Shown: positions 1-64,000 of the stretch, in pieces
Layout of the letters: each line of letters begins with the position of its first letter
How positions within the stretch are numbered: the stretch's first letter is position 1
NCBI GenBank assembly: GCA_019058365.1
Contig: JAHPZE010000010.1
Span: 1 to 64,000 of the forward strand
Direction: 5' to 3'
Source of the DNA: Promethearchaeota archaeon
GTDB lineage: Archaea > Asgardarchaeota > Lokiarchaeia > Sigyniarchaeales > SOKP01
DNA length: 64,000 bases
Translations under genes and position numbers: made by a program
Notes under the pieces: generated by a model
The model's input: the letters and a program-made list of their open reading frames with translations, nothing else
Databases searched by the model: none
What the model was told of the DNA's origin: nothing

Positions 1-288
1 TAAGATTTAATTCAAGTTAAAGGGATTTAGACTTTAAAATCCTTTGGTACTGTCTATTTTTTATTTTTTTCAACAAATTTCACATAATTATTATTTCTTT
101 CATTTAAGTTTCTTAAAGTCTTAAGAGCTAGATTTTTAACAGTGTATTTGTTCCTATAATTTCTAGTTCGGTATCAATCTTAAAGTTCTAATGAAAAATC
201 TTTTTCTTTGACCAATAATTTAAGACGTTTCAAACATTATAAATATGTAGTATAATCTTATAGGTAAAAAAAAAATATAATCTCATTA

Positions 289-1359
289 GTGATAAAGATT
301 AAACCGATTCATAAATTTAAAATTTTTAAGTCTGATGCAGCCCCTTTTTTCTTTTATATAGACATCTTTTCTCCAGATCTATCAACCTTTAAGTCACCAC
401 AATTAAGAAATCTATTAGAATCAATACAAACCAATCCCATTATGCCATTACCTATGAGGGTGGATCGGGTATATAATGGTGTACAATCAGTTTTGATTCG
501 TCCAAGAGAACCCACTTCTTTCTTGGTTATGGATGACATCAATGCGTTTATCAACCCTGTAGCATTTCTTCAATGTGGGCTAAAAAAACTGATATATTTC
601 ACAGAGGTTCGGGCTTATGAAAATCTTTTTCTTTCATTGAAAGTAGAAAAAGTACAAAAATGGTGGGATTCAACAAAGTTTCTTTATTCAAAACTCTTAC
701 GTCTTGAAGAGGATTTTTCAGCATTCATTAAAGCTTATATTCATACCGTGTTGAAAGCTAAACTTAACGAAGAAGATTTAGTTAGTGAAGCAATAAAATA
801 TTGTCAAATAGTATCAGATACTTGTAATAAGCGAATAAAAGATAATTTGATATTTATAGAAAAACCACATCATGAAATTAAAGTTAGTATGTATAAAGAA
901 AAAGTAGCAAAATATTATAAAAAATTTAAAAAAGTAGAAGAAGTTCAATATCATCCAGAACTTGTAGATATTGATGTTTTTGACCTTTCTGAGAGAGGAT
1001 TTAACACTGATCTTGATAAACTTAACTCAATTTTAGATGAATTGATACCAAACGAAAAAAAATATATTCCTATTCTTTTCTATGATGATTTACTTGAGTG
1101 CATGCTCCAAAACTTGAAAAAATTAGATGATGGAGATGAAAATTTATTAGATCCTTCATTATTATTAGATACCAACGTAATAATTCTACAAAAATCAGAA
1201 GATTTAGAAAATCTGAAAATCCAAAATTATTCCTGGTTTAGTACTTTTGACGCAATTGATTTAGAATCAATAATTCAATCAATAACAACCACCAAATATC
1301 AATTTTTTAAATCATTAGCAGAACATGATAAACGAGTGCCTAAATTTCCGATTTCTTAA
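289..1359 (+). CDS. hypothetical protein, 356 aa
   Basis: Long ORF with GTG start; no family recognised. Confidence 0.6.
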   Translation: MIKIKPIHKFKIFKSDAAPFFFYIDIFSPDLSTFKSPQLRNLLESIQTNPIMPLPMRVDRVYNGVQSVLIRPREPTSFLVMDDINAFINPVAFLQCGLKKLIYFTEVRAYENLFLSLKVEKVQKWWDSTKFLYSKLLRLEEDFSAFIKAYIHTVLKAKLNEEDLVSEAIKYCQIVSDTCNKRIKDNLIFIEKPHHEIKVSMYKEKVAKYYKKFKKVEEVQYHPELVDIDVFDLSERGFNTDLDKLNSILDELIPNEKKYIPILFYDDLLECMLQNLKKLDDGDENLLDPSLLLDTNVIILQKSEDLENLKIQNYSWFSTFDAIDLESIIQSITTTKYQFFKSLAEHDKRVPKFPIS

Positions 1360-1471
1360 TGAAGTATTAGTGTTAAATATTAACATTTAACTAGTTAATA
1401 AATAATATTAAAAAATAGGATTAGCTATCTTTATTTTAAGGAGATATAAGAAGAATCTTACAAAAGAGTCA

Positions 1472-2608
1472 ATGCTTTATAAAAAAGAAAGACCCGCTAT
1501 TTTAATGCTCCAAGATGGTCGATATTTTCAAGGGATTGGTTTTGGAGCGACTAAAATTGTTTCAGGAGAACTTGTTTTTAATACTATAACTGGAGCGGGT
1601 TACCTTGAAACTTTAACAGATCCATCGTATTGGGGCCAAATTGTTGTTATGACTCACCCTCTCATAGGTAATTATGGAATTCCTCCATGGGAAAAGGATA
1701 AATTTGGTATTACTAAACATTTTGAATCAGATTCTATAAAAGTAACAGGTTATGTTGTAAATGAGTGTTGTAAACATCCAAGTCATTATCAAAGTGTTAA
1801 AACCCTTGATGAATTTTTAACTGAACAAAATGTTCCTGGAATTGAATGGATTGACACACGAGCAATTACCAAAATTATACGTGATGAAGGTGTCCAAGTT
1901 GGAGTGTTAGCAGTATATAATTATGGAGAGAAGCTACATATTGAAGAATTAAAACAATTGGCTTCTGAAGCAGAAGACCCGAATCTGCGAAATCTTGCAA
2001 GTGAAGTGTCAACTAAAGATGTTATGATTCATAAACCATCAAATCCTATTGGTAAAGTAGTTTTATTAGATATGGGGGTTAAGCTGAATATATTACGTAG
2101 TCTCGTCTATAGGGGTCTAGAAGTTATTGTAGTCCCATATAATTATACATACGAGCAAATTATGTCTTATAATCCCAATGGTGTTTTTATATCGAATGGT
2201 CCAGGTGATCCAGCAATATGTAAAAGTGCAATCGAGGTAAGCAGAAAGCTTATTGAAAATAATATTCCTACTATGGGAATTTGTCTAGGAAATCAGATTT
2301 TAGCATTAGGGGCTGGAGGATCTTCTTATAAACTTAAATACGGACACCGGGGTGGTAATAAGACCGTTGTTAATACTCAATCACAAAAATGTTACATTAC
2401 TTCTCAGAATCATGGTTTTTGTGTAAAAGATTTTGAGAAGGGAGGTTTTAAAGAAATTCTAAGAAATATAGATGATAATTCTAATGAGGGCATTGAACAT
2501 ATATCTAAACCAATCTTTGCCGTTCAATTTCATCCAGAAGCGTGTCCAGGACCTTTAGACTCATTATATCTATTTGATAAATTCTTAGAAAATATGAAAT
2601 TGTGTTAA
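1472..2608 (+). CDS. carA: Carbamoyl-phosphate synthase small subunit (glutamine amidotransferase)
   Basis: CPSase_sm_chain N-terminus (LQDGRYFQGIGFGA, TDPSYWGQIVVMTHPLIGNYG) and class I GATase motifs GICLGNQ and FHPEACPGP. Confidence 0.95.
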   Translation: MLYKKERPAILMLQDGRYFQGIGFGATKIVSGELVFNTITGAGYLETLTDPSYWGQIVVMTHPLIGNYGIPPWEKDKFGITKHFESDSIKVTGYVVNECCKHPSHYQSVKTLDEFLTEQNVPGIEWIDTRAITKIIRDEGVQVGVLAVYNYGEKLHIEELKQLASEAEDPNLRNLASEVSTKDVMIHKPSNPIGKVVLLDMGVKLNILRSLVYRGLEVIVVPYNYTYEQIMSYNPNGVFISNGPGDPAICKSAIEVSRKLIENNIPTMGICLGNQILALGAGGSSYKLKYGHRGGNKTVVNTQSQKCYITSQNHGFCVKDFEKGGFKEILRNIDDNSNEGIEHISKPIFAVQFHPEACPGPLDSLYLFDKFLENMKLC

Positions 2609-3106
2609 TAATAACATTGGATTAAAATATAAAGAACAGTGATAAGAAAGATGAAAAATTAGGGCATAAAATTAAAAATTATGTGTTTAAAATAAATTTA
2701 AAAATTAAAATTGATAATATTTTTTAATTAATTTTTAGCTATTCACATTTTATTATTTTAATTAGATATTAATAACATTAATATTTAAAGAATGGGAAGA
2801 GAAAGACTCAAAATTAACAAAATATAAGTATTCTCCTTAAGGAGAATTGCACTTCCTTAACCTCTTTTAATTATTTATAGGAAAAAATTATGCATTAAAA
2901 AGTTATTAAAGTACTTCTTTTTATCCTTTTGTTTAGAGGAAGTCTAATTTTAATGTTAAATATGAGATGGGTATATGAGAACAAAACTAATTGATTAATG
3001 ATGCTTAAAATAGATAAAAAATAGATAAACTTGGATATAGATTTGTTCTTAATTTTTTTTTTTTTTCACTTAGATTTAGATTTTCTGATCAAAGAAATAT
3101 TATAAG

Positions 3107-4897
3107 TTATCTTTTACCTTCCTCATATGTTATAGGTATAGAGAAAGTAAAAGTGCTCCCTTTCCCTAATTCACTGGAAAACGATATGTTTCCTCCGAGC
3201 AAAGTTAAAATTTGATTCGTTATTGTCAGTCCTAGACCCATACCTTGATAATTTTTAACTTCTGGGTTCTTGATCTTATGAAATTCTTCAAAAATATTTT
3301 CAAATTCACTTTCTGCGATACCTATGCCTGTATCAGTAATATTAAATTCTAAGAAGTCTCTCTGCTCTTTAATTTTTAATGTTATACTTCCTTTAGGGGT
3401 AAATTTTATAGCATTATCAAGTAAATTTAATAAAATCTCTTTTAGTCGAATATAATCAGTTTTTATAAATTCATATGTAACATCGTTTTCAATATAAAAT
3501 TCTAATTTTTTTTTTATACATAAAGGTTTTAGGGTAGATTGAATACTATCTAAAAACGTTTTTAAGTTAAACCTTTTAATATCTATTACTAATTCTCCCG
3601 CTTCGATCTTTGAGAGATCTAGGAGACGGGTAATTAATTCTAACAAATCACTTGAAGAAAACTTTACATCTAAAAGAAAATTTGTTTGACATTTGTTTAA
3701 TGGTCCGCAATAATCTTCTAAAAGAAGCTCGACAAACCCGATTATTGCATTTAATGGAGTTCTTAATTCATGAGACATTGATGATATAAATTTTGTTTTA
3801 ATTTGAGATTTTTTAATCGCATTATCAAGTTCTTCTTCAATTTTTCTTGTTTTTGTGATATTTCTGCCAATATATAAAATCCCCTTTATATCTCCGTATT
3901 TATCATATATTTTAGAAGATGTCAACGAAATTTTAACAGTGTCATCTGTTTTGGTTTTAAAGTCCACTTCAATATCTGTGAGAAATTCACCGTTTTCATT
4001 ACTCATAAGCAATTGAGACTGATAATGAAATAATTTAAGATCTTGCTCTGAAGCTAATAAAATTTCAAATGACTTTTTCAGAAGGTCTTTTTCTTGATAC
4101 TTTAGCAAGTTTAATAAAGTACTATTCGTCGATAAAATAATGCCCTTGGAATCAGTTAAAATTAAACAATCGGAGATTGCAGAGAAAATCTTTTCAGTAG
4201 CGGTTTTTAAATCTAATGAAAACAATTCATATTTCCATATTGCATATCCAATAAATATAAACGTAATAGAAAAACCAGCAAGGGCAAATGAAGGAATTAC
4301 TAAGGTGAAGATTGTGCCTAATAAAAAGTCAGTGATTAAAAAAATTGTAATCGGAATCAAGCATCCAATTGAAATATATTTAGCCTGCTTTTTTTTAGTC
4401 TTATCAGAAGTTGAAATATATATTTTTATGCTTAAATAACTTCCAAAAAAGAAAAGGGAAGTCATATAAATATATGTTAAGTAAATAAAAGCAGAGGATA
4501 TAACATCCATGTTATAATTAAAATCCCAACCCCAGTAATATTTTTCCATTTTTAAATTAATAACATATATTTTATAATTAAGAAGAACTAATCCTATTCC
4601 AATTAAATAAATTGTCAATAGAATTTTTTTTTTTTTCAAATTGTATTTCTCCGAGAATAATAAGATAAAATGAAACCATAATGCTGCAATTAACGGATAG
4701 ATTTGAGCAAAATTAAACCAAATATAGGCTTCTTCAAAATTAATTGCTTGTCTCATTCCAAATTCTGTAAAACAATATAATGAAACACTAAGACATAATA
4801 GCGCGAAGACTTTATTTAGTGAAATTTTAGGACCTTTTGAATAAATAAAAACTCCTAAAACTAAAGAACTAATAGCTATAATAAGCGATATAAGCAA
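3107..4897 (-). CDS. Membrane sensor histidine kinase (7TM N-terminus, PAS, HisKA, HATPase_c)
   Basis: Multiple hydrophobic N-terminal segments; H-box FISSMSHELRTPLNAIIGF; N/G boxes LLNLLDNAIKFTPKG, DTGIGI, GMGLGLTI. Confidence 0.92.
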   Translation of the reverse strand: MLISLIIAISSLVLGVFIYSKGPKISLNKVFALLCLSVSLYCFTEFGMRQAINFEEAYIWFNFAQIYPLIAALWFHFILLFSEKYNLKKKKILLTIYLIGIGLVLLNYKIYVINLKMEKYYWGWDFNYNMDVISSAFIYLTYIYMTSLFFFGSYLSIKIYISTSDKTKKKQAKYISIGCLIPITIFLITDFLLGTIFTLVIPSFALAGFSITFIFIGYAIWKYELFSLDLKTATEKIFSAISDCLILTDSKGIILSTNSTLLNLLKYQEKDLLKKSFEILLASEQDLKLFHYQSQLLMSNENGEFLTDIEVDFKTKTDDTVKISLTSSKIYDKYGDIKGILYIGRNITKTRKIEEELDNAIKKSQIKTKFISSMSHELRTPLNAIIGFVELLLEDYCGPLNKCQTNFLLDVKFSSSDLLELITRLLDLSKIEAGELVIDIKRFNLKTFLDSIQSTLKPLCIKKKLEFYIENDVTYEFIKTDYIRLKEILLNLLDNAIKFTPKGSITLKIKEQRDFLEFNITDTGIGIAESEFENIFEEFHKIKNPEVKNYQGMGLGLTITNQILTLLGGNISFSSELGKGSTFTFSIPITYEEGKR

Positions 4898-5685
4898 AAA
4901 AATATTCAGATTGTCTCACTTTAGTGTATCAAACATTTTTAGAGGACTTCTATAAATTTTCTAATTTTTTTTGGGGGATCTTTTAATTTCCCTTGATCTT
5001 GTTTGTTATTCACTCTCTTCTATTGACAAATGCCATATTAACTATAGTTGCTTATTCTTTACATTGAAATATTTTTCTTTAAACCAGACTTATCCCCATT
5101 TTTTTCATTTCTGGGTACTGAATAATTAAAATGAAAGAATCTGGATGAATTAATTATATATGTTGATAACTCTTTTTAATTTCCTGTAAAAAGCTCTTGA
5201 CAAATGCCGATGTTTAAGATCTTTTTTTTTTCTGATTAGGAAAATTATTTTATTAAGCGTTTTAGGTTTTTCTCATATTTTGAAGTTATAATGATTATAA
5301 AAGAAGTCTTATTTATATATTGCTATCTTTAAATGATATCTTAAAAAATTTCTGGAGATTTGTCACAATCAATAAAAATTATACTATTATAACATAAAAC
5401 AACGAAGACTCGGAACTGCGTTATTCTATTAAATTTATTTTTATATTAATTTCATCTTCTTTAAAAAGTATAAATAATAAAAGTTTCTATTATTTTGCTT
5501 ATATCTGGATTTTCTTTTTATTTAAGATTCTAATTATTTAATTTAATAAAATAAGATTCTTATGCATTTTATTTATCCTATTAATAAGTAAATTAATAAT
5601 AATCATTAATTTTTTATTCTTCAGAATATAAAATTACGATAAAACTAATTTAAGAAATAAAAAGTGTTATATAGATAGCTCAAAC

Positions 5686-8600
5686 ATGCCATTAGATAAA
5701 AAAATTAAAAAAATATTGGTTTTGGGATCAGGTGGGATACGAATCGGTCAAGCTGGAGAATATTTGGGATAACCCCATTTATCTAGAGAGTTTGATTATA
5801 GTGGTTCTCAAGTTCTCAAAGCCCTTAAGGAAGAAGGTATAAAGACTATCTTAATTAACCCCAATATTGCAACTATTCAAACTGATCCTCAACTATCGGA
5901 TAGGGTCTATTTATTGCCAATCAATGTTGATTATGTAGAACAAATAATCAAAAAAGAGAATCCTGATGGGATTATGTTAGCTTTCGGGGGTCAAACTGCC
6001 TTAAATGTAGGTGTTGAATTGAATGAAATGGGAATTCTTAAGAAGTATAATGTTCGGGTTTTGGGAACTCCTATAGAAGCTATAGAAGCTACTGAAGATA
6101 GAGATCTTTTTGTACAAGCTATGGATGTTTCAGGAGTTAAAGTTTGTAAAAGTCGAGCTGTGTCATCATATAGCGATGCACTTAAAGCAGCAAAGGAAAT
6201 AGGGTTTCCATGTATGATTCGAGTAGCCTACACTTTAGGTGGTCAAGGATCTGGGATATGTAGCAATATGCGAGAATTTGAAAAAATGGCAAAGAAAGGA
6301 CTTGCTCAATCACGGATAAACCAGATATTAATTGAAGAGAGTATATGGGGTTGGAAGGAAATTGAATATGAAGTAGTAAGGGATGCTGAAGACAACTGTT
6401 TTATAAATTGTAACATGGAAAACTTTGACCCCGTTGGGATTCATACAGGAGAATCTATTGTAGTTGCCCCTAGTCAAACTTTAACAAATGAAGAATATCA
6501 AATGCTACGTTCAGCTTCTATCCGTGTTATAAGAAATCTGGGAATAATTGGCGAATGTAATATCCAATATGGGTTAGATCCATTCTCAGAAGAATTTAGG
6601 GCAATAGAGGTAAATGCACGTCTTTCTCGGTCTTCTGCGCTAGCATCAAAAGCTACAGGTTATCCATTGGCATATATCGCAGCAAAATTAGCTATTGGTT
6701 ACACCTTACCTGAACTTAAGAATAAAATAACAGGTATTACTACAGCATGTTTTGAACCTGCTCTTGATTATCTCGTATTAAAGATACCAAGATGGGATTT
6801 AACTAAATTTCAAAGAGTTGATAGAAAAATTGGCTCTCAAATGAAATCTGTGGGCGAAGTAATGGCTATTGGGCGAACATTTGAGGAGGTTCTTCAAAAA
6901 GCCTTAAGAATGTTAGATGTTGGTGTGAAAGGATTAGTAGGGAATCAAATTGAGTCAATCGAAGATATTAATGAATTGAAATTTTCTTTAGCTAATCCAA
7001 CAGATTTACGAGTCTTTAGGATCGTCGAAGCGATAAACCAAGGAATCTCTATTGATGAGATTTATCAAATCTCTCGGGTTGATAAGTGGTTTCTATATAA
7101 AATTAAAAATATTATTAATATTGAAAAAGAATTAAAGGCTATAGACTTTTTAGAAACTGATGATGATGATAAACTTTATTGGTTTGAACGAGCAAAGCGA
7201 TTTGGCTTCTCTGATGGGCAAATAGCAAAAATAATGGGCTTAGATGTAATTAAAATAAGACAAATATTAAAGAGGAAGTATCAAATCCGACCCTATGTAA
7301 AAAGGATTGATACATTAGCAGCAGAATGGCCTGCTAATACAAACTATCTTTATATGACCTATGCAGCATCTGAGCACGATATTGACTTTGAGCAAGAAAA
7401 TAAACAAAATCTAAAAAAAATTGTAGTATTAGGCTCGGGAACTTATCGCATTGGAGCATCTGTAGAATTTGATTGGGGTTCAGTGAATTGTCTCTGGGGA
7501 TTAAAGAAGTTAGGGGTCGATCAAGCAATTATGATTAACTATAATCCAGAAACTGTCTCCACCGATTATGATACCTCAGATAAACTTTACTTTGAAGAAT
7601 TATCTGGAGAGCGAGTGCTAGATATCATTGAACTTGAAAAACCTGATGGTGTAGTTGTATCCGTAGGTGGCCAAATTGCCCAAAATCTTGCTGCTAAATT
7701 CACAAAATATTCGGAATTTTTCAGAAAAGTAAACTTAAATATATTAGGGACACATGGAAGTAGGATTGATATGGCAGAAGACCGTTCAAAATTTAGTAGC
7801 CTACTAGATCAATTGAAAATAAAGCAACCTCAATGGAGTATGTTGACAAATAAGGAAGAAGCACTTAAATTTGCGAGAGAAGTTGGTTACCCTATATTAG
7901 TTCGCCCATCATATGTGTTAAGCGGTGCAGCTATGAGAGTATCTTATGATGAAAAAACATTAAAAGATACTCTTGATCTTGCAGTAGCAGTTTCTCAAGA
8001 ATTTCCTGTAGTAATCACTAAATTTTTTAAAGGAGTAAGGGAAATTGAAGCTGATGGAGTATCTGATGGAACCATGGTTTTCATAGGGGCAATAGTGGAA
8101 CATATAGAAAACGCAGGAGTTCATAGTGGCGATGCAACAATGTCAATTCCGCCTCAAACAGTTTCTGATAGAGTAATTGAAACAATCGAGAAAAATACCA
8201 GAGAAATTGCATTGGCGTTAAAAATTAGAGGTCCTTTTAATGTGCAATATCTTGTTAAAGACGAAGAAGTATTTGTAATTGAGTGTAACCTACGGTCTAG
8301 TCGAAGTATGCCTTATGTATCAAAAACCAGAGGTATTAATTTAATGAGACTTGCCGCCGAAGTGTTTATGGGGGTTAAGATTCCTCAAAGAATAATGGAA
8401 TTACCTTATGGAAGATTTGTATCAATTAAAGCTCCAATGTTTTCATTCATGCGTCTTGATAAAGCTGATCCAGTTTTAGGTGTTGAAATGGCATCTACAG
8501 GAGAGGTGGCATGTATCGGAGAAGACTTTTCGGATGCTCTAATAAAATCACTTGAAGCCGCAGAAATGAACATTCCAATCCAAGGAGGTAATGTTTTAAT

Positions 8601-9030
8601 TTCTGTAGGTGGTAAAGAATTAAAACAACAAGTGATTCCTTTAGCGAAGAAACTTAGAAATTTAGGATTTACAATTTTTGCGACTGAGGATACTGCTATC
8701 GCATTAAGAAATAATGGAATTTACGCTGTTAAGCTCTATAAAATTCACGAATATGGCTTGGAACCAAACATCATGGAATGTCTACAAAATGGAGCCATTG
8801 ACTTGGTGATAAATATTCCTCTCCCCACTACTATAGAAGATAAATTCAGAACTATAATGGAAGATGAGTATAAGATCAGGAGAATGGCAGTAGATTACAA
8901 TATTCCTGTAATTATTAACCTACAACTTGCTAACGCTTTAATAAATGCAATAGAAAAAATTCGGAGAAAAGAAGTTGAAATAAAATCACTTAATGAGTAT
9001 CATCAAACATTAAAAGAAATATATTGGTAG
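5686..9030 (+). CDS. carB: Carbamoyl-phosphate synthase large subunit; reading frame from ATG 5686 is interrupted by TAA at 5770-5772
   Basis: Two ATP-grasp halves and MGS-like C-terminus. Upstream in-frame MPLDKKIKKILVLGSGGIRIGQAGE..FDYSGSQVLKALKEEGIKTILINPNIATIQTDP matches the CarB N-terminus; ORF track only starts at TTG 5914. Confidence 0.9.
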
Positions 9031-9128
9031 ATCAAATTGTTTTTAATTATTAATAGAAATCTTGAAAAATCTTTTTAATTTAATACAATTTATTCAATAT
9101 CTAAAGATATAACTTAGGTGTTAATTAG

Positions 9129-9410
9129 ATCTACTATCGTGGATATATTTTAATTCGACTGAAAATCATTGGTACTCAGTGGAAAGTTGCTGAAAAATTA
9201 AAAGGTTTGAAATCTCAGAATCAACTGGAAAATTGGCAAATCACTTATGTTACACCTATATATGGTGGTTGGGATTTATTGGTTGAGTGTAAATTTATCA
9301 ATCTTGAGGATTTAAATGAAATAGTTACATTCTGTAGAACGGATTTAGAATTATCTCAATGGATAGAGGCAACAACCACACTAATTGGCACAAAAAAGAA
9401 TTATGAATAG
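9129..9410 (+). CDS. Lrp/AsnC-type ligand-binding (RAM) domain-like small protein; ORF track starts at internal TTG 9207
   Basis: In-frame extension IYYRGYILIRLKIIGTQWKVAEKLKGLKSQ upstream of TTG 9207; YVTPIYGGWDLLVECKF resembles AsnC C-terminal domain. Confidence 0.55.
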   Translation: MYYRGYILIRLKIIGTQWKVAEKLKGLKSQNQLENWQITYVTPIYGGWDLLVECKFINLEDLNEIVTFCRTDLELSQWIEATTTLIGTKKNYE

Positions 9411-9922
9411 GTAATAAATTTAAGATCCCTATCGATATTTAGCTTTATCGATAATAATTTGGCTTTATTCCCGATTACATCAAGAACATGAAGTAAAATG
9501 GAGTAGAGATTTATTACTAGTAAATTTTTCCTATATTGAACTAGATGATAGCTTAAATTGAATGTTTTCATCAGATTAGATAAGTTTATAGTGCAGGCGA
9601 TTGTTATTAATAATTTTGATATTGGAATTATAGGGGTTTCCCAACATTATTAAATTATTACTTATTTAGTTATACTTTTTAGGATAAGGGAATGAAATTT
9701 CGCAGGTATGAGTTGTAACTCTTCTTGCAACCAAATTTGAAGTTTTACGTCCTCCAATAATTCCTCTAACCTTACATCATACGCAATTTCTTTATCCGAC
9801 ACAAGTATTTAATAAAAATAAAATTATTTAAATTAATGGTTAATAATTCATAGTAATTTCCCATTATTATTAATCGGTTAATACATCTCTCTATTTTTTC
9901 TATATTAATAGCTTTAACATAA

Positions 9923-10429
9923 TTAAAGAAAGAATTCCATGAATATTTCATCATCATACTGATTATCGATTTTAACTTGACGAGCTAATATTCCTTTTTG
10001 AACAAATCCTAAAATACTATAAAAATTTATTGCTCCAGAATTACTTGCTCTAATATATATAACTATCTTCTCATAATTATGTTTCCTTGCAAAATTGAAG
10101 GAATATTGGGTTAATTGATTCCCAATTTTTTTCCTACGCCACATAGGAAGTACAAACGTACCAATAACTCCAACATGATCAAATGAGTCTGAATATTTTG
10201 CCCATCTATCTAATGATTGGAAACCTACTATTTGGTCTTCAAATTCAGCCACAAAAATACCTTCATGATCTGATAAAGAAATTAAATATTCTCTCTCTTG
10301 TTTAGGCGTAAAAGGGCGGTTAACCGCAGAATATTCCCTCTCTGCACAAATAACTATCCAAATGTCTGATATTTCTTCAGCATCCTCTGGTAGAGCTTTT
10401 CTAATACAAATTTGTGCCATTTCTTTCAC
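9923..10429 (-). CDS. GNAT family N-acetyltransferase
   Basis: IRKALPEDAEEISDIW N-terminus, GTFVLPMWRRKKIGNQLTQY acetyl-CoA motif, AINFYSILGFVQKG. Confidence 0.9.
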   Translation of the reverse strand: MKEMAQICIRKALPEDAEEISDIWIVICAEREYSAVNRPFTPKQEREYLISLSDHEGIFVAEFEDQIVGFQSLDRWAKYSDSFDHVGVIGTFVLPMWRRKKIGNQLTQYSFNFARKHNYEKIVIYIRASNSGAINFYSILGFVQKGILARQVKIDNQYDDEIFMEFFL

Positions 10430-10605
10430 CTTATCTTTATCACTTTTGCATTTATTAAAAATTTATTTTCAGATACTAACATTTTTTCTTTATTGAGATA
10501 AGCAATTATTAATTTATAATTTGAAGGTAAAAAGTCTATTAATTATCATATCTTCTACAAAATAACTTGAGAAATAAATTTCTTTTATTATCATTATAAA
10601 AACGT

Positions 10606-12444
10606 ATGCAGCGCAGAAAAGTAAATAATATAAATAACATATATGTAGAATTTACTCCGGGAAAAGATCCTTTTGAAAAAGCACGGCAGAAAGGATCAAG
10701 AACATGGATATTATCACATATATTTCATGGATCTAATAAACTTTTTATAATTATTGTGTTATTTACTACTATTCTAGCAGCTAATTTATCCTCAATAACT
10801 CTAGTTGTCATAGGAAATGCTATAACGGATTTTTTAATCGGTAAGCAATCAAGTTTACTATTTTATACAATAATTATATTATTATTAAGTATAGGAACTC
10901 CTATATTGCGTTTAGTCAATTATATGCTACGAGAAGTCATAGCGCAAAGGTTAGAAAGGGATTGTCGTAAAGAATTCTATTCTAACCTTCTTGGTAAAAG
11001 CCAATCATTTCATGATCAACAGAAAATTGGAGAATTGATGGCTCGTGCTACGGATGATGTTCGAACAATGAATTTTTTGATCAGCCCCGCAATTTCCTTA
11101 ATATTTGAGTCCTTTACATCTTTAATAATCCCTATTTTCTATATAATCGCGTTTTATCCTTCACAATTGATTTTAACTCCATTAATTTTTTCAATTTTAT
11201 TTTCTTTTTCTCTAAAATCTTATATTAAAAAAATTGGACCAGTGACAGGAAAATTAAGAAGTTTTTATGGGATGATGAATGCAACATTAAATGAAGCGCT
11301 TACTGGAATTGAAGTTGTTAAAGCAACTGCTCAAGAAAAGAGAGAAAGTCAAAAATACTTTGAAAATGCTAATAATTATCGAAATGCATATGTTGAAGAA
11401 GGAGATATTGAAGCAAAATATCTCCCAATACTAATTCTAGCCTTAACAATCACTGGTGGGCTAATACATGCTATAATCCTCAATTATTTGGGTCTGTTGA
11501 ATATTGGACAAATAATTGGGTATTTAGGATTATTAGCATTATTACGTTTTCCTACATTTATCTCTATTTTTGTCTTTGCAATCATTCGGCTTGCAATTTC
11601 AAGTGCTCAGAGATTACTTGAATTTATGAATAAAAAAACAGAAATTGATGAAAATATTGAGGGTTATATAAAGGAAATTGAAGGATCTATTAAATTCGAA
11701 AATGTATCTTTTAGGTATCCTGGAGCTGAAAAACCAGTATTAAAGAATATAAGTTTTGAAGTTAAACCTAGTCAAACATTAGCGATTGTAGGAACTACGG
11801 GTTCAGGTAAAACAACTTTAACAAAATTGATTTCTCGATTATATGACGTTGATCAAGGAAGGATTTTGATTGATAATGTTGATATTCGTAAATATGCCTT
11901 AAAATCATTAAGAAATCAAATTTCTTATGTAGATCAAGATGTATTTTTATTTTCTACAACTATTTTTGAAAATATCTCATTTGGTCGTACAGGGTCGATT
12001 GAGCAAATCATTGAAGTTGCTAAAGAAGCTCAAGCACACGAATTTATCTCTAATTTACCAAACCAATATTATTCTGAAGTTGGAGAGAGGGGTGTTCAAT
12101 TAAGTGGGGGTGAAAGACAAAGAATTGCTATTGCTCGTGCCTTTCTTGTAAATCCTAAGATCTTAATCTTAGATGATTCTACATCAGCAATAGATTCTAA
12201 TACAGAAGATAAAATTCAGAGAGCCATTCGAAATATCCTTATAAATCGAACAACAATTCTTATCACACATCGTTTAAGTCAAATTCGATGGGCTGATTTA
12301 ATAATTGTATTGAAAAAAGGAGAGATCGTTGCAAAAGGAACTCATGAAGAATTATTAAAAACTTCAGAAGAATATCAACGAATTTTTGTAAAAAAATTTG
12401 ATGTTGAAATTGATACATTAATTAAAAAATGCGAGGAGGTCTAA
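10606..12444 (+). CDS. ABC transporter, TMD-NBD half (exporter type), Walker B followed by Asp
   Basis: Walker A GTTGSGKT, signature LSGGE, ILILDDSTSAID, ABC_membrane TMD. Confidence 0.93.
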   Translation: MQRRKVNNINNIYVEFTPGKDPFEKARQKGSRTWILSHIFHGSNKLFIIIVLFTTILAANLSSITLVVIGNAITDFLIGKQSSLLFYTIIILLLSIGTPILRLVNYMLREVIAQRLERDCRKEFYSNLLGKSQSFHDQQKIGELMARATDDVRTMNFLISPAISLIFESFTSLIIPIFYIIAFYPSQLILTPLIFSILFSFSLKSYIKKIGPVTGKLRSFYGMMNATLNEALTGIEVVKATAQEKRESQKYFENANNYRNAYVEEGDIEAKYLPILILALTITGGLIHAIILNYLGLLNIGQIIGYLGLLALLRFPTFISIFVFAIIRLAISSAQRLLEFMNKKTEIDENIEGYIKEIEGSIKFENVSFRYPGAEKPVLKNISFEVKPSQTLAIVGTTGSGKTTLTKLISRLYDVDQGRILIDNVDIRKYALKSLRNQISYVDQDVFLFSTTIFENISFGRTGSIEQIIEVAKEAQAHEFISNLPNQYYSEVGERGVQLSGGERQRIAIARAFLVNPKILILDDSTSAIDSNTEDKIQRAIRNILINRTTILITHRLSQIRWADLIIVLKKGEIVAKGTHEELLKTSEEYQRIFVKKFDVEIDTLIKKCEEV

Positions 12445-12448
12445 AAAA

Positions 12449-14263
12449 ATGGCATATGGGTGGAACTTAGAGGCCGAGGAGTATGATAGAACCTTCTCTG
12501 ACAGAGTTTTGTTAAAGCGTATATTCTCTTATTTTGGGCCATATAAACGTTCAATGACAATCGTTATTTTGACAATAGTTATCTCATCTATTACATCTGC
12601 TTTTGTGCCCGTTTTAACCAGTATAATTATTAATAACTTAGAGACAAATAGAAATGCTTTCTATATATTCATTGTAATAATTATTATTCTTATTTTTAAT
12701 TTATTAAGCTATCTATTTAATTACATTCAGCAACGATATGCATTTCGAGTTATAGGCGGTGTTGTTTTAGATCTAAGAAAAGATGCCGTAGATGCTGTTT
12801 TAAATCATGATCTTTCCTTTTTTGACAGAAATCCAACAGGTAAAATAGTTAGTCGCGTCAATTCAGATAGTGACACTTTCGGAACAACAGTTGATTTATC
12901 TGTTCAATTAATATCATCAGTTTTGATTGTCATCTTTTTAATTATTATAATGTTTTTTATAAATATTCTATTAACTTTAGCAATAATCATAGCAGTTCCA
13001 GCATTTTTCGTGTTAGCATTATCATTTCGAAAAATAGCAAGAAAAAAAACGTTATTGGGCCAAAGAGCTTTAGCATCTGTTAATGATTTTGTTAAGGAAA
13101 GTTTTTCTGGCATTCAAATAGCAAAAACATTTCGTCAAGAAGAAAAATTATATGAACAGTTCAATAAAGTAAACGATACTTCTTATAAGGTTAATTTAAG
13201 AAGAGCCTTTATATTGAATGCCATCTTCCCTTCATTAGGAATAATACAAGGAATTGTATTAACTTTATTAGTACTTCTCGGGGGTAATAACGTTTTAGGA
13301 GGAACGATAAGTGCTGGAGAACTGAATCTCTTTCTTCAAGGCGTTAATTATTTATTTTTTCCTTTATTAACGATTGCTTCATTTTGGCCAACCTTTCAAG
13401 CAGGTATGGCCGCTTCTGAGCGTATTTTTTCTTTAATAGATACAATACCATTGATAATTCAAAATGATAATATTAAGCCTTCTAGATTAAAGGGGAATTT
13501 AGAAATTAGAAATTTAGTATTCCATTATGAAAAAAATAAAAATGTTTTTGATAATTTTAGTTTATCAATTAAGTCTGGAGAATCAATCGCAATTGTTGGG
13601 CATACGGGTGCTGGAAAATCTAGCCTAGCTAAATTATTAGCGAGATTCTATGAATTTCAAGGAGGAGATATTTCAGTAGATGGTATAAGCATAAGAAATT
13701 ATAATCTTAAAGATTACCGAAGACAAATTGGAATTATTCCTCAAACACCATTTCTTTTTGCAGATTCAATTGAAAATAATATAAAATATTGTTGTATAGG
13801 CGCTAAAAAAGAAGAAGTTTATAATTCATTAAATGTAACCAGTGGGTCTGATTGGATTGAAGATTTATCAAAGGGATTAGAAACCGATACTGGGGAAAGG
13901 GGTAGTCGCCTTTCAATGGGTCAAAGACAATTAGTAGTTTTTGCCCGTGTTCTATTAGAAAATCCTGCTATACTCATCTTAGATGAAGCTACTGCTTCAG
14001 TAGATCCCTTCACTGAAACTAGAATACAAGATGCTCTACAGAAGACAATAGAAGGGCGTACATCAATTATCATTGCTCATCGTCTTTGGACAGTGCGCCA
14101 CGTAGATAGGATTATTGTGCTTGATCATGGGAAAATTATAGAAGAGGGTAATCATGATGAATTAATGGCTAAAGGTGGAATGTATGCTGAACTTTATGAT
14201 ACCTATTTTCGCCATCAATCACTGGAATATATAGAACAATTAAAGGAAAAAAGACTTGCCTGA
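12449..14263 (+). CDS. ABC transporter, TMD-NBD half (exporter type), partner of previous gene
   Basis: Walker A GHTGAGKS, signature-like LSMGQ, ILILDEATASVD, starts 4 nt after preceding CDS. Confidence 0.93.
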   Translation: MAYGWNLEAEEYDRTFSDRVLLKRIFSYFGPYKRSMTIVILTIVISSITSAFVPVLTSIIINNLETNRNAFYIFIVIIIILIFNLLSYLFNYIQQRYAFRVIGGVVLDLRKDAVDAVLNHDLSFFDRNPTGKIVSRVNSDSDTFGTTVDLSVQLISSVLIVIFLIIIMFFINILLTLAIIIAVPAFFVLALSFRKIARKKTLLGQRALASVNDFVKESFSGIQIAKTFRQEEKLYEQFNKVNDTSYKVNLRRAFILNAIFPSLGIIQGIVLTLLVLLGGNNVLGGTISAGELNLFLQGVNYLFFPLLTIASFWPTFQAGMAASERIFSLIDTIPLIIQNDNIKPSRLKGNLEIRNLVFHYEKNKNVFDNFSLSIKSGESIAIVGHTGAGKSSLAKLLARFYEFQGGDISVDGISIRNYNLKDYRRQIGIIPQTPFLFADSIENNIKYCCIGAKKEEVYNSLNVTSGSDWIEDLSKGLETDTGERGSRLSMGQRQLVVFARVLLENPAILILDEATASVDPFTETRIQDALQKTIEGRTSIIIAHRLWTVRHVDRIIVLDHGKIIEEGNHDELMAKGGMYAELYDTYFRHQSLEYIEQLKEKRLA

Positions 14264-14705
14264 TAAAGAAAAAATTCTTGAAAATTACATAGAACCCGAT
14301 ATTACAATAGAATATATCTTTATTGAGAAAGCTGATAAACAAATAAAGCCAATAAATGACGATCAAGGATATCTAAAGGGCTTTTTCAATCTTTTTATCT
14401 CAGGAAAATTAAAGAATGATAATCTTATAAATTTTAAGCAAAGATTATTACAGGAATTAAATTACTGCGAAAAGACTTATGATCATTTTAAATCAGAAGA
14501 AATAAATTTAGATGATTATAAATTTGGGCTTATAGATAATGAAAAAAGTGTTGTCGAATTTAATGAAATGGATGAAGAATTTTTTCAAGCTTTGTTAGCT
14601 TCACTTAGAAATTTAATGATTGTAGGGAAAAATTTCGATATTGAAAAATTCAAGTTTCATGAGATCTTTAATCGTTGGTTAGAAAAGTATACCAATAGGT
14701 TGTAA
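14256..14705 (+). CDS. hypothetical protein, 149 aa, overlapping end of ABC gene
   Basis: ORF overlapping the upstream stop by 8 nt, same strand. Confidence 0.6.
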   Translation: MPDKEKILENYIEPDITIEYIFIEKADKQIKPINDDQGYLKGFFNLFISGKLKNDNLINFKQRLLQELNYCEKTYDHFKSEEINLDDYKFGLIDNEKSVVEFNEMDEEFFQALLASLRNLMIVGKNFDIEKFKFHEIFNRWLEKYTNRL

Positions 14706-14727
14706 CTGTTATTTATTAGTCAGTTTG

Positions 14728-16383
14728 CTAATTTTCAAATTCAATTTTTTTTAAAACAGGATATCTTCTACCAATTCCAAAAGCGCTTTCACTTACTCTA
14801 ACTGTCTGCACTAATTGTCTTCTTTTATATTCCGAGTTTAGATAGAGATTTCTTACTTTATTGATAGTATCAATATCAAATCCTTTCTCCTTTAAATTTT
14901 TATGCTCGAACCCAATTCCATTCTTAATAATTTCCTTTAGTATAGCATCTAAAATCTCATATGGTGGTAAGGAATCACTATCTTTCTGATTCTCACGTAA
15001 TTCAGCAGTTGGTGGTCTTATTATTATCCCTTCAGGAATTATTTCTTTCTTCTGATTTATCCAGTGACAAACATCGTAAATTTGTACCTTTAATAGATCT
15101 CCAGGAACATTTTTACCACCACTTGTATCACCATATAAAGTACAATAACCCACTGCAATCTCTGATTTATTTCCTGTCGATACTAATAGCCAATTAAACT
15201 TATTTGAATAATACATTAAAATATTGGCTCTAATACGTGCTTGGAGATTTTCATCAGCTATATTAAACGTATATTTACCAAGATTTTTCTCCATTTCTTT
15301 TTCATATGCGTCAAAAAGTATATCTATAGGATATATTATATATTTAATTTTAAGATTCTTGCACAACTTTTGAGCTAATTTAATACTCTCTTGAGACGTA
15401 AATCTTGTTGGCATCATAATACATGTTACTTTTCCAGATCCTAATGCTGTAGCACATATATATGCTGTAAAAGCGGAGTCAATTCCTCCACTTAAACCTA
15501 ATACCACTCCCTTAAATATACCACTTTTATGAAAATAATCATGTAAATTCAGCTGGAGTGCTTTAATTACCTCATTTCTCCAATCCATTTCGTAAGTAAA
15601 TACGCTTTCTAAGGGAGATCCTTGTATTTCGACCTCAACCATTGGGAAATCTTCTTCAAATTCCTTCGCTTTGAAAATAATTTGACCGTATTTATTTGTA
15701 ATGAAACTTTGGCCATCATATACTATTTCATCTATTCCACCGACCATATTAACATAGATGATTGGTATCGAAAGCTTTTTAGATTTTCTACATATTAGAT
15801 TTGCTCTTAGTTTAAATTTGTTGATATGATAAGGAGAGGCATTTATAACAATTAAGATTTCGGCCCCATTATTTACAAGGTTCTCAGCAACTTTGGTTTC
15901 ATAATGTTCATCCCATATATCTTCACATATTAAAATTCCACAATTTACATCTTTAATATTGATTGGTTCAAATTTATCATCAAAAGAAAAATATCTTCTC
16001 TCATCAAAAACGTCATAATTAGGCAATAATCGTTTGTTTTCAATATGTATTAATTTGTTTCCTTCAATAACTAGAGCAGAATTGTAGAAATATTGGATTC
16101 TATCCTTCAATTCCAATGGTTGTGTGAATGTCCCTAAAACTATTGTTGCTTTGGAGTTTAAATTCTTTATATTTTCAATTGCTATCTGATTTTTTTCCTG
16201 AATTAAAGGATCAAGTATATGATCCATAAGAGGATAACCCACTAAAGACATTTCAGGAAATATAATAATATCAGCACTTTGATTATTTTGAATTATCTCC
16301 GCAATTTTTTTCTCATTAAATTCAATATCTCCCACAACTGGATTTATTTGAGCTATTGTAACTTTTAAAACTGAATTTGACAT
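14728..16383 (-). CDS. nadE: Glutamine-dependent NAD+ synthetase (nitrilase domain + NadE domain)
   Basis: Nitrilase motifs IIIFPEMSLVGYP and GILICEDIW; NAD synthase LGLSGGIDSAFTAYI and STGNKSEIAVGYCTLYGD. Confidence 0.95.
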   Translation of the reverse strand: MSNSVLKVTIAQINPVVGDIEFNEKKIAEIIQNNQSADIIIFPEMSLVGYPLMDHILDPLIQEKNQIAIENIKNLNSKATIVLGTFTQPLELKDRIQYFYNSALVIEGNKLIHIENKRLLPNYDVFDERRYFSFDDKFEPINIKDVNCGILICEDIWDEHYETKVAENLVNNGAEILIVINASPYHINKFKLRANLICRKSKKLSIPIIYVNMVGGIDEIVYDGQSFITNKYGQIIFKAKEFEEDFPMVEVEIQGSPLESVFTYEMDWRNEVIKALQLNLHDYFHKSGIFKGVVLGLSGGIDSAFTAYICATALGSGKVTCIMMPTRFTSQESIKLAQKLCKNLKIKYIIYPIDILFDAYEKEMEKNLGKYTFNIADENLQARIRANILMYYSNKFNWLLVSTGNKSEIAVGYCTLYGDTSGGKNVPGDLLKVQIYDVCHWINQKKEIIPEGIIIRPPTAELRENQKDSDSLPPYEILDAILKEIIKNGIGFEHKNLKEKGFDIDTINKVRNLYLNSEYKRRQLVQTVRVSESAFGIGRRYPVLKKIEFEN

Positions 16384-16478
16384 CTCTAAATCAATTTAAA
16401 AAAATTCTAATTATGTATTTATTAAAAAATCCCATTATGTATTTAAAGCTAATCAGTAAATAATTATCTAATTTTTTT

Positions 16479-17663
16479 TTATGAAACAATATTATCATTT
16501 TTAGTTTTTTTTAGATTTTGGATAAATTTTGGAAGAAAATCATACAAATCGGTTACTATTCCAAAATCTGCAATATCAAAAATAGGAGCTCGTTCATCTT
16601 TATTTATAGCAACAATAATATCGGAAGTTTCCATACCAACTCGATGTTGCACAGCTCCAGATATTCCACAGGCAATATATAAATGAGGCTGTACAACTTT
16701 GCCAGACATTCCAACTTGAACAGTAGGATCAGCCCATCCAGCATCAACGGCAGGTCTACTTGCAGCAATTACTCCGTTTAATTCATCAGCAAGTTCTTGC
16801 AGTAAAATAAAACCTTCTTTTTTACCTAATCCTAATCCTCCTGAAACTATAATATCAGCACTTCCTATGTCAGAGTGATTGTTATATCTCATTTCTCTTA
16901 ATGTTATAATTCTTGATTTTATGGATTCTGCATTTACATGGTGGTTGATTACACTTCCCCCTCCTTTTTTCTTCTCCATTTTTTTCATGACTTTTGGGCG
17001 TACAGTAGCCATTTGTGGTCGCGAAAATGGGCATATTATGGAAGCCATGATATTTCCTCCAAATGCAGGTCTAGTTTGCAATAATAAACCTTCCTTATTT
17101 ATCTCTAGATCAGTACAATCTGCAGTTAATCCTGTTTTAAGTTTCGCAGCTATTCTAGGGCCTAATTCTCGCCCAATGGAGGTTGCACCTATTAAAAAAA
17201 TACTTGGTTTTATATTTTTAACGAAATTGGAAATTATTTCTGAATAAATTTCACAATTAAACATCTCGAGGATATTATTGTTAAAGTAATGTATCTCATC
17301 TGCTCCATAAAATTTTAAATCATTGACTCCTTTTACTGAATTTCCTAAGACAACGCACAAAAGAGATTCATTAAGTTTATCAGCTAATGTTTTACCCTTA
17401 CCTAATAACTCATACACAACTTCTAAAATTTTTCCATCTCGTTGTTCCCCGAAAATGAGGACACCTTTCCAATCAGTAGTTTTCTTCTTTTTTTTTCGTT
17501 TAATGATTATAGCGTTATACTGGCAAATTTTGGCACATGCTCCACACAATCGACAGTCTTCTGAAATTGAGGGATAATTATCCTTAAGAGACATAGAGCC
17601 AAATATACATGCATCGACGCACTCACCACATCCAATGCATTTATCACGATCAATATGAATCAT
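16479..17663 (-). CDS. etfA: Electron transfer flavoprotein alpha subunit with N-terminal 2x[4Fe-4S] ferredoxin domain
   Basis: CIGCGECVDAC and CRLCGACAKIC followed by ETF alpha with VSGGLGLG, SRPAVDAGW, VGMSGKVVQPHLYIACGISGAVQH. Confidence 0.94.
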   Translation of the reverse strand: MIHIDRDKCIGCGECVDACIFGSMSLKDNYPSISEDCRLCGACAKICQYNAIIIKRKKKKKTTDWKGVLIFGEQRDGKILEVVYELLGKGKTLADKLNESLLCVVLGNSVKGVNDLKFYGADEIHYFNNNILEMFNCEIYSEIISNFVKNIKPSIFLIGATSIGRELGPRIAAKLKTGLTADCTDLEINKEGLLLQTRPAFGGNIMASIICPFSRPQMATVRPKVMKKMEKKKGGGSVINHHVNAESIKSRIITLREMRYNNHSDIGSADIIVSGGLGLGKKEGFILLQELADELNGVIAASRPAVDAGWADPTVQVGMSGKVVQPHLYIACGISGAVQHRVGMETSDIIVAINKDERAPIFDIADFGIVTDLYDFLPKFIQNLKKTKNDNIVS

Positions 17664-18454
17664 TAAAATGACACCATCTTCTTATTTTTTAAAAATTGTA
17701 CCAATTTAATGATATTTTGATCAAAACAACCTTTTAAAATTACTCCTTGCTTTCTTTTATCTGGAAGAAATACCTCTACTACTCTGGTTGGGGAACCTTC
17801 GAGTCCACAATGATCTTCTATAGCATTAACTTCGGAAGCATTAAGTATTTTTAATGGCTTTCTCTCAGCTTCAACCTTTCCAATTAAAGTAGGCATTCGA
17901 GGTATGTTAGCACCCTTTACAATTGAGATAAGACAAGGTAAAGAGACTTGTAAAATTTGACTTCTATCTTCTAAAAGTCTTTCAACTTCAATATTAGTAT
18001 TTTGATATTTGAGTATTTTATTGACATAATACACACTTGGTATATCAAGAATTTCCGCTAAATTTGCCCCTACTTGACCAGTGTCACCATCAGTAGTTTT
18101 TATTCCACAGATGATTAAATCATAATAACCAAGCGTTTTGATACCACATGAAAGGGCGTAGGATGTGGCTAATGTGTCTGATCCCGCAAATTTTATATCT
18201 GATAGTAAATATGCCTCATCAGCTCCCAAAGCTAAACCAAAATGAAGAGTGTTGATCGCATCTTTTGGTCCCATACTCAGTAAAGTAATTTTTCCCCCAT
18301 ATTTTTCCTTTAACCGTAGAGCTTCTTCAAGAACAAACATATCAAAAGGATTTATAGTACCTGCTATTCCTTCTCGAATAATTCGACCTGTTTCTGGATC
18401 CGTTTTCACTTCATCAGTATCAGGAACTTGTTTTAAACAAACTATTATATTCAT
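17663..18454 (-). CDS. etfB: Electron transfer flavoprotein beta subunit
   Basis: MNIIVCLKQVPDTDEVKTDPETGRIIREGIAGTINPFD, ADEAYLLSD, CGIKTTDGDTGQVGANLAE. Confidence 0.95.
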   Translation of the reverse strand: MNIIVCLKQVPDTDEVKTDPETGRIIREGIAGTINPFDMFVLEEALRLKEKYGGKITLLSMGPKDAINTLHFGLALGADEAYLLSDIKFAGSDTLATSYALSCGIKTLGYYDLIICGIKTTDGDTGQVGANLAEILDIPSVYYVNKILKYQNTNIEVERLLEDRSQILQVSLPCLISIVKGANIPRMPTLIGKVEAERKPLKILNASEVNAIEDHCGLEGSPTRVVEVFLPDKRKQGVILKGCFDQNIIKLVQFLKNKKMVSF

Positions 18455-20886
18455 TTTAAAACCTCTGTGCTCCCAACAACTATTTTTCTATACACTTCAT
18501 TTGGAGACTTGATTTGATTGTTTACGGTTAATAAATCATCAATTTTAATGCCAAATAATCTTTCATTTTCTTGTAAATAAGGTTTAATGAGATTCCAATC
18601 TTGATTTGAAAGATTGGCAAAAGTCCCTCCATTGAGTTGACTTTTTGAAGTTTTATTAAATGGATCACGAATGTAAATGGCCCCACCTGACGCTAGAGAA
18701 AATAAATTTCCTCCTGGATAAGGTTCTGGATATTCTTCTAATAAACCATTTGCATTTAAACTTATTCCATTTAAAATAACAAAACCGCCATCGCGGAAAA
18801 CATCACCTGCCATAAAGGATTCAGCCAAATAATCCAAGCAACTTCCGTTAATGATAACACGAGGATTTCCAACCGCATTTATAAGAGCCCTCCCTGCCGC
18901 ATTTCCTCTCACATAGCAAATACCTCCTTTGGCTCCATAAAGAAATGTTTGTCCAACATCCCCATATATAACAAGTTTTCCTGATTTCATAATCTGACCA
19001 CATTGATCTTGTCCATTAGAATGCACAAAAACTTCAGAATTAGTTATACCTGATCCTAAATAATCACCGGGAGAACCATATACATCAATTCTAATTGGTT
19101 TTGAATGATATCCAAAACCACAAGCACAAAATCTTTGTCCTCTAAGGTTAAACACAATAAAATTCACCCATCCCCTATTAAAGGCTTTAACCAATATTGA
19201 AGCTACACTTGTAGGTCCTTCTGAAGTAAAATCTTTACCATCAATGATTAAACATTGATCACTTGAATCAGGAATAGGGATGGATGAAGAATGAAAACTG
19301 AAGAACTTAAATAACTCTGAACTTTTTGAAATTCCACGAAAGATTGAATATAATGTTTTATGATATAATGCTAAAAGATTACTTCTTTTTTTTTCCCCTA
19401 TTGAATACACTTGATCAATTAAATTAGTTAAAAGTTTAATAGTTTCTTGAAATTGAGAATCTCCTTTTTTAGCATAAAGTTCTGAAGATTTTAAAAAACC
19501 TAATATTTCTCCGTAATCCATACTGGCAAATTCCTTAATAATTGAATTAAAATCAGGATTAAATTGACAATCCTTAAGTGTTTTAGTTTTTAAAGGAACT
19601 CTTTTTGGAATCTTAATTTTTTTACCAAACTTATCTGTACAAGATAAATTATTATTCTTCAGGGTAAATAAAAAAGCACCTCCATCAGTATAACTCCCAC
19701 CACGAGCATTCCAATATAAATCAGCTATGGAACAATATCTATCATCTTCTTCTGAAATACTTAAGAGAATTGAATCAATTGCTTGCTTTTCAGAAGCTAT
19801 AATGCCAATTTTTACTTCATCGTTTTCCTGAAGAGCAAATACTTGCGGTCTCAACATAGATGTATCAGTAATACCCAGTAATTGGAATTGATCCTCCACA
19901 TCATCATTTCTGGCAACAATAAAAAACCAAGGACCATCAGGAGAATTTTGGACATGATAACTTTGAATAAGTTGATAAATATGTTGCTTTTCAGCTGTAA
20001 GCATAGCAAAATCTCTTTCAGTCGTAGGTGCAAAAGCTTCAATTGCATATTCTAAAGGATATTCGTAAATTCTTGTCCATAGATCAAATAATAACGCAGC
20101 TACTTCAGTATCCGTTGAAAATAATGGCTCTCTTCCATTTTGAATAAGATATTCGCAAATAGAATGATAATTGGCAAAATCTCCGTTATGCACTAAAGCC
20201 TCTTTCAATCCAATAAAAGGGTGAGCACCACCTGGGTGCCAGACTCTCCCTCTGGTCGGATATCTTTGATGTCCCACCCAAAGATGAGCTTTTAAATCCA
20301 TTAAATTGTAATAGTCAATAGCTTCTTCAGCATATCCTACAATCTTAAAAACAATCATATTTTTTCCATGACATAAAACGAAAGCTTCTTGAGCGCTATA
20401 TTCACTATAGAATTTTTTATTTATCTGAAAACTATTTAAAAATACAAACTCATCTTCAGCTTTATTGGTATATTTAAAATTATTTTTTTTCATGAATTTC
20501 TTTAAAACTGGCTTTTTTACACAACAGAAATATCTATATACTTCAGGGGGAATTATTTCAAGCTTACTTGAATTATGATTTTTAGTTTTGATTTTGTAAT
20601 AAGTGAAAACATCAAAATTATTAAAAATAAATTGAGATTCCACATTTTCACGTATTTCAGGTTTAAGGTAAGCAATCTGTATTAAATAATTTGTTTTTAG
20701 AATCTCTTCTGTTACATTAAGTTGAGAGGCTTCTAAGCCCATGGCAATAACGCCTCCACCTTTTCCATTTCCTCTATTATGCATTTGAATGCAAGGAGGC
20801 AATAAGTGTTTACCTGAAATTTTCTCAGTTGAACAAAACCCAACAACTCCACATCCCCCTTCAGTTTCCTTTTTCATAACCTTCAT
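18451..20886 (-). CDS. Glutamate synthase: class II glutamine amidotransferase domain fused to GXGXG domain
   Basis: N-terminal GCGVVGF near start, LVHNGDFANY, STDTEVAA; C-terminal DYLGSGITNSEVFVHSNGQDQCGQIMKSGKLVIYGDVGQTFLYGAKGG. Confidence 0.88.
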   Translation of the reverse strand: MKVMKKETEGGCGVVGFCSTEKISGKHLLPPCIQMHNRGNGKGGGVIAMGLEASQLNVTEEILKTNYLIQIAYLKPEIRENVESQFIFNNFDVFTYYKIKTKNHNSSKLEIIPPEVYRYFCCVKKPVLKKFMKKNNFKYTNKAEDEFVFLNSFQINKKFYSEYSAQEAFVLCHGKNMIVFKIVGYAEEAIDYYNLMDLKAHLWVGHQRYPTRGRVWHPGGAHPFIGLKEALVHNGDFANYHSICEYLIQNGREPLFSTDTEVAALLFDLWTRIYEYPLEYAIEAFAPTTERDFAMLTAEKQHIYQLIQSYHVQNSPDGPWFFIVARNDDVEDQFQLLGITDTSMLRPQVFALQENDEVKIGIIASEKQAIDSILLSISEEDDRYCSIADLYWNARGGSYTDGGAFLFTLKNNNLSCTDKFGKKIKIPKRVPLKTKTLKDCQFNPDFNSIIKEFASMDYGEILGFLKSSELYAKKGDSQFQETIKLLTNLIDQVYSIGEKKRSNLLALYHKTLYSIFRGISKSSELFKFFSFHSSSIPIPDSSDQCLIIDGKDFTSEGPTSVASILVKAFNRGWVNFIVFNLRGQRFCACGFGYHSKPIRIDVYGSPGDYLGSGITNSEVFVHSNGQDQCGQIMKSGKLVIYGDVGQTFLYGAKGGICYVRGNAAGRALINAVGNPRVIINGSCLDYLAESFMAGDVFRDGGFVILNGISLNANGLLEEYPEPYPGGNLFSLASGGAIYIRDPFNKTSKSQLNGGTFANLSNQDWNLIKPYLQENERLFGIKIDDLLTVNNQIKSPNEVYRKIVVGSTEVLK

Positions 20887-23348
20887 AATGACATCTTGTT
20901 ATCTAAATAAAAAAGTGTATCAGTTCTACCTCTTAATTCCTTTATAGTTTTCATATTAAGGGCGTTTAAAATTTGGCGCAATTGAATAGCCCATGCTTTT
21001 CGAAGATTTATTATGCGTTCTTTGCCCCAGTGAGGATCAATTAAGCAAGCAAATTTAGGATCTGTAGTAGTTATACCTGATGGACATCCATCTCCCTTCT
21101 CACACACTGCAAGTCGTTCACATCCTAATGCTACTAAATCTGCTGTACCCACCATTGCACCATCAGCTCCTAATGCAATTGCTTTAGCAATATCGTATCC
21201 CGTACGAATTCCTCCAGATGCAATAAGGACAATTTCCTCTCTTATTCCTTCTTTTGTGAGAAAGTTATGAACTTTTGGTATTGCATATTCAATAGGCATT
21301 GCTATATTTTTTTTACTTACTTCTGGAGCTGCACCAGTTCCACCGTATGAACCATCAATGTTCACAACATTAGCACCAGCATAATAACTACCAACTGCCA
21401 CCATATCAACATCTGTAGGAGTTGAAACTTTAACAATTACTAGAGCTTCTGGATTTACCTGTCTAATCCAATCAATATGTTTCTTATGATCTTCTACTGA
21501 ATAAACACTATGGAAGGGGAATGGTGAAAATAGACTTATTCCTGCTACAGATTCTCTAGCATTAGCAACAGCTTCAGTCACTTTTCCTGCAAGTAAATGT
21601 CCTCCTAAACCAGGTTTCGCTCCTTGAGCATATTTAAATTCTATAACTGGAGTTCTTTGAATTGAATCTTCACTCACACCAAACAAACCAGTGGCAACTT
21701 GAGTTATAACATGTTCTTTATAAGGTATTAATTCTTGAGGATAGCCACCTTCACCTGTAGACATGAAAGAGTCGAGTTCTTGAGCAGCCATCGCTCGCGC
21801 AAGCATCACATTCAGAGAAATTGAACCAAAAGACATCCCTCCTGAATAAACAGGCATAGGAATAGCTATTTTGGGTCCTTCAGAGCGCAGATTTAAGGGA
21901 ATTGATAAATCTATTGATAGATCATCCATTATTTGTTTTTCTTTTTCTTCAAAAATGAATGCTAGACGATCAAACCCTCCTGCACTTCTACCTATTCGAT
22001 ATCCAAGACTTTTTGGTAAGAGTCCTGTACGTGCTTGCTCAAATGTTGCTTGAATTAATTCAAGTGGCCAACGGCAATCTCCAACGCTTAATTGTTCAAG
22101 AGGTGCTAAATATCCTGATTTTGAATTTATCCTTACTGATTTAAATAAATCTCTAAATTTTGCCTTCTCCTCTTTATAAAAAATTGCCCTGCCAACTTCT
22201 CCTCTAATTCTTCTAATTTCTCTAATTCCCATAGCACCAAGAATTTCAAGAAGCTGATCCCTCCAAGCTGCTATCGTATTTTTTAATCTATTAAGAGTCC
22301 AATTTAAATCGATTTCACCATATTCAGCTACACAAGGAAAGGATAAATCAGCCCATAACGAGCATCCGAGAGAAATTAATAGTACGTAGTCTATTGCAAT
22401 ACAGTCAGCCCCACATATCATAGCTTTTGCAACATGCTCTGCAGCTGCTATACCACCACTAGCTATAATACTAACAGAATTGCGACATTTTTCATCAATA
22501 AGAAAATCGTGGATTCTTTTTATAACTGTTGGAATATCTCCCACTTTACTTTTTCCATAAAAATCAAAGTTCAAATGTATGATATCTATTCCATTTCTGG
22601 CTAGAGATATGACTTTATTTTCAATCCCCTCTTCTACTGGAAGATAAATTGAACATATAATATTAGGAACAATCTTCTTCACTGTCTTCATTAGACAAAA
22701 ATCTTCAATTTCAACCATTTTTGCTTTTCGAATCAAATTTTTTTCCAATTGATTTGGTTTACTATTCAATCGTAAACAAATTGCTTTAGAAAATGGTAAA
22801 AAATCATCTGAAAAGTCTGATTGAGGGATTATTGCAATTGTACCTAATGAGTATGCTGCTTTTATAATAGATATGATTTTTGTTTTGTCTTTTGAAATTA
22901 AAGGAAGAGGATTAAAAATAATAGGAAAAGGAAGTTTTAGGAGAGATGGATGTTTTTTTAAAAGTTTTTTCTCTTTATCAAAATTTAAATTCAAGGACTT
23001 TCGACCTAATTCAATAACAGTGGAAATATATTCTCTTCCGTGAATTCCATCCCTAGTAGGGCGTACTATTTCTGACATGTCAAACCAAATAGCATCAAAT
23101 CCCTCTCCAGCAAAAGATCCGCCATAACCTGCACCAGATACTGGAATTTTCCCTGTTTCAGCTTGGTATAAAATCTGTGATATAATTTGAGGAGACCAAT
23201 ACTTTTCTGGAGTAAAATATTCTCCAAATCCCAATTGCCCATAATGAACATAATCAGATTTTTCAGTTAATTTAAATTTTGAACTCTTTAATAATTGAGG
23301 TGTATATACTCTAGGGATTGAAAATCTCCAATTCTTTATGTCTTCCAT
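20883..23348 (-). CDS. Glutamate synthase FMN-domain protein with two tandem GltS-like barrels
   Basis: C-half: PMPVYSGGMSFGSIS, TGEGGYPQE, QGAKPGLGGHL, DGSYGGTGAAPEV, CEKGDGCPSGITTTDPKFAC. N-half has a shorter related barrel (SVSIIASGGIAAAEHVAKAMICGADCIAID). Confidence 0.9.
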   Translation of the reverse strand: MEDIKNWRFSIPRVYTPQLLKSSKFKLTEKSDYVHYGQLGFGEYFTPEKYWSPQIISQILYQAETGKIPVSGAGYGGSFAGEGFDAIWFDMSEIVRPTRDGIHGREYISTVIELGRKSLNLNFDKEKKLLKKHPSLLKLPFPIIFNPLPLISKDKTKIISIIKAAYSLGTIAIIPQSDFSDDFLPFSKAICLRLNSKPNQLEKNLIRKAKMVEIEDFCLMKTVKKIVPNIICSIYLPVEEGIENKVISLARNGIDIIHLNFDFYGKSKVGDIPTVIKRIHDFLIDEKCRNSVSIIASGGIAAAEHVAKAMICGADCIAIDYVLLISLGCSLWADLSFPCVAEYGEIDLNWTLNRLKNTIAAWRDQLLEILGAMGIREIRRIRGEVGRAIFYKEEKAKFRDLFKSVRINSKSGYLAPLEQLSVGDCRWPLELIQATFEQARTGLLPKSLGYRIGRSAGGFDRLAFIFEEKEKQIMDDLSIDLSIPLNLRSEGPKIAIPMPVYSGGMSFGSISLNVMLARAMAAQELDSFMSTGEGGYPQELIPYKEHVITQVATGLFGVSEDSIQRTPVIEFKYAQGAKPGLGGHLLAGKVTEAVANARESVAGISLFSPFPFHSVYSVEDHKKHIDWIRQVNPEALVIVKVSTPTDVDMVAVGSYYAGANVVNIDGSYGGTGAAPEVSKKNIAMPIEYAIPKVHNFLTKEGIREEIVLIASGGIRTGYDIAKAIALGADGAMVGTADLVALGCERLAVCEKGDGCPSGITTTDPKFACLIDPHWGKERIINLRKAWAIQLRQILNALNMKTIKELRGRTDTLFYLDNKMSL

Positions 23349-23426
23349 TTTTCAAATTCATATTGTGCAATTAAAGGTTTAAGATGAAGTATGCTGCAAT
23401 TTTTATAAAAAAATAAATGATTGATG

Positions 23427-24776
23427 TTATAATCGGATATATCTATCTCTTTCCCATTCGCTTACTACAACCCGGGAAGCATCATATTCTTCAAGCTTAG
23501 CGTAATAATAATTCTTAAATGCTAATTCTCCAAATACTTCTTTCATAAGCTCTGAATTTCTGAAATATTGTAAAGCTTCATGTAAACTTCCTGGCAATGA
23601 TATAATCCCTTCTTTTTCCATTTCTTTAGAAGATAGATGGTATACATTTCTATCCGTTGGGTCAGGAATATTAATATCTTCTGAAAGAATACCATCTAAT
23701 CCAGAAATTAAAAGTACTGCAAATTGGAGATATGGATTCCCCGAAGGATCTGGACAACGTATTTCAACTCTAGCAGCACTTGATTTATTATGAAAATCTG
23801 GGACTCTAAGTAATGGAGATCTATTTCGAAAACCCCAAGCAAGATAGACGGGGGCTTCATATCCAGGGACTAACCTTTTGTATGAATTAGGCCAACTACT
23901 TAAAACTGCACACATCGGAATTGCATTTTTTAATTGTCCCGCAATCCATTTTTTCATTAAAATTGAAATATTATCTTTGTCATTTTCGTCATAAAAAACA
24001 TTATTTCCATTCTTCCAGAGAGACTGGTGCACATGCATTCCAGAACCATTAATTCCCTCGAATGGTTTTGGCATAAAAGTCCCTATTAGGTTATGTTGAG
24101 CAGAGACAGTTTTCACAATAGATTTAATTGTAATAGTATTATCTGCTGTATTAACAGCTTCACCATAACGGAAGTCTACTTCATGTTGTCCAAATGCAAC
24201 TTCATGATGTACACATTCAACAGAGATTCCCATAGCATCACTATATTCTGCTATTCTATATCTTATCATTTCATTAATATCATAAGGATCATAGTCGAAA
24301 TACCCTCTCATATCTGAAGGTTTGAATGCTTGTTGAGTATCTGGAGTAAGTATGAAAAATTCCATTTCTGGAGCACAATAATATGTATAACCATGTTCCG
24401 CTGCTTTTTTTACTGCTTGTTGTAAGATGTATCTGGGATCTCCTTCATATCTCTGGCCATCCGGCTTATAAATATCACAAATCACTCTCGCAACCTTATT
24501 TTGTTTTCTCCATGGTAATAGATAAAATGTACTTGGGTCGGGAAGTGCAACTTTATCGCTCTCCTCAATCGCTCCATAGCCTGTTATTGAACTTCCATCG
24601 AAATTCTCACCAATTTCAAAGATATCCTCAATTCTTTTTGAATTTATCTCGAAAGATTTAATAATACCATGGATGTCAGTAAATTGGAGATATATAATCT
24701 TTATATCTTCTTCTTTAACATTCTCTATTACAGTTTCACATAACTCTTTCCTTTTAGGATCAGTTTTATCAATCAT
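23427..24776 (-). CDS. glnA: Glutamine synthetase type I
   Basis: IIYLQFTDIHGIIKSFEI, FDGSSITGYGAIEESDKVALPDPSTF, NGSGMHVHQSLW, KRLVPGYEAPVYLAWGFRNRSPLLRVP. Confidence 0.96.
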   Translation of the reverse strand: MIDKTDPKRKELCETVIENVKEEDIKIIYLQFTDIHGIIKSFEINSKRIEDIFEIGENFDGSSITGYGAIEESDKVALPDPSTFYLLPWRKQNKVARVICDIYKPDGQRYEGDPRYILQQAVKKAAEHGYTYYCAPEMEFFILTPDTQQAFKPSDMRGYFDYDPYDINEMIRYRIAEYSDAMGISVECVHHEVAFGQHEVDFRYGEAVNTADNTITIKSIVKTVSAQHNLIGTFMPKPFEGINGSGMHVHQSLWKNGNNVFYDENDKDNISILMKKWIAGQLKNAIPMCAVLSSWPNSYKRLVPGYEAPVYLAWGFRNRSPLLRVPDFHNKSSAARVEIRCPDPSGNPYLQFAVLLISGLDGILSEDINIPDPTDRNVYHLSSKEMEKEGIISLPGSLHEALQYFRNSELMKEVFGELAFKNYYYAKLEEYDASRVVVSEWERDRYIRL

Positions 24777-24872
24777 TTTTTCTCTTAATATTGTTTTTTT
24801 CTTTTTATTAAACTCAAAGTTTTACAGTTAGTTATTAAGTAAGATTACTCCAGTTAAAATTCATTTATTATC

Positions 24873-25265
24873 TCATTCATAAATTAATGAGTTACTTGTC
24901 TCTCTTTCAAGGATGCTGGATCGTATAAATGGCAATTTTTTAACACTTGTCAATTGAGAAATTCCTGATTTTAAAATAAAGAAATTTCTATACCTTTTTT
25001 GTGAATTACAATTCCAATTATACTCATTTTTTGGTTTAAAATCAGCAAATTTAGGTTCAGATATAATGTTAATATACTCATCATCGAGTTTATATTTTCC
25101 AAATGTTAATGTATCAAATTCTAAAAAGACACCACAATTCCACTTTTTAGATTTACTCTCGTAATTATTTATTAATTCACTATAAATTGATTTGCTTTCA
25201 CAAATTGGGCATATTTTACTATCGTGGAAATACTCCTCTCCACAAATTGGGCATTTTAATGACAT
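24873..25265 (-). CDS. zinc-ribbon hypothetical protein
   Basis: CPICGEEYFHDSKICPIC double CxxC. Confidence 0.6.
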   Translation of the reverse strand: MSLKCPICGEEYFHDSKICPICESKSIYSELINNYESKSKKWNCGVFLEFDTLTFGKYKLDDEYINIISEPKFADFKPKNEYNWNCNSQKRYRNFFILKSGISQLTSVKKLPFIRSSILERETSNSLIYE

Positions 25266-25633
25266 TTTTAATCTCTTTTCAAATCTAATAATTTAAGTAA
25301 AAGGGAAAAGTTCCCTAATTTTAGTTCTTTAAATAATATTATGATCGAATATATAAAAATATTAACTTTTTCTAGCGCAAACGTTTACATTATTGGAGAA
25401 TAAAATCGTGCATGATATATAAGAATCTATAAAAAGTGATCAATCGCTAAATTTTGAGATTTTTGTCGAGATGAAAACTAAACATATAGATCATTTTTTA
25501 GCGTTTCTATGATCACATGCATGAATTAATATAAAAACCATATAACTATGAACAGAAGAAGTAAACACAAAAAGTTCAAACTGTAATTAAACTTTTAAAA
25601 AACTGAAATTCGCTAAACATAAAAGTTTATATC

Positions 25634-26368
25634 CTACCAATATTGAACGTTAATCCCTGAATTTCTCATATCTTCTAAACTTTTGATAGAGTCGTTATCA
25701 AACGGACCGTTATTATGAATTAATAATACCTTTAAGTGAATTAAATTATCTAGTCCTTTAATTTCTGTTATATTATTACTATTGAGATATAATTGTTCTA
25801 GATAGCTTAAATTATCGAGTTCTTTGATTTCTCTAATTTGATTATAAGCAAGAATCAGAATTTTGAAATTAGTTAGTGTTTCAAGTCCTTTTATAACTTT
25901 GATTCTATTACCACCAAGATCTAATTCCCTTAAATTGGATAAATTCTCAAGTCCTGTGATTTCTGTAATATAATCACTGCAGGACGTCTCTAAGGATTTT
26001 CTCAGTCGCAAAACCTCTAAATTTCTGAGATGATCTAAATTTTCGATTATAGAAATATTACTATCGGTAAGTTTTAAGATCTTCAGATTTGTAAGATTGT
26101 CAAGATTCTCAATTTTGCTTAGATGAGGACTGTCTTTAATTACTAAAGACTCTAAATTTTGTAGGTGATCAAGGTTTTCTATTTTTTCGAGATAAAAAGG
26201 TTTGCAATGTAATTTCTTCAAGTTTACAAGTTTTTCAAGACCTTCAATTTCATCGAAGTTTTTAATTTCAAATTCACGTGGAAGATCATATGGAAGACGT
26301 AATTCTCCATTTTTTACTTCGATCTGAATTCCTTTATATAAAACAAACTCTTCTTTACTATTATTCAT
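25634..26368 (-). CDS. Leucine-rich repeat protein (SDS22/internalin-like repeats)
   Basis: ~22-aa repeats, e.g. LENLSNLRELDLGGNRIKVIKGLETLTNFKILILAYNQIREIKELDNLSYLEQLYLNSNNITEIKGLD. Confidence 0.9.
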   Translation of the reverse strand: MNNSKEEFVLYKGIQIEVKNGELRLPYDLPREFEIKNFDEIEGLEKLVNLKKLHCKPFYLEKIENLDHLQNLESLVIKDSPHLSKIENLDNLTNLKILKLTDSNISIIENLDHLRNLEVLRLRKSLETSCSDYITEITGLENLSNLRELDLGGNRIKVIKGLETLTNFKILILAYNQIREIKELDNLSYLEQLYLNSNNITEIKGLDNLIHLKVLLIHNNGPFDNDSIKSLEDMRNSGINVQYW

Positions 26369-26752
26369 AACTTCATGAAACCTTTTTTCATATTTAATTT
26401 TAAAAACCTTCGAAGTTAAGTGGTTTTTTTATTTATTCCATGAACTGATGCATGTCTTAATATTTGACCATAATAAATCACTTTATACAATAATTAATCA
26501 ATATCCTAAAAATCTCGAAATTGAATCATATTTAGTTCTTTTTCAAAAATATATAAAGAGACAACATATAATCAAGTGTAAGGGGAATTATTACTTGCAG
26601 ATAGAAAAGAAATTAACTGAGATCTATATTGATGATGAGAATTTTTTCCAAAGCAAATAAATATTGCTAAATCTTCCTTTTTTCTCAAATTCACCTTATA
26701 TACTGAACAAACCTATAATTTCCTGAAGCAAAACGAGTAATAACTAAGTTTA

Positions 26753-27514
26753 TTATGTAAAATGGGAATCCCTTATTTCACATTTAATTCTTCTGAGCTG
26801 AGGCCACAGCTCTCTTAAATTAGTATAAGGGATCTTTTTATTTAGATTTGAACAGATTGATGCGTTCATATCATAATTCACATGAAAGCTTAATATTCCT
26901 TGTTCGCATACAGAATTTTCCATACAGCCTTCAATCCAATAGTTTTTCCTGTAAGGGATTAGATCCCATTGAGTAAATGAAGATTCTGGTTTTTGACGAA
27001 TTAACAGTAGATTAGTGAAATTTACAAAGGTATGTTCTATATATTCAATATTCTCAAGACAGGTAACTATATGATTTATCCCTACAATACATCCTAAATT
27101 GTGGTAATAGTTAATAGCATCCTGAATTAATTTCTCATTTTTCCAAGTAGGATGGAGTTCGTCATAAGATATATGAATTCGATGTGGAATAATTGGTTTT
27201 TTTAAGATTCCATTCGTAGTGACCGCTATAAAAAAACCCAGATCCTTCCCTAAGTGAATAATTTTTTCTATATCTGGATGAAGCAAAGGTTCTCCTCCCC
27301 CGATTGCTATTGATGTCAACTTTAATTTTTTCCATTCTGTAAATAATAATTTAATTCGATTATAAGAGAGTTCTTTTTTCGGATCAGAGCTACTTCGGTA
27401 ATAACAGTTCTTGCAATCCAAATTACACTCATTAGTAATATAAAGATGTACTGATTTAGGATATCTTGGAGGATACCTGATGATCTGTAAATTTGGTTTA
27501 GTTAATTCTTTCAT
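26753..27514 (-). CDS. Radical SAM protein
   Basis: YITNECNLDCKNCYYRSS (CxxxCxxC) and SIAIGGGEPLLHPDIEKII. Confidence 0.92.
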   Translation of the reverse strand: MKELTKPNLQIIRYPPRYPKSVHLYITNECNLDCKNCYYRSSSDPKKELSYNRIKLLFTEWKKLKLTSIAIGGGEPLLHPDIEKIIHLGKDLGFFIAVTTNGILKKPIIPHRIHISYDELHPTWKNEKLIQDAINYYHNLGCIVGINHIVTCLENIEYIEHTFVNFTNLLLIRQKPESSFTQWDLIPYRKNYWIEGCMENSVCEQGILSFHVNYDMNASICSNLNKKIPYTNLRELWPQLRRIKCEIRDSHFT

Positions 27515-27536
27515 GATTTTAATCTTCTCTAAAATA

Positions 27537-28373
27537 TCAATACTTACTTCTTAATATTTGGCGATATTTTTCTTCAGCTTTTTTCTTCTCTTCTCCTTTT
27601 GGGACAATATGTCTCCATCCATCTCGTTTTAGGAATCCTGCTACAAGTAAATCCTCCCTATCGAATGGATCGGCTTCATATTTACCAGGAACGACATCTT
27701 CTAAAACCTTCTGGATAATATCGAGATGTGTAAGATATTCTTCATAGGAGTACATTTCTGAGGTCATTTCGTGAGTTGAGAATGCGAATCTAATTTCCGA
27801 AGAATGGAAAAATGCCTGAATAACACTTCGTTCATAATCAATATGATCATACCTTCCATTAGGTAATTTTGAATATTGCTCTTCCAATTTCCAAATAACC
27901 CCTAGGGAAGCACCATAAAGACTTGGAGGATTCTGATCTTGAAGAATGTTTATAAGATGCGAAACAGCTAACCGAATTCCATCTAATCCGGGAATAATAT
28001 ATTTAAATTCAACAGGATTTTCTATAATTCCCATTTCTACAGAAATTTTGAAGTCTTCCTTGAATCTCTTTATTGTATACTCTTTAGGCTCGACATAAAG
28101 ACTATCTAGCTTGTTTAATTCTGCTTCTTTACCTTGTTGCAATTGAAAATGAGGTCTGCCGTAATTAGAAGCATCCACTTTGGGAGTTGAATATATCTCA
28201 TTATTAAAACCATAAGAAAATTCCCCAATACGACTAACCGCTTCTGATTCGCATACACCTAGCAAAATTTGCAGAAGAATTAATCCCGACTCAGGATCAG
28301 GATAAATAGTACTGTGATATGAGGAACAATCAACTATTTCGGGATTTATTATCTTAAAAGTAATCTCTTTCAT
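27537..28373 (-). CDS. hypothetical protein, paralog of the upstream gene
   Basis: Shares FKI..(E/D)I(V/I)DCSS, P(D/N)PES..ILL, RIG.F, IDYE, YL.HL..I.KVL(E/D)...PG.Y with next gene. Confidence 0.7.
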   Translation of the reverse strand: MKEITFKIINPEIVDCSSYHSTIYPDPESGLILLQILLGVCESEAVSRIGEFSYGFNNEIYSTPKVDASNYGRPHFQLQQGKEAELNKLDSLYVEPKEYTIKRFKEDFKISVEMGIIENPVEFKYIIPGLDGIRLAVSHLINILQDQNPPSLYGASLGVIWKLEEQYSKLPNGRYDHIDYERSVIQAFFHSSEIRFAFSTHEMTSEMYSYEEYLTHLDIIQKVLEDVVPGKYEADPFDREDLLVAGFLKRDGWRHIVPKGEEKKKAEEKYRQILRSKY

Positions 28374-28392
28374 AACATCACTCGATAAAGGT

Positions 28393-29424
28393 TTATAATT
28401 TCTTTTTGTGTTTCGTTTTCATAGCATCTACTAAATTCTTATAATGGTTCAAATCCATCTCCTCAAGGTAATTTAATTTTTCTCCACTTTCAGATTTTCT
28501 TTTTAGCTCAATATATTTTTGTTTAAACATTTCTTCTCCATTTTCATCTAGGTCGCGTACAAAAGAATCAGCCTCATACCGTTCGATATTTTGTTTAAGT
28601 TGCCCCTCATCCCCAGAGACTAATCTCCTTCCTTCTTTTTTTAGAATTTCATATTCAAGAAAATATTCCATTTCGTCTGGACCAGCCGTATACATTCCCG
28701 GCGCTATCTCATCAAGAACTTTTGTTATTGCATTAAGATGGTCGAGATAATATTCTGAGGTATAAATATCAAAACTATCTCCCCCAAAATTTCCGAATTC
28801 GAGTCCAATACCAGATGCAGTTGAACTCCCTCCAAAAGTATCATGCTCGTAATCAATATAATCAATTTTTCCATCTTTTGAAGTACGCCACTCTTTATTC
28901 ATACCCCAAACGACACTACTAGTAAACCCAAAATGTCTTAGTTTTAAATCTTTCAAATACGATGGAAGGTTATCTTTTTGATTGTTGTAAAGAGATTTAA
29001 TGTATTGTATAACCTTTCTGATGCCTTCTAATCCTGGATCAAGATAAAATGATCTTGTACATTTAAACATCCCGTATTTACCCTCAGAAGTTGGTTCCTT
29101 AATTCTATTTTTGGCATCTTCTTCTAATTCCACATAAAGCCCCGAGATTTTATTGCGTTCTGCTTTAGATCCTACTTGAAGATTGCATCTAGAAGTATCT
29201 TGTATGCCATCTATATCGTCCACAGCTAAAACCGCAGGGGATTGTAGTTCAATGTCATCTAACCAAAAATTAAAGTGACCAATCCGATAAATAACATCAG
29301 ATTCAAATATTTTTAATATCATTTCGAGCAAAATTTCCCGAGATTCTGGATTGGGAAAAACCGAATTAAAGCATGAAGAACAATCAATAATATCAATATT
29401 ATAAATTTTAAATATGAGTTTTAT
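28393..29424 (-). CDS. hypothetical protein, paralog of the downstream gene; conserved N-terminus extends to an ATA codon at 29422-29424
   Basis: ORF track gives 28393..29331; in-frame KLIFKIYNIDIIDCSSCFNSVFPNPESREILLE upstream matches the paralog. Confidence 0.65.
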   Translation of the reverse strand: MKLIFKIYNIDIIDCSSCFNSVFPNPESREILLEMILKIFESDVIYRIGHFNFWLDDIELQSPAVLAVDDIDGIQDTSRCNLQVGSKAERNKISGLYVELEEDAKNRIKEPTSEGKYGMFKCTRSFYLDPGLEGIRKVIQYIKSLYNNQKDNLPSYLKDLKLRHFGFTSSVVWGMNKEWRTSKDGKIDYIDYEHDTFGGSSTASGIGLEFGNFGGDSFDIYTSEYYLDHLNAITKVLDEIAPGMYTAGPDEMEYFLEYEILKKEGRRLVSGDEGQLKQNIERYEADSFVRDLDENGEEMFKQKYIELKRKSESGEKLNYLEEMDLNHYKNLVDAMKTKHKKKL

Positions 29425-29768
29425 AGGTTAACACCTCATCTGTGATTTTTGTAGTGATAGATTTAAGCCTTTCTTTGAGTTTAGAATACATTGATTTCAT
29501 ATTTAAACCTTAGGATAATTTAGATTTTGTGAAATAATAGAAGAGTATGGATATTATTTACCGTACCTAATACTGAAAAAATCAAAAAGGATTAGGAAAG
29601 TTAAATTTGAAAAAATCATAGATATTTTGCTTAATAATTTCCAAAATTTGATAATCTAATATTTAATAAAAATTAAATACTAGAGTATTAAGTTTAATAA
29701 TATACTAAAAGTCATTAAAGAGACAAAAATATTAAGAAGACAAAAATATTACTCATAATGTGATTTTT

Positions 29769-29811
29769 CGCCATAGCTCGTATTCTCATTGGTTCTACGA
29801 ATAGTTATGGT
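29769..29811 (+). promoter_or_regulatory. stem-loop in leader region of GT87-like gene
   Basis: CGCCATAGCT..CGTA / TACG(aat)AGTTATGGTG pairing, ~14 bp with two G-T pairs and a 3-nt bulge, 13-nt loop. Confidence 0.4.
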
Positions 29812-29849
29812 GTGAATATAACAATCCCATCCTTGAGGGTGAAATTTTT

Positions 29850-31082
29850 TTGGAGATTAAAGAGTTATGGGAGTACAAGATTTTTCGAATTGGTATAATA
29901 ATTCATTTATTCTATTTTGTATTCTCAATTATTCTAACACTATTTTTTTTTAGACATCTTAGTGATTTTGAAGCTTATTATGCTGCAGCCGATGTTTTTC
30001 TACATAATATCCATAGTCTTTATACTATAGATAATATAATACCATTTAGATATTTCCCGATTACTGCAATTTTTTTTATTCCTTTTTATATAATGGGTTT
30101 TGATTTAGGTTTTCTTTTTTTTAATTTTACTAATCTAATATTGAATATTTTAATCTGTTTAATTATATATAAAATCATACTTCTCATTAATAGAGAAGAT
30201 TATGAGAAAGAAGAAAAAAATATTATTTCATTTTTATGTATTTTCTTAATGGGTTTATCTAACCTATATAATTATATTTTAGGGCAAACTACTCTATATG
30301 TTTCTTTTTTAATTTTATTATCCCTTTTCTTATTTCTTAAATATGAAAAAAATATTTGGAATTTATTAGCAAGTTTTATTTTAGGATTAAGCATAATGAT
30401 AAAACCTAATGCGCTTTTAGTAATTCCTTTTTTATTACTAATAAAATTTGATTTAGAAGGAAGAAACTTGCAATTTAATTTTATTAAAAGTTTAATCCGA
30501 TTATTTGGAGTTATAACTCCTGCTTTATTTAATTGTATTCTTTTTTTCTTATATCCCGATTTATGGCAAGGCTTTATGGAAATCAATTTAACAAGAAACA
30601 ATCCAATTATTTATAGTTTTTCTTTTAGTATTTCAAGACTTATTATTAACTTTTGTATTTTCTACAATATCCCAATTAATCAATTCTTTATTTTAATAGG
30701 AGTTCTAATTATAATTGGAGTATTAGGGTTCATAATATTTTTAATCAGGAGAATTGAGGAGAATTCTATTATATATGGGTATATTTTTGGAATTCTTATT
30801 ATGTTACTTACATATTTTGATTCTTGGGATCATCATTTACTTAACTTAACACCACTTTTAATTATTGCTATCTTTAATTTTCCTCATCACCAGAAAAATA
30901 AAATAATAATAAAATATGGTATTATATTTTTCAGTTTTTTTAGTCTAGTTTTTACAGGTATTTGGCGCTTAATATATCCTATATTTCCTTATAATTTTGA
31001 AACTACAGTCTCTCTAATTTTAGTATTTTATGCAATAAGTAAATATTGCCTTATTAAACAGAAGAATAATACGGAGGTTTAA
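29850..31082 (+). CDS. multi-pass membrane protein, GT87/DUF2029-like (mannosyltransferase-like)
   Basis: Many TM segments; DFEAYYAAADVF, FRYFPITAIFFIPF, SIMIKPNALLVIPF. Confidence 0.65.
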   Translation: MEIKELWEYKIFRIGIIIHLFYFVFSIILTLFFFRHLSDFEAYYAAADVFLHNIHSLYTIDNIIPFRYFPITAIFFIPFYIMGFDLGFLFFNFTNLILNILICLIIYKIILLINREDYEKEEKNIISFLCIFLMGLSNLYNYILGQTTLYVSFLILLSLFLFLKYEKNIWNLLASFILGLSIMIKPNALLVIPFLLLIKFDLEGRNLQFNFIKSLIRLFGVITPALFNCILFFLYPDLWQGFMEINLTRNNPIIYSFSFSISRLIINFCIFYNIPINQFFILIGVLIIIGVLGFIIFLIRRIEENSIIYGYIFGILIMLLTYFDSWDHHLLNLTPLLIIAIFNFPHHQKNKIIIKYGIIFFSFFSLVFTGIWRLIYPIFPYNFETTVSLILVFYAISKYCLIKQKNNTEV

Positions 31083-31099
31083 TCCATTGTAATAAAATA

Positions 31100-32377
31100 G
31101 TGGTTAATTTAAAGATGAAATTGAATACTTACATAATTAACATAAAAAGAAGAGTAAAAGAGTTATGGAAACATAAAATATTTCGATATGCTTTAGCTAT
31201 TCATAGTTTTTATTTTATATTTTCAATAGTTCTATTTTTTGCCTCTTTTCAAGAACAAACTGATTTTAAAATTTTTTATGATACAGGAAATATATTTATC
31301 CATGATATTGAGAATCTCTACAATCAAAAATATATTTTACGTGGTTTTAGATATTTTCCATTATCAGCTTTATTTTTTATCCCATTCTGTCTTTTTAATT
31401 TCCAAATTGCTTTTTTAGTTTTTAATGTTTCTAATTTATTTCTTAACTTTCTAATTAGTTTTCTTCTCTATAAAATAATTATATTAGTTAGGAATGAAGA
31501 TCATGAAACAGATGATAAAAAAGTTATCTTGTATGTATGTATTTATTTGATGGGCTTACCTCACATATTTAATTATGTTGCAGGGCAAATAGACTTATAT
31601 ATTACATTTTTAATTTTAGATTCCCTTTACTTATTTCTAAAGTATGAAGATCTTAAATGGCAATTTTTAGCAAGTCTAATTTTAGGCATAAGTATTATCA
31701 TTAAACCTACTGCGTTTTTCCTTATCCCGTTTTTGATCATCTTGAATATTGATTTAAAAAAAAGGAAGGTTAAATTTGATTTTTTTAAAAGCATAACCAG
31801 ATTAATTGGAGTAATAACTCCTGTTTTATTGAACTTTATTCTCTTCTTCTTGTACCCGACATTATGGGATAGTTTTTTGGATACAAATTTTACAGGAAGC
31901 AATCTAATTGTCTTAAGTCCTTGTTTCAGCATTACAAAACTAATAACTAACTTCTGTTATATTTACAATATCCCTTTTAATCAGATTATTGTTTTATTAG
32001 GAGTGATCGGTATAATAGGCGGTTTAGGCTTTATTATTTTTACATTAAAACCATATGAAAAAAATTCTATTATTTATGGATATGCTTTTGGAATAATAAT
32101 TATGCTACTAGCTTACTTTGACTCACAGGATCATCATCTACTCAATCTAACTCCAATATTAATAATAATTATTTTTAATTTTCCTAGGCATTCATCGAAT
32201 ACAAATCCTGTAAAATTCAGTTTATATTTTCTTAATTTTTTTGATCTAATTTTTGTTGGTATTTGGCATATTACATATCTGTTATTTCCTTATAATTTCG
32301 AATCTACTTTCTTCCTTATTTTGGCTTTCTATGGAATAAGTAAATATTGTATAATCTATCAACAAAATCAAATATAG
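31100..32377 (+). CDS. multi-pass membrane protein, GT87/DUF2029-like, tandem paralog of preceding gene
   Basis: KELWKHKIFR, FRYFPLSALFFIPF, SIIIKPTAFFLIPF, DSQDHHLLNLTPILII align with preceding gene. Confidence 0.65.
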   Translation: MVNLKMKLNTYIINIKRRVKELWKHKIFRYALAIHSFYFIFSIVLFFASFQEQTDFKIFYDTGNIFIHDIENLYNQKYILRGFRYFPLSALFFIPFCLFNFQIAFLVFNVSNLFLNFLISFLLYKIIILVRNEDHETDDKKVILYVCIYLMGLPHIFNYVAGQIDLYITFLILDSLYLFLKYEDLKWQFLASLILGISIIIKPTAFFLIPFLIILNIDLKKRKVKFDFFKSITRLIGVITPVLLNFILFFLYPTLWDSFLDTNFTGSNLIVLSPCFSITKLITNFCYIYNIPFNQIIVLLGVIGIIGGLGFIIFTLKPYEKNSIIYGYAFGIIIMLLAYFDSQDHHLLNLTPILIIIIFNFPRHSSNTNPVKFSLYFLNFFDLIFVGIWHITYLLFPYNFESTFFLILAFYGISKYCIIYQQNQI

Positions 32378-33868
32378 AAGTATCTAAATTTGAAAAAAAA
32401 AGTACTTACTAGAATTTCTTTTTCTTTTTTTGTTAATAACAAATATTATATCAAGTGCAACTGCTAATAACTCTCAAGTTGGAGTTAATAGTAATCAAGA
32501 AATAATCTAGAAATGTAATTTATATGTAATTTATATGTAATTTAAACTAAATTATTCGGAAAAGCTAAAATTAATTATTCTCTGGAACTAACTTATTATT
32601 AAGCGAAACGATATATTAATACTTATTAAAATTTTACCTATTTTTTTACATTTTAAGGCGTTTAATCTTTTAATTATTTTGTATTGCTAAATTTTGGTAG
32701 TTACAAAACCCTGTGATGGGTTTTAAATCTTTCACTACTTTTTTTTTTAAAGGAAATCTTCATCACTAGGTCCAACAATTCTTTTAATGCATTCAACCCG
32801 TGAATAATGTCTGAATTTATACAAGTTTGAGAGCACATCATCAAAAAACTCAAACTCAATTACAGGAAACGTTTTAGATATATTTTTCAATGAATATAAT
32901 TTAATCTTTATCAATTTCTCATATTTCTATCTTTGCATATCCTTCCCCTAAATTGGTACCCAAAGTAAAAAAAAAATCTTTTATCCTAAAAGGAATTGAA
33001 AATTAGTTCAAAAATTCATCTTGAGGGGATTTTAGCAGCTAAATTATAGTTATGGAACAAAAATTATTATTCCAGGATAAACTTCATTTCAAAAATAAAT
33101 ATATCTTTTTTGAAAATTTACCTTTTTGGAAAAATAAAGATTTAAATAAAATTTTTTTTATAAAAATGTCAAACTTTATTGCAATAAAATTCTTGATAAT
33201 GTATATAGACCGCAAGAAATCTTTAAAACATTCAGAACGTGATTTCAAAATGTATATTGATTTTGATCCAAGAATTAATGTGTTTTATCATAATTTCTTT
33301 TTGATGAATATAAAATCGTTTTAAAGATAGCTTTAACAACCCTATTAAACGATAATGACAATTTCTGGGACATTACCACCAATTACAGAGGTTACCTAGA
33401 TACTTAATATGAGAAATTTAACCTTGCAAAATATGTGTATTTATTACACTTTATATAAAGATTTAAGAACTACTTTTATTTTTAAACTGATAATAAAAAA
33501 AAAGAATATTATTATGTATTACAAAGTTCAGATTTAAAAGATTCCAGTCCAATATGTTCTTTGAGATACTTATTACTATTTATGGTAAAAGTCTTGAATG
33601 AACCGGGATTAAAATAATCTAACCATTGACTTGAATCATCTTTATAATAAGCTTCAAACTCTTTTAATTTGACACTAAGTATTCTAGGCATTCTTTATTT
33701 CACAATCAAATCATTATCCTTTTTCAAGCTACATGACTATTTAACATTCTTTCTAATAGAAAATAAAATTTTAAGATGGGTGATTGATTAATTTCTATTC
33801 TAATTGCATTTATTCAAGAATTTGTGGAGTGTTAAAACCATAGATATCTTTAAAAAGATCCTTACTAA

Positions 33869-34444
33869 TTAGGAAAAGAAATCATAAATCCCTTGTTGTA
33901 GTTTTGAAATTATAATCATTAATTTTAAAAGAGCCTCTAAGTATTTCTTATCTTGTGTTACTTGAGGATTCTTATAGTCTCCTTCAAGCGTGAGAATATT
34001 TGTTAATTGCTTTATGTTGAGAGAAATGTGAGTAAAACAGCTTGAAGTTCTATTGTATTTGTTTATAAATTCTTTTAATATATTTAAAGCGAGATCTGAC
34101 TTTAAGAACTCATCAGGATCCAGAAGTCCAGTTGGAGCAATAATATCAAAATACTTTCCAATTTTCTCTATTAATTTCTCACTTAAGATGTCTCATTGTT
34201 CGCTTAGTGCGTAATGTAATCTATTAATTCTCTCTGTAAATAATTTGGAAGTTTCTCGAGTTAAATCCATAGAGACTGACATCCCTATTCTAGCTCCGGT
34301 TTTTAGTTGTATTATATTCCAGAGTATTGTAAATAAAATATCTAAAGAATTTTCGAACTTTTCAGTAATTATCTCATTTTTTTCCCTATTGCTTACTTCT
34401 TTAGCATATTTTGACCCTTTTTTTGAAGATAATTCTAAAAACAA
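33869..34444 (-). pseudogene. hypothetical gene with a single in-frame TGA at 34193-34195
   Basis: ORF to ...LHYALSEQ then TGA, same frame continues DILSEKLIEKIGKYFDIIAPTGLLDPDEFLKSDLALNILKEF...IYDFFS to TAA at 33869. Confidence 0.55.
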
Positions 34445-34835
34445 ATGAAATAAATCCTTATTGTTAGATATTATTTTTCCCCTTTAAGTCTATAATTATT
34501 ATTAAAACTTAGCTGCTATATTGAAAAGGAAAATAGCTAAGGTTCGATTTTTAAGGATGTCTTACTAAATGCTCTGACAATAATTTAAAAATTCCTCGTT
34601 ATTATATAATTATTTTTTTCAATTGATTTATGTACTCAAAGAACAGAAAATCAACTTGAGGTAGAGAATCTTTATCTAAATTGTTAAACTGTATGAAATT
34701 TTAAAAAATGGGATAAACTTTCTATATTTAAAAGAAATTAATTTATTCGTGAAAGAAAGCATTCATTATACCTTGAGAATGTTGTTCTGTCAAGGCTAAA
34801 CAAATCAACTCTACCTTTGAATATAGGAGAAAAAC

Positions 34836-36093
34836 TTGGAAATACGAAAAGTGTTTGAGAAAGTTAAATGGTTTGTGGATTGGGAATATAAAGAAAAACG
34901 TCCCAAATCAGTCCAAGCTTTAAGGGTGAAAGGTCAGACATTATTTACTATAGGAGCACTTCCTGATTATCAAATGAAAAGCATTGGACCTGTAAATTTA
35001 TATTGTTATTTCTGATTATGGAGACACTCTTACTGTCTATTTTTTTAATAGGCTTGGAGATAAGTTAGGAAGTAAAAAATACGAGCCTACACCAAAATTT
35101 ATGAAAGAACTCAAAAAATCTACTACTCTAAAATATCACCTCCCTAAAGAAGAAAAAATAAGTTTTGAAGATTCTACATCGCTTTTTCAAAAAGAATTTA
35201 CTAAAATACATCGACAAATCAATTATAGACTCGGCATTTCTCATAGAGATCCTTCTACAATTTTAGCGGATAAAAGCTTGAAATTCACCCCAAATAGAAT
35301 GTGTGGATGTAAAAAAGTAAAGAAAGAGCTTCATGTTCCTTCTGACATAAAAGAAAAACAATACTTTGAAGTTATGACTATATTCGAATGGTTTTATTCA
35401 TATCTCTCTTCAATAATATCGATGACTGAAGTAGTAAAAAGCAAATTTATCATATCTGAATTAGCGGTATTATTAAGTACGGCCTATAATCCTGATAATT
35501 TTAATAAAATTTCCAAATTAATTCTCTCACCCTATATGATAGAGATACAAAAATATCAATGTAACTTGACAGAATTAATGATTACTACTTTAGATTCAAT
35601 TTCTCAATCGGATAGAGACCAAAAAAATGATTTAATTTTCTTACTAAAGCGATATCTTGTTATCCTACAACACCTAAGACAGTATAAAATAGAATTATCT
35701 CTGATAGAACTTGCACAATCGTTCCAACATTCGTGCGAAATATTCAACTCGAATAATGATACCTATATACTCTATACTAGTGAAAAAGAAGACATTACCG
35801 GCTACTTTTATTTCAAGATTTTTTCGAGATCGCATGAAATAGCAAAAGAACTCAATATGGAACAGTTAGAATATAAGACATTTTTCCTATCTACCATTTT
35901 TGGATTAACCATATTGGAATCAAATGAAGTTGAGACAGCTCATAAATCGCTAAAAGAAGTAATAGATAATACGCATTCTAAGATGAACAATCCATTAGTT
36001 TCCACACAAATAGGTGAGATTAATAATCTTGTCTCAGATTTAATTTCTAAATACATTATCTCTCAATTGTCTATAAATATGCGTACGGTATAA
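34836..36093 (+). pseudogene. hypothetical gene disrupted by a 1-nt frameshift near 35000; 330-aa ORF 35101..36093 is the C-terminal part
   Basis: TTG 34836 with AGGAG upstream gives LEIRKVFEKVKWFVDWEYKEKRPKSVQALRVKGQTLFTIGALPDYQMKSIGPVN; another frame continues YIVISDYGDTLTVYFFNRLGDKLGSKKYEPTPKFMKELKKS. Confidence 0.55.
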
Positions 36094-36104
36094 AAGGTAA
36101 TGTT

Positions 36105-36383
36105 ATGGATGTGGTATTAGAAATTCAAAATCCCACCAATTATCCACTACAAGATTTTAAGTATAAATTAATATGGAAACCAGAAAATAGAATAAAGCTT
36201 ACAACCTCAACTGATATAACAAAATCTCGAGATCTTCATGAGATATTAAAAAGAAATTATTTATTTGAGATAGTGGATAAAGGTGTAATTACTCTTACTT
36301 GTATAATCTCCTTTACTAGTCCAATATTTAATGAAGAAACAATAGAAAATTCTATATTATTAGAAAAAATAGTTATAAATTAA
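36105..36383 (+). CDS. small hypothetical protein, 92 aa
   Basis: ORF 11 nt downstream of previous gene, AAAGGT upstream of ATG. Confidence 0.5.
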   Translation: MDVVLEIQNPTNYPLQDFKYKLIWKPENRIKLTTSTDITKSRDLHEILKRNYLFEIVDKGVITLTCIISFTSPIFNEETIENSILLEKIVIN

Positions 36384-36826
36384 GTTAAATCTGAATATAA
36401 GATTTTAACCCTAATCCAATTGAGAAAAGGGAACTTACTGAAAAGATTAAAGAGTGTCGCATCACTTTTTACCGAGTAATGAAGATATAACAAATGACAG
36501 CATTGAGAAAGTATCTAAAAAACTCAAGAGATAATCATTAAGTTATAGAAATCTTTGAAGAACATTCCTAACTTCCAAATTTTTTAATATTAACAAAAAA
36601 AAAAATAAATTCTTATATACAAATATTTTATTAAAATTTGTGAAAAATTAAAAAGTTCAATCAAGCAGCATTGGACATTATGAACTTTAATAAGTTTTGA
36701 AGTTTTGGACCTAATATTCATTATTGCTTTAAAGAAATTTATTCTAGTAATATCTGACGTAAATCAATTTTCATTTGTCATAATTCTTTTTGTATTACTT
36801 TATATACAATTTTCTAAAGAAAATTA

Positions 36827-37693
36827 TTATTTTAACAAATCTTTTTTTGACAAATAATTTCTATTATAATAATGAATAACACCCATTCCCGCAGTTCGGT
36901 TTACTCCAACATTAGTGTATTCACCAAATCGGCTTAAAATATCTAACCAGCAACAATTACTCTTATAATCTGCGTTTATGTATTCATAATCGTAAGAACG
37001 ATCTTCATCTTCTAAGAAATGCTTATAATAGAGTCTATTAATTTTTGATACTTTAAATGAAACGCTACCTATACCCCCTATAACAGGCTTCGGCTTTCCA
37101 ATATTTACTCGAACCGTTCTCATATTATAACTACTTACATACACATGTGCGTTAACCCAATTTAACAAGGTTTCACGTGCAACCTCAGAGGTCCCTTTCA
37201 TTATATCATTCCAAATATTCGCCAAATTACCGAAAAAAATTAGAGGGATCGGAAATCTAACAGGATAATCCCCCATACTGGTATTAAAAGAAACAGGACG
37301 GAAAAAGTGAATACGTAAATTGATTACGGGTTGAGCACTCTCCATAAAATCTATTGGATTTATACGCTCAAACTGTATTTTCGAAATAAAATATCGTTTT
37401 TGCCCTAAGGTTAAATATCCCTTTTCATTGGAAATAATATCATTTAGAATTGCATCGCTCAAATCATCATGATAAGTAGTAAGTATGAAGTCTAATTTAG
37501 GCATTTTGTTATGAATGATGTAATTGATCGCATACGGACGGATTTCTTCCCTCTCGTGGAATACATGAACCAGTTCGGGCTTAATCTCATGAAGCCATTT
37601 CATTATTACTGCTCTGAATACATACCCATAAGGATGCTCGTAGGGCTTGATGTGTCCGTCTTCGGGATATAGCTCGAAAGTTAATTTTAACAT
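36827..37693 (-). CDS. cas6: CRISPR endoribonuclease Cas6
   Basis: Operon position; C-terminal glycine-rich GVNRTAGMGVIHYY; ferredoxin-fold-like RAMP. Confidence 0.8.
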   Translation of the reverse strand: MLKLTFELYPEDGHIKPYEHPYGYVFRAVIMKWLHEIKPELVHVFHEREEIRPYAINYIIHNKMPKLDFILTTYHDDLSDAILNDIISNEKGYLTLGQKRYFISKIQFERINPIDFMESAQPVINLRIHFFRPVSFNTSMGDYPVRFPIPLIFFGNLANIWNDIMKGTSEVARETLLNWVNAHVYVSSYNMRTVRVNIGKPKPVIGGIGSVSFKVSKINRLYYKHFLEDEDRSYDYEYINADYKSNCCWLDILSRFGEYTNVGVNRTAGMGVIHYYNRNYLSKKDLLK

Positions 37694-37707
37694 AGTATTA
37701 TCCCTTT

Positions 37708-39987
37708 TTATAAAATTAGTCCTAATTCTGAATTATAGTCTATATTAAGAAATTCGATATTTTCCGTCTTTTTGTATTTAATGATTTTTTCTTGTTTTTT
37801 TAATTCGATATATTTATAATCTGGAATAGGTAAATAGAATTTCATTAACTTATAAAAATGCCTATTCTCAATAAGGTTTACAGCCTTGTTGTAAAATTTT
37901 AGAGGAATAACCTCTTTAGAACAGAATAAATTGAAAAAAAAATCCTCTGCAGTTTTATTATATTCAAAAGGAATCATATCTTTAATGATTGAGCTAAAAG
38001 CAGATTGAATCTGCTGAGATAGTTTTTGTTCTTCCAGATTATATCCTTTCTGATATACATCATCAAGTAATTCTTGTAATTTATATTCCGATAACGTTTC
38101 TTCATTTGAAAGTGCTTTAAGTGTCTTTTTTGTTATTTCTTGAGAATATATCAAATGATCATACGGTGAGCCTTTCGAAAATACATTTAAAATTCCCAAT
38201 TTTGTTTTTTCAACATTTTTATGGCCAAGTCGATTTACTCTACCCGCTCTTTGAATAAGGGCATCTAAAGGAGCAGGTTCCGTAAATAAGACATCAAAAC
38301 TTATATCCAAAGAAACTTCAATTGCTTGGGTACCTACTAATAAATCGCAATTAATTAGCTCCTTTTCCTTCAAGTTCCTATCTCCTTGAGTGAATCTACT
38401 GTGAATTAAGATTGGATTTTTACTATGTGGTTTCAAATTTTTATATATCTCTTGGGCGGTTTTAACGGTATTACATACTACTAATACCTTTTTTCCATTT
38501 AATAATTCTTTAGTAATTAAAGCTAAATTGTCTGAAATCATTCCATCCTGAATTTTTATCTTATAACGGATCATCTGTTTAAGTAATTGATTATTCAGAT
38601 AAATAATATTTGTATTTTGTATATTTAGTCTGTCTATGATTAAAGTCTTTAGAAAAGAAGGGATTGTAGCAGACATTATAAATATTTTTGTATTAAAATA
38701 ATGAATCAAAATAGATAGCATTTCAATTATTAATGTTGTAGTTCTGACATCATAGGCATGAATCTCATCTATAATAATAAGAGAACCAGTTAATTCTGAA
38801 AATTGTTGCTCAAATCCTTTAATTTGAAAAAATACTTTAAGAATTTGAAAGGGGGTTAATATTTTTATTGGAAGATAAATCTTACGGCAAAGATCTAGTT
38901 TTTTTTTAACCTCAAATAAGATATTCTCATATGATTCATCTTCTTTAGTATCAGCTTTGTATAAATCATAGAGAAATGTATTGGTCTTACTATGCAAAAT
39001 TCCGATTAAATCCTTTTTATTAAATCCTAAAGTAAATCTTTTATACATCGCATTTATACTTGCTATATAAGGTAAAAGATAGAAAATTCGGTTAGAAAAA
39101 GTGGTGTCCATATTATTCCATGCCCATAAGAGGGCTGCTTCGGTTTTTCCGTATCCCGTAGGTGCGATAAGTATGCAATTATCATTGATGTGCTTAGTCA
39201 TATTCTGGATTTCATTTAAAATAAAGGTCTTTATCCATGGAATCTCGGATGGTAATGTTGAGATATGATAAACTCCAGCAGAAGCCAGATGATCAGATGC
39301 AGTTACGAATCCTTTCATAAAGATCCCATATCTATTATAAATTGGAGGACCATAAAAAAATCCTTCTTGTAATCTTAAATTTTTTAATTTTGTAATATCC
39401 TTTAAATACTTCTTAAGAAAGTAGAAGTATGCATCTTGATAACCTATACCAGAACGAGTGTCATCCAAATCACTTATTTTAGGTAAAGTGAAATTAGTTA
39501 GCTCTTTTCCTAAATATTCTTTAGAAAATTTTGGAATAAAATTTTTCATTATATCTGTTAAATGTTCTAAATTACCTTTTATTTCAGATAATTTTTCTTG
39601 AAATCTTTGATAACCAGGTATAATGGGAGGATCAGTTCCATATCTTAAGCGTAAATAACTTACATCTTTATGATGAGTAATGATTGCTAATGCTATTGCT
39701 TGTTTTATAGGTTCAGGATAATCTAAATATCCCACAAAGCCTGCGGATAAAACTTCATGCCTATAATTCCATTTAAATCCTTTTCCGCTCTTTGATAATA
39801 AGTTTTGAAAACCAGATGCCGCTTTTCCAAAATCATGTAAAAATATAGAATAAAAAAGATGTTCAAAAAAATCAGGAACATTACATAAATTAGGAATGGT
39901 CGGATAAATTTTTTTAATTTCTCTAAATATTTTTAAAGCGTTTTCTGTATGCTCAATAAGACTTTCATTATCTTTGGCAAGAATCAT
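37708..39987 (-). CDS. cas3: CRISPR-associated helicase/nuclease Cas3 (HD + DEAD-like)
   Basis: LHDFGKAASGFQ (HD), IAPTGYGKTEAALLWAW, IIDEIHAYD, MSATIPSFL, GTQAIEVSLDISFD, QRAGRVNRLG. Confidence 0.95.
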   Translation of the reverse strand: MILAKDNESLIEHTENALKIFREIKKIYPTIPNLCNVPDFFEHLFYSIFLHDFGKAASGFQNLLSKSGKGFKWNYRHEVLSAGFVGYLDYPEPIKQAIALAIITHHKDVSYLRLRYGTDPPIIPGYQRFQEKLSEIKGNLEHLTDIMKNFIPKFSKEYLGKELTNFTLPKISDLDDTRSGIGYQDAYFYFLKKYLKDITKLKNLRLQEGFFYGPPIYNRYGIFMKGFVTASDHLASAGVYHISTLPSEIPWIKTFILNEIQNMTKHINDNCILIAPTGYGKTEAALLWAWNNMDTTFSNRIFYLLPYIASINAMYKRFTLGFNKKDLIGILHSKTNTFLYDLYKADTKEDESYENILFEVKKKLDLCRKIYLPIKILTPFQILKVFFQIKGFEQQFSELTGSLIIIDEIHAYDVRTTTLIIEMLSILIHYFNTKIFIMSATIPSFLKTLIIDRLNIQNTNIIYLNNQLLKQMIRYKIKIQDGMISDNLALITKELLNGKKVLVVCNTVKTAQEIYKNLKPHSKNPILIHSRFTQGDRNLKEKELINCDLLVGTQAIEVSLDISFDVLFTEPAPLDALIQRAGRVNRLGHKNVEKTKLGILNVFSKGSPYDHLIYSQEITKKTLKALSNEETLSEYKLQELLDDVYQKGYNLEEQKLSQQIQSAFSSIIKDMIPFEYNKTAEDFFFNLFCSKEVIPLKFYNKAVNLIENRHFYKLMKFYLPIPDYKYIELKKQEKIIKYKKTENIEFLNIDYNSELGLIL

Positions 39988-39992
39988 ATCTA

Positions 39993-40652
39993 TTATTTAT
40001 TTTTTTGTAGGCCTAATGAATCAATATCATGAATCCAAATCCCAAAATCAAATTCAGAATCATACCAAATCTCTTCTGGGTATGGTTCCCAATTTTCAAG
40101 AATAACAAAAGGTTGCACTCCAATAGCCTCCCTTGGGATATCTTGAGTCATATACACAGGAAGAGACTGAATAATTCCTTTTATTAAAGACGAATTATAC
40201 GGAACAATTGTCTTTCCCAATTTCTTATTTTTTTCTTTAATTAAATCAATATTTTTCACTTCTAAAACTGTTGCAAGTTCTGTTGACCGTCCTAATAATA
40301 AAGGAAATTGAGGTTGTGTAAAATTTATAGTAAAGTCATGATTCTTTTGCAAATAAATGAATAAATGACATTCAAATAGATTTTCTCGTTTAATGATGTT
40401 TGATTTTGCTTCTTTTAGACTTTCTAATTCAAAAATACTTTCCAAATCGATAAATTTAGTATTATATAAGAAAATATATCCCATATTTATATCATACGGA
40501 GTTATTTGTTTCCCTGCCACACACGAGAGTAGCCCATATATTGTGGATAAGGGCGGAATCGGTATAGTTGGCTGAATGCCGATCATAAATCTCGGATATC
40601 GGAAAGAAGATGTCCAAGAATATATATGGATTCGATCTACCTTCATGTTCAC
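39993..40652 (-). CDS. cas5: Cas5 (Cas5t-like)
   Basis: WTSSFRYPRFMIGIQPTIPIPPLSTIYGLLSCVAG N-terminus; start overlaps cas7 end. Confidence 0.9.
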   Translation of the reverse strand: MNMKVDRIHIYSWTSSFRYPRFMIGIQPTIPIPPLSTIYGLLSCVAGKQITPYDINMGYIFLYNTKFIDLESIFELESLKEAKSNIIKRENLFECHLFIYLQKNHDFTINFTQPQFPLLLGRSTELATVLEVKNIDLIKEKNKKLGKTIVPYNSSLIKGIIQSLPVYMTQDIPREAIGVQPFVILENWEPYPEEIWYDSEFDFGIWIHDIDSLGLQKNK

Positions 40653-41650
40653 TTCATTAATTCAGGGATTATTTTGCTATATTCTGTTAGTATTTCTTTT
40701 ATATCAATCTTATAAATAATATTTATCTTATTTTTTTCCATTTCTTTACAAAATGATTGAATGTCTTGATCTATTGAATCCAAAAAACCTGCCCTTCTTC
40801 CTATATAGACATCTGTCAATAATTGTTCTTTATATTCAATTAAAACCTTTTTCAATGCATCTAAGTTTATTTTGAACTCATCATCTTTTTCCTCAAGAAT
40901 ATTCATAAGGATATGGTTTCCACTATTTAAAGTTGTTAATATTACGAATTTCGGGGCAACATCAGTCAAATTAGAAGCTTGTTTTGCTCCTCCATCGAAT
41001 AAATAGAGAGCTTTTAACACATCTTGAATTCTTTTTATTCTTGAGTCTTTATCTAATACAAAATTACCAGCAATTTCAGTGAGATTTTCTTTAGCATTCT
41101 CTAAATTTTCCTTACTTAAATTCTTAAAACCGGAGCGATTTTTATCGCTAAAGACACCTGCTCTGTCTAAATCAATAGAAAATATTCCCTTTAATATTGT
41201 AGAATAAAATTCATATTCAAAAGGAACTGGATCTCCCTCATGTCTCCCCATTACTGCAAAATCTGCAGTAGGTCTTTGACTGACAACTGAAATTAACGGT
41301 GACGTCTTTAAAACACTTGCTCTAGTTAATGTTTCCGAACCTTTCCCTTTAGGTGCACGCATATAACCAAAAATATCATCATCAGGATACTCTATTGGGT
41401 TCGCTTCAGTAAAAGCAATTTTCTTTTGCCGTTCGATTGGTGATAAATTCCATTTAAAATTTTGTTCCAATGTCATTCTCCACCAATATCTAAAAGCTTG
41501 TCCTGAAACATAAGGATATATCTTATTTCCTTTTCTAATGATTTTAGTTCTTGTAATATTTTCAGTACGCTCACTTGCATCTGTTCCAGCATTATTTAAT
41601 GCAGAATAAGGTGCATCAATCAAAACCAAACCATTAATATTTTTTACCAT
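40649..41650 (-). CDS. cas7: Cas7 (Cst2/DevR family)
   Basis: LVLIDAPYSALNNAGTDASERTENITRTKIIRKGNKIYPYVSGQAFRYWWR. Confidence 0.92.
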   Translation of the reverse strand: MVKNINGLVLIDAPYSALNNAGTDASERTENITRTKIIRKGNKIYPYVSGQAFRYWWRMTLEQNFKWNLSPIERQKKIAFTEANPIEYPDDDIFGYMRAPKGKGSETLTRASVLKTSPLISVVSQRPTADFAVMGRHEGDPVPFEYEFYSTILKGIFSIDLDRAGVFSDKNRSGFKNLSKENLENAKENLTEIAGNFVLDKDSRIKRIQDVLKALYLFDGGAKQASNLTDVAPKFVILTTLNSGNHILMNILEEKDDEFKINLDALKKVLIEYKEQLLTDVYIGRRAGFLDSIDQDIQSFCKEMEKNKINIIYKIDIKEILTEYSKIIPELMK

Positions 41651-41674
41651 TTTTTAACCCTCTTACTTTTTAAT

Positions 41675-43033
41675 TTAAGATTCCTCTTCAATATCTTCGA
41701 TCTCCTCTTTTATACTTTCAAAATTTTTAACTAAATACTCATGGAGTTGTTCATATAACCTAAAAAGAAGTAAATCACGAGTTTCATTCCAAGATAGTGC
41801 ATCTTCAGGAAATAAGTCTTTTACAAAATCATCAAATTTTATCAATGGTTCTTCAGGATTCGTTGAAAGTCTCTCTTTGCTAATAAGGCGTAATAAATTT
41901 CGAAAAGTAAAATAATTTTTTGCCATTTCTAATTGATGTAATCTTTTTAGGTTATTCGTTTCTTGGATAAAATCAGAGATTTTATCTCCTAATATCTTTA
42001 TCGCAGTTATTCTTTCTTCTTTCATACTCCTCACATTTTTTAAATAATAACTAATTAATGCCCAATTTCCCTCAGCTTTATGATTTTTTATATCAATAAA
42101 ATATTTTATTATTGATTTATTCTTCAGTAGATTAGTATAAACAGAATTTCTATGTTTTTTAAATGCTGTTTTAATTTGCTCATCACTAGATTCATCCTTA
42201 ATCTTGAAAAATCCTTTTCTGACAATTCTATTCCAAGCGTCATTTGCACTACACTGTTTGATATATGCTAGAAACCTAAATACAGTTGAAGGTAAATGAA
42301 AAAGTTCTAAATCAGGGCCTTGATTATAATTTGTAAAATGATAAATCGTAATTGTAGGGTTTTCTTCAAACCATTGTATATCGTACTCCAATATTAAACT
42401 TTTGGCAAAATCAAATAAGGAATTTATCGGTTGTGTTATCCCAGAATCCCAGCACCCTCCAAATTCACCTAAACTGATTTGTTCATTAATAAACTTCCTA
42501 ACTTTTGTTACCCAATATTTCATTACTAAATCTGAGCTAGATTGAATTAAAACAAGTTGACTGGATTTATAGAGAATCAAGGGGCAAAATTGTATTAAAA
42601 GAGTGCATACATTACAAAAAGATGCACCTTCTACGCCTGATGGAAAAAAATTAATAAATTTATTTGATCCTACTAAAGGTATCTGATCCTTAGTTCTAAG
42701 TGACCCAACTCGTCGTTTTCCACATGCGACGCAATTACCTTTTTCCATAAGTGGTATTACATTATTACATAACTCCTTTAAAAGTTGATAATATGCTTCT
42801 TTCTTGTTTTTTACGCTGGGATTTATAAGTTTGCTATTAGGAAATACACTATATATTATTTTATTCCATTTCTCTTTAACATAAAGATCAGAGATAAAAT
42901 CTAACTGTGTTTCAAAATCTGCTTTATCTAAATTGTATGGATTGCTTTTTTCATTTAGTATTGCTAAAGCCCATGCTCCTCCATCGACAAATGGATCGCC
43001 AGTTTTAGTATAGTATATTTTGTCTTTGGTCAT
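41675..43033 (-). CDS. cas8: Cas8, Cst1-like large subunit with zinc finger
   Basis: CVACGKRR...PLVGSNKFINFFPSGVEGASFCNVCTLLIQFCPL; position upstream of cas7. Confidence 0.85.
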   Translation of the reverse strand: MTKDKIYYTKTGDPFVDGGAWALAILNEKSNPYNLDKADFETQLDFISDLYVKEKWNKIIYSVFPNSKLINPSVKNKKEAYYQLLKELCNNVIPLMEKGNCVACGKRRVGSLRTKDQIPLVGSNKFINFFPSGVEGASFCNVCTLLIQFCPLILYKSSQLVLIQSSSDLVMKYWVTKVRKFINEQISLGEFGGCWDSGITQPINSLFDFAKSLILEYDIQWFEENPTITIYHFTNYNQGPDLELFHLPSTVFRFLAYIKQCSANDAWNRIVRKGFFKIKDESSDEQIKTAFKKHRNSVYTNLLKNKSIIKYFIDIKNHKAEGNWALISYYLKNVRSMKEERITAIKILGDKISDFIQETNNLKRLHQLEMAKNYFTFRNLLRLISKERLSTNPEEPLIKFDDFVKDLFPEDALSWNETRDLLLFRLYEQLHEYLVKNFESIKEEIEDIEEES

Positions 43034-43170
43034 TAATATATAATATTAACAGATCTCTTTATATTTAAAATCTTAGGACTTAACAAATTTACGGGATTTT
43101 TTTAATAAATAATATATGGTTTATTAATGGGTAAATTAATGTTATTATATTATTATATTATCATGTCTTA

Positions 43171-44343
43171 TTATAACCAATTAATATTGTGTTTTTTTAA
43201 ATCATTATAAAGGAAGTATGAGAATATTTCAATATTTCCGTGTTCTAAATAAACAATTTTTACATTGAACTCCTTAACAAATTCTATAAGATCTCTAAAA
43301 TCACAGTGATCGCTTAATGGGAGATAATTATTTACGGGAAATTCTTTACGAAAAGAAGAATTAAATACATTTCCTGAACACATGACAACATTTACTTTTT
43401 CAGCAATTAAGCCTTTATATGGGGATTGGAACATTAAATGAGGGGGAATAAGGAGTATATAATCTCTATTTGTTAAAAAATGCTTAATATTATATTTTCC
43501 ATAAGGTTCCCATTCAGGAAAAGAAATACCATTCTCCTGTAATATTTTAGTGTTTCTTGCTATTGATTTCTCGAGAATTATTCTGTTAGTATCTTCGAGC
43601 ATATTTAAAAGAAGTTGACTCTTTCCAAATGAATACCCTAATAATATTGAAGGATTGTTCTTTTCGAGTTGTACTTCTATATTTTTTTGTAGTTCTTCTA
43701 ACAATTGATCAAAACAAGGAAATTGATATTGTGGAGATCCAAATGTGCATTCTGTAATTAAAATATCGCATGGAATAGGTTTTAATCCATGTATTATTCC
43801 CCGCTTATAGGGTAAAACCCGATCTTGAATGATATAGTCGCTAGTATAAAGGATCTTCTGAGAACCCTCAATTAATAAACTAAGAGATCCGTATGTATGT
43901 CCATTTTCTAGAATTGTCAATTCTATTCCATTATATTCTACTTTTTGGGGTAAGATTCTTTCCTTCCCTAGTAACCATAAGCATTCAGGAATAGTTAATT
44001 TATTATAAGTCCTTTGTTCCCCTATCTCTTTTGTTATTTTCGAGATGATAAATTTAGGTAGCAATTTTTCATTGAATCCTGATTTAAAGGTATTCGCAGG
44101 AATGTTTGGCAAGTGATCCATATGTGCATGGGATACGAAAATAATGTCAGCGCAAGGATTCCAACAATCAATTGCAATCAAGACGCCATCAATTTTAATA
44201 AATTTTCCATACTGTGGATCTCGTCCAATCTCTACTTTTAGTTCTTTCTCTCTCTTCAAAATACGAACTTTTTGATTCAGCTCTTTTAGAAAGATCTTAA
44301 AATCCGCCACTGGCCCTTGCATTGTCCACTTCAATTGAGACAT
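43171..44343 (-). CDS. MBL-fold (SNM1/YSH1-like) exonuclease-like protein inside cas operon
   Basis: FVSHAHMDHLPNIP (HxHxDH), ENGHTYGSLSLLIEG, ILYTSDYII, LPLSDHCDF, YLEHG. Confidence 0.85.
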   Translation of the reverse strand: MSQLKWTMQGPVADFKIFLKELNQKVRILKREKELKVEIGRDPQYGKFIKIDGVLIAIDCWNPCADIIFVSHAHMDHLPNIPANTFKSGFNEKLLPKFIISKITKEIGEQRTYNKLTIPECLWLLGKERILPQKVEYNGIELTILENGHTYGSLSLLIEGSQKILYTSDYIIQDRVLPYKRGIIHGLKPIPCDILITECTFGSPQYQFPCFDQLLEELQKNIEVQLEKNNPSILLGYSFGKSQLLLNMLEDTNRIILEKSIARNTKILQENGISFPEWEPYGKYNIKHFLTNRDYILLIPPHLMFQSPYKGLIAEKVNVVMCSGNVFNSSFRKEFPVNNYLPLSDHCDFRDLIEFVKEFNVKIVYLEHGNIEIFSYFLYNDLKKHNINWL

Positions 44344-44370
44344 TCGATAATTCCTCCTGTTAATATATAC

Positions 44371-45063
44371 TCATCCTCGAAAACAGTATTTTCGATATTC
44401 ACAATCTTTGCATTTTCCGATATCCTCCGTGGGCTCTGGAATAGATTCTGTAGTTAATAACTTCTGGATTTTTCTTATTATTTTGATTACTTTTAATTTA
44501 TCTTCGATTTCTAAGGGATAATCAATTACTTTTTGATGTTTTACATAATATATTCGCCCTTTTTTCACTAAAAATTTAAAATTTTTCTCAATTAAGATTG
44601 CTTGGGCGATAATCTGATATTTATGGGGGGTGACTAAACCTTCAGAAGGCGGGTTTCCAGATTTTATTTCTACGGGGAACGCTTCTTGACCGTCAAATTC
44701 AAAATAATCAATCAAACCTACTAATCCTAATTTTGCATCTGTGAGATAAAGGTTATAATATTTCTGAATCGATGTATCATCTGTTTCATTTTTCAGTTTC
44801 TGTAGCTTTTCGTGCTTTTCTTCCCCAAGTTCCATTTTATAAGTTTTTTGCATAGGTCCGCGTATAATGTAACGAAAAAAAAGGATTCTGGGGCAATAAA
44901 CAAATTGCCTAATATCTTCCGTCCCAATTATTGGTTGATCGTAGAGATGGATCTGAGGATATTGAAGTCGAAGCTCGAGTAGCTCAGACGGATCTAATCT
45001 ATATTTCTTTATTTCATTTTTTTCTACATTTTCTATAGTTTCCATATTTTCCTTATCTTTCAA
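44371..45063 (-). CDS. cas4: CRISPR-associated exonuclease Cas4
   Basis: GTEDIRQFVYCPRILFFRY, GLIDYFEFDGQEAFPVEIKSG, CKDCEYRKYC Fe-S cysteines. Confidence 0.93.
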   Translation of the reverse strand: MKDKENMETIENVEKNEIKKYRLDPSELLELRLQYPQIHLYDQPIIGTEDIRQFVYCPRILFFRYIIRGPMQKTYKMELGEEKHEKLQKLKNETDDTSIQKYYNLYLTDAKLGLVGLIDYFEFDGQEAFPVEIKSGNPPSEGLVTPHKYQIIAQAILIEKNFKFLVKKGRIYYVKHQKVIDYPLEIEDKLKVIKIIRKIQKLLTTESIPEPTEDIGKCKDCEYRKYCFRG

Positions 45064-45100
45064 CTTAATTTTATTTAATTTAAGTAATTACACAAAAATA

Positions 45101-45394
45101 TTACATAGAAAGTAAATCTTCGATTATCTTGTACCCATCTCCAAATTTAGATTTGACCGTAATAACATTTTCATGGCAAGTTTTACAAATCGGGATTAAT
45201 CGTACATCACCAGGCACTTTCTTCAATAATTTATCCAACTTTAAGGCGATCTCTTCCGCAGTATTTCGGGTTAATTCTCCAAAAAAGACCGAAAAATTTA
45301 AGCGAATGAGATTATAAGATAGCAACATGTTAGAGATTTTAGTACGAAATAAGTCGAATTCTATAGGAATATCGTAAATAATTATATATTTCAT
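45101..45394 (-). CDS. cas2: Cas2
   Basis: KYIIIYDIP..., 97 aa, adjacent to cas1 and cas4. Confidence 0.92.
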   Translation of the reverse strand: MKYIIIYDIPIEFDLFRTKISNMLLSYNLIRLNFSVFFGELTRNTAEEIALKLDKLLKKVPGDVRLIPICKTCHENVITVKSKFGDGYKIIEDLLSM

Positions 45395-45440
45395 AATCCT
45401 CTTACTTCTTTAATTATTAAATTAGAGTTCAATTTTCGCA

Positions 45441-46532
45441 TCACCAATTCATAATGAAAGGACTGTATTCATTGGAAGACCCAATTAAAAAATTTGCCAA
45501 AATTCTCGCTTGATGTACCATTTCCTTTTTATAATTTAGCCGTAGATGCCCTTTTGTAGTGTTAGAAGCAGCTTGCCTATCTGTAGTTGTTTCAAACAAT
45601 TCCTCAGATGTATCTCCTCCCATAATTTCTTTTCTTAGCTCTTTATAAAATAGAGCCCTAGGTTTATCTTTTAATCTATACCCATGAAGTGTATTTTCAA
45701 AATCATCAATTTTTAACCCGCTTTGCCGAATAAAACGAGCGACAAACCTATCAACTATAGGTTGCCGAAATTCTTCAAGCAGATCTAATGCCAAGGAAGG
45801 TTTGCCAGATCGATCGCTGTGTAGAAAGCCTCCATATAACTCCAGACCTGCTGCAGCAATCCCGACCGTAATATGACCTTGCAATACAGTATATCCTAAA
45901 GATAATAAAGAATTCACGGGATCTCTGGGAGGACGCCGAGTTCGTTCGAATATCTTAAATTCCTTCGGAAATACCATCCCATAATTTTGAAAATATAGTG
46001 CGGCTGCTTTCCCTTCAATTCCCATTAATTCCATTCGGACATCTTTGATTCGGCTACCTTTTGTCGAAGTTTTTTGGAATTTTAAAAGGGTTTCAACCAT
46101 TGCACCGATTTTTCTTGCAGCTGCTCGAAGTGTCATATATTTACCAGGTTTTGATTTCTTTCGATTCTTTGCAAAGTATAATAACAATCTACGCTTATTC
46201 TCAATAGTAGCATATACAAACCGAATTGCTAAATGTAAACCCCTCCAATCATTATATGCTGAAAGTTGCTGTCTTCTCGTAAATACAGTTCCTACATTCA
46301 CAAATGGAGTAAATATTCCAAAAGGTTTTCCCAATGATGTATATACTATATTTACAGCATTTGTGGCTAATGCTTGCAAAGCTTGAGATGTAATTTGAAT
46401 TCCAGTTCCCATAATTACACTCTCGATCTCACGAGATGGAACTTCTACTGAATTTGTATTCGGAGCATCTATCTTTATTAAATCTTGTTTTTTACTAATT
46501 CTTGTTCCTGGAGTTTCTAGAATTATATCCAC
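45441..46532 (-). CDS. cas1: Cas1 integrase (start proposed at GTG 46532; ORF track over-extends to 46658)
   Basis: VDIILETPGTRISKKQDLIKI, LLSLGYTVLQGHITVGIAAAGLELYGGFLHSDRSGKPSLALDLLEEFRQPIVDRFV. Confidence 0.95.
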   Translation of the reverse strand: MDIILETPGTRISKKQDLIKIDAPNTNSVEVPSREIESVIMGTGIQITSQALQALATNAVNIVYTSLGKPFGIFTPFVNVGTVFTRRQQLSAYNDWRGLHLAIRFVYATIENKRRLLLYFAKNRKKSKPGKYMTLRAAARKIGAMVETLLKFQKTSTKGSRIKDVRMELMGIEGKAAALYFQNYGMVFPKEFKIFERTRRPPRDPVNSLLSLGYTVLQGHITVGIAAAGLELYGGFLHSDRSGKPSLALDLLEEFRQPIVDRFVARFIRQSGLKIDDFENTLHGYRLKDKPRALFYKELRKEIMGGDTSEELFETTTDRQAASNTTKGHLRLNYKKEMVHQARILANFLIGSSNEYSPFIMNW

Positions 46533-46561
46533 TATAATCCGACCTCTTCTTTTAATTATAC

Positions 46562-47860
46562 TTAATAAAATTTTCTTCCAATTATTTCTTTCATATTTAT
46601 TAATATTGGCTTTTCGTGAAAATTCGAACTTACAAGCATAAATTGTCCCATAATCCATAATATCTTTTTTAGCTCTAATTCATGGGTCACTTTCTTTAAT
46701 ATTTGAAAATAATCCTGAAAGAATTTCCTTGAAGAGCATAAATCAGTAGTTAACTCTTTAGCAACTCTAAAAAAGGATATATCTACTTGAGAATTGGATT
46801 GATGTTTTCGTAGGAATTGACTTTCCAAATAATCTCTTAAAGTAAAATCGATTGGAGGATACATATAAATCAATTCAAAATAATCTAAAATTTCTAATTC
46901 GCACTTGTAGACAACATCTTTTAAAATCAATTTTAAGCATTCAATTGGTCTTGAAAGATAATTTTTAAAAAAACATTTTAATTCAAAGTTGGGATAATAG
47001 CTTAAAAACGAGAATAAAAACCAAGTAATACAAATCTCACATTGAATTTGATCGGTAAGCTGAGAATAATCATCAATAATTGTTATTTTTGAGATATGAT
47101 GAATAATATTATAAGAATCAGTAGAGTTATAGAGTTTGGCATAAAATTCGGGTAAGACTTTTTCAAGAACAGCCAGATTCATAATATGATTCGAAAATCC
47201 TAAGATTATTCCTATTAACCCTCCCATCCAAATCATTCTATATTTCATCGTATCTCTTCTACCAATAATTATCATCAAATGATGAGCATCCACTAAAATC
47301 AATCCTATCGCATGATTTCTTAGACAAGGATTTAAATTTTCACTATTAGATGGATAACCACATCTAGAATCAAAAAAATTATTACAAATTGATGACCTAA
47401 ATTGAGTTTGAGCATTTTTAGTAGTCTTAATCTTAGAAGATTGATGTAAATTATCAAGACATTTCCAATAATCATAATAAATGTGAGTAAAACATTTTGG
47501 ACATATCGAAATTGGAATAGATTCCAAAATTCCAGAAGTACTTGGCATCTCTAGACCGCATAAAGCACAAAATCGTTCTTTAGAAAGACACATATTCAAC
47601 TCATCAAAAAAGAACGCTAATTGACTTTTATATCCTTGAGTTATTACATCAGTATGGGGAAACCATCTCCCTATCATCGGTCTATAGGCGATCCGTTTAA
47701 TAATGCTTGAAGGATATAAATTTAATAATGATTCGTTCGCAAAATCACTTAAAACTTCTTGAATTTCCCCATTAAAAATGCCCTCCGCAACTATATCTCG
47801 ATATTTACTTATTTCAAGCAATTTTTCATTTTCCACCTTCTCTTTCTGTCTAAACGACAA
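46562..47860 (-). CDS. unknown protein with zinc-ribbon-like cysteines, first gene of the cas operon
   Basis: 432-aa ORF; FCALCGLEMPSTSGILESIPISICPKC; 29-nt gap to proposed cas1 start. Confidence 0.7.
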   Translation of the reverse strand: MSFRQKEKVENEKLLEISKYRDIVAEGIFNGEIQEVLSDFANESLLNLYPSSIIKRIAYRPMIGRWFPHTDVITQGYKSQLAFFFDELNMCLSKERFCALCGLEMPSTSGILESIPISICPKCFTHIYYDYWKCLDNLHQSSKIKTTKNAQTQFRSSICNNFFDSRCGYPSNSENLNPCLRNHAIGLILVDAHHLMIIIGRRDTMKYRMIWMGGLIGIILGFSNHIMNLAVLEKVLPEFYAKLYNSTDSYNIIHHISKITIIDDYSQLTDQIQCEICITWFLFSFLSYYPNFELKCFFKNYLSRPIECLKLILKDVVYKCELEILDYFELIYMYPPIDFTLRDYLESQFLRKHQSNSQVDISFFRVAKELTTDLCSSRKFFQDYFQILKKVTHELELKKILWIMGQFMLVSSNFHEKPILINMKEIIGRKFY

Positions 47861-47905
47861 AATCTGAATTTATAATTTGAGTAACAATTGGAACAATTTA
47901 ATGCC

Positions 47906-48047
47906 TTATCCAATTATAACCATAAATACTTTCACTTATAAAGACTTCTTACTTAACATTTTTCATGGTTTAACTCTCTCTAAAAATCATCAAAAAATTT
48001 ACTCACATCAAAAACAAAACGATCTCCTAAATTCTGGATTTTTTAAA
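47906..48047. repeat. copy 1 of a ~140-bp duplicated intergenic element (upstream of 47860 gene)
   Basis: Hand alignment to 48507-48647: ~25 mismatches in ~138 nt. Confidence 0.85.
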
Positions 48048-48062
48048 CATCAATAATATAAT

Positions 48063-48099
48063 AATATAAAATAAATAGCTTCAAAAAGAGGAATAAAAT
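48063..48099 (+). repeat. solitary degenerate CRISPR repeat
   Basis: aatataaaaTAAATAGCTTCAaaaagaggaataaaat, 28/37 ungapped identity to array repeat incl. 12-nt perfect core. Confidence 0.8.
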
Positions 48100-48278
48100 C
48101 CAGCTCCCATGCTATGATCCTTTTTGTATGGAAAATTTAATTAAGAAATTTTTTATGATAGCCTGAATTTCAATAATTTTAGAAACCATATGTCATTATT
48201 TTCAACCAAGAACATTAATATATGATCTCTTAGAGTTAATATCCTGTTTCTAAATTTCCCCTTCCTTCAAATTCCATT

Positions 48279-48491
48279 TTACTCGACCAATTCATCATTA
48301 AGTTTAACAAACTTTTTTACTATAAACTCAGAATTACCATCCACTACATAAAAAAAATGATAATATAAGTCTTTCTCACCCATATTATTCACATTCATTA
48401 ATTTCACGCAGTTATTACAATACCATCTTCCATCTTCAATACATATAAATGCTGCCTCATCTCCGCATTCTTTACACACCTTCATGAACAC
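48279..48491 (-). CDS. small zinc-ribbon protein, 70 aa
   Basis: CKECGDEAAFICIEDGRWYCNNC. Confidence 0.6.
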   Translation of the reverse strand: MFMKVCKECGDEAAFICIEDGRWYCNNCVKLMNVNNMGEKDLYYHFFYVVDGNSEFIVKKFVKLNDELVE

Positions 48492-48506
48492 TAATCACCC
48501 ATCCCA

Positions 48507-48647
48507 TTATCCAATCTTAATCATAAATATTTTCACTTTTAAAACCTTCCCACTTAACATTTTTCATGTTTTAACTCGCTCCAAAAATTATTGAAAAATT
48601 TACTCGAATCAAAAATACAATAATCTCTCAAATTCTAGACTTTTAAG
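48507..48647. repeat. copy 2 of the ~140-bp duplicated intergenic element (upstream of 48491 gene)
   Basis: See 47906-48047. Confidence 0.85.
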
Positions 48648-49181
48648 ATATAAAATTTTAGACACAAAAAGATATTTAAACTTTAAAAAGGAGTTCGAGT
48701 ATGATTTTCATTTTTTTACCTAAAAACTTGAAAGAAAAAAAATGTGCTATTTAAAGGAAAATTTCACGCCTTTATTCAAAAAGAACTAAAGTTGATCATG
48801 CCATCTTATTTTTTATAGGAGAATTCGATATTCAGGATATTCTAATAAAAATTCATGAAATCTCAGATATAAATTATCGAAAATATATCTTAGATTCGAG
48901 ATATAGAATTTATCAATGTGTGTGCAATTCTCCAAGAACTCATTTTTGTCGAGCCTTTATTTAAATCTTTTTCAATCTTATAGTTCCCTCGAAACAATTT
49001 CTAAAAATTATTCTCTAATGATATCTCTTCATATAATATCCTCGCGTACATCTCTGCCCAAATATGCGAAAACTTGACTTTTGTAAAGGAAATAGTATGC
49101 CTGCATTTTGTTACTAAGATCCAAAAATGAAAAAAGCCAATTTAATATTAAGTTAGAAAGAATTAAATAAATGATTATTCA

Positions 49182-49206
49182 CTCTTATATTATATATATA
49201 TAAGAG
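49182..49206 (+). promoter_or_regulatory. inverted repeat / TATA-like leader-proximal element abutting first CRISPR repeat
   Basis: CTCTTATAT-TATATAT-ATATAAGAG, 9-bp perfect arms. Confidence 0.6.
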
Positions 49207-52200
49207 TTGAAAAGTAAATAGCTTCAGAAAGAAGATTGAAATAATAAAATAATCTAATGCTTTTTGATCTTCTTTAGTGTTGAAAAGTAAATAGCTTCAG
49301 AAAGAAGATTGAAATTAAGTCCTTTTTTGAACTTCTCCTTATTTTCAAACCCAGTTGAAAAGTAAATAGCTTCAGAAAGAAGATTGAAATCTAATCCTGG
49401 AGCCGAGGGAATTGATAATCCACCAACTGTTGAAAAGTAAATAGCTTCAGAAAGAAGATTGAAATGGTGTGGATAGATACTGATACTACAGAAATTATTT
49501 ATCAACGTTGAAAAGTAAATAGCTTCAGAAAGAAGATTGAAATTGGCTACATCTAAAGTCTGCTCTCCATACACCCGTGAGAGGTTGAAAAGTAAATAGC
49601 TTCAGAAAGAAGATTGAAATCTAATTCTATAAGAACAATAAACCCGCCCAGAAGTATACTGTTGAAAAGTAAATAGCTTCAGAAAGAAGATTGAAATTTA
49701 TCAGATTCATTCCCGCCGAATTTTTATTTGCCCCGTTGAAAAGTAAATAGCTTCAGAAAGAAGATTGAAATATAAAAACTGACAAAAAACAAATCTTTAA
49801 ATATGTGTGTTGTTGAAAAGTAAATAGCTTCAGAAAGAAGATTGAAATGAGATTTTACGTCGATTTGCAAAAACCGTGAAAAGAAGTGTTGAAAAGTAAA
49901 TAGCTTCAGAAAGAAGATTGAAATATATCAAATCGGAGTATTTCGATTCCTTTTGCCCTTATTAGTTGAAAAGTAAATAGCTTCAGAAAGAAGATTGAAA
50001 TTATGATTTATTATCTGCCGAACTATCACTTGATTGGAATGTTGAAAAGTAAATAGCTTCAGAAAGAAGATTGAAATTTAGTAAGATTTCATTTCTTACC
50101 TTTCTCTGAATTTGATGTTGAAAAGTAAATAGCTTCAGAAAGAAGATTGAAATTATCCACCCACACTTAGAACATATATACTCTTTTTTTGGGAAATGTT
50201 GAAAAGTAAATAGCTTCAGAAAGAAGATTGAAATTATGAAATATCTATAAAAACAGTATTAAGATCACTTTCATAGAGTTGAAAAGTAAATAGCTTCAGA
50301 AAGAAGATTGAAATATATTTTATTTAGAGTTCAGTTTGGTAGTAGTAATATGTTGAAAAGTAAATAGCTTCAGAAAGAAGATTGAAATTTTTTAAATGTA
50401 ATATGAAATCCTTTTCCTCCTGTAATGTTGAAAAGTAAATAGCTTCAGAAAGAAGATTGAAATTAGAAGGAGCATTATCTCCGCTTACAAACACAATAGA
50501 TGTTGAAAAGTAAATAGCTTCAGAAAGAAGATTGAAATATAAACTTTATGAATATGATAACTCATTAATAGTACAGTTGAAAAGTAAATAGCTTCAGAAA
50601 GAAGATTGAAATTAGAAGAACTCCATCCACCACCAGCACCGAAGGAGAGGTTGAAAAGTAAATAGCTTCAGAAAGAAGATTGAAATATAAATCATAAAAA
50701 TATGCTCCCCATTTTCCATATCTTAGTTGAAAAGTAAATAGCTTCAGAAAGAAGATTGAAATTCAGATCATATGACCTACGAGCAGACCGTAGATCGAAC
50801 TGTTGAAAAGTAAATAGCTTCAGAAAGAAGATTGAAATGGGATTTTGGTAATATCAATAAAGAATGGGCTCGATTAACGTTGAAAAGTAAATAGCTTCAG
50901 AAAGAAGATTGAAATTTTCCTTGATAGTATCTAGATTTATTAATTCTATATCAGTTGAAAAGTAAATAGCTTCAGAAAGAAGATTGAAATGTAATACCTT
51001 TCCTAATACGTTCGAGCATTCGTATAGGGTTGAAAAGTAAATAGCTTCAGAAAGAAGATTGAAATACACTTAAAATTATAAATTCATCTTCAGTAATATT
51101 AAATGTTGAAAAGTAAATAGCTTCAGAAAGAAGATTGAAATCTATTATGTGTTCGGCTAACATCTACATAATACCCAGTTGAAAAGTAAATAGCTTCAGA
51201 AAGAAGATTGAAATAATAAAAGGATATATCCTCCCCCAATATGTTGAAAATGTTGAAAAGTAAATAGCTTCAGAAAGAAGATTGAAATAAATTTAATTAC
51301 GATTTATTAACATTAGAGATTAATTCTACGTTGAAAAGTAAATAGCTTCAGAAAGAAGATTGAAATTATTCATAATTATTTATATAAATTCGATAAGTAT
51401 CAGCATTGTTGAAAAGTAAATAGCTTCAGAAAGAAGATTGAAATTTTGCGTAAAAAACCATTTCTGAAGTGGTATTATCTTTAGTTGAAAAGTAAATAGC
51501 TTCAGAAAGAAGATTGAAATTAACCCTCATATACTGAAGGATAAACAAATAAATCACGTTGAAAAGTAAATAGCTTCAGAAAGAAGATTGAAATCAAGGA
51601 ACCGGTAAAACTTGGACAGCAAATGCTTGGGCGTTGAAAAGTAAATAGCTTCAGAAAGAAGATTGAAATCTTCTACTGTTTTATTTTCCCATTTAGATTT
51701 TAATGTTGTTGAAAAGTAAATAGCTTCAGAAAGAAGATTGAAATATACTTTCTATCAGCGTTCTCCATTTTCACATGTAAGAGTTGAAAAGTAAATAGCT
51801 TCAGAAAGAAGATTGAAATTATATAATCACATTTAGAACATCTATATTTCTTTTTAGGGTTGAAAAGTAAATAGCTTCAGAAAGAAGATTGAAATTAACT
51901 TCTTCAATAGCTTCATTAATTTCATCGTTTTGTCTAAGGTTGAAAAGTAAATAGCTTCAGAAAGAAGATTGAAATCATTGTTCCCCACTCATATAAATAT
52001 CATCAATAAAAGTTGAAAAGTAAATAGCTTCAGAAAGAAGATTGAAATGGAATAAGATTCTTTTCTTTTGTAGCACAGGTACTAAAAGTTGAAAAGTAAA
52101 TAGCTTCAGAAAGAAGATTGAAATGATAAAAATGCAGTTGTAGCACTAACAATAAGTTTTTAAGTTGAAAAGTAAATAGCTTCAGAAAGAAGATTGAAAT

Positions 52201-55200
52201 AATTTGTTTAACTGAATAAATTGTCTCAGGATCTTCCGTGTTGAAAAGTAAATAGCTTCAGAAAGAAGATTGAAATAAAATATAAACTTGCAAAATAGGA
52301 AGGGGAGTATTTGGTTGAAAAGTAAATAGCTTCAGAAAGAAGATTGAAATATTACTTGACGCTCAATGTATTCCTTGTCATCAATTTCGTTGAAAAGTAA
52401 ATAGCTTCAGAAAGAAGATTGAAATATGTGGTATACATATTTATCTTACTGATCATTGCCACTGTTGAAAAGTAAATAGCTTCAGAAAGAAGATTGAAAT
52501 GGGCGTTATTTCAATGATGTTGCTCCAACCTTTACATCGTTGAAAAGTAAATAGCTTCAGAAAGAAGATTGAAATTCATAAAAAGAGATAAGATAAAAAA
52601 TAAGAATTTTTACGTTGAAAAGTAAATAGCTTCAGAAAGAAGATTGAAATATTCATAGGGGTATTTTGCTAGCAAACATTCTTAACGTTGAAAAGTAAAT
52701 AGCTTCAGAAAGAAGATTGAAATTTTATCAGAGATCTTCTTGTCTTTTATAGCCTCTTTATCGTTGAAAAGTAAATAGCTTCAGAAAGAAGATTGAAATG
52801 ACCATAAATTCTTCATTTATAGCATTAAGTCGAATCCCGTTGAAAAGTAAATAGCTTCAGAAAGAAGATTGAAATCACAGGGATCACGCGAGCCTCTAAC
52901 TTCGCAGCATAATTATGTTGAAAAGTAAATAGCTTCAGAAAGAAGATTGAAATACATGCGAACCAGCCATTTGCACTTCCACTAACCCATCTGTTGAAAA
53001 GTAAATAGCTTCAGAAAGAAGATTGAAATTTGGATTGCGGTCATGATGGCGACCAATTCATTATTATTTAAAGTTGAAAAGTAAATAGCTTCAGAAAGAA
53101 GATTGAAATATTATAGAATACCTTCCTAACTATGATGAATATCGTAATATGTTGAAAAGTAAATAGCTTCAGAAAGAAGATTGAAATCATTCAGATATGC
53201 GAATGGTATAGTAATCTCTTGAGTTGCGTTGAAAAGTAAATAGCTTCAGAAAGAAGATTGAAATATTATCTGAGGAAGCATCATTAGCGGCATTATCACT
53301 ACAGTTGAAAAGTAAATAGCTTCAGAAAGAAGATTGAAATTTCTCAAATCCTTCATTTCTGAGTTCGGCTTCATTTTCGCGTTGAAAAGTAAATAGCTTC
53401 AGAAAGAAGATTGAAATTTACCATAAACAACTTGGAAATTATTTGTATCAGAATGTTGAAAAGTAAATAGCTTCAGAAAGAAGATTGAAATTCTTATACT
53501 TAAAAGTCCTACTCCATTATCGATATATTGTTGAAAAGTAAATAGCTTCAGAAAGAAGATTGAAATATATTGACCAATTCTGTTAATCCAATTGGCAAAA
53601 GAATACCGTTGAAAAGTAAATAGCTTCAGAAAGAAGATTGAAATTGTAATATATTATGTCCAAACTCAAAAATTTATTACTGTTGAAAAGTAAATAGCTT
53701 CAGAAAGAAGATTGAAATTATAAAAGACAACGTGTTAAAGAAGTCATAACTGCTTTAAGTTGAAAAGTAAATAGCTTCAGAAAGAAGATTGAAATATGAG
53801 TTGGTCCATGGTATTTGTAATTGGAGATAATGGTTGAAAAGTAAATAGCTTCAGAAAGAAGATTGAAATTGCCATAAACTTCAGAATAGTATCTGAGAGT
53901 TTATTTAGTTGAAAAGTAAATAGCTTCAGAAAGAAGATTGAAATTCAAAAGAACACCTAATCTCATATAAGTCTAAAATATCGTTGAAAAGTAAATAGCT
54001 TCAGAAAGAAGATTGAAATCAAAGATGATCCACTCTGGAATTTCAACATTATCTTTGTTGAAAAGTAAATAGCTTCAGAAAGAAGATTGAAATGCTACGA
54101 TTATAATAGATAAGAACTCACTCATTTTAATCGTTGAAAAGTAAATAGCTTCAGAAAGAAGATTGAAATAAAAAGATTATACTACTATCCCAGAAGATGC
54201 ATTATATACAGAGTTGAAAAGTAAATAGCTTCAGAAAGAAGATTGAAATCACCATACAGAAAATCCTGTAAATATAGTAGAATAAGAGTTGAAAAGTAAA
54301 TAGCTTCAGAAAGAAGATTGAAATGCAACGTATCCTAAACCTAAAGGCAAAACAATTCCTATAGTTGAAAAGTAAATAGCTTCAGAAAGAAGATTGAAAT
54401 TACTGGTATCAGTGCTATAATAATTTCCGCCAAAAAGTTGAAAAGTAAATAGCTTCAGAAAGAAGATTGAAATATTAAATAATGACCAGTAAGATTAGAA
54501 AATAATACTAGTTGAAAAGTAAATAGCTTCAGAAAGAAGATTGAAATATTACAATTAAGGAATATATGCCTAAAATCAGACAAATAGTGTTGAAAAGTAA
54601 ATAGCTTCAGAAAGAAGATTGAAATTATATCTGCACCAAATATAAATTACCCGCGTCTTTTACTGTTGAAAAGTAAATAGCTTCAGAAAGAAGATTGAAA
54701 TAATATAACATAAGGTAAAGGGAAAGTATAAGATATTATCGTTGAAAAGTAAATAGCTTCAGAAAGAAGATTGAAATTAAAATCTGATATTATATTACTT
54801 CTGGCTACACTAAGGGTTGAAAAGTAAATAGCTTCAGAAAGAAGATTGAAATCTTTCTTTTTCCAAATTTATTGGAAATTTTTGGTAATGTTGAAAAGTA
54901 AATAGCTTCAGAAAGAAGATTGAAATGAAACGATTTTAAATTGTTAAAGTCTCAAGTTAAAAAGTTGAAAAGTAAATAGCTTCAGAAAGAAGATTGAAAT
55001 TTAATTGATACAATTTTGTCCCATATTAAGTCTCGAACTGTTGAAAAGTAAATAGCTTCAGAAAGAAGATTGAAATATATAAGAAAGAATAGTTCCTATT
55101 GAACCTATTATCAATGTTGAAAAGTAAATAGCTTCAGAAAGAAGATTGAAATTACACTATAAGTATAATGAATGGTTCTTATATCCTCTTGGTTGAAAAG

Positions 55201-55684
55201 TAAATAGCTTCAGAAAGAAGATTGAAATTTTTAACGATTTCTCTATTCATTTTACGTTCTTTTTTCAGTTGAAAAGTAAATAGCTTCAGAAAGAAGATTG
55301 AAATTGATTTTCTCCCCCGCAGGAACATTGGCATTTTTCAGGTTCGTTGAAAAGTAAATAGCTTCAGAAAGAAGATTGAAATATCCAAAACTCTCTCGTC
55401 CCCGCTGTCGCTTGCGTTTCATGTTGAAAAGTAAATAGCTTCAGAAAGAAGATTGAAATATCGAAATTTTTCATCACCTTTTTATTTCCACTGCAGTTGA
55501 AAAGTAAATAGCTTCAGAAAGAAGATTGAAATTGAAAATAATGAATATTATTACTGAATTAAACCCTTCTGAGTTGAAAAGTAAATAGCTTCAGAAAGAA
55601 GATTGAAATTATTTTATCCCTTTTTTTGCTTTAATTTTATCTTTTCCGTTGAAAAGTAAATAGCTTCAGAAAGAAGATTGAAAT

Positions 55685-55948
55685 GAATGAAGCATTTTAA
55701 TATATTTTTTTACATCTCTTTCGTTGAAAAGTAAATAGCTTCAGAAAGAAGATTGAAATGATAGAATTGCCATCGAGAGAAGAATCAATGTAATTAAGTT
55801 GAAAAGTAAATAGCTTCAGAAAGAAGATTGAAATAAGGGCACTATAACCTCAATCGGTTCCTCGATTATTGGGTTGAAAAGTAAATAGCTTCAGAAAGAA
55901 GATTGAAATTAGTATAAAAGTATGATCATGAGGGACTAATAAATTAGT
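55685..55948 (+). repeat. first copy of a four-spacer block duplicated within the array
   Basis: 264 nt, appears identical to 56442-56705 by eye. Confidence 0.95.
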
Positions 55949-56441
55949 GTTGAAAAGTAAATAGCTTCAGAAAGAAGATTGAAATTAGCCCATATCTTAA
56001 GTTGGTCAGCTCCATCCCCAAGTTGAAAAGTAAATAGCTTCAGAAAGAAGATTGAAATATCGATAAATGCTTCCCATCCAAACAAAACCCCACCAAATGT
56101 CGAAAAGTAAATAGCTTCAGAAAGAAGATTGAAATTACATAAGCCAATAAAACCCGCTTGATTTTGCGCTATTGTCGAAAAGTAAATAGCTTCAGAAAGA
56201 AGATTGAAATTTGATTGCTTGTAATAATGTATAAATATCTAATTCATGTGTCGAAAAGTAAATAGCTTCAGAAAGAAGATTGAAATGGAAATCAGTAATA
56301 TCCAGATGAGCCTGACCGATGACATGCGTCGAAAAGTAAATAGCTTCAGAAAGAAGATTGAAATAATTACTTGTTCCATTCCAAATATGAGCCCACTCAT
56401 TAGTGTCGAAAAGTAAATAGCTTCAGAAAGAAGATTGAAAT

Positions 56442-56705
56442 GAATGAAGCATTTTAATATATTTTTTTACATCTCTTTCGTTGAAAAGTAAATAGCTTCA
56501 GAAAGAAGATTGAAATGATAGAATTGCCATCGAGAGAAGAATCAATGTAATTAAGTTGAAAAGTAAATAGCTTCAGAAAGAAGATTGAAATAAGGGCACT
56601 ATAACCTCAATCGGTTCCTCGATTATTGGGTTGAAAAGTAAATAGCTTCAGAAAGAAGATTGAAATTAGTATAAAAGTATGATCATGAGGGACTAATAAA
56701 TTAGT
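56442..56705 (+). repeat. second copy of the four-spacer block
   Basis: Same four spacers in same order as 55685-55948. Confidence 0.95.
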
Positions 56706-57230
56706 GTTGAAAAGTAAATAGCTTCAGAAAGAAGATTGAAATATTTAAATAATATGTTATTCAACTATACCTTTTTCTATAATGTCGAAAAGTAAATAGC
56801 TTCAGAAAGAAGATTGAAATTATGTTTTTTCATGACTTCATAAGCATGTGGAGTAATAGTTGAAAAGTAAATAGCTTCAGAAAGAAGATTGAAATTTAGT
56901 TTTTTTATCCGGGATGATTTCTTTTTTTGAATCGTTGAAAAGTAAATAGCTTCAGAAAGAAGATTGAAATAAAATACCACGCCCTTTCTGTCTCAAACTC
57001 TAAAAGTGTTGAAAAGTAAATAGCTTCAGAAAGAAGATTGAAATGTTCCCTGTCCTGTGTCTCCCATGCGACCACGACCTTTAGTCGAAAAGTAAATAGC
57101 TTCAGAAAGAAGATTGAAATTCAGGATATTTTTCTAACAAAGGAAGTCCTAAATGTGTTGAAAAGTAAATAGCTTCAGAAAGAAGATTGAAATTTAATCT
57201 CGTTCTTTTTAACATCTATAGAATTATATA

Positions 57231-57259
57231 CCGAAAAGATGGATTCATATGATTTAAAT
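57231..57259 (+). repeat. possible truncated terminal CRISPR repeat
   Basis: 37 nt after last intact repeat: cCGAAAAGatggaTTCAtatGATTtAAAT, gapped match to repeat. Confidence 0.45.
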
Positions 57260-57385
57260 TGTTGTTAACGAATAAATATTTAAATATAACCGTGAACAAT
57301 TAAAATTATCTCTAAAAAATCCATCAAAATTTATATTCTTAGTTTCAATGAACTTAAGCAATTTATATAAAAAGGGTTTAAAAAA

Positions 57386-59047
57386 ATGGCTATAGAAAGA
57401 ATTCTAGCGATTTATGACATTTTAGGTATTCAAGATTTTATATTTTCAGCAAATAAGCTTAAAGAGAATTTAGGTGGGTCTATCATTGTTCAAGAAACAT
57501 TTGAAAACGATTTATGTGAAATAATTATAGACAATTGTAATAATCCTTTAATAAATATTCAAAACAGTGATATTGATTGGGAAAAAAATAGTCATGATGC
57601 AGTTGTTGTATATTATAGAGGTGGAAATGCATTAGTCATTTTTAATGATATTGAAACAGCAAAACTGATTACTGAAAAATTAGCTCTTAAAGTGTTAAAT
57701 AATTCAGGTGGTTTGCTTAACTTTATGGTGGCCTATTATCCCTCAAAATTAAAGAATTTTCAAGATGATTTTCGCAAACTTATGTTAGACCTTAAGAATA
57801 AAAAAAATTCTCATATACTTACCACACCTCTTTTAGGAATAGGAATTACGAAAACCGATCTGTCAAGTGGTTTACCTGCATTTAAGATATATGAGAGGGA
57901 TTTTATTTCGAAGCCCTCTTTATTAAAAAGGAAAAAAGCAGAAAAACAGTTGAAAACAGATGGGAAGAAAAGGTATTATGACTTTTTGCTAAAGAATATT
58001 AAAGCTGAATATGACTTTCCTTTAGATTTAGATGATCTAGGGCAAAAGATAGGAGAAAAATATGTAGCTATTGTACATATCGATGGAGATAATATGGGGC
58101 AAAAAATTCAAACTTTTTTAGATAAAACTCATGATAATTACAACGAAACCATATATAGAATGAGCATGCTTTCTAGAAAAATTGATGATTTATACCGAAC
58201 AGTGATGAGAAAAGTTGTTGAGGATGTTGCTAAAATCTTAAAAGATGATAAATTTCGGAAAATGTTTGAAATTAAAAAAATAAAAGATACTGATAAAGAA
58301 TTCTTACCAATTAGGCCTATTATTTTAAATGGAGATGATATTACTTTTGTTTGTAATGGTAAAATAGGTATCAATTTAGCAGAGATATTCCTCAAAAAAC
58401 TTGCAAAATCAGAATTAAGAATATCTGGAGAGATCATAGAACATTCTGCGAGTGCGGGAGTTGTAATCGTTAAATCACATTTTCCTTTTGATAAAGCTTA
58501 TACAATAGTAGAAGAGCTCTGTAAATCTGCTAAAATTAAAGGAAAAATATTGCAAGAACAACATGAAGAAGAAAGAAAACGAGGGTTCTGGTTAGATTTT
58601 CATGTTATTCAATCGGGGCTTACATCAGATTTGAGCGAAACAAGAAAGAATCAATATAATCTTTCAGATATACCTCATCCAGACAAATTAGTATCTCCAA
58701 CCAGCCAAATACATTATCAACAGTATAATCTATTGTGGAGACCTTGGTTAATTATAGGTGAAAATCATTTAAATCGTTATAATTGGTCCCATTTAAAATC
58801 TCTCTTATATGAATTTAATAGTTCTAAAGAAGATTGGCCAAAATCTAAACTAAAAAAATTACATCAATTATTAACAATTTCTAAGGATAAAGTGGATGGA
58901 TTTTTATTAAGAATGGAAAGCAGAGACATAAAACTTCCAAATTTTTTAAATGATAATATAATTTTTTATAATGGGCAAACTCCTTATTGCGATGCCTTAG
59001 AGATAATGGATTATTATTATATAGAAATGAAGGAGCTCTTAAAATGA
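57386..59047 (+). CDS. cas10: Cas10-family protein, compact, without recognisable HD domain (type III-D-like)
   Basis: AIYDILGIQDFIFSANKLKENLGGS (palm-like), VAIVHIDGDNMGQKIQ, PIRPIILNGDDITFVCNG. Confidence 0.88.
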   Translation: MAIERILAIYDILGIQDFIFSANKLKENLGGSIIVQETFENDLCEIIIDNCNNPLINIQNSDIDWEKNSHDAVVVYYRGGNALVIFNDIETAKLITEKLALKVLNNSGGLLNFMVAYYPSKLKNFQDDFRKLMLDLKNKKNSHILTTPLLGIGITKTDLSSGLPAFKIYERDFISKPSLLKRKKAEKQLKTDGKKRYYDFLLKNIKAEYDFPLDLDDLGQKIGEKYVAIVHIDGDNMGQKIQTFLDKTHDNYNETIYRMSMLSRKIDDLYRTVMRKVVEDVAKILKDDKFRKMFEIKKIKDTDKEFLPIRPIILNGDDITFVCNGKIGINLAEIFLKKLAKSELRISGEIIEHSASAGVVIVKSHFPFDKAYTIVEELCKSAKIKGKILQEQHEEERKRGFWLDFHVIQSGLTSDLSETRKNQYNLSDIPHPDKLVSPTSQIHYQQYNLLWRPWLIIGENHLNRYNWSHLKSLLYEFNSSKEDWPKSKLKKLHQLLTISKDKVDGFLLRMESRDIKLPNFLNDNIIFYNGQTPYCDALEIMDYYYIEMKELLK

Positions 59048-61365
59048 AAGTAAAATTAGAACTGGAATTATTAGCAGATGCTTTACCTGGTTCTGGAGAA
59101 TCCATTGTGAGTTATATTGATCAAGATGTAGTTTTTGATAAATATGGATTACCATATCTTCCTTCAAAGAGGATAAAGGGTGTCTTGAGAGTGTCTGCGA
59201 GAGATATCTCAGATTTAGGAGAACTTCAAAATCCTGTGGAAAATATTTTTGGAACAGATGGGAGTTCAAGAACCGCTTTTAGAATATCAAATGGATATAT
59301 TAAAAATTATAGAAATTATCGAGATTTTTTAAAATTCACAGAATTTATAGACAATTTAAAATTTAAAAGTAATGTATCCTCTGATATTTTCTCACAATCT
59401 TCAATAAAATCGTACTTTTCATACATTAGGACTCAAATAGCAGTTGACCGTAAAAGTGGGACCTCCCAAGAGGGTTCTCTTCGGATATTTCGAATACTTA
59501 GAAAAGGATTGATCTTTAATTTTGTTGTTGAGATAAATGACGATTATTTTGTTGATTTTAAAAAGATCTGTGCGATTACACGACATTTTGGAACCGCAAG
59601 AACAAGAGGGTTCGGTGAAATATCCCTCAAAATTGAAAAAAAGTTTAATGGCAATCAAAAAGCTCCTAAAAGTGAACTAATCTCTTCCAATGCTAATGTA
59701 AAAAAAGAAAATGAAAATGATTCTAATAAAGCCCAAAGCGAATTATTATACACCATCGAACTCAAATTAACTAATAAAGAGCAGTTATTAGTGTCAAATC
59801 TTATTAGTGGTCTACAAACAAGTGAATTATTTATAAGAGGCAGTTACATCCGTGGGGCATTAGCAAATTTTTATATTAATAAAAACTCTATTAAAGATCC
59901 ACTTCAAGATAATAACTTTTACCAAATTTTTCTTTCTGATAAAGTGATTTTTTCTAATCTTTATCCGTTCAGAAATAATAAAATATTCTTTCCAACACCT
60001 TTCTCGATTGTGAAAGAAAAAAGTACGGAAAAATATTATGATTTAGCATATGAAGAGGATAAAGCTAAAATTGTGGAAAGTGAAATTCAAACAGTACCAG
60101 TTGGGGGTTATACAGTAATTGAATCAGCTAAATTGATGTCTTATTCTTTAGCGAGCAAGATTGAAAGCCACCATCTTAGACCTAAAAATCGTAAGATTGG
60201 TCATGCTAAAAAAGGGGATGCGGAATCAAAAGTAAAAACAGGAACATTCTTTCATTATGACGTTTTAGAGCCGAATACTCAATTTAAAGGCAAGATTATT
60301 GGGAGATCTGGAGATTTGAAGCCTATCGTCGATATATTACCAAAACGGATGGTAATATATTTAGGAAAGTCAAGAACTGCTCAATATGGGAAATGTAAAC
60401 TAATAATAGAATCATATAAAAAATCGAAAAAGCCAATTCAATTAGATATTAATCAGAAAATAGTAATTACATTATTATCTGATATGATTTTGGTTAATAA
60501 ATATGGAAATATAACACCCGATCCGAGGATTTTTTTAAAAGAATTTGCTGATTTTTTTAAGATCAAAGAAACTAACATTAAGATTAAACATTCTTTTTTG
60601 AAATTTAAAAAAGTAGGTGGTTTTAATTCTAAATGGAAATTTCCTAAAATGCAGAGCCAAGCTTTAGCTGCAGGTTCGGTAATAATAATAAAATTACAAG
60701 ATATCGAACATCTTGAAGTAAATAATAACGAGCCTTTAGTTTTTGGTCTGAGGAAATCAGAAGGATATGGACTAATAGATATTAATAAACATGGGTTTTC
60801 AAAGATTGAAAAAGATATAGCTGATCTTGATAAAATTTACCAAATTATCCCTCAAAATGATGAAATGCCGAAAGATTTGATAGATTATTGCATAAGTCGA
60901 GCTTTAAAATCTACACTGGAAAGCGAAGCAATTAAAAAAGCAAAATCAATTTCTAAATCTAAGATATCTAAGATTTCTAGATCCTTTTTACAAAGATTAT
61001 TAATATTTGCGAATTCATCTAAAACTATCCAAGTGTTAAACAATAAATTAAAAGACTTAAAAGATAATGCTAATCAAAAACTAAAAATGATTGAGAAAGA
61101 AGTATTTATTGAGAACGAGAATGTTCAATTTGAACTTTTTAAAAATGAACTTTTTTTGAAGATTTTGGATGAAAAATTCTTTAATTATGAAAATATTGAA
61201 AAATTTCAAACTAATAATGAAATCAAGGATTATTTAAAGAAGTTAATAGGTGAAAAGACAACTTACTTAGAAAATAATAATAAAGTTATAAAGTTTTATC
61301 GGATCTATTTAAAATTTTATTTAACAAATCTAATTCTTAAATCTAAGGTGGAAATCAGAAAATGA
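59044..61365 (+). CDS. csx10: Csx10 / Cas7-5-11-like fusion RAMP protein with helical C-terminal extension
   Basis: LELELLADALPGSGESIVSYIDQDVVFDKYGLPYLPSKRIKGVLR; second RAMP region with YLGKSRTAQYGKC and ALAAGSVIIIKLQ; Lys-rich helical C-terminal ~170 aa. ATG 59044 preferred over track start 58987. Confidence 0.82.
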   Translation: MKVKLELELLADALPGSGESIVSYIDQDVVFDKYGLPYLPSKRIKGVLRVSARDISDLGELQNPVENIFGTDGSSRTAFRISNGYIKNYRNYRDFLKFTEFIDNLKFKSNVSSDIFSQSSIKSYFSYIRTQIAVDRKSGTSQEGSLRIFRILRKGLIFNFVVEINDDYFVDFKKICAITRHFGTARTRGFGEISLKIEKKFNGNQKAPKSELISSNANVKKENENDSNKAQSELLYTIELKLTNKEQLLVSNLISGLQTSELFIRGSYIRGALANFYINKNSIKDPLQDNNFYQIFLSDKVIFSNLYPFRNNKIFFPTPFSIVKEKSTEKYYDLAYEEDKAKIVESEIQTVPVGGYTVIESAKLMSYSLASKIESHHLRPKNRKIGHAKKGDAESKVKTGTFFHYDVLEPNTQFKGKIIGRSGDLKPIVDILPKRMVIYLGKSRTAQYGKCKLIIESYKKSKKPIQLDINQKIVITLLSDMILVNKYGNITPDPRIFLKEFADFFKIKETNIKIKHSFLKFKKVGGFNSKWKFPKMQSQALAAGSVIIIKLQDIEHLEVNNNEPLVFGLRKSEGYGLIDINKHGFSKIEKDIADLDKIYQIIPQNDEMPKDLIDYCISRALKSTLESEAIKKAKSISKSKISKISRSFLQRLLIFANSSKTIQVLNNKLKDLKDNANQKLKMIEKEVFIENENVQFELFKNELFLKILDEKFFNYENIEKFQTNNEIKDYLKKLIGEKTTYLENNNKVIKFYRIYLKFYLTNLILKSKVEIRK

Positions 61366-62735
61366 ATGAAGATGATATAATTGTGGGGAAATATTATGTT
61401 ATGGGAGATTTATTTTTGAGCTCTCCATTAATTGTTGGTTCTGGGGAAGATATAATTTCAGATAAAGATTTTATAAGGAATTGGGATGATGAATTATTTA
61501 TTCCTGCGACCTCTGTTGCGGGTGCATGTAGACATTACCTTGATAAACATTTTTTTCATGATGAGAATGAAGCAGAAAATAAATTAATTAGAGAAGTTTT
61601 TGGGGAGATAGAAAAGAATTCTACTCAAAGCTTAATTATTTTTTATGATTGTGATAATTTTAAAGATATTAAGATAAATTTACGGGACGGAGTTGACATC
61701 GATTATTACCTTCGGGTTGCTAAAAAAAAGGCAAAGTTTAATTATGAAATAATTGAACCTGGAGCATCATGTCGATTTAGAATTGAATTAACTATTCGCG
61801 CTAAAAAGAATGAAAAAGCGATCTTATCAAAAATAGAAAATCTGCTATATTTATTACTTGAAGGATTTATAAACAAGAAGATACAATTAGGAGCAAAAAC
61901 AACTAGAGGATTCGGGAATGTTTTGTTAAAAAATTGTAAAATATTAAAATTAGATTTACAGAATGAACCAGATCGTAATATTTGGATTAATTTTAGATGG
62001 AATGATTGGGAAAATTGGGAAATGTTAAGAAATTTTGAGGGTCTCATTGATTTAAATCAATTAACTCAGAAAGATCTGGTTGATAGCATACAAGAATCAA
62101 AAATGTTCAAAATAGAGCTTGATTTTTTGATTCCTTATTCTTTATTAATTAGAACCCCAAACCCAAATCCTGGAGGAGAAGATGTGGCTCATTTATTATC
62201 TAATGGAGAACCCGCCATACCTGGAACATCTTGGGCTGGTGTGCTGCAGAATGCCATATTTCAAATTGCTTGGTCACTTAATAGAATTAATGATTTTGAG
62301 CTGATATTAAAAGAACTTTTTGGATACGTAGAAACTAAAACAAAAGATTTAATGTATAAATTGCGGGCTCAAAAATCTCTTATATATATTAAAGAGAGTA
62401 TTATTAAAAATTCTAAATTATTCAGCTATACTAGAAATAAGATTGATAGATTCACAGGGGGTACAATAGAAGGAGCTCTATTCTCAGAGAAAGTATCTTA
62501 CCAGGGAAATGTTAAATTAGAAATAGTGGTAAAAGATTACGAAGATTATCATATTGGAGCCATATTATTGGGAATAAAAGAATTATGGTATGGATTGCAA
62601 CCCGTAGGAGGGAGTGCTAATATTGGACGAGGTATCTTGGAGGGAAAGAACTTGATAATTAATGGAAAAGAATCTAACTTAGAATCAATTGATTTAAACA
62701 CTTATTATTCAGCATTATATGAAAAAATTTCTTAA
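61362..62735 (+). CDS. double Cas7 (Csm3-like x2) RAMP protein
   Basis: Two RAMP units: LIVGSGEDIISDKDFIRNWDDELFIPATSVAGACRHYL ... GAKTTRGFGNV and LLIRTPNPNPGGEDVAHLLSNGEPAIPGTSWAGVLQ ... LQPVGGSANIGRG. Confidence 0.85.
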   Translation: MNEDDIIVGKYYVMGDLFLSSPLIVGSGEDIISDKDFIRNWDDELFIPATSVAGACRHYLDKHFFHDENEAENKLIREVFGEIEKNSTQSLIIFYDCDNFKDIKINLRDGVDIDYYLRVAKKKAKFNYEIIEPGASCRFRIELTIRAKKNEKAILSKIENLLYLLLEGFINKKIQLGAKTTRGFGNVLLKNCKILKLDLQNEPDRNIWINFRWNDWENWEMLRNFEGLIDLNQLTQKDLVDSIQESKMFKIELDFLIPYSLLIRTPNPNPGGEDVAHLLSNGEPAIPGTSWAGVLQNAIFQIAWSLNRINDFELILKELFGYVETKTKDLMYKLRAQKSLIYIKESIIKNSKLFSYTRNKIDRFTGGTIEGALFSEKVSYQGNVKLEIVVKDYEDYHIGAILLGIKELWYGLQPVGGSANIGRGILEGKNLIINGKESNLESIDLNTYYSALYEKIS

Positions 62736-62762
62736 AAAAAAATTAGGCGTGAAAATAATATT

Positions 62763-63332
62763 ATGATCAATAAAATTAAAACTAAAGCTGAAGTAGGCAA
62801 ATTGGATATTGACTTATTACAATTTCTAATCAATTCTGCCAAAAATGAGCTTGGGGGTAAATGCTTTCTAATTGTATATAAATACAACGAGATTTATTTA
62901 GGGCTAATAAATAATAATACGATTATGAAAGGTTACTTAGAACTGAATAGAGTAAATGTTAAAAATGAACTAAATATCAATCATATTTTAGATCTAAGAA
63001 TGTTTTGCGAGAAAGGAGAACTTCATTTATGGAAATATAATGATACTCTCCAATGGAGATTAAGAAAAGATGGGGAGGGGGAAGATTGTGATATATATGA
63101 AGAGGATCATTATATTTGGGGGACTAAAATCTCAGATGAAGATGAATTTTCAATTATTGAAGAATGTCGAGGTATGCAATTAACATTTCCCTTTTCTTTA
63201 AAAGAGCAACCTTTACCTTTAAAATATAAAGTCCGAAATTATATAAAATATGATGGTGACGGATTAATAAATTTTATTGATTCTCGCATTGTTCATTTTA
63301 TCAATAATAATGGAGGTGTCTTAAATTCCTAG
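62763..63332 (+). CDS. Csx19-like type III-D accessory protein
   Basis: ELHLWKYNDTLQWRLRKDGEGEDCDIYEEDHYIWGTK resembles Csx19/TIGR03984 core; operon position. Confidence 0.6.
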   Translation: MINKIKTKAEVGKLDIDLLQFLINSAKNELGGKCFLIVYKYNEIYLGLINNNTIMKGYLELNRVNVKNELNINHILDLRMFCEKGELHLWKYNDTLQWRLRKDGEGEDCDIYEEDHYIWGTKISDEDEFSIIEECRGMQLTFPFSLKEQPLPLKYKVRNYIKYDGDGLINFIDSRIVHFINNNGGVLNS

Positions 63333-64000
63333 ATATACAAAATCTAATGAAACATTTGTAAATCCTTACTTTTTCATACCATTGGAGAATAAATGTATAA
63401 AAACTTATAATTTAGAAGATATAATGAAAGATAAAGGATTATTAACAGGATGGATAGAATGTGAATTAGAAACCAAAACACCAATATTTATCCCAAATAC
63501 GACTAATAATGATATATTCCATTTTAGAACTAAAAATAATGAACAAGTACAGAGTTACGAATTCTACTCCTACGAGGATCTAAGTGAGGAGAACAATCCC
63601 GATCGAACACCCTCAAAAAAACCTATTATCCCTGGCAGTGAAATAAGAGGGATGATTCGCACTTCTTTTGAAGCTGTAACTAATTCTTGTTTATCAACGA
63701 TAAATGAGGGGCAAATTCTTTATAGAAGAGTTAGTATTCCAGCCGAGCCAGGGCGTATTGAAAGAAAAGATGATAATGCTTGGCAAATACAACCTTGTAA
63801 TAAATATAAACTTAATATAAGGCGATTTCAACAAGAGATAAATGGATTTGTTGAAGGAGAGCCGATATCTTTTACTGCCAATCAAAAATTATATATTACA
63901 AAAATAAATAATCAAGGAACTGGTATAAAAGGTTACTTCCATCAAGGAGAGAAAATGGATAGAAAAAATAATGAATCTGTATTTGTGCCTAATCTCGAAA
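63325..64000 (+). CDS. RAMP superfamily protein (TIGR03986-like), 3' end outside window; N-terminus conserved but only an ATT start codon available
   Basis: NPYFFIPLENK...GLLTGWIECELETKTPIFIPNTT...KKPIIPGSEIRGMIRTSFEAVTNSCLSTINEGQILYRR; GGAGGTG at 63312-63318; not in the supplied ORF track. Confidence 0.8.
   Translation, partial: MPRYTKSNETFVNPYFFIPLENKCIKTYNLEDIMKDKGLLTGWIECELETKTPIFIPNTTNNDIFHFRTKNNEQVQSYEFYSYEDLSEENNPDRTPSKKPIIPGSEIRGMIRTSFEAVTNSCLSTINEGQILYRRVSIPAEPGRIERKDDNAWQIQPCNKYKLNIRRFQQEINGFVEGEPISFTANQKLYITKINNQGTGIKGYFHQGEKMDRKNNESVFVPNLE

What the first reader, a model, noticed from the sequence alone, without database searches (positions are those of the whole stretch)
47906..48647. 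Duplicated ~140-bp intergenic element upstream of the unknown cas-operon gene and a small zinc-ribbon ORF
47906-48047 and 48507-48647 align without gaps at ~82% identity (about 25 mismatches by hand), in the same orientation, each 15-45 nt upstream of a minus-strand ORF start (47860 and 48491). Weaker similarity seems to continue rightward (CTTCAAAAAGAGG..CTATGATCCTTTTT versus CTTTAAAAAGGAG..GTATGATTTTCATTTTT). Likely a shared promoter/operator linking the 70-aa zinc-ribbon protein to the cas operon, or duplicated leader DNA.
Basis: seen in the sequence. Interest (0 to 1): 0.7.

Follow-up and report, generated by a model that had tools for sequence, protein, structure and literature searches.

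The report
Duplicated cas promoter flanking mini-CRISPR remnant
In a Lokiarchaeal genome the promoter of the CRISPR immune genes has been copied, so that one copy drives the immune genes and the other a tiny orphan zinc-protein gene, and a worn-down single CRISPR repeat lies between them, much as in known CRISPR-controlled toxin or self-regulation modules, though what this one controls is not yet known.

Summary
The duplication is real: 47906-48047 and 48507-48648 are 81% identical without gaps (115/142), same orientation, only two copies in the 4.74-Mb Lokiarchaeal genome. Homology stops near 48044/48645; the similarity seen further right is not a continuation. Each copy carries, on the minus strand, a TGTTAAGT-N7/8-TTTWWA box found at four places genome-wide: both copies, the cas8 promoter and one other; it also precedes cas8 in three relatives. 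The element is best read as a duplicated cas promoter, one copy for the 432-aa/cas1 operon, one for the orphan 70-aa zinc-ribbon gene. New here: copy 1 runs, on the plus strand, into a degenerate CRISPR repeat (48063-48099; core 24/28 against at most 19/28 elsewhere outside arrays) that keeps its hairpin, followed by a ~21-nt pseudo-spacer and T5. Copy 2 runs into the true leader, which has motifs at fixed distances (-512, -257, -219) in relatives. Two relatives carry two-repeat mini-CRISPRs plus a small ORF before cas8; their pseudo-spacers match the ORF's promoter or start beside a CCA PAM (one with a perfect seed). The window unit is probably a CreTA/CreR-like island, but no target was found for its pseudo-spacer, so membership is not claimed.

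The parts
47906..48053 (-). Copy 1 of the duplicated element; carries the presumed promoter of the 432-aa/cas1-cas2-cas4 operon (read on the minus strand). Clear homology to copy 2 ends near 48044.
48507..48654 (-). Copy 2 of the duplicated element; presumed promoter of the 70-aa ORF. Clear homology ends near 48645.
47937..47958 (-). Cas-promoter box in copy 1: TGTTAAGT AAGAAGTC TTTATA
48538..48559 (-). Cas-promoter box in copy 2: TGTTAAGT GGGAAGG TTTTAAA
43064..43085 (-). Third occurrence of the box, in the cas8 promoter: TGTTAAGT CCTAAGA TTTTAAA
48063..48099 (+). Degenerate CRISPR repeat (psi-repeat), 28/37 to the array repeat, 24/28 over its 3' part; 4-bp stem, 5-nt loop and 8-nt 3' handle kept (CTTC/GAGG with one G-U)
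48100..48125 (+). Pseudo-spacer CCAGCTCCCATGCTATGATCC and following T5 (possible terminator); no target satisfying a type I seed rule found
48279..48491 (-). Orphan 70-aa ORF, weak B-box-type zinc-finger match; no homologue in 60 relatives or in viral contigs
46562..47860 (-). 432-aa first gene of the cas operon; Cys-rich; member of a family next to CRISPR arrays in eight Lokiarchaeal genomes; no Pfam, NCBIfam, PADLOC or PDB-fold match
48672..49205 (+). True CRISPR leader, starting at the conserved -512 element (TATTTAAAC...TTCGAG, 48673-48699), with TCGAG at -258 and CTCGA at -219
49206..57193 (+). CRISPR array, 37-nt repeat GTTGAAAAGTAAATAGCTTCAGAAAGAAGATTGAAAT (variant GTCGAAAAG... in some distal repeats)

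Best explanation
The element is a duplicated promoter of the type I-B cas locus, read leftwards. Copy 1 drives the 432-aa/cas1/cas2/cas4 operon; copy 2 drives the orphan 70-aa zinc-ribbon gene, placing it under the same control as cas genes. The segment between the copies also holds a one-repeat degenerate mini-CRISPR on the plus strand, next to copy 1. Inferred mechanism: this unit is transcribed into a crRNA-like RNA that Cas6 can process through the retained hairpin and 8-nt handle, and that loads into the Cascade complex to repress a promoter by partial complementarity, as CreA or CreR RNAs do. Shown: duplication, box, degenerate repeat, predicted hairpin, analogous islands in two relatives. 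Inferred: transcription, processing, Cascade loading, regulation. Not found: the target.
For: Two copies only, 81% identical. The TGTTAAGT-N7/8-TTTWWA box occurs at four places in 4.74 Mb, three of them at this cas locus, none expected per 64 kb under a Markov null, and it precedes cas8 in three relatives. The degenerate repeat scores 24/28, against at most 19/28 elsewhere in the window outside arrays, and beats all 2000 Markov nulls; its substitutions cluster in the first 9 nt and the only one in the stem keeps pairing by G-U. In two relatives, mini-CRISPRs of two degenerate repeats 60 nt apart (score 42, null maximum 36) follow a 55- or 80-aa ORF just before cas8. In L038 the pseudo-spacer matches that ORF's promoter at 19/23, with seed positions 1-5 and 7-11 perfect, position 6 mismatched and a CCA PAM (p=0.0055). 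In L036 it is 9/10 of the seed with CCA at the ORF start (p=0.0035). The seed rule is the published one for CreA (PMC8501985).
Against: No seed-rule target for the window's pseudo-spacer in the intergenic region, near cas promoters or genome-wide. The best local match, at the 70-aa gene's start, is 14/21, lies outside the seed and is only marginally unlikely (p 0.008-0.086). Only one repeat is recognisable, and it lies on the strand opposite to the 70-aa ORF, unlike in L036 and L038. No close relative of this locus was available, so selection on the repeat or the box could not be tested. The box pattern was written after seeing the sites. No transcription data.
Confidence: 0.5

Rival explanations
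1. Promoter duplication plus inert relic: the cas promoter was duplicated together with the first repeat of the array or of a neo-array; the leader was lost and the repeat is decaying without function. The 70-aa gene simply gained a cas-like promoter.
For: No target for the pseudo-spacer; single repeat; the AT-rich run before it resembles the leader end (sequence); the upstream leader element is also duplicated in another relative, L039, without a repeat.
Against: Changes spare the hairpin and most of the 3' part of the repeat; two relatives have clearly guide-like mini-CRISPRs in their cas loci.
Confidence: 0.3
2. The 148-nt element is itself a plus-strand creT-like gene: an ORF of 51 codons (ATG 47901 to stop 48056) ends 7 nt before the degenerate repeat, as the small ORFs in L036 and L038 precede their mini-CRISPRs. 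Copy 2 would be a dead duplicate.
For: ORF position and order match L036 (ORF 6285-6452, repeat from 6451) and L038.
Against: Differences between the copies fall 13/10/6 on codon positions 1/2/3, no sign of coding constraint; copy 2 has an in-frame stop (sequence); the cas-specific box reads on the other strand; a profile of the L036 and L038 ORFs found nothing in this genome.
Confidence: 0.08
3. The element is an operator bound by the 70-aa zinc protein, which autoregulates and controls the cas operon.
For: Shared element upstream of both genes; B-box-like Cys pattern.
Against: The box also precedes cas8 in G007 and G029, which lack the 70-aa gene, so another factor must use it there.
Confidence: 0.1

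Closest known systems
CreTA modules of type I-B systems (Haloarcula and other haloarchaea; PMC8501985, PMC9458426)
   Same: Degenerated repeat(s) outside the array inside a cas locus, with a small gene nearby; repeat changes concentrated at the 5' end; hairpin and 8-nt handle positions kept; a one-repeat form ending at a terminator is known from H. hispanica
   Different: Target of the pseudo-spacer not found; the repeat lies on the strand opposite to the small ORF; the small ORF is a 70-aa zinc-ribbon protein rather than a toxic RNA; located before the cas1 operon; host is a Lokiarchaeon
CreR, the crRNA-like autorepressor of cas operons (reviewed in PMC12737573)
   Same: Single degenerate mini-CRISPR directly upstream of a cas operon promoter
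   Different: No seed match to any cas promoter found
CrePA (protein toxin repressed by CreA-guided Cascade; reviewed in PMC12737573)
   Same: Small protein-coding gene beside a mini-CRISPR; fits the two relatives L036 and L038 best
   Different: No known toxin domain found in the small ORFs; toxicity untested; no target in the window case

Membership tests
CreTA/CrePA | Degenerate CRISPR repeat outside the array in a cas locus | tested here: met
   48063-48099, 28/37 and 24/28 of the core
CreTA/CrePA | Hairpin and 8-nt handle position needed for Cas6 processing retained | tested here: met
   Same 4-bp stem, 5-nt loop and 8-nt tail predicted; actual processing not tested
CreTA/CrePA | Pseudo-spacer seed (positions 1-5 and 7-11) matches the promoter of the toxin gene next to a PAM | tested here: not met
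   Window: best seed 8/10 locally, none at the 70-aa promoter. Met in relative L038 and nearly in L036
CreTA/CrePA | Neighbouring gene is toxic when Cascade is absent | not testable with these tools
   Needs an expression experiment
CreR | Pseudo-spacer matches a cas-operon promoter | tested here: not met
   Promoter regions of the 432-aa, cas1, cas2/4, MBL, cas8, cas6 and type III genes scanned, no seed match
CreR | RNA represses cas transcription through Cascade | not testable with these tools
   Needs a reporter assay
CRISPR leader | Element lies directly upstream of the array repeat and carries the leader motifs | tested here: not met
   Leader motifs at -512, -257, -219 lie in 48672-49205, outside the element
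cas promoter of this locus | Shares a specific box plus TATA with other cas promoters of the locus and of relatives | tested here: met
Dispersed repeat or mobile element | Further copies elsewhere in the genome | tested here: not met
   Two copies only

The most novel reading that the evidence does not exclude
Lokiarchaea carry CreTA/CrePA-type islands, in which a crRNA-like RNA from a degenerated mini-CRISPR directs Cascade to hold down a small resident gene beside the cas promoters. In the window species such an island was built by duplicating the cas promoter itself, so that an orphan zinc-ribbon protein shares cas control.
Probability: 0.35. Interest if true: 0.7.

Novelty: new variant of a known kind. 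Interest (0 to 1): 0.5.

Why it matters
CRISPR-derived regulatory and addiction modules are documented in haloarchaea and bacteria; a search of the held papers gave none that treats them in Asgard archaea. If the islands here work, they extend RNA-guided self-control and addiction of CRISPR systems to the archaeal lineage nearest eukaryotes. The perfect-seed case in relative L038 gives a directly testable prediction of PAM (CCA), guide and target. A cas-specific promoter box would also give a handle on cas regulation in Lokiarchaea.

Tried and rejected
Rightward continuation of the duplication: rejected, identity falls to background after about 48045. Copy 2 also followed by a degenerate repeat: rejected, score at chance; it is the -512 leader element. 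Second degenerate repeat behind the window pseudo-spacer: best partner only 15/28 of the core, chance level. Other degenerate repeats suggested by BLAST on contigs C34 and C35: rejected, core scores at most 19/28. Targets of the pseudo-spacer in the intergenic region, near cas promoters and genome-wide: none convincing; exact search in viral contigs: none. Protospacers of the array in phage records, to learn the PAM: nothing usable. Rfam: nothing relevant. Coding reading of the element: no codon-position signal. More islands through the small ORFs: none convincing among 86 genomes. Mini-CRISPRs in more distant Cas8 relatives (L042, L070, L071): none seen, but their repeats are unknown. Structure of the 432-aa protein: medium confidence (mean pLDDT 61), no PDB fold match. 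Mini-CRISPRs in the relatives L035, L037, L039, L040, L041: none found.

Full report
OBSERVATION. The two copies are real. Random ungapped pairs in this window reach at most 56%. The relatives that share the locus are labelled Candidatus Lokiarchaeota. Sliding identity at the 601 offset drops to background after about 48045, so the similarity noted further right is not part of the duplication.

WHAT THE COPIES ARE. On the minus strand each copy holds TGTTAAGT, then 7-8 nt, then a TATA-like TTTWWA. In the 64-kb window this combination occurs at three sites: copy 1, copy 2 and the cas8 promoter. In the whole genome there is only one further site; a second-order Markov null gives none per 64 kb. 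The pattern was written after seeing the sites, but three other genomes repeat the box before cas8 (L035, as TATTAAGT; L036; L038), and L036 has a second box at the start of its island. By archaeal promoter geometry (general knowledge: start about 25 nt after TATA) copy 1 would start transcripts near 47913 for the 432-aa/cas1 operon and copy 2 near 48514 for the 70-aa ORF. The simplest reading is a duplicated cas promoter.

WHAT LIES NEXT TO THEM. Copy 2 abuts the leader of the array at 49206. In eight genomes sharing this adaptation locus the leader keeps motifs at nearly fixed distances from the first repeat: TTCGAG near -512, TCGAG near -257, CTCGA near -219, with weaker forms in L036. Copy 1 abuts something else: 48063-48099 matches the array repeat at 28/37, and at 24/28 over its 3' part, where the best non-array site elsewhere in the window scores 19/28. 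Its local alignment score exceeds all 2000 Markov nulls. Five of nine changes lie in the first nine bases; the one change in the stem keeps pairing by G-U, so the 4-bp hairpin and the 8-nt tail are predicted unchanged. Published work describes CreA repeats as extensively degenerated, the first more than the second, with the adaptation signals lost (PMC9458426). A 21-nt pseudo-spacer and TTTTT follow.

RELATIVES. A scan of the homologous loci found two further ectopic mini-CRISPRs, in G057 (L036: repeats at 6451 and 6511) and G029 (L038, minus strand: 5367 and 5307), each of two degenerate repeats 60 nt apart between the MBL-nuclease gene and cas8. The pair score is 42 against a null maximum of 36. 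Each follows a small ORF, of 55 aa (L036 6285-6452) and 80 aa (L038 5400-5642), weakly alike (E=0.002 as a single comparison). In L038 the pseudo-spacer matches the ORF's promoter at 19/23, with positions 1-5 and 7-11 all paired, position 6 mismatched, and CCA as PAM (p=0.0055 on the total alone). These are exactly the positions shown to matter for CreA (PMC8501985). In L036 the best PAM-bearing site, also CCA, overlaps the start codon, with 9/10 seed positions (p=0.0035). The ORF in L036 may be shortened, since similarity to the L038 protein runs on upstream through stops. L035, L037, L039, L040 and L041 show no such unit. So CreTA/CrePA-like islands probably exist in this group, present in some species and absent in others.

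THE WINDOW UNIT. By analogy the window island (promoter copy 2, 70-aa gene, mini-CRISPR, promoter copy 1, cas operon) would be one of this kind. But its pseudo-spacer has no seed-rule target near any cas promoter, at the 70-aa gene or elsewhere. The best local match, 14/21 at the 70-aa gene's start, lacks the seed and is marginal. The repeat also lies on the strand opposite to the 70-aa ORF. It therefore fails the defining target test of CreTA and of CreR as applied here, and is not filed as a member; it may still work like one, with a target or PAM not recognised, or be a relic. The window's effector differs from that of the relatives: Cas8b1/Cst1 with Cst2/DevR-type Cas7 and Cas5t against Cas8b/TM1802, so its PAM may differ.

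THE TWO GENES. The 432-aa protein belongs to a family found beside arrays in eight Lokiarchaeal genomes, with eight invariant cysteines, no family match and no PDB fold match. The 70-aa ORF has a sub-threshold B-box match (E=5.5e-4) and no homologue in 60 relatives or in viral contigs.

CONFIDENCE. Duplication about 1.0; cas promoter reading about 0.8; degenerate repeat genuine about 0.9; repeat functional as a guide about 0.4; island of the CreTA/CrePA kind in L038 about 0.75 and in L036 about 0.6. These are my estimates.

Noticed in passing
L038:5307-5642 and upstream (G029:C225): Strong CreTA/CrePA-like candidate: 80-aa ORF followed by two degenerate repeats 60 nt apart before cas8; pseudo-spacer matches the ORF's promoter 19/23 with a perfect seed and a CCA PAM.
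   Followed up: partly
L036:6028-6687 (G057:C68): Second candidate island between MBL-nuclease gene and cas8: cas-promoter box, 55-aa ORF, two degenerate repeats, second box, cas8; near-perfect seed match with a CCA PAM at the ORF start.
   Followed up: partly
48672-49205 and seven homologous loci: Unusually long CRISPR leader with TCGAG/CTCGA motifs at nearly constant distances (-512, -257, -219) from the first repeat in distantly related genomes.
   Followed up: partly
L039:11084-11110 and 11528-11554: Another relative has an extra copy of the -512 leader element 444 bp upstream of the regular one, suggesting that duplications next to this leader recur.
   Followed up: partly
46562-47860: Uncharacterised Cys-rich 432-aa protein family as first gene of the cas1 operon, next to the array in eight Lokiarchaeal genomes; no known family or fold.
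   Followed up: partly
36827-43033 versus L035, L036, L038: Same repeat family and adaptation genes but a different effector: Cas8b1/Cst1 type in the window, Cas8b/TM1802 type in the relatives (module swap).
   Followed up: no
43171-44343: Metallo-beta-lactamase-fold nuclease gene (sub-cutoff matches to Xnuc_lig_assoc and beta-CASP models) inside the cas operon, with counterparts of like size at the same place in relatives.
   Followed up: no
57386-61365: Divergent type III genes (Cas10-like 553 aa; 792-aa protein with RAMP stretches) directly beyond the array; a further short array with the same repeat starts near contig position 73695.
   Followed up: no
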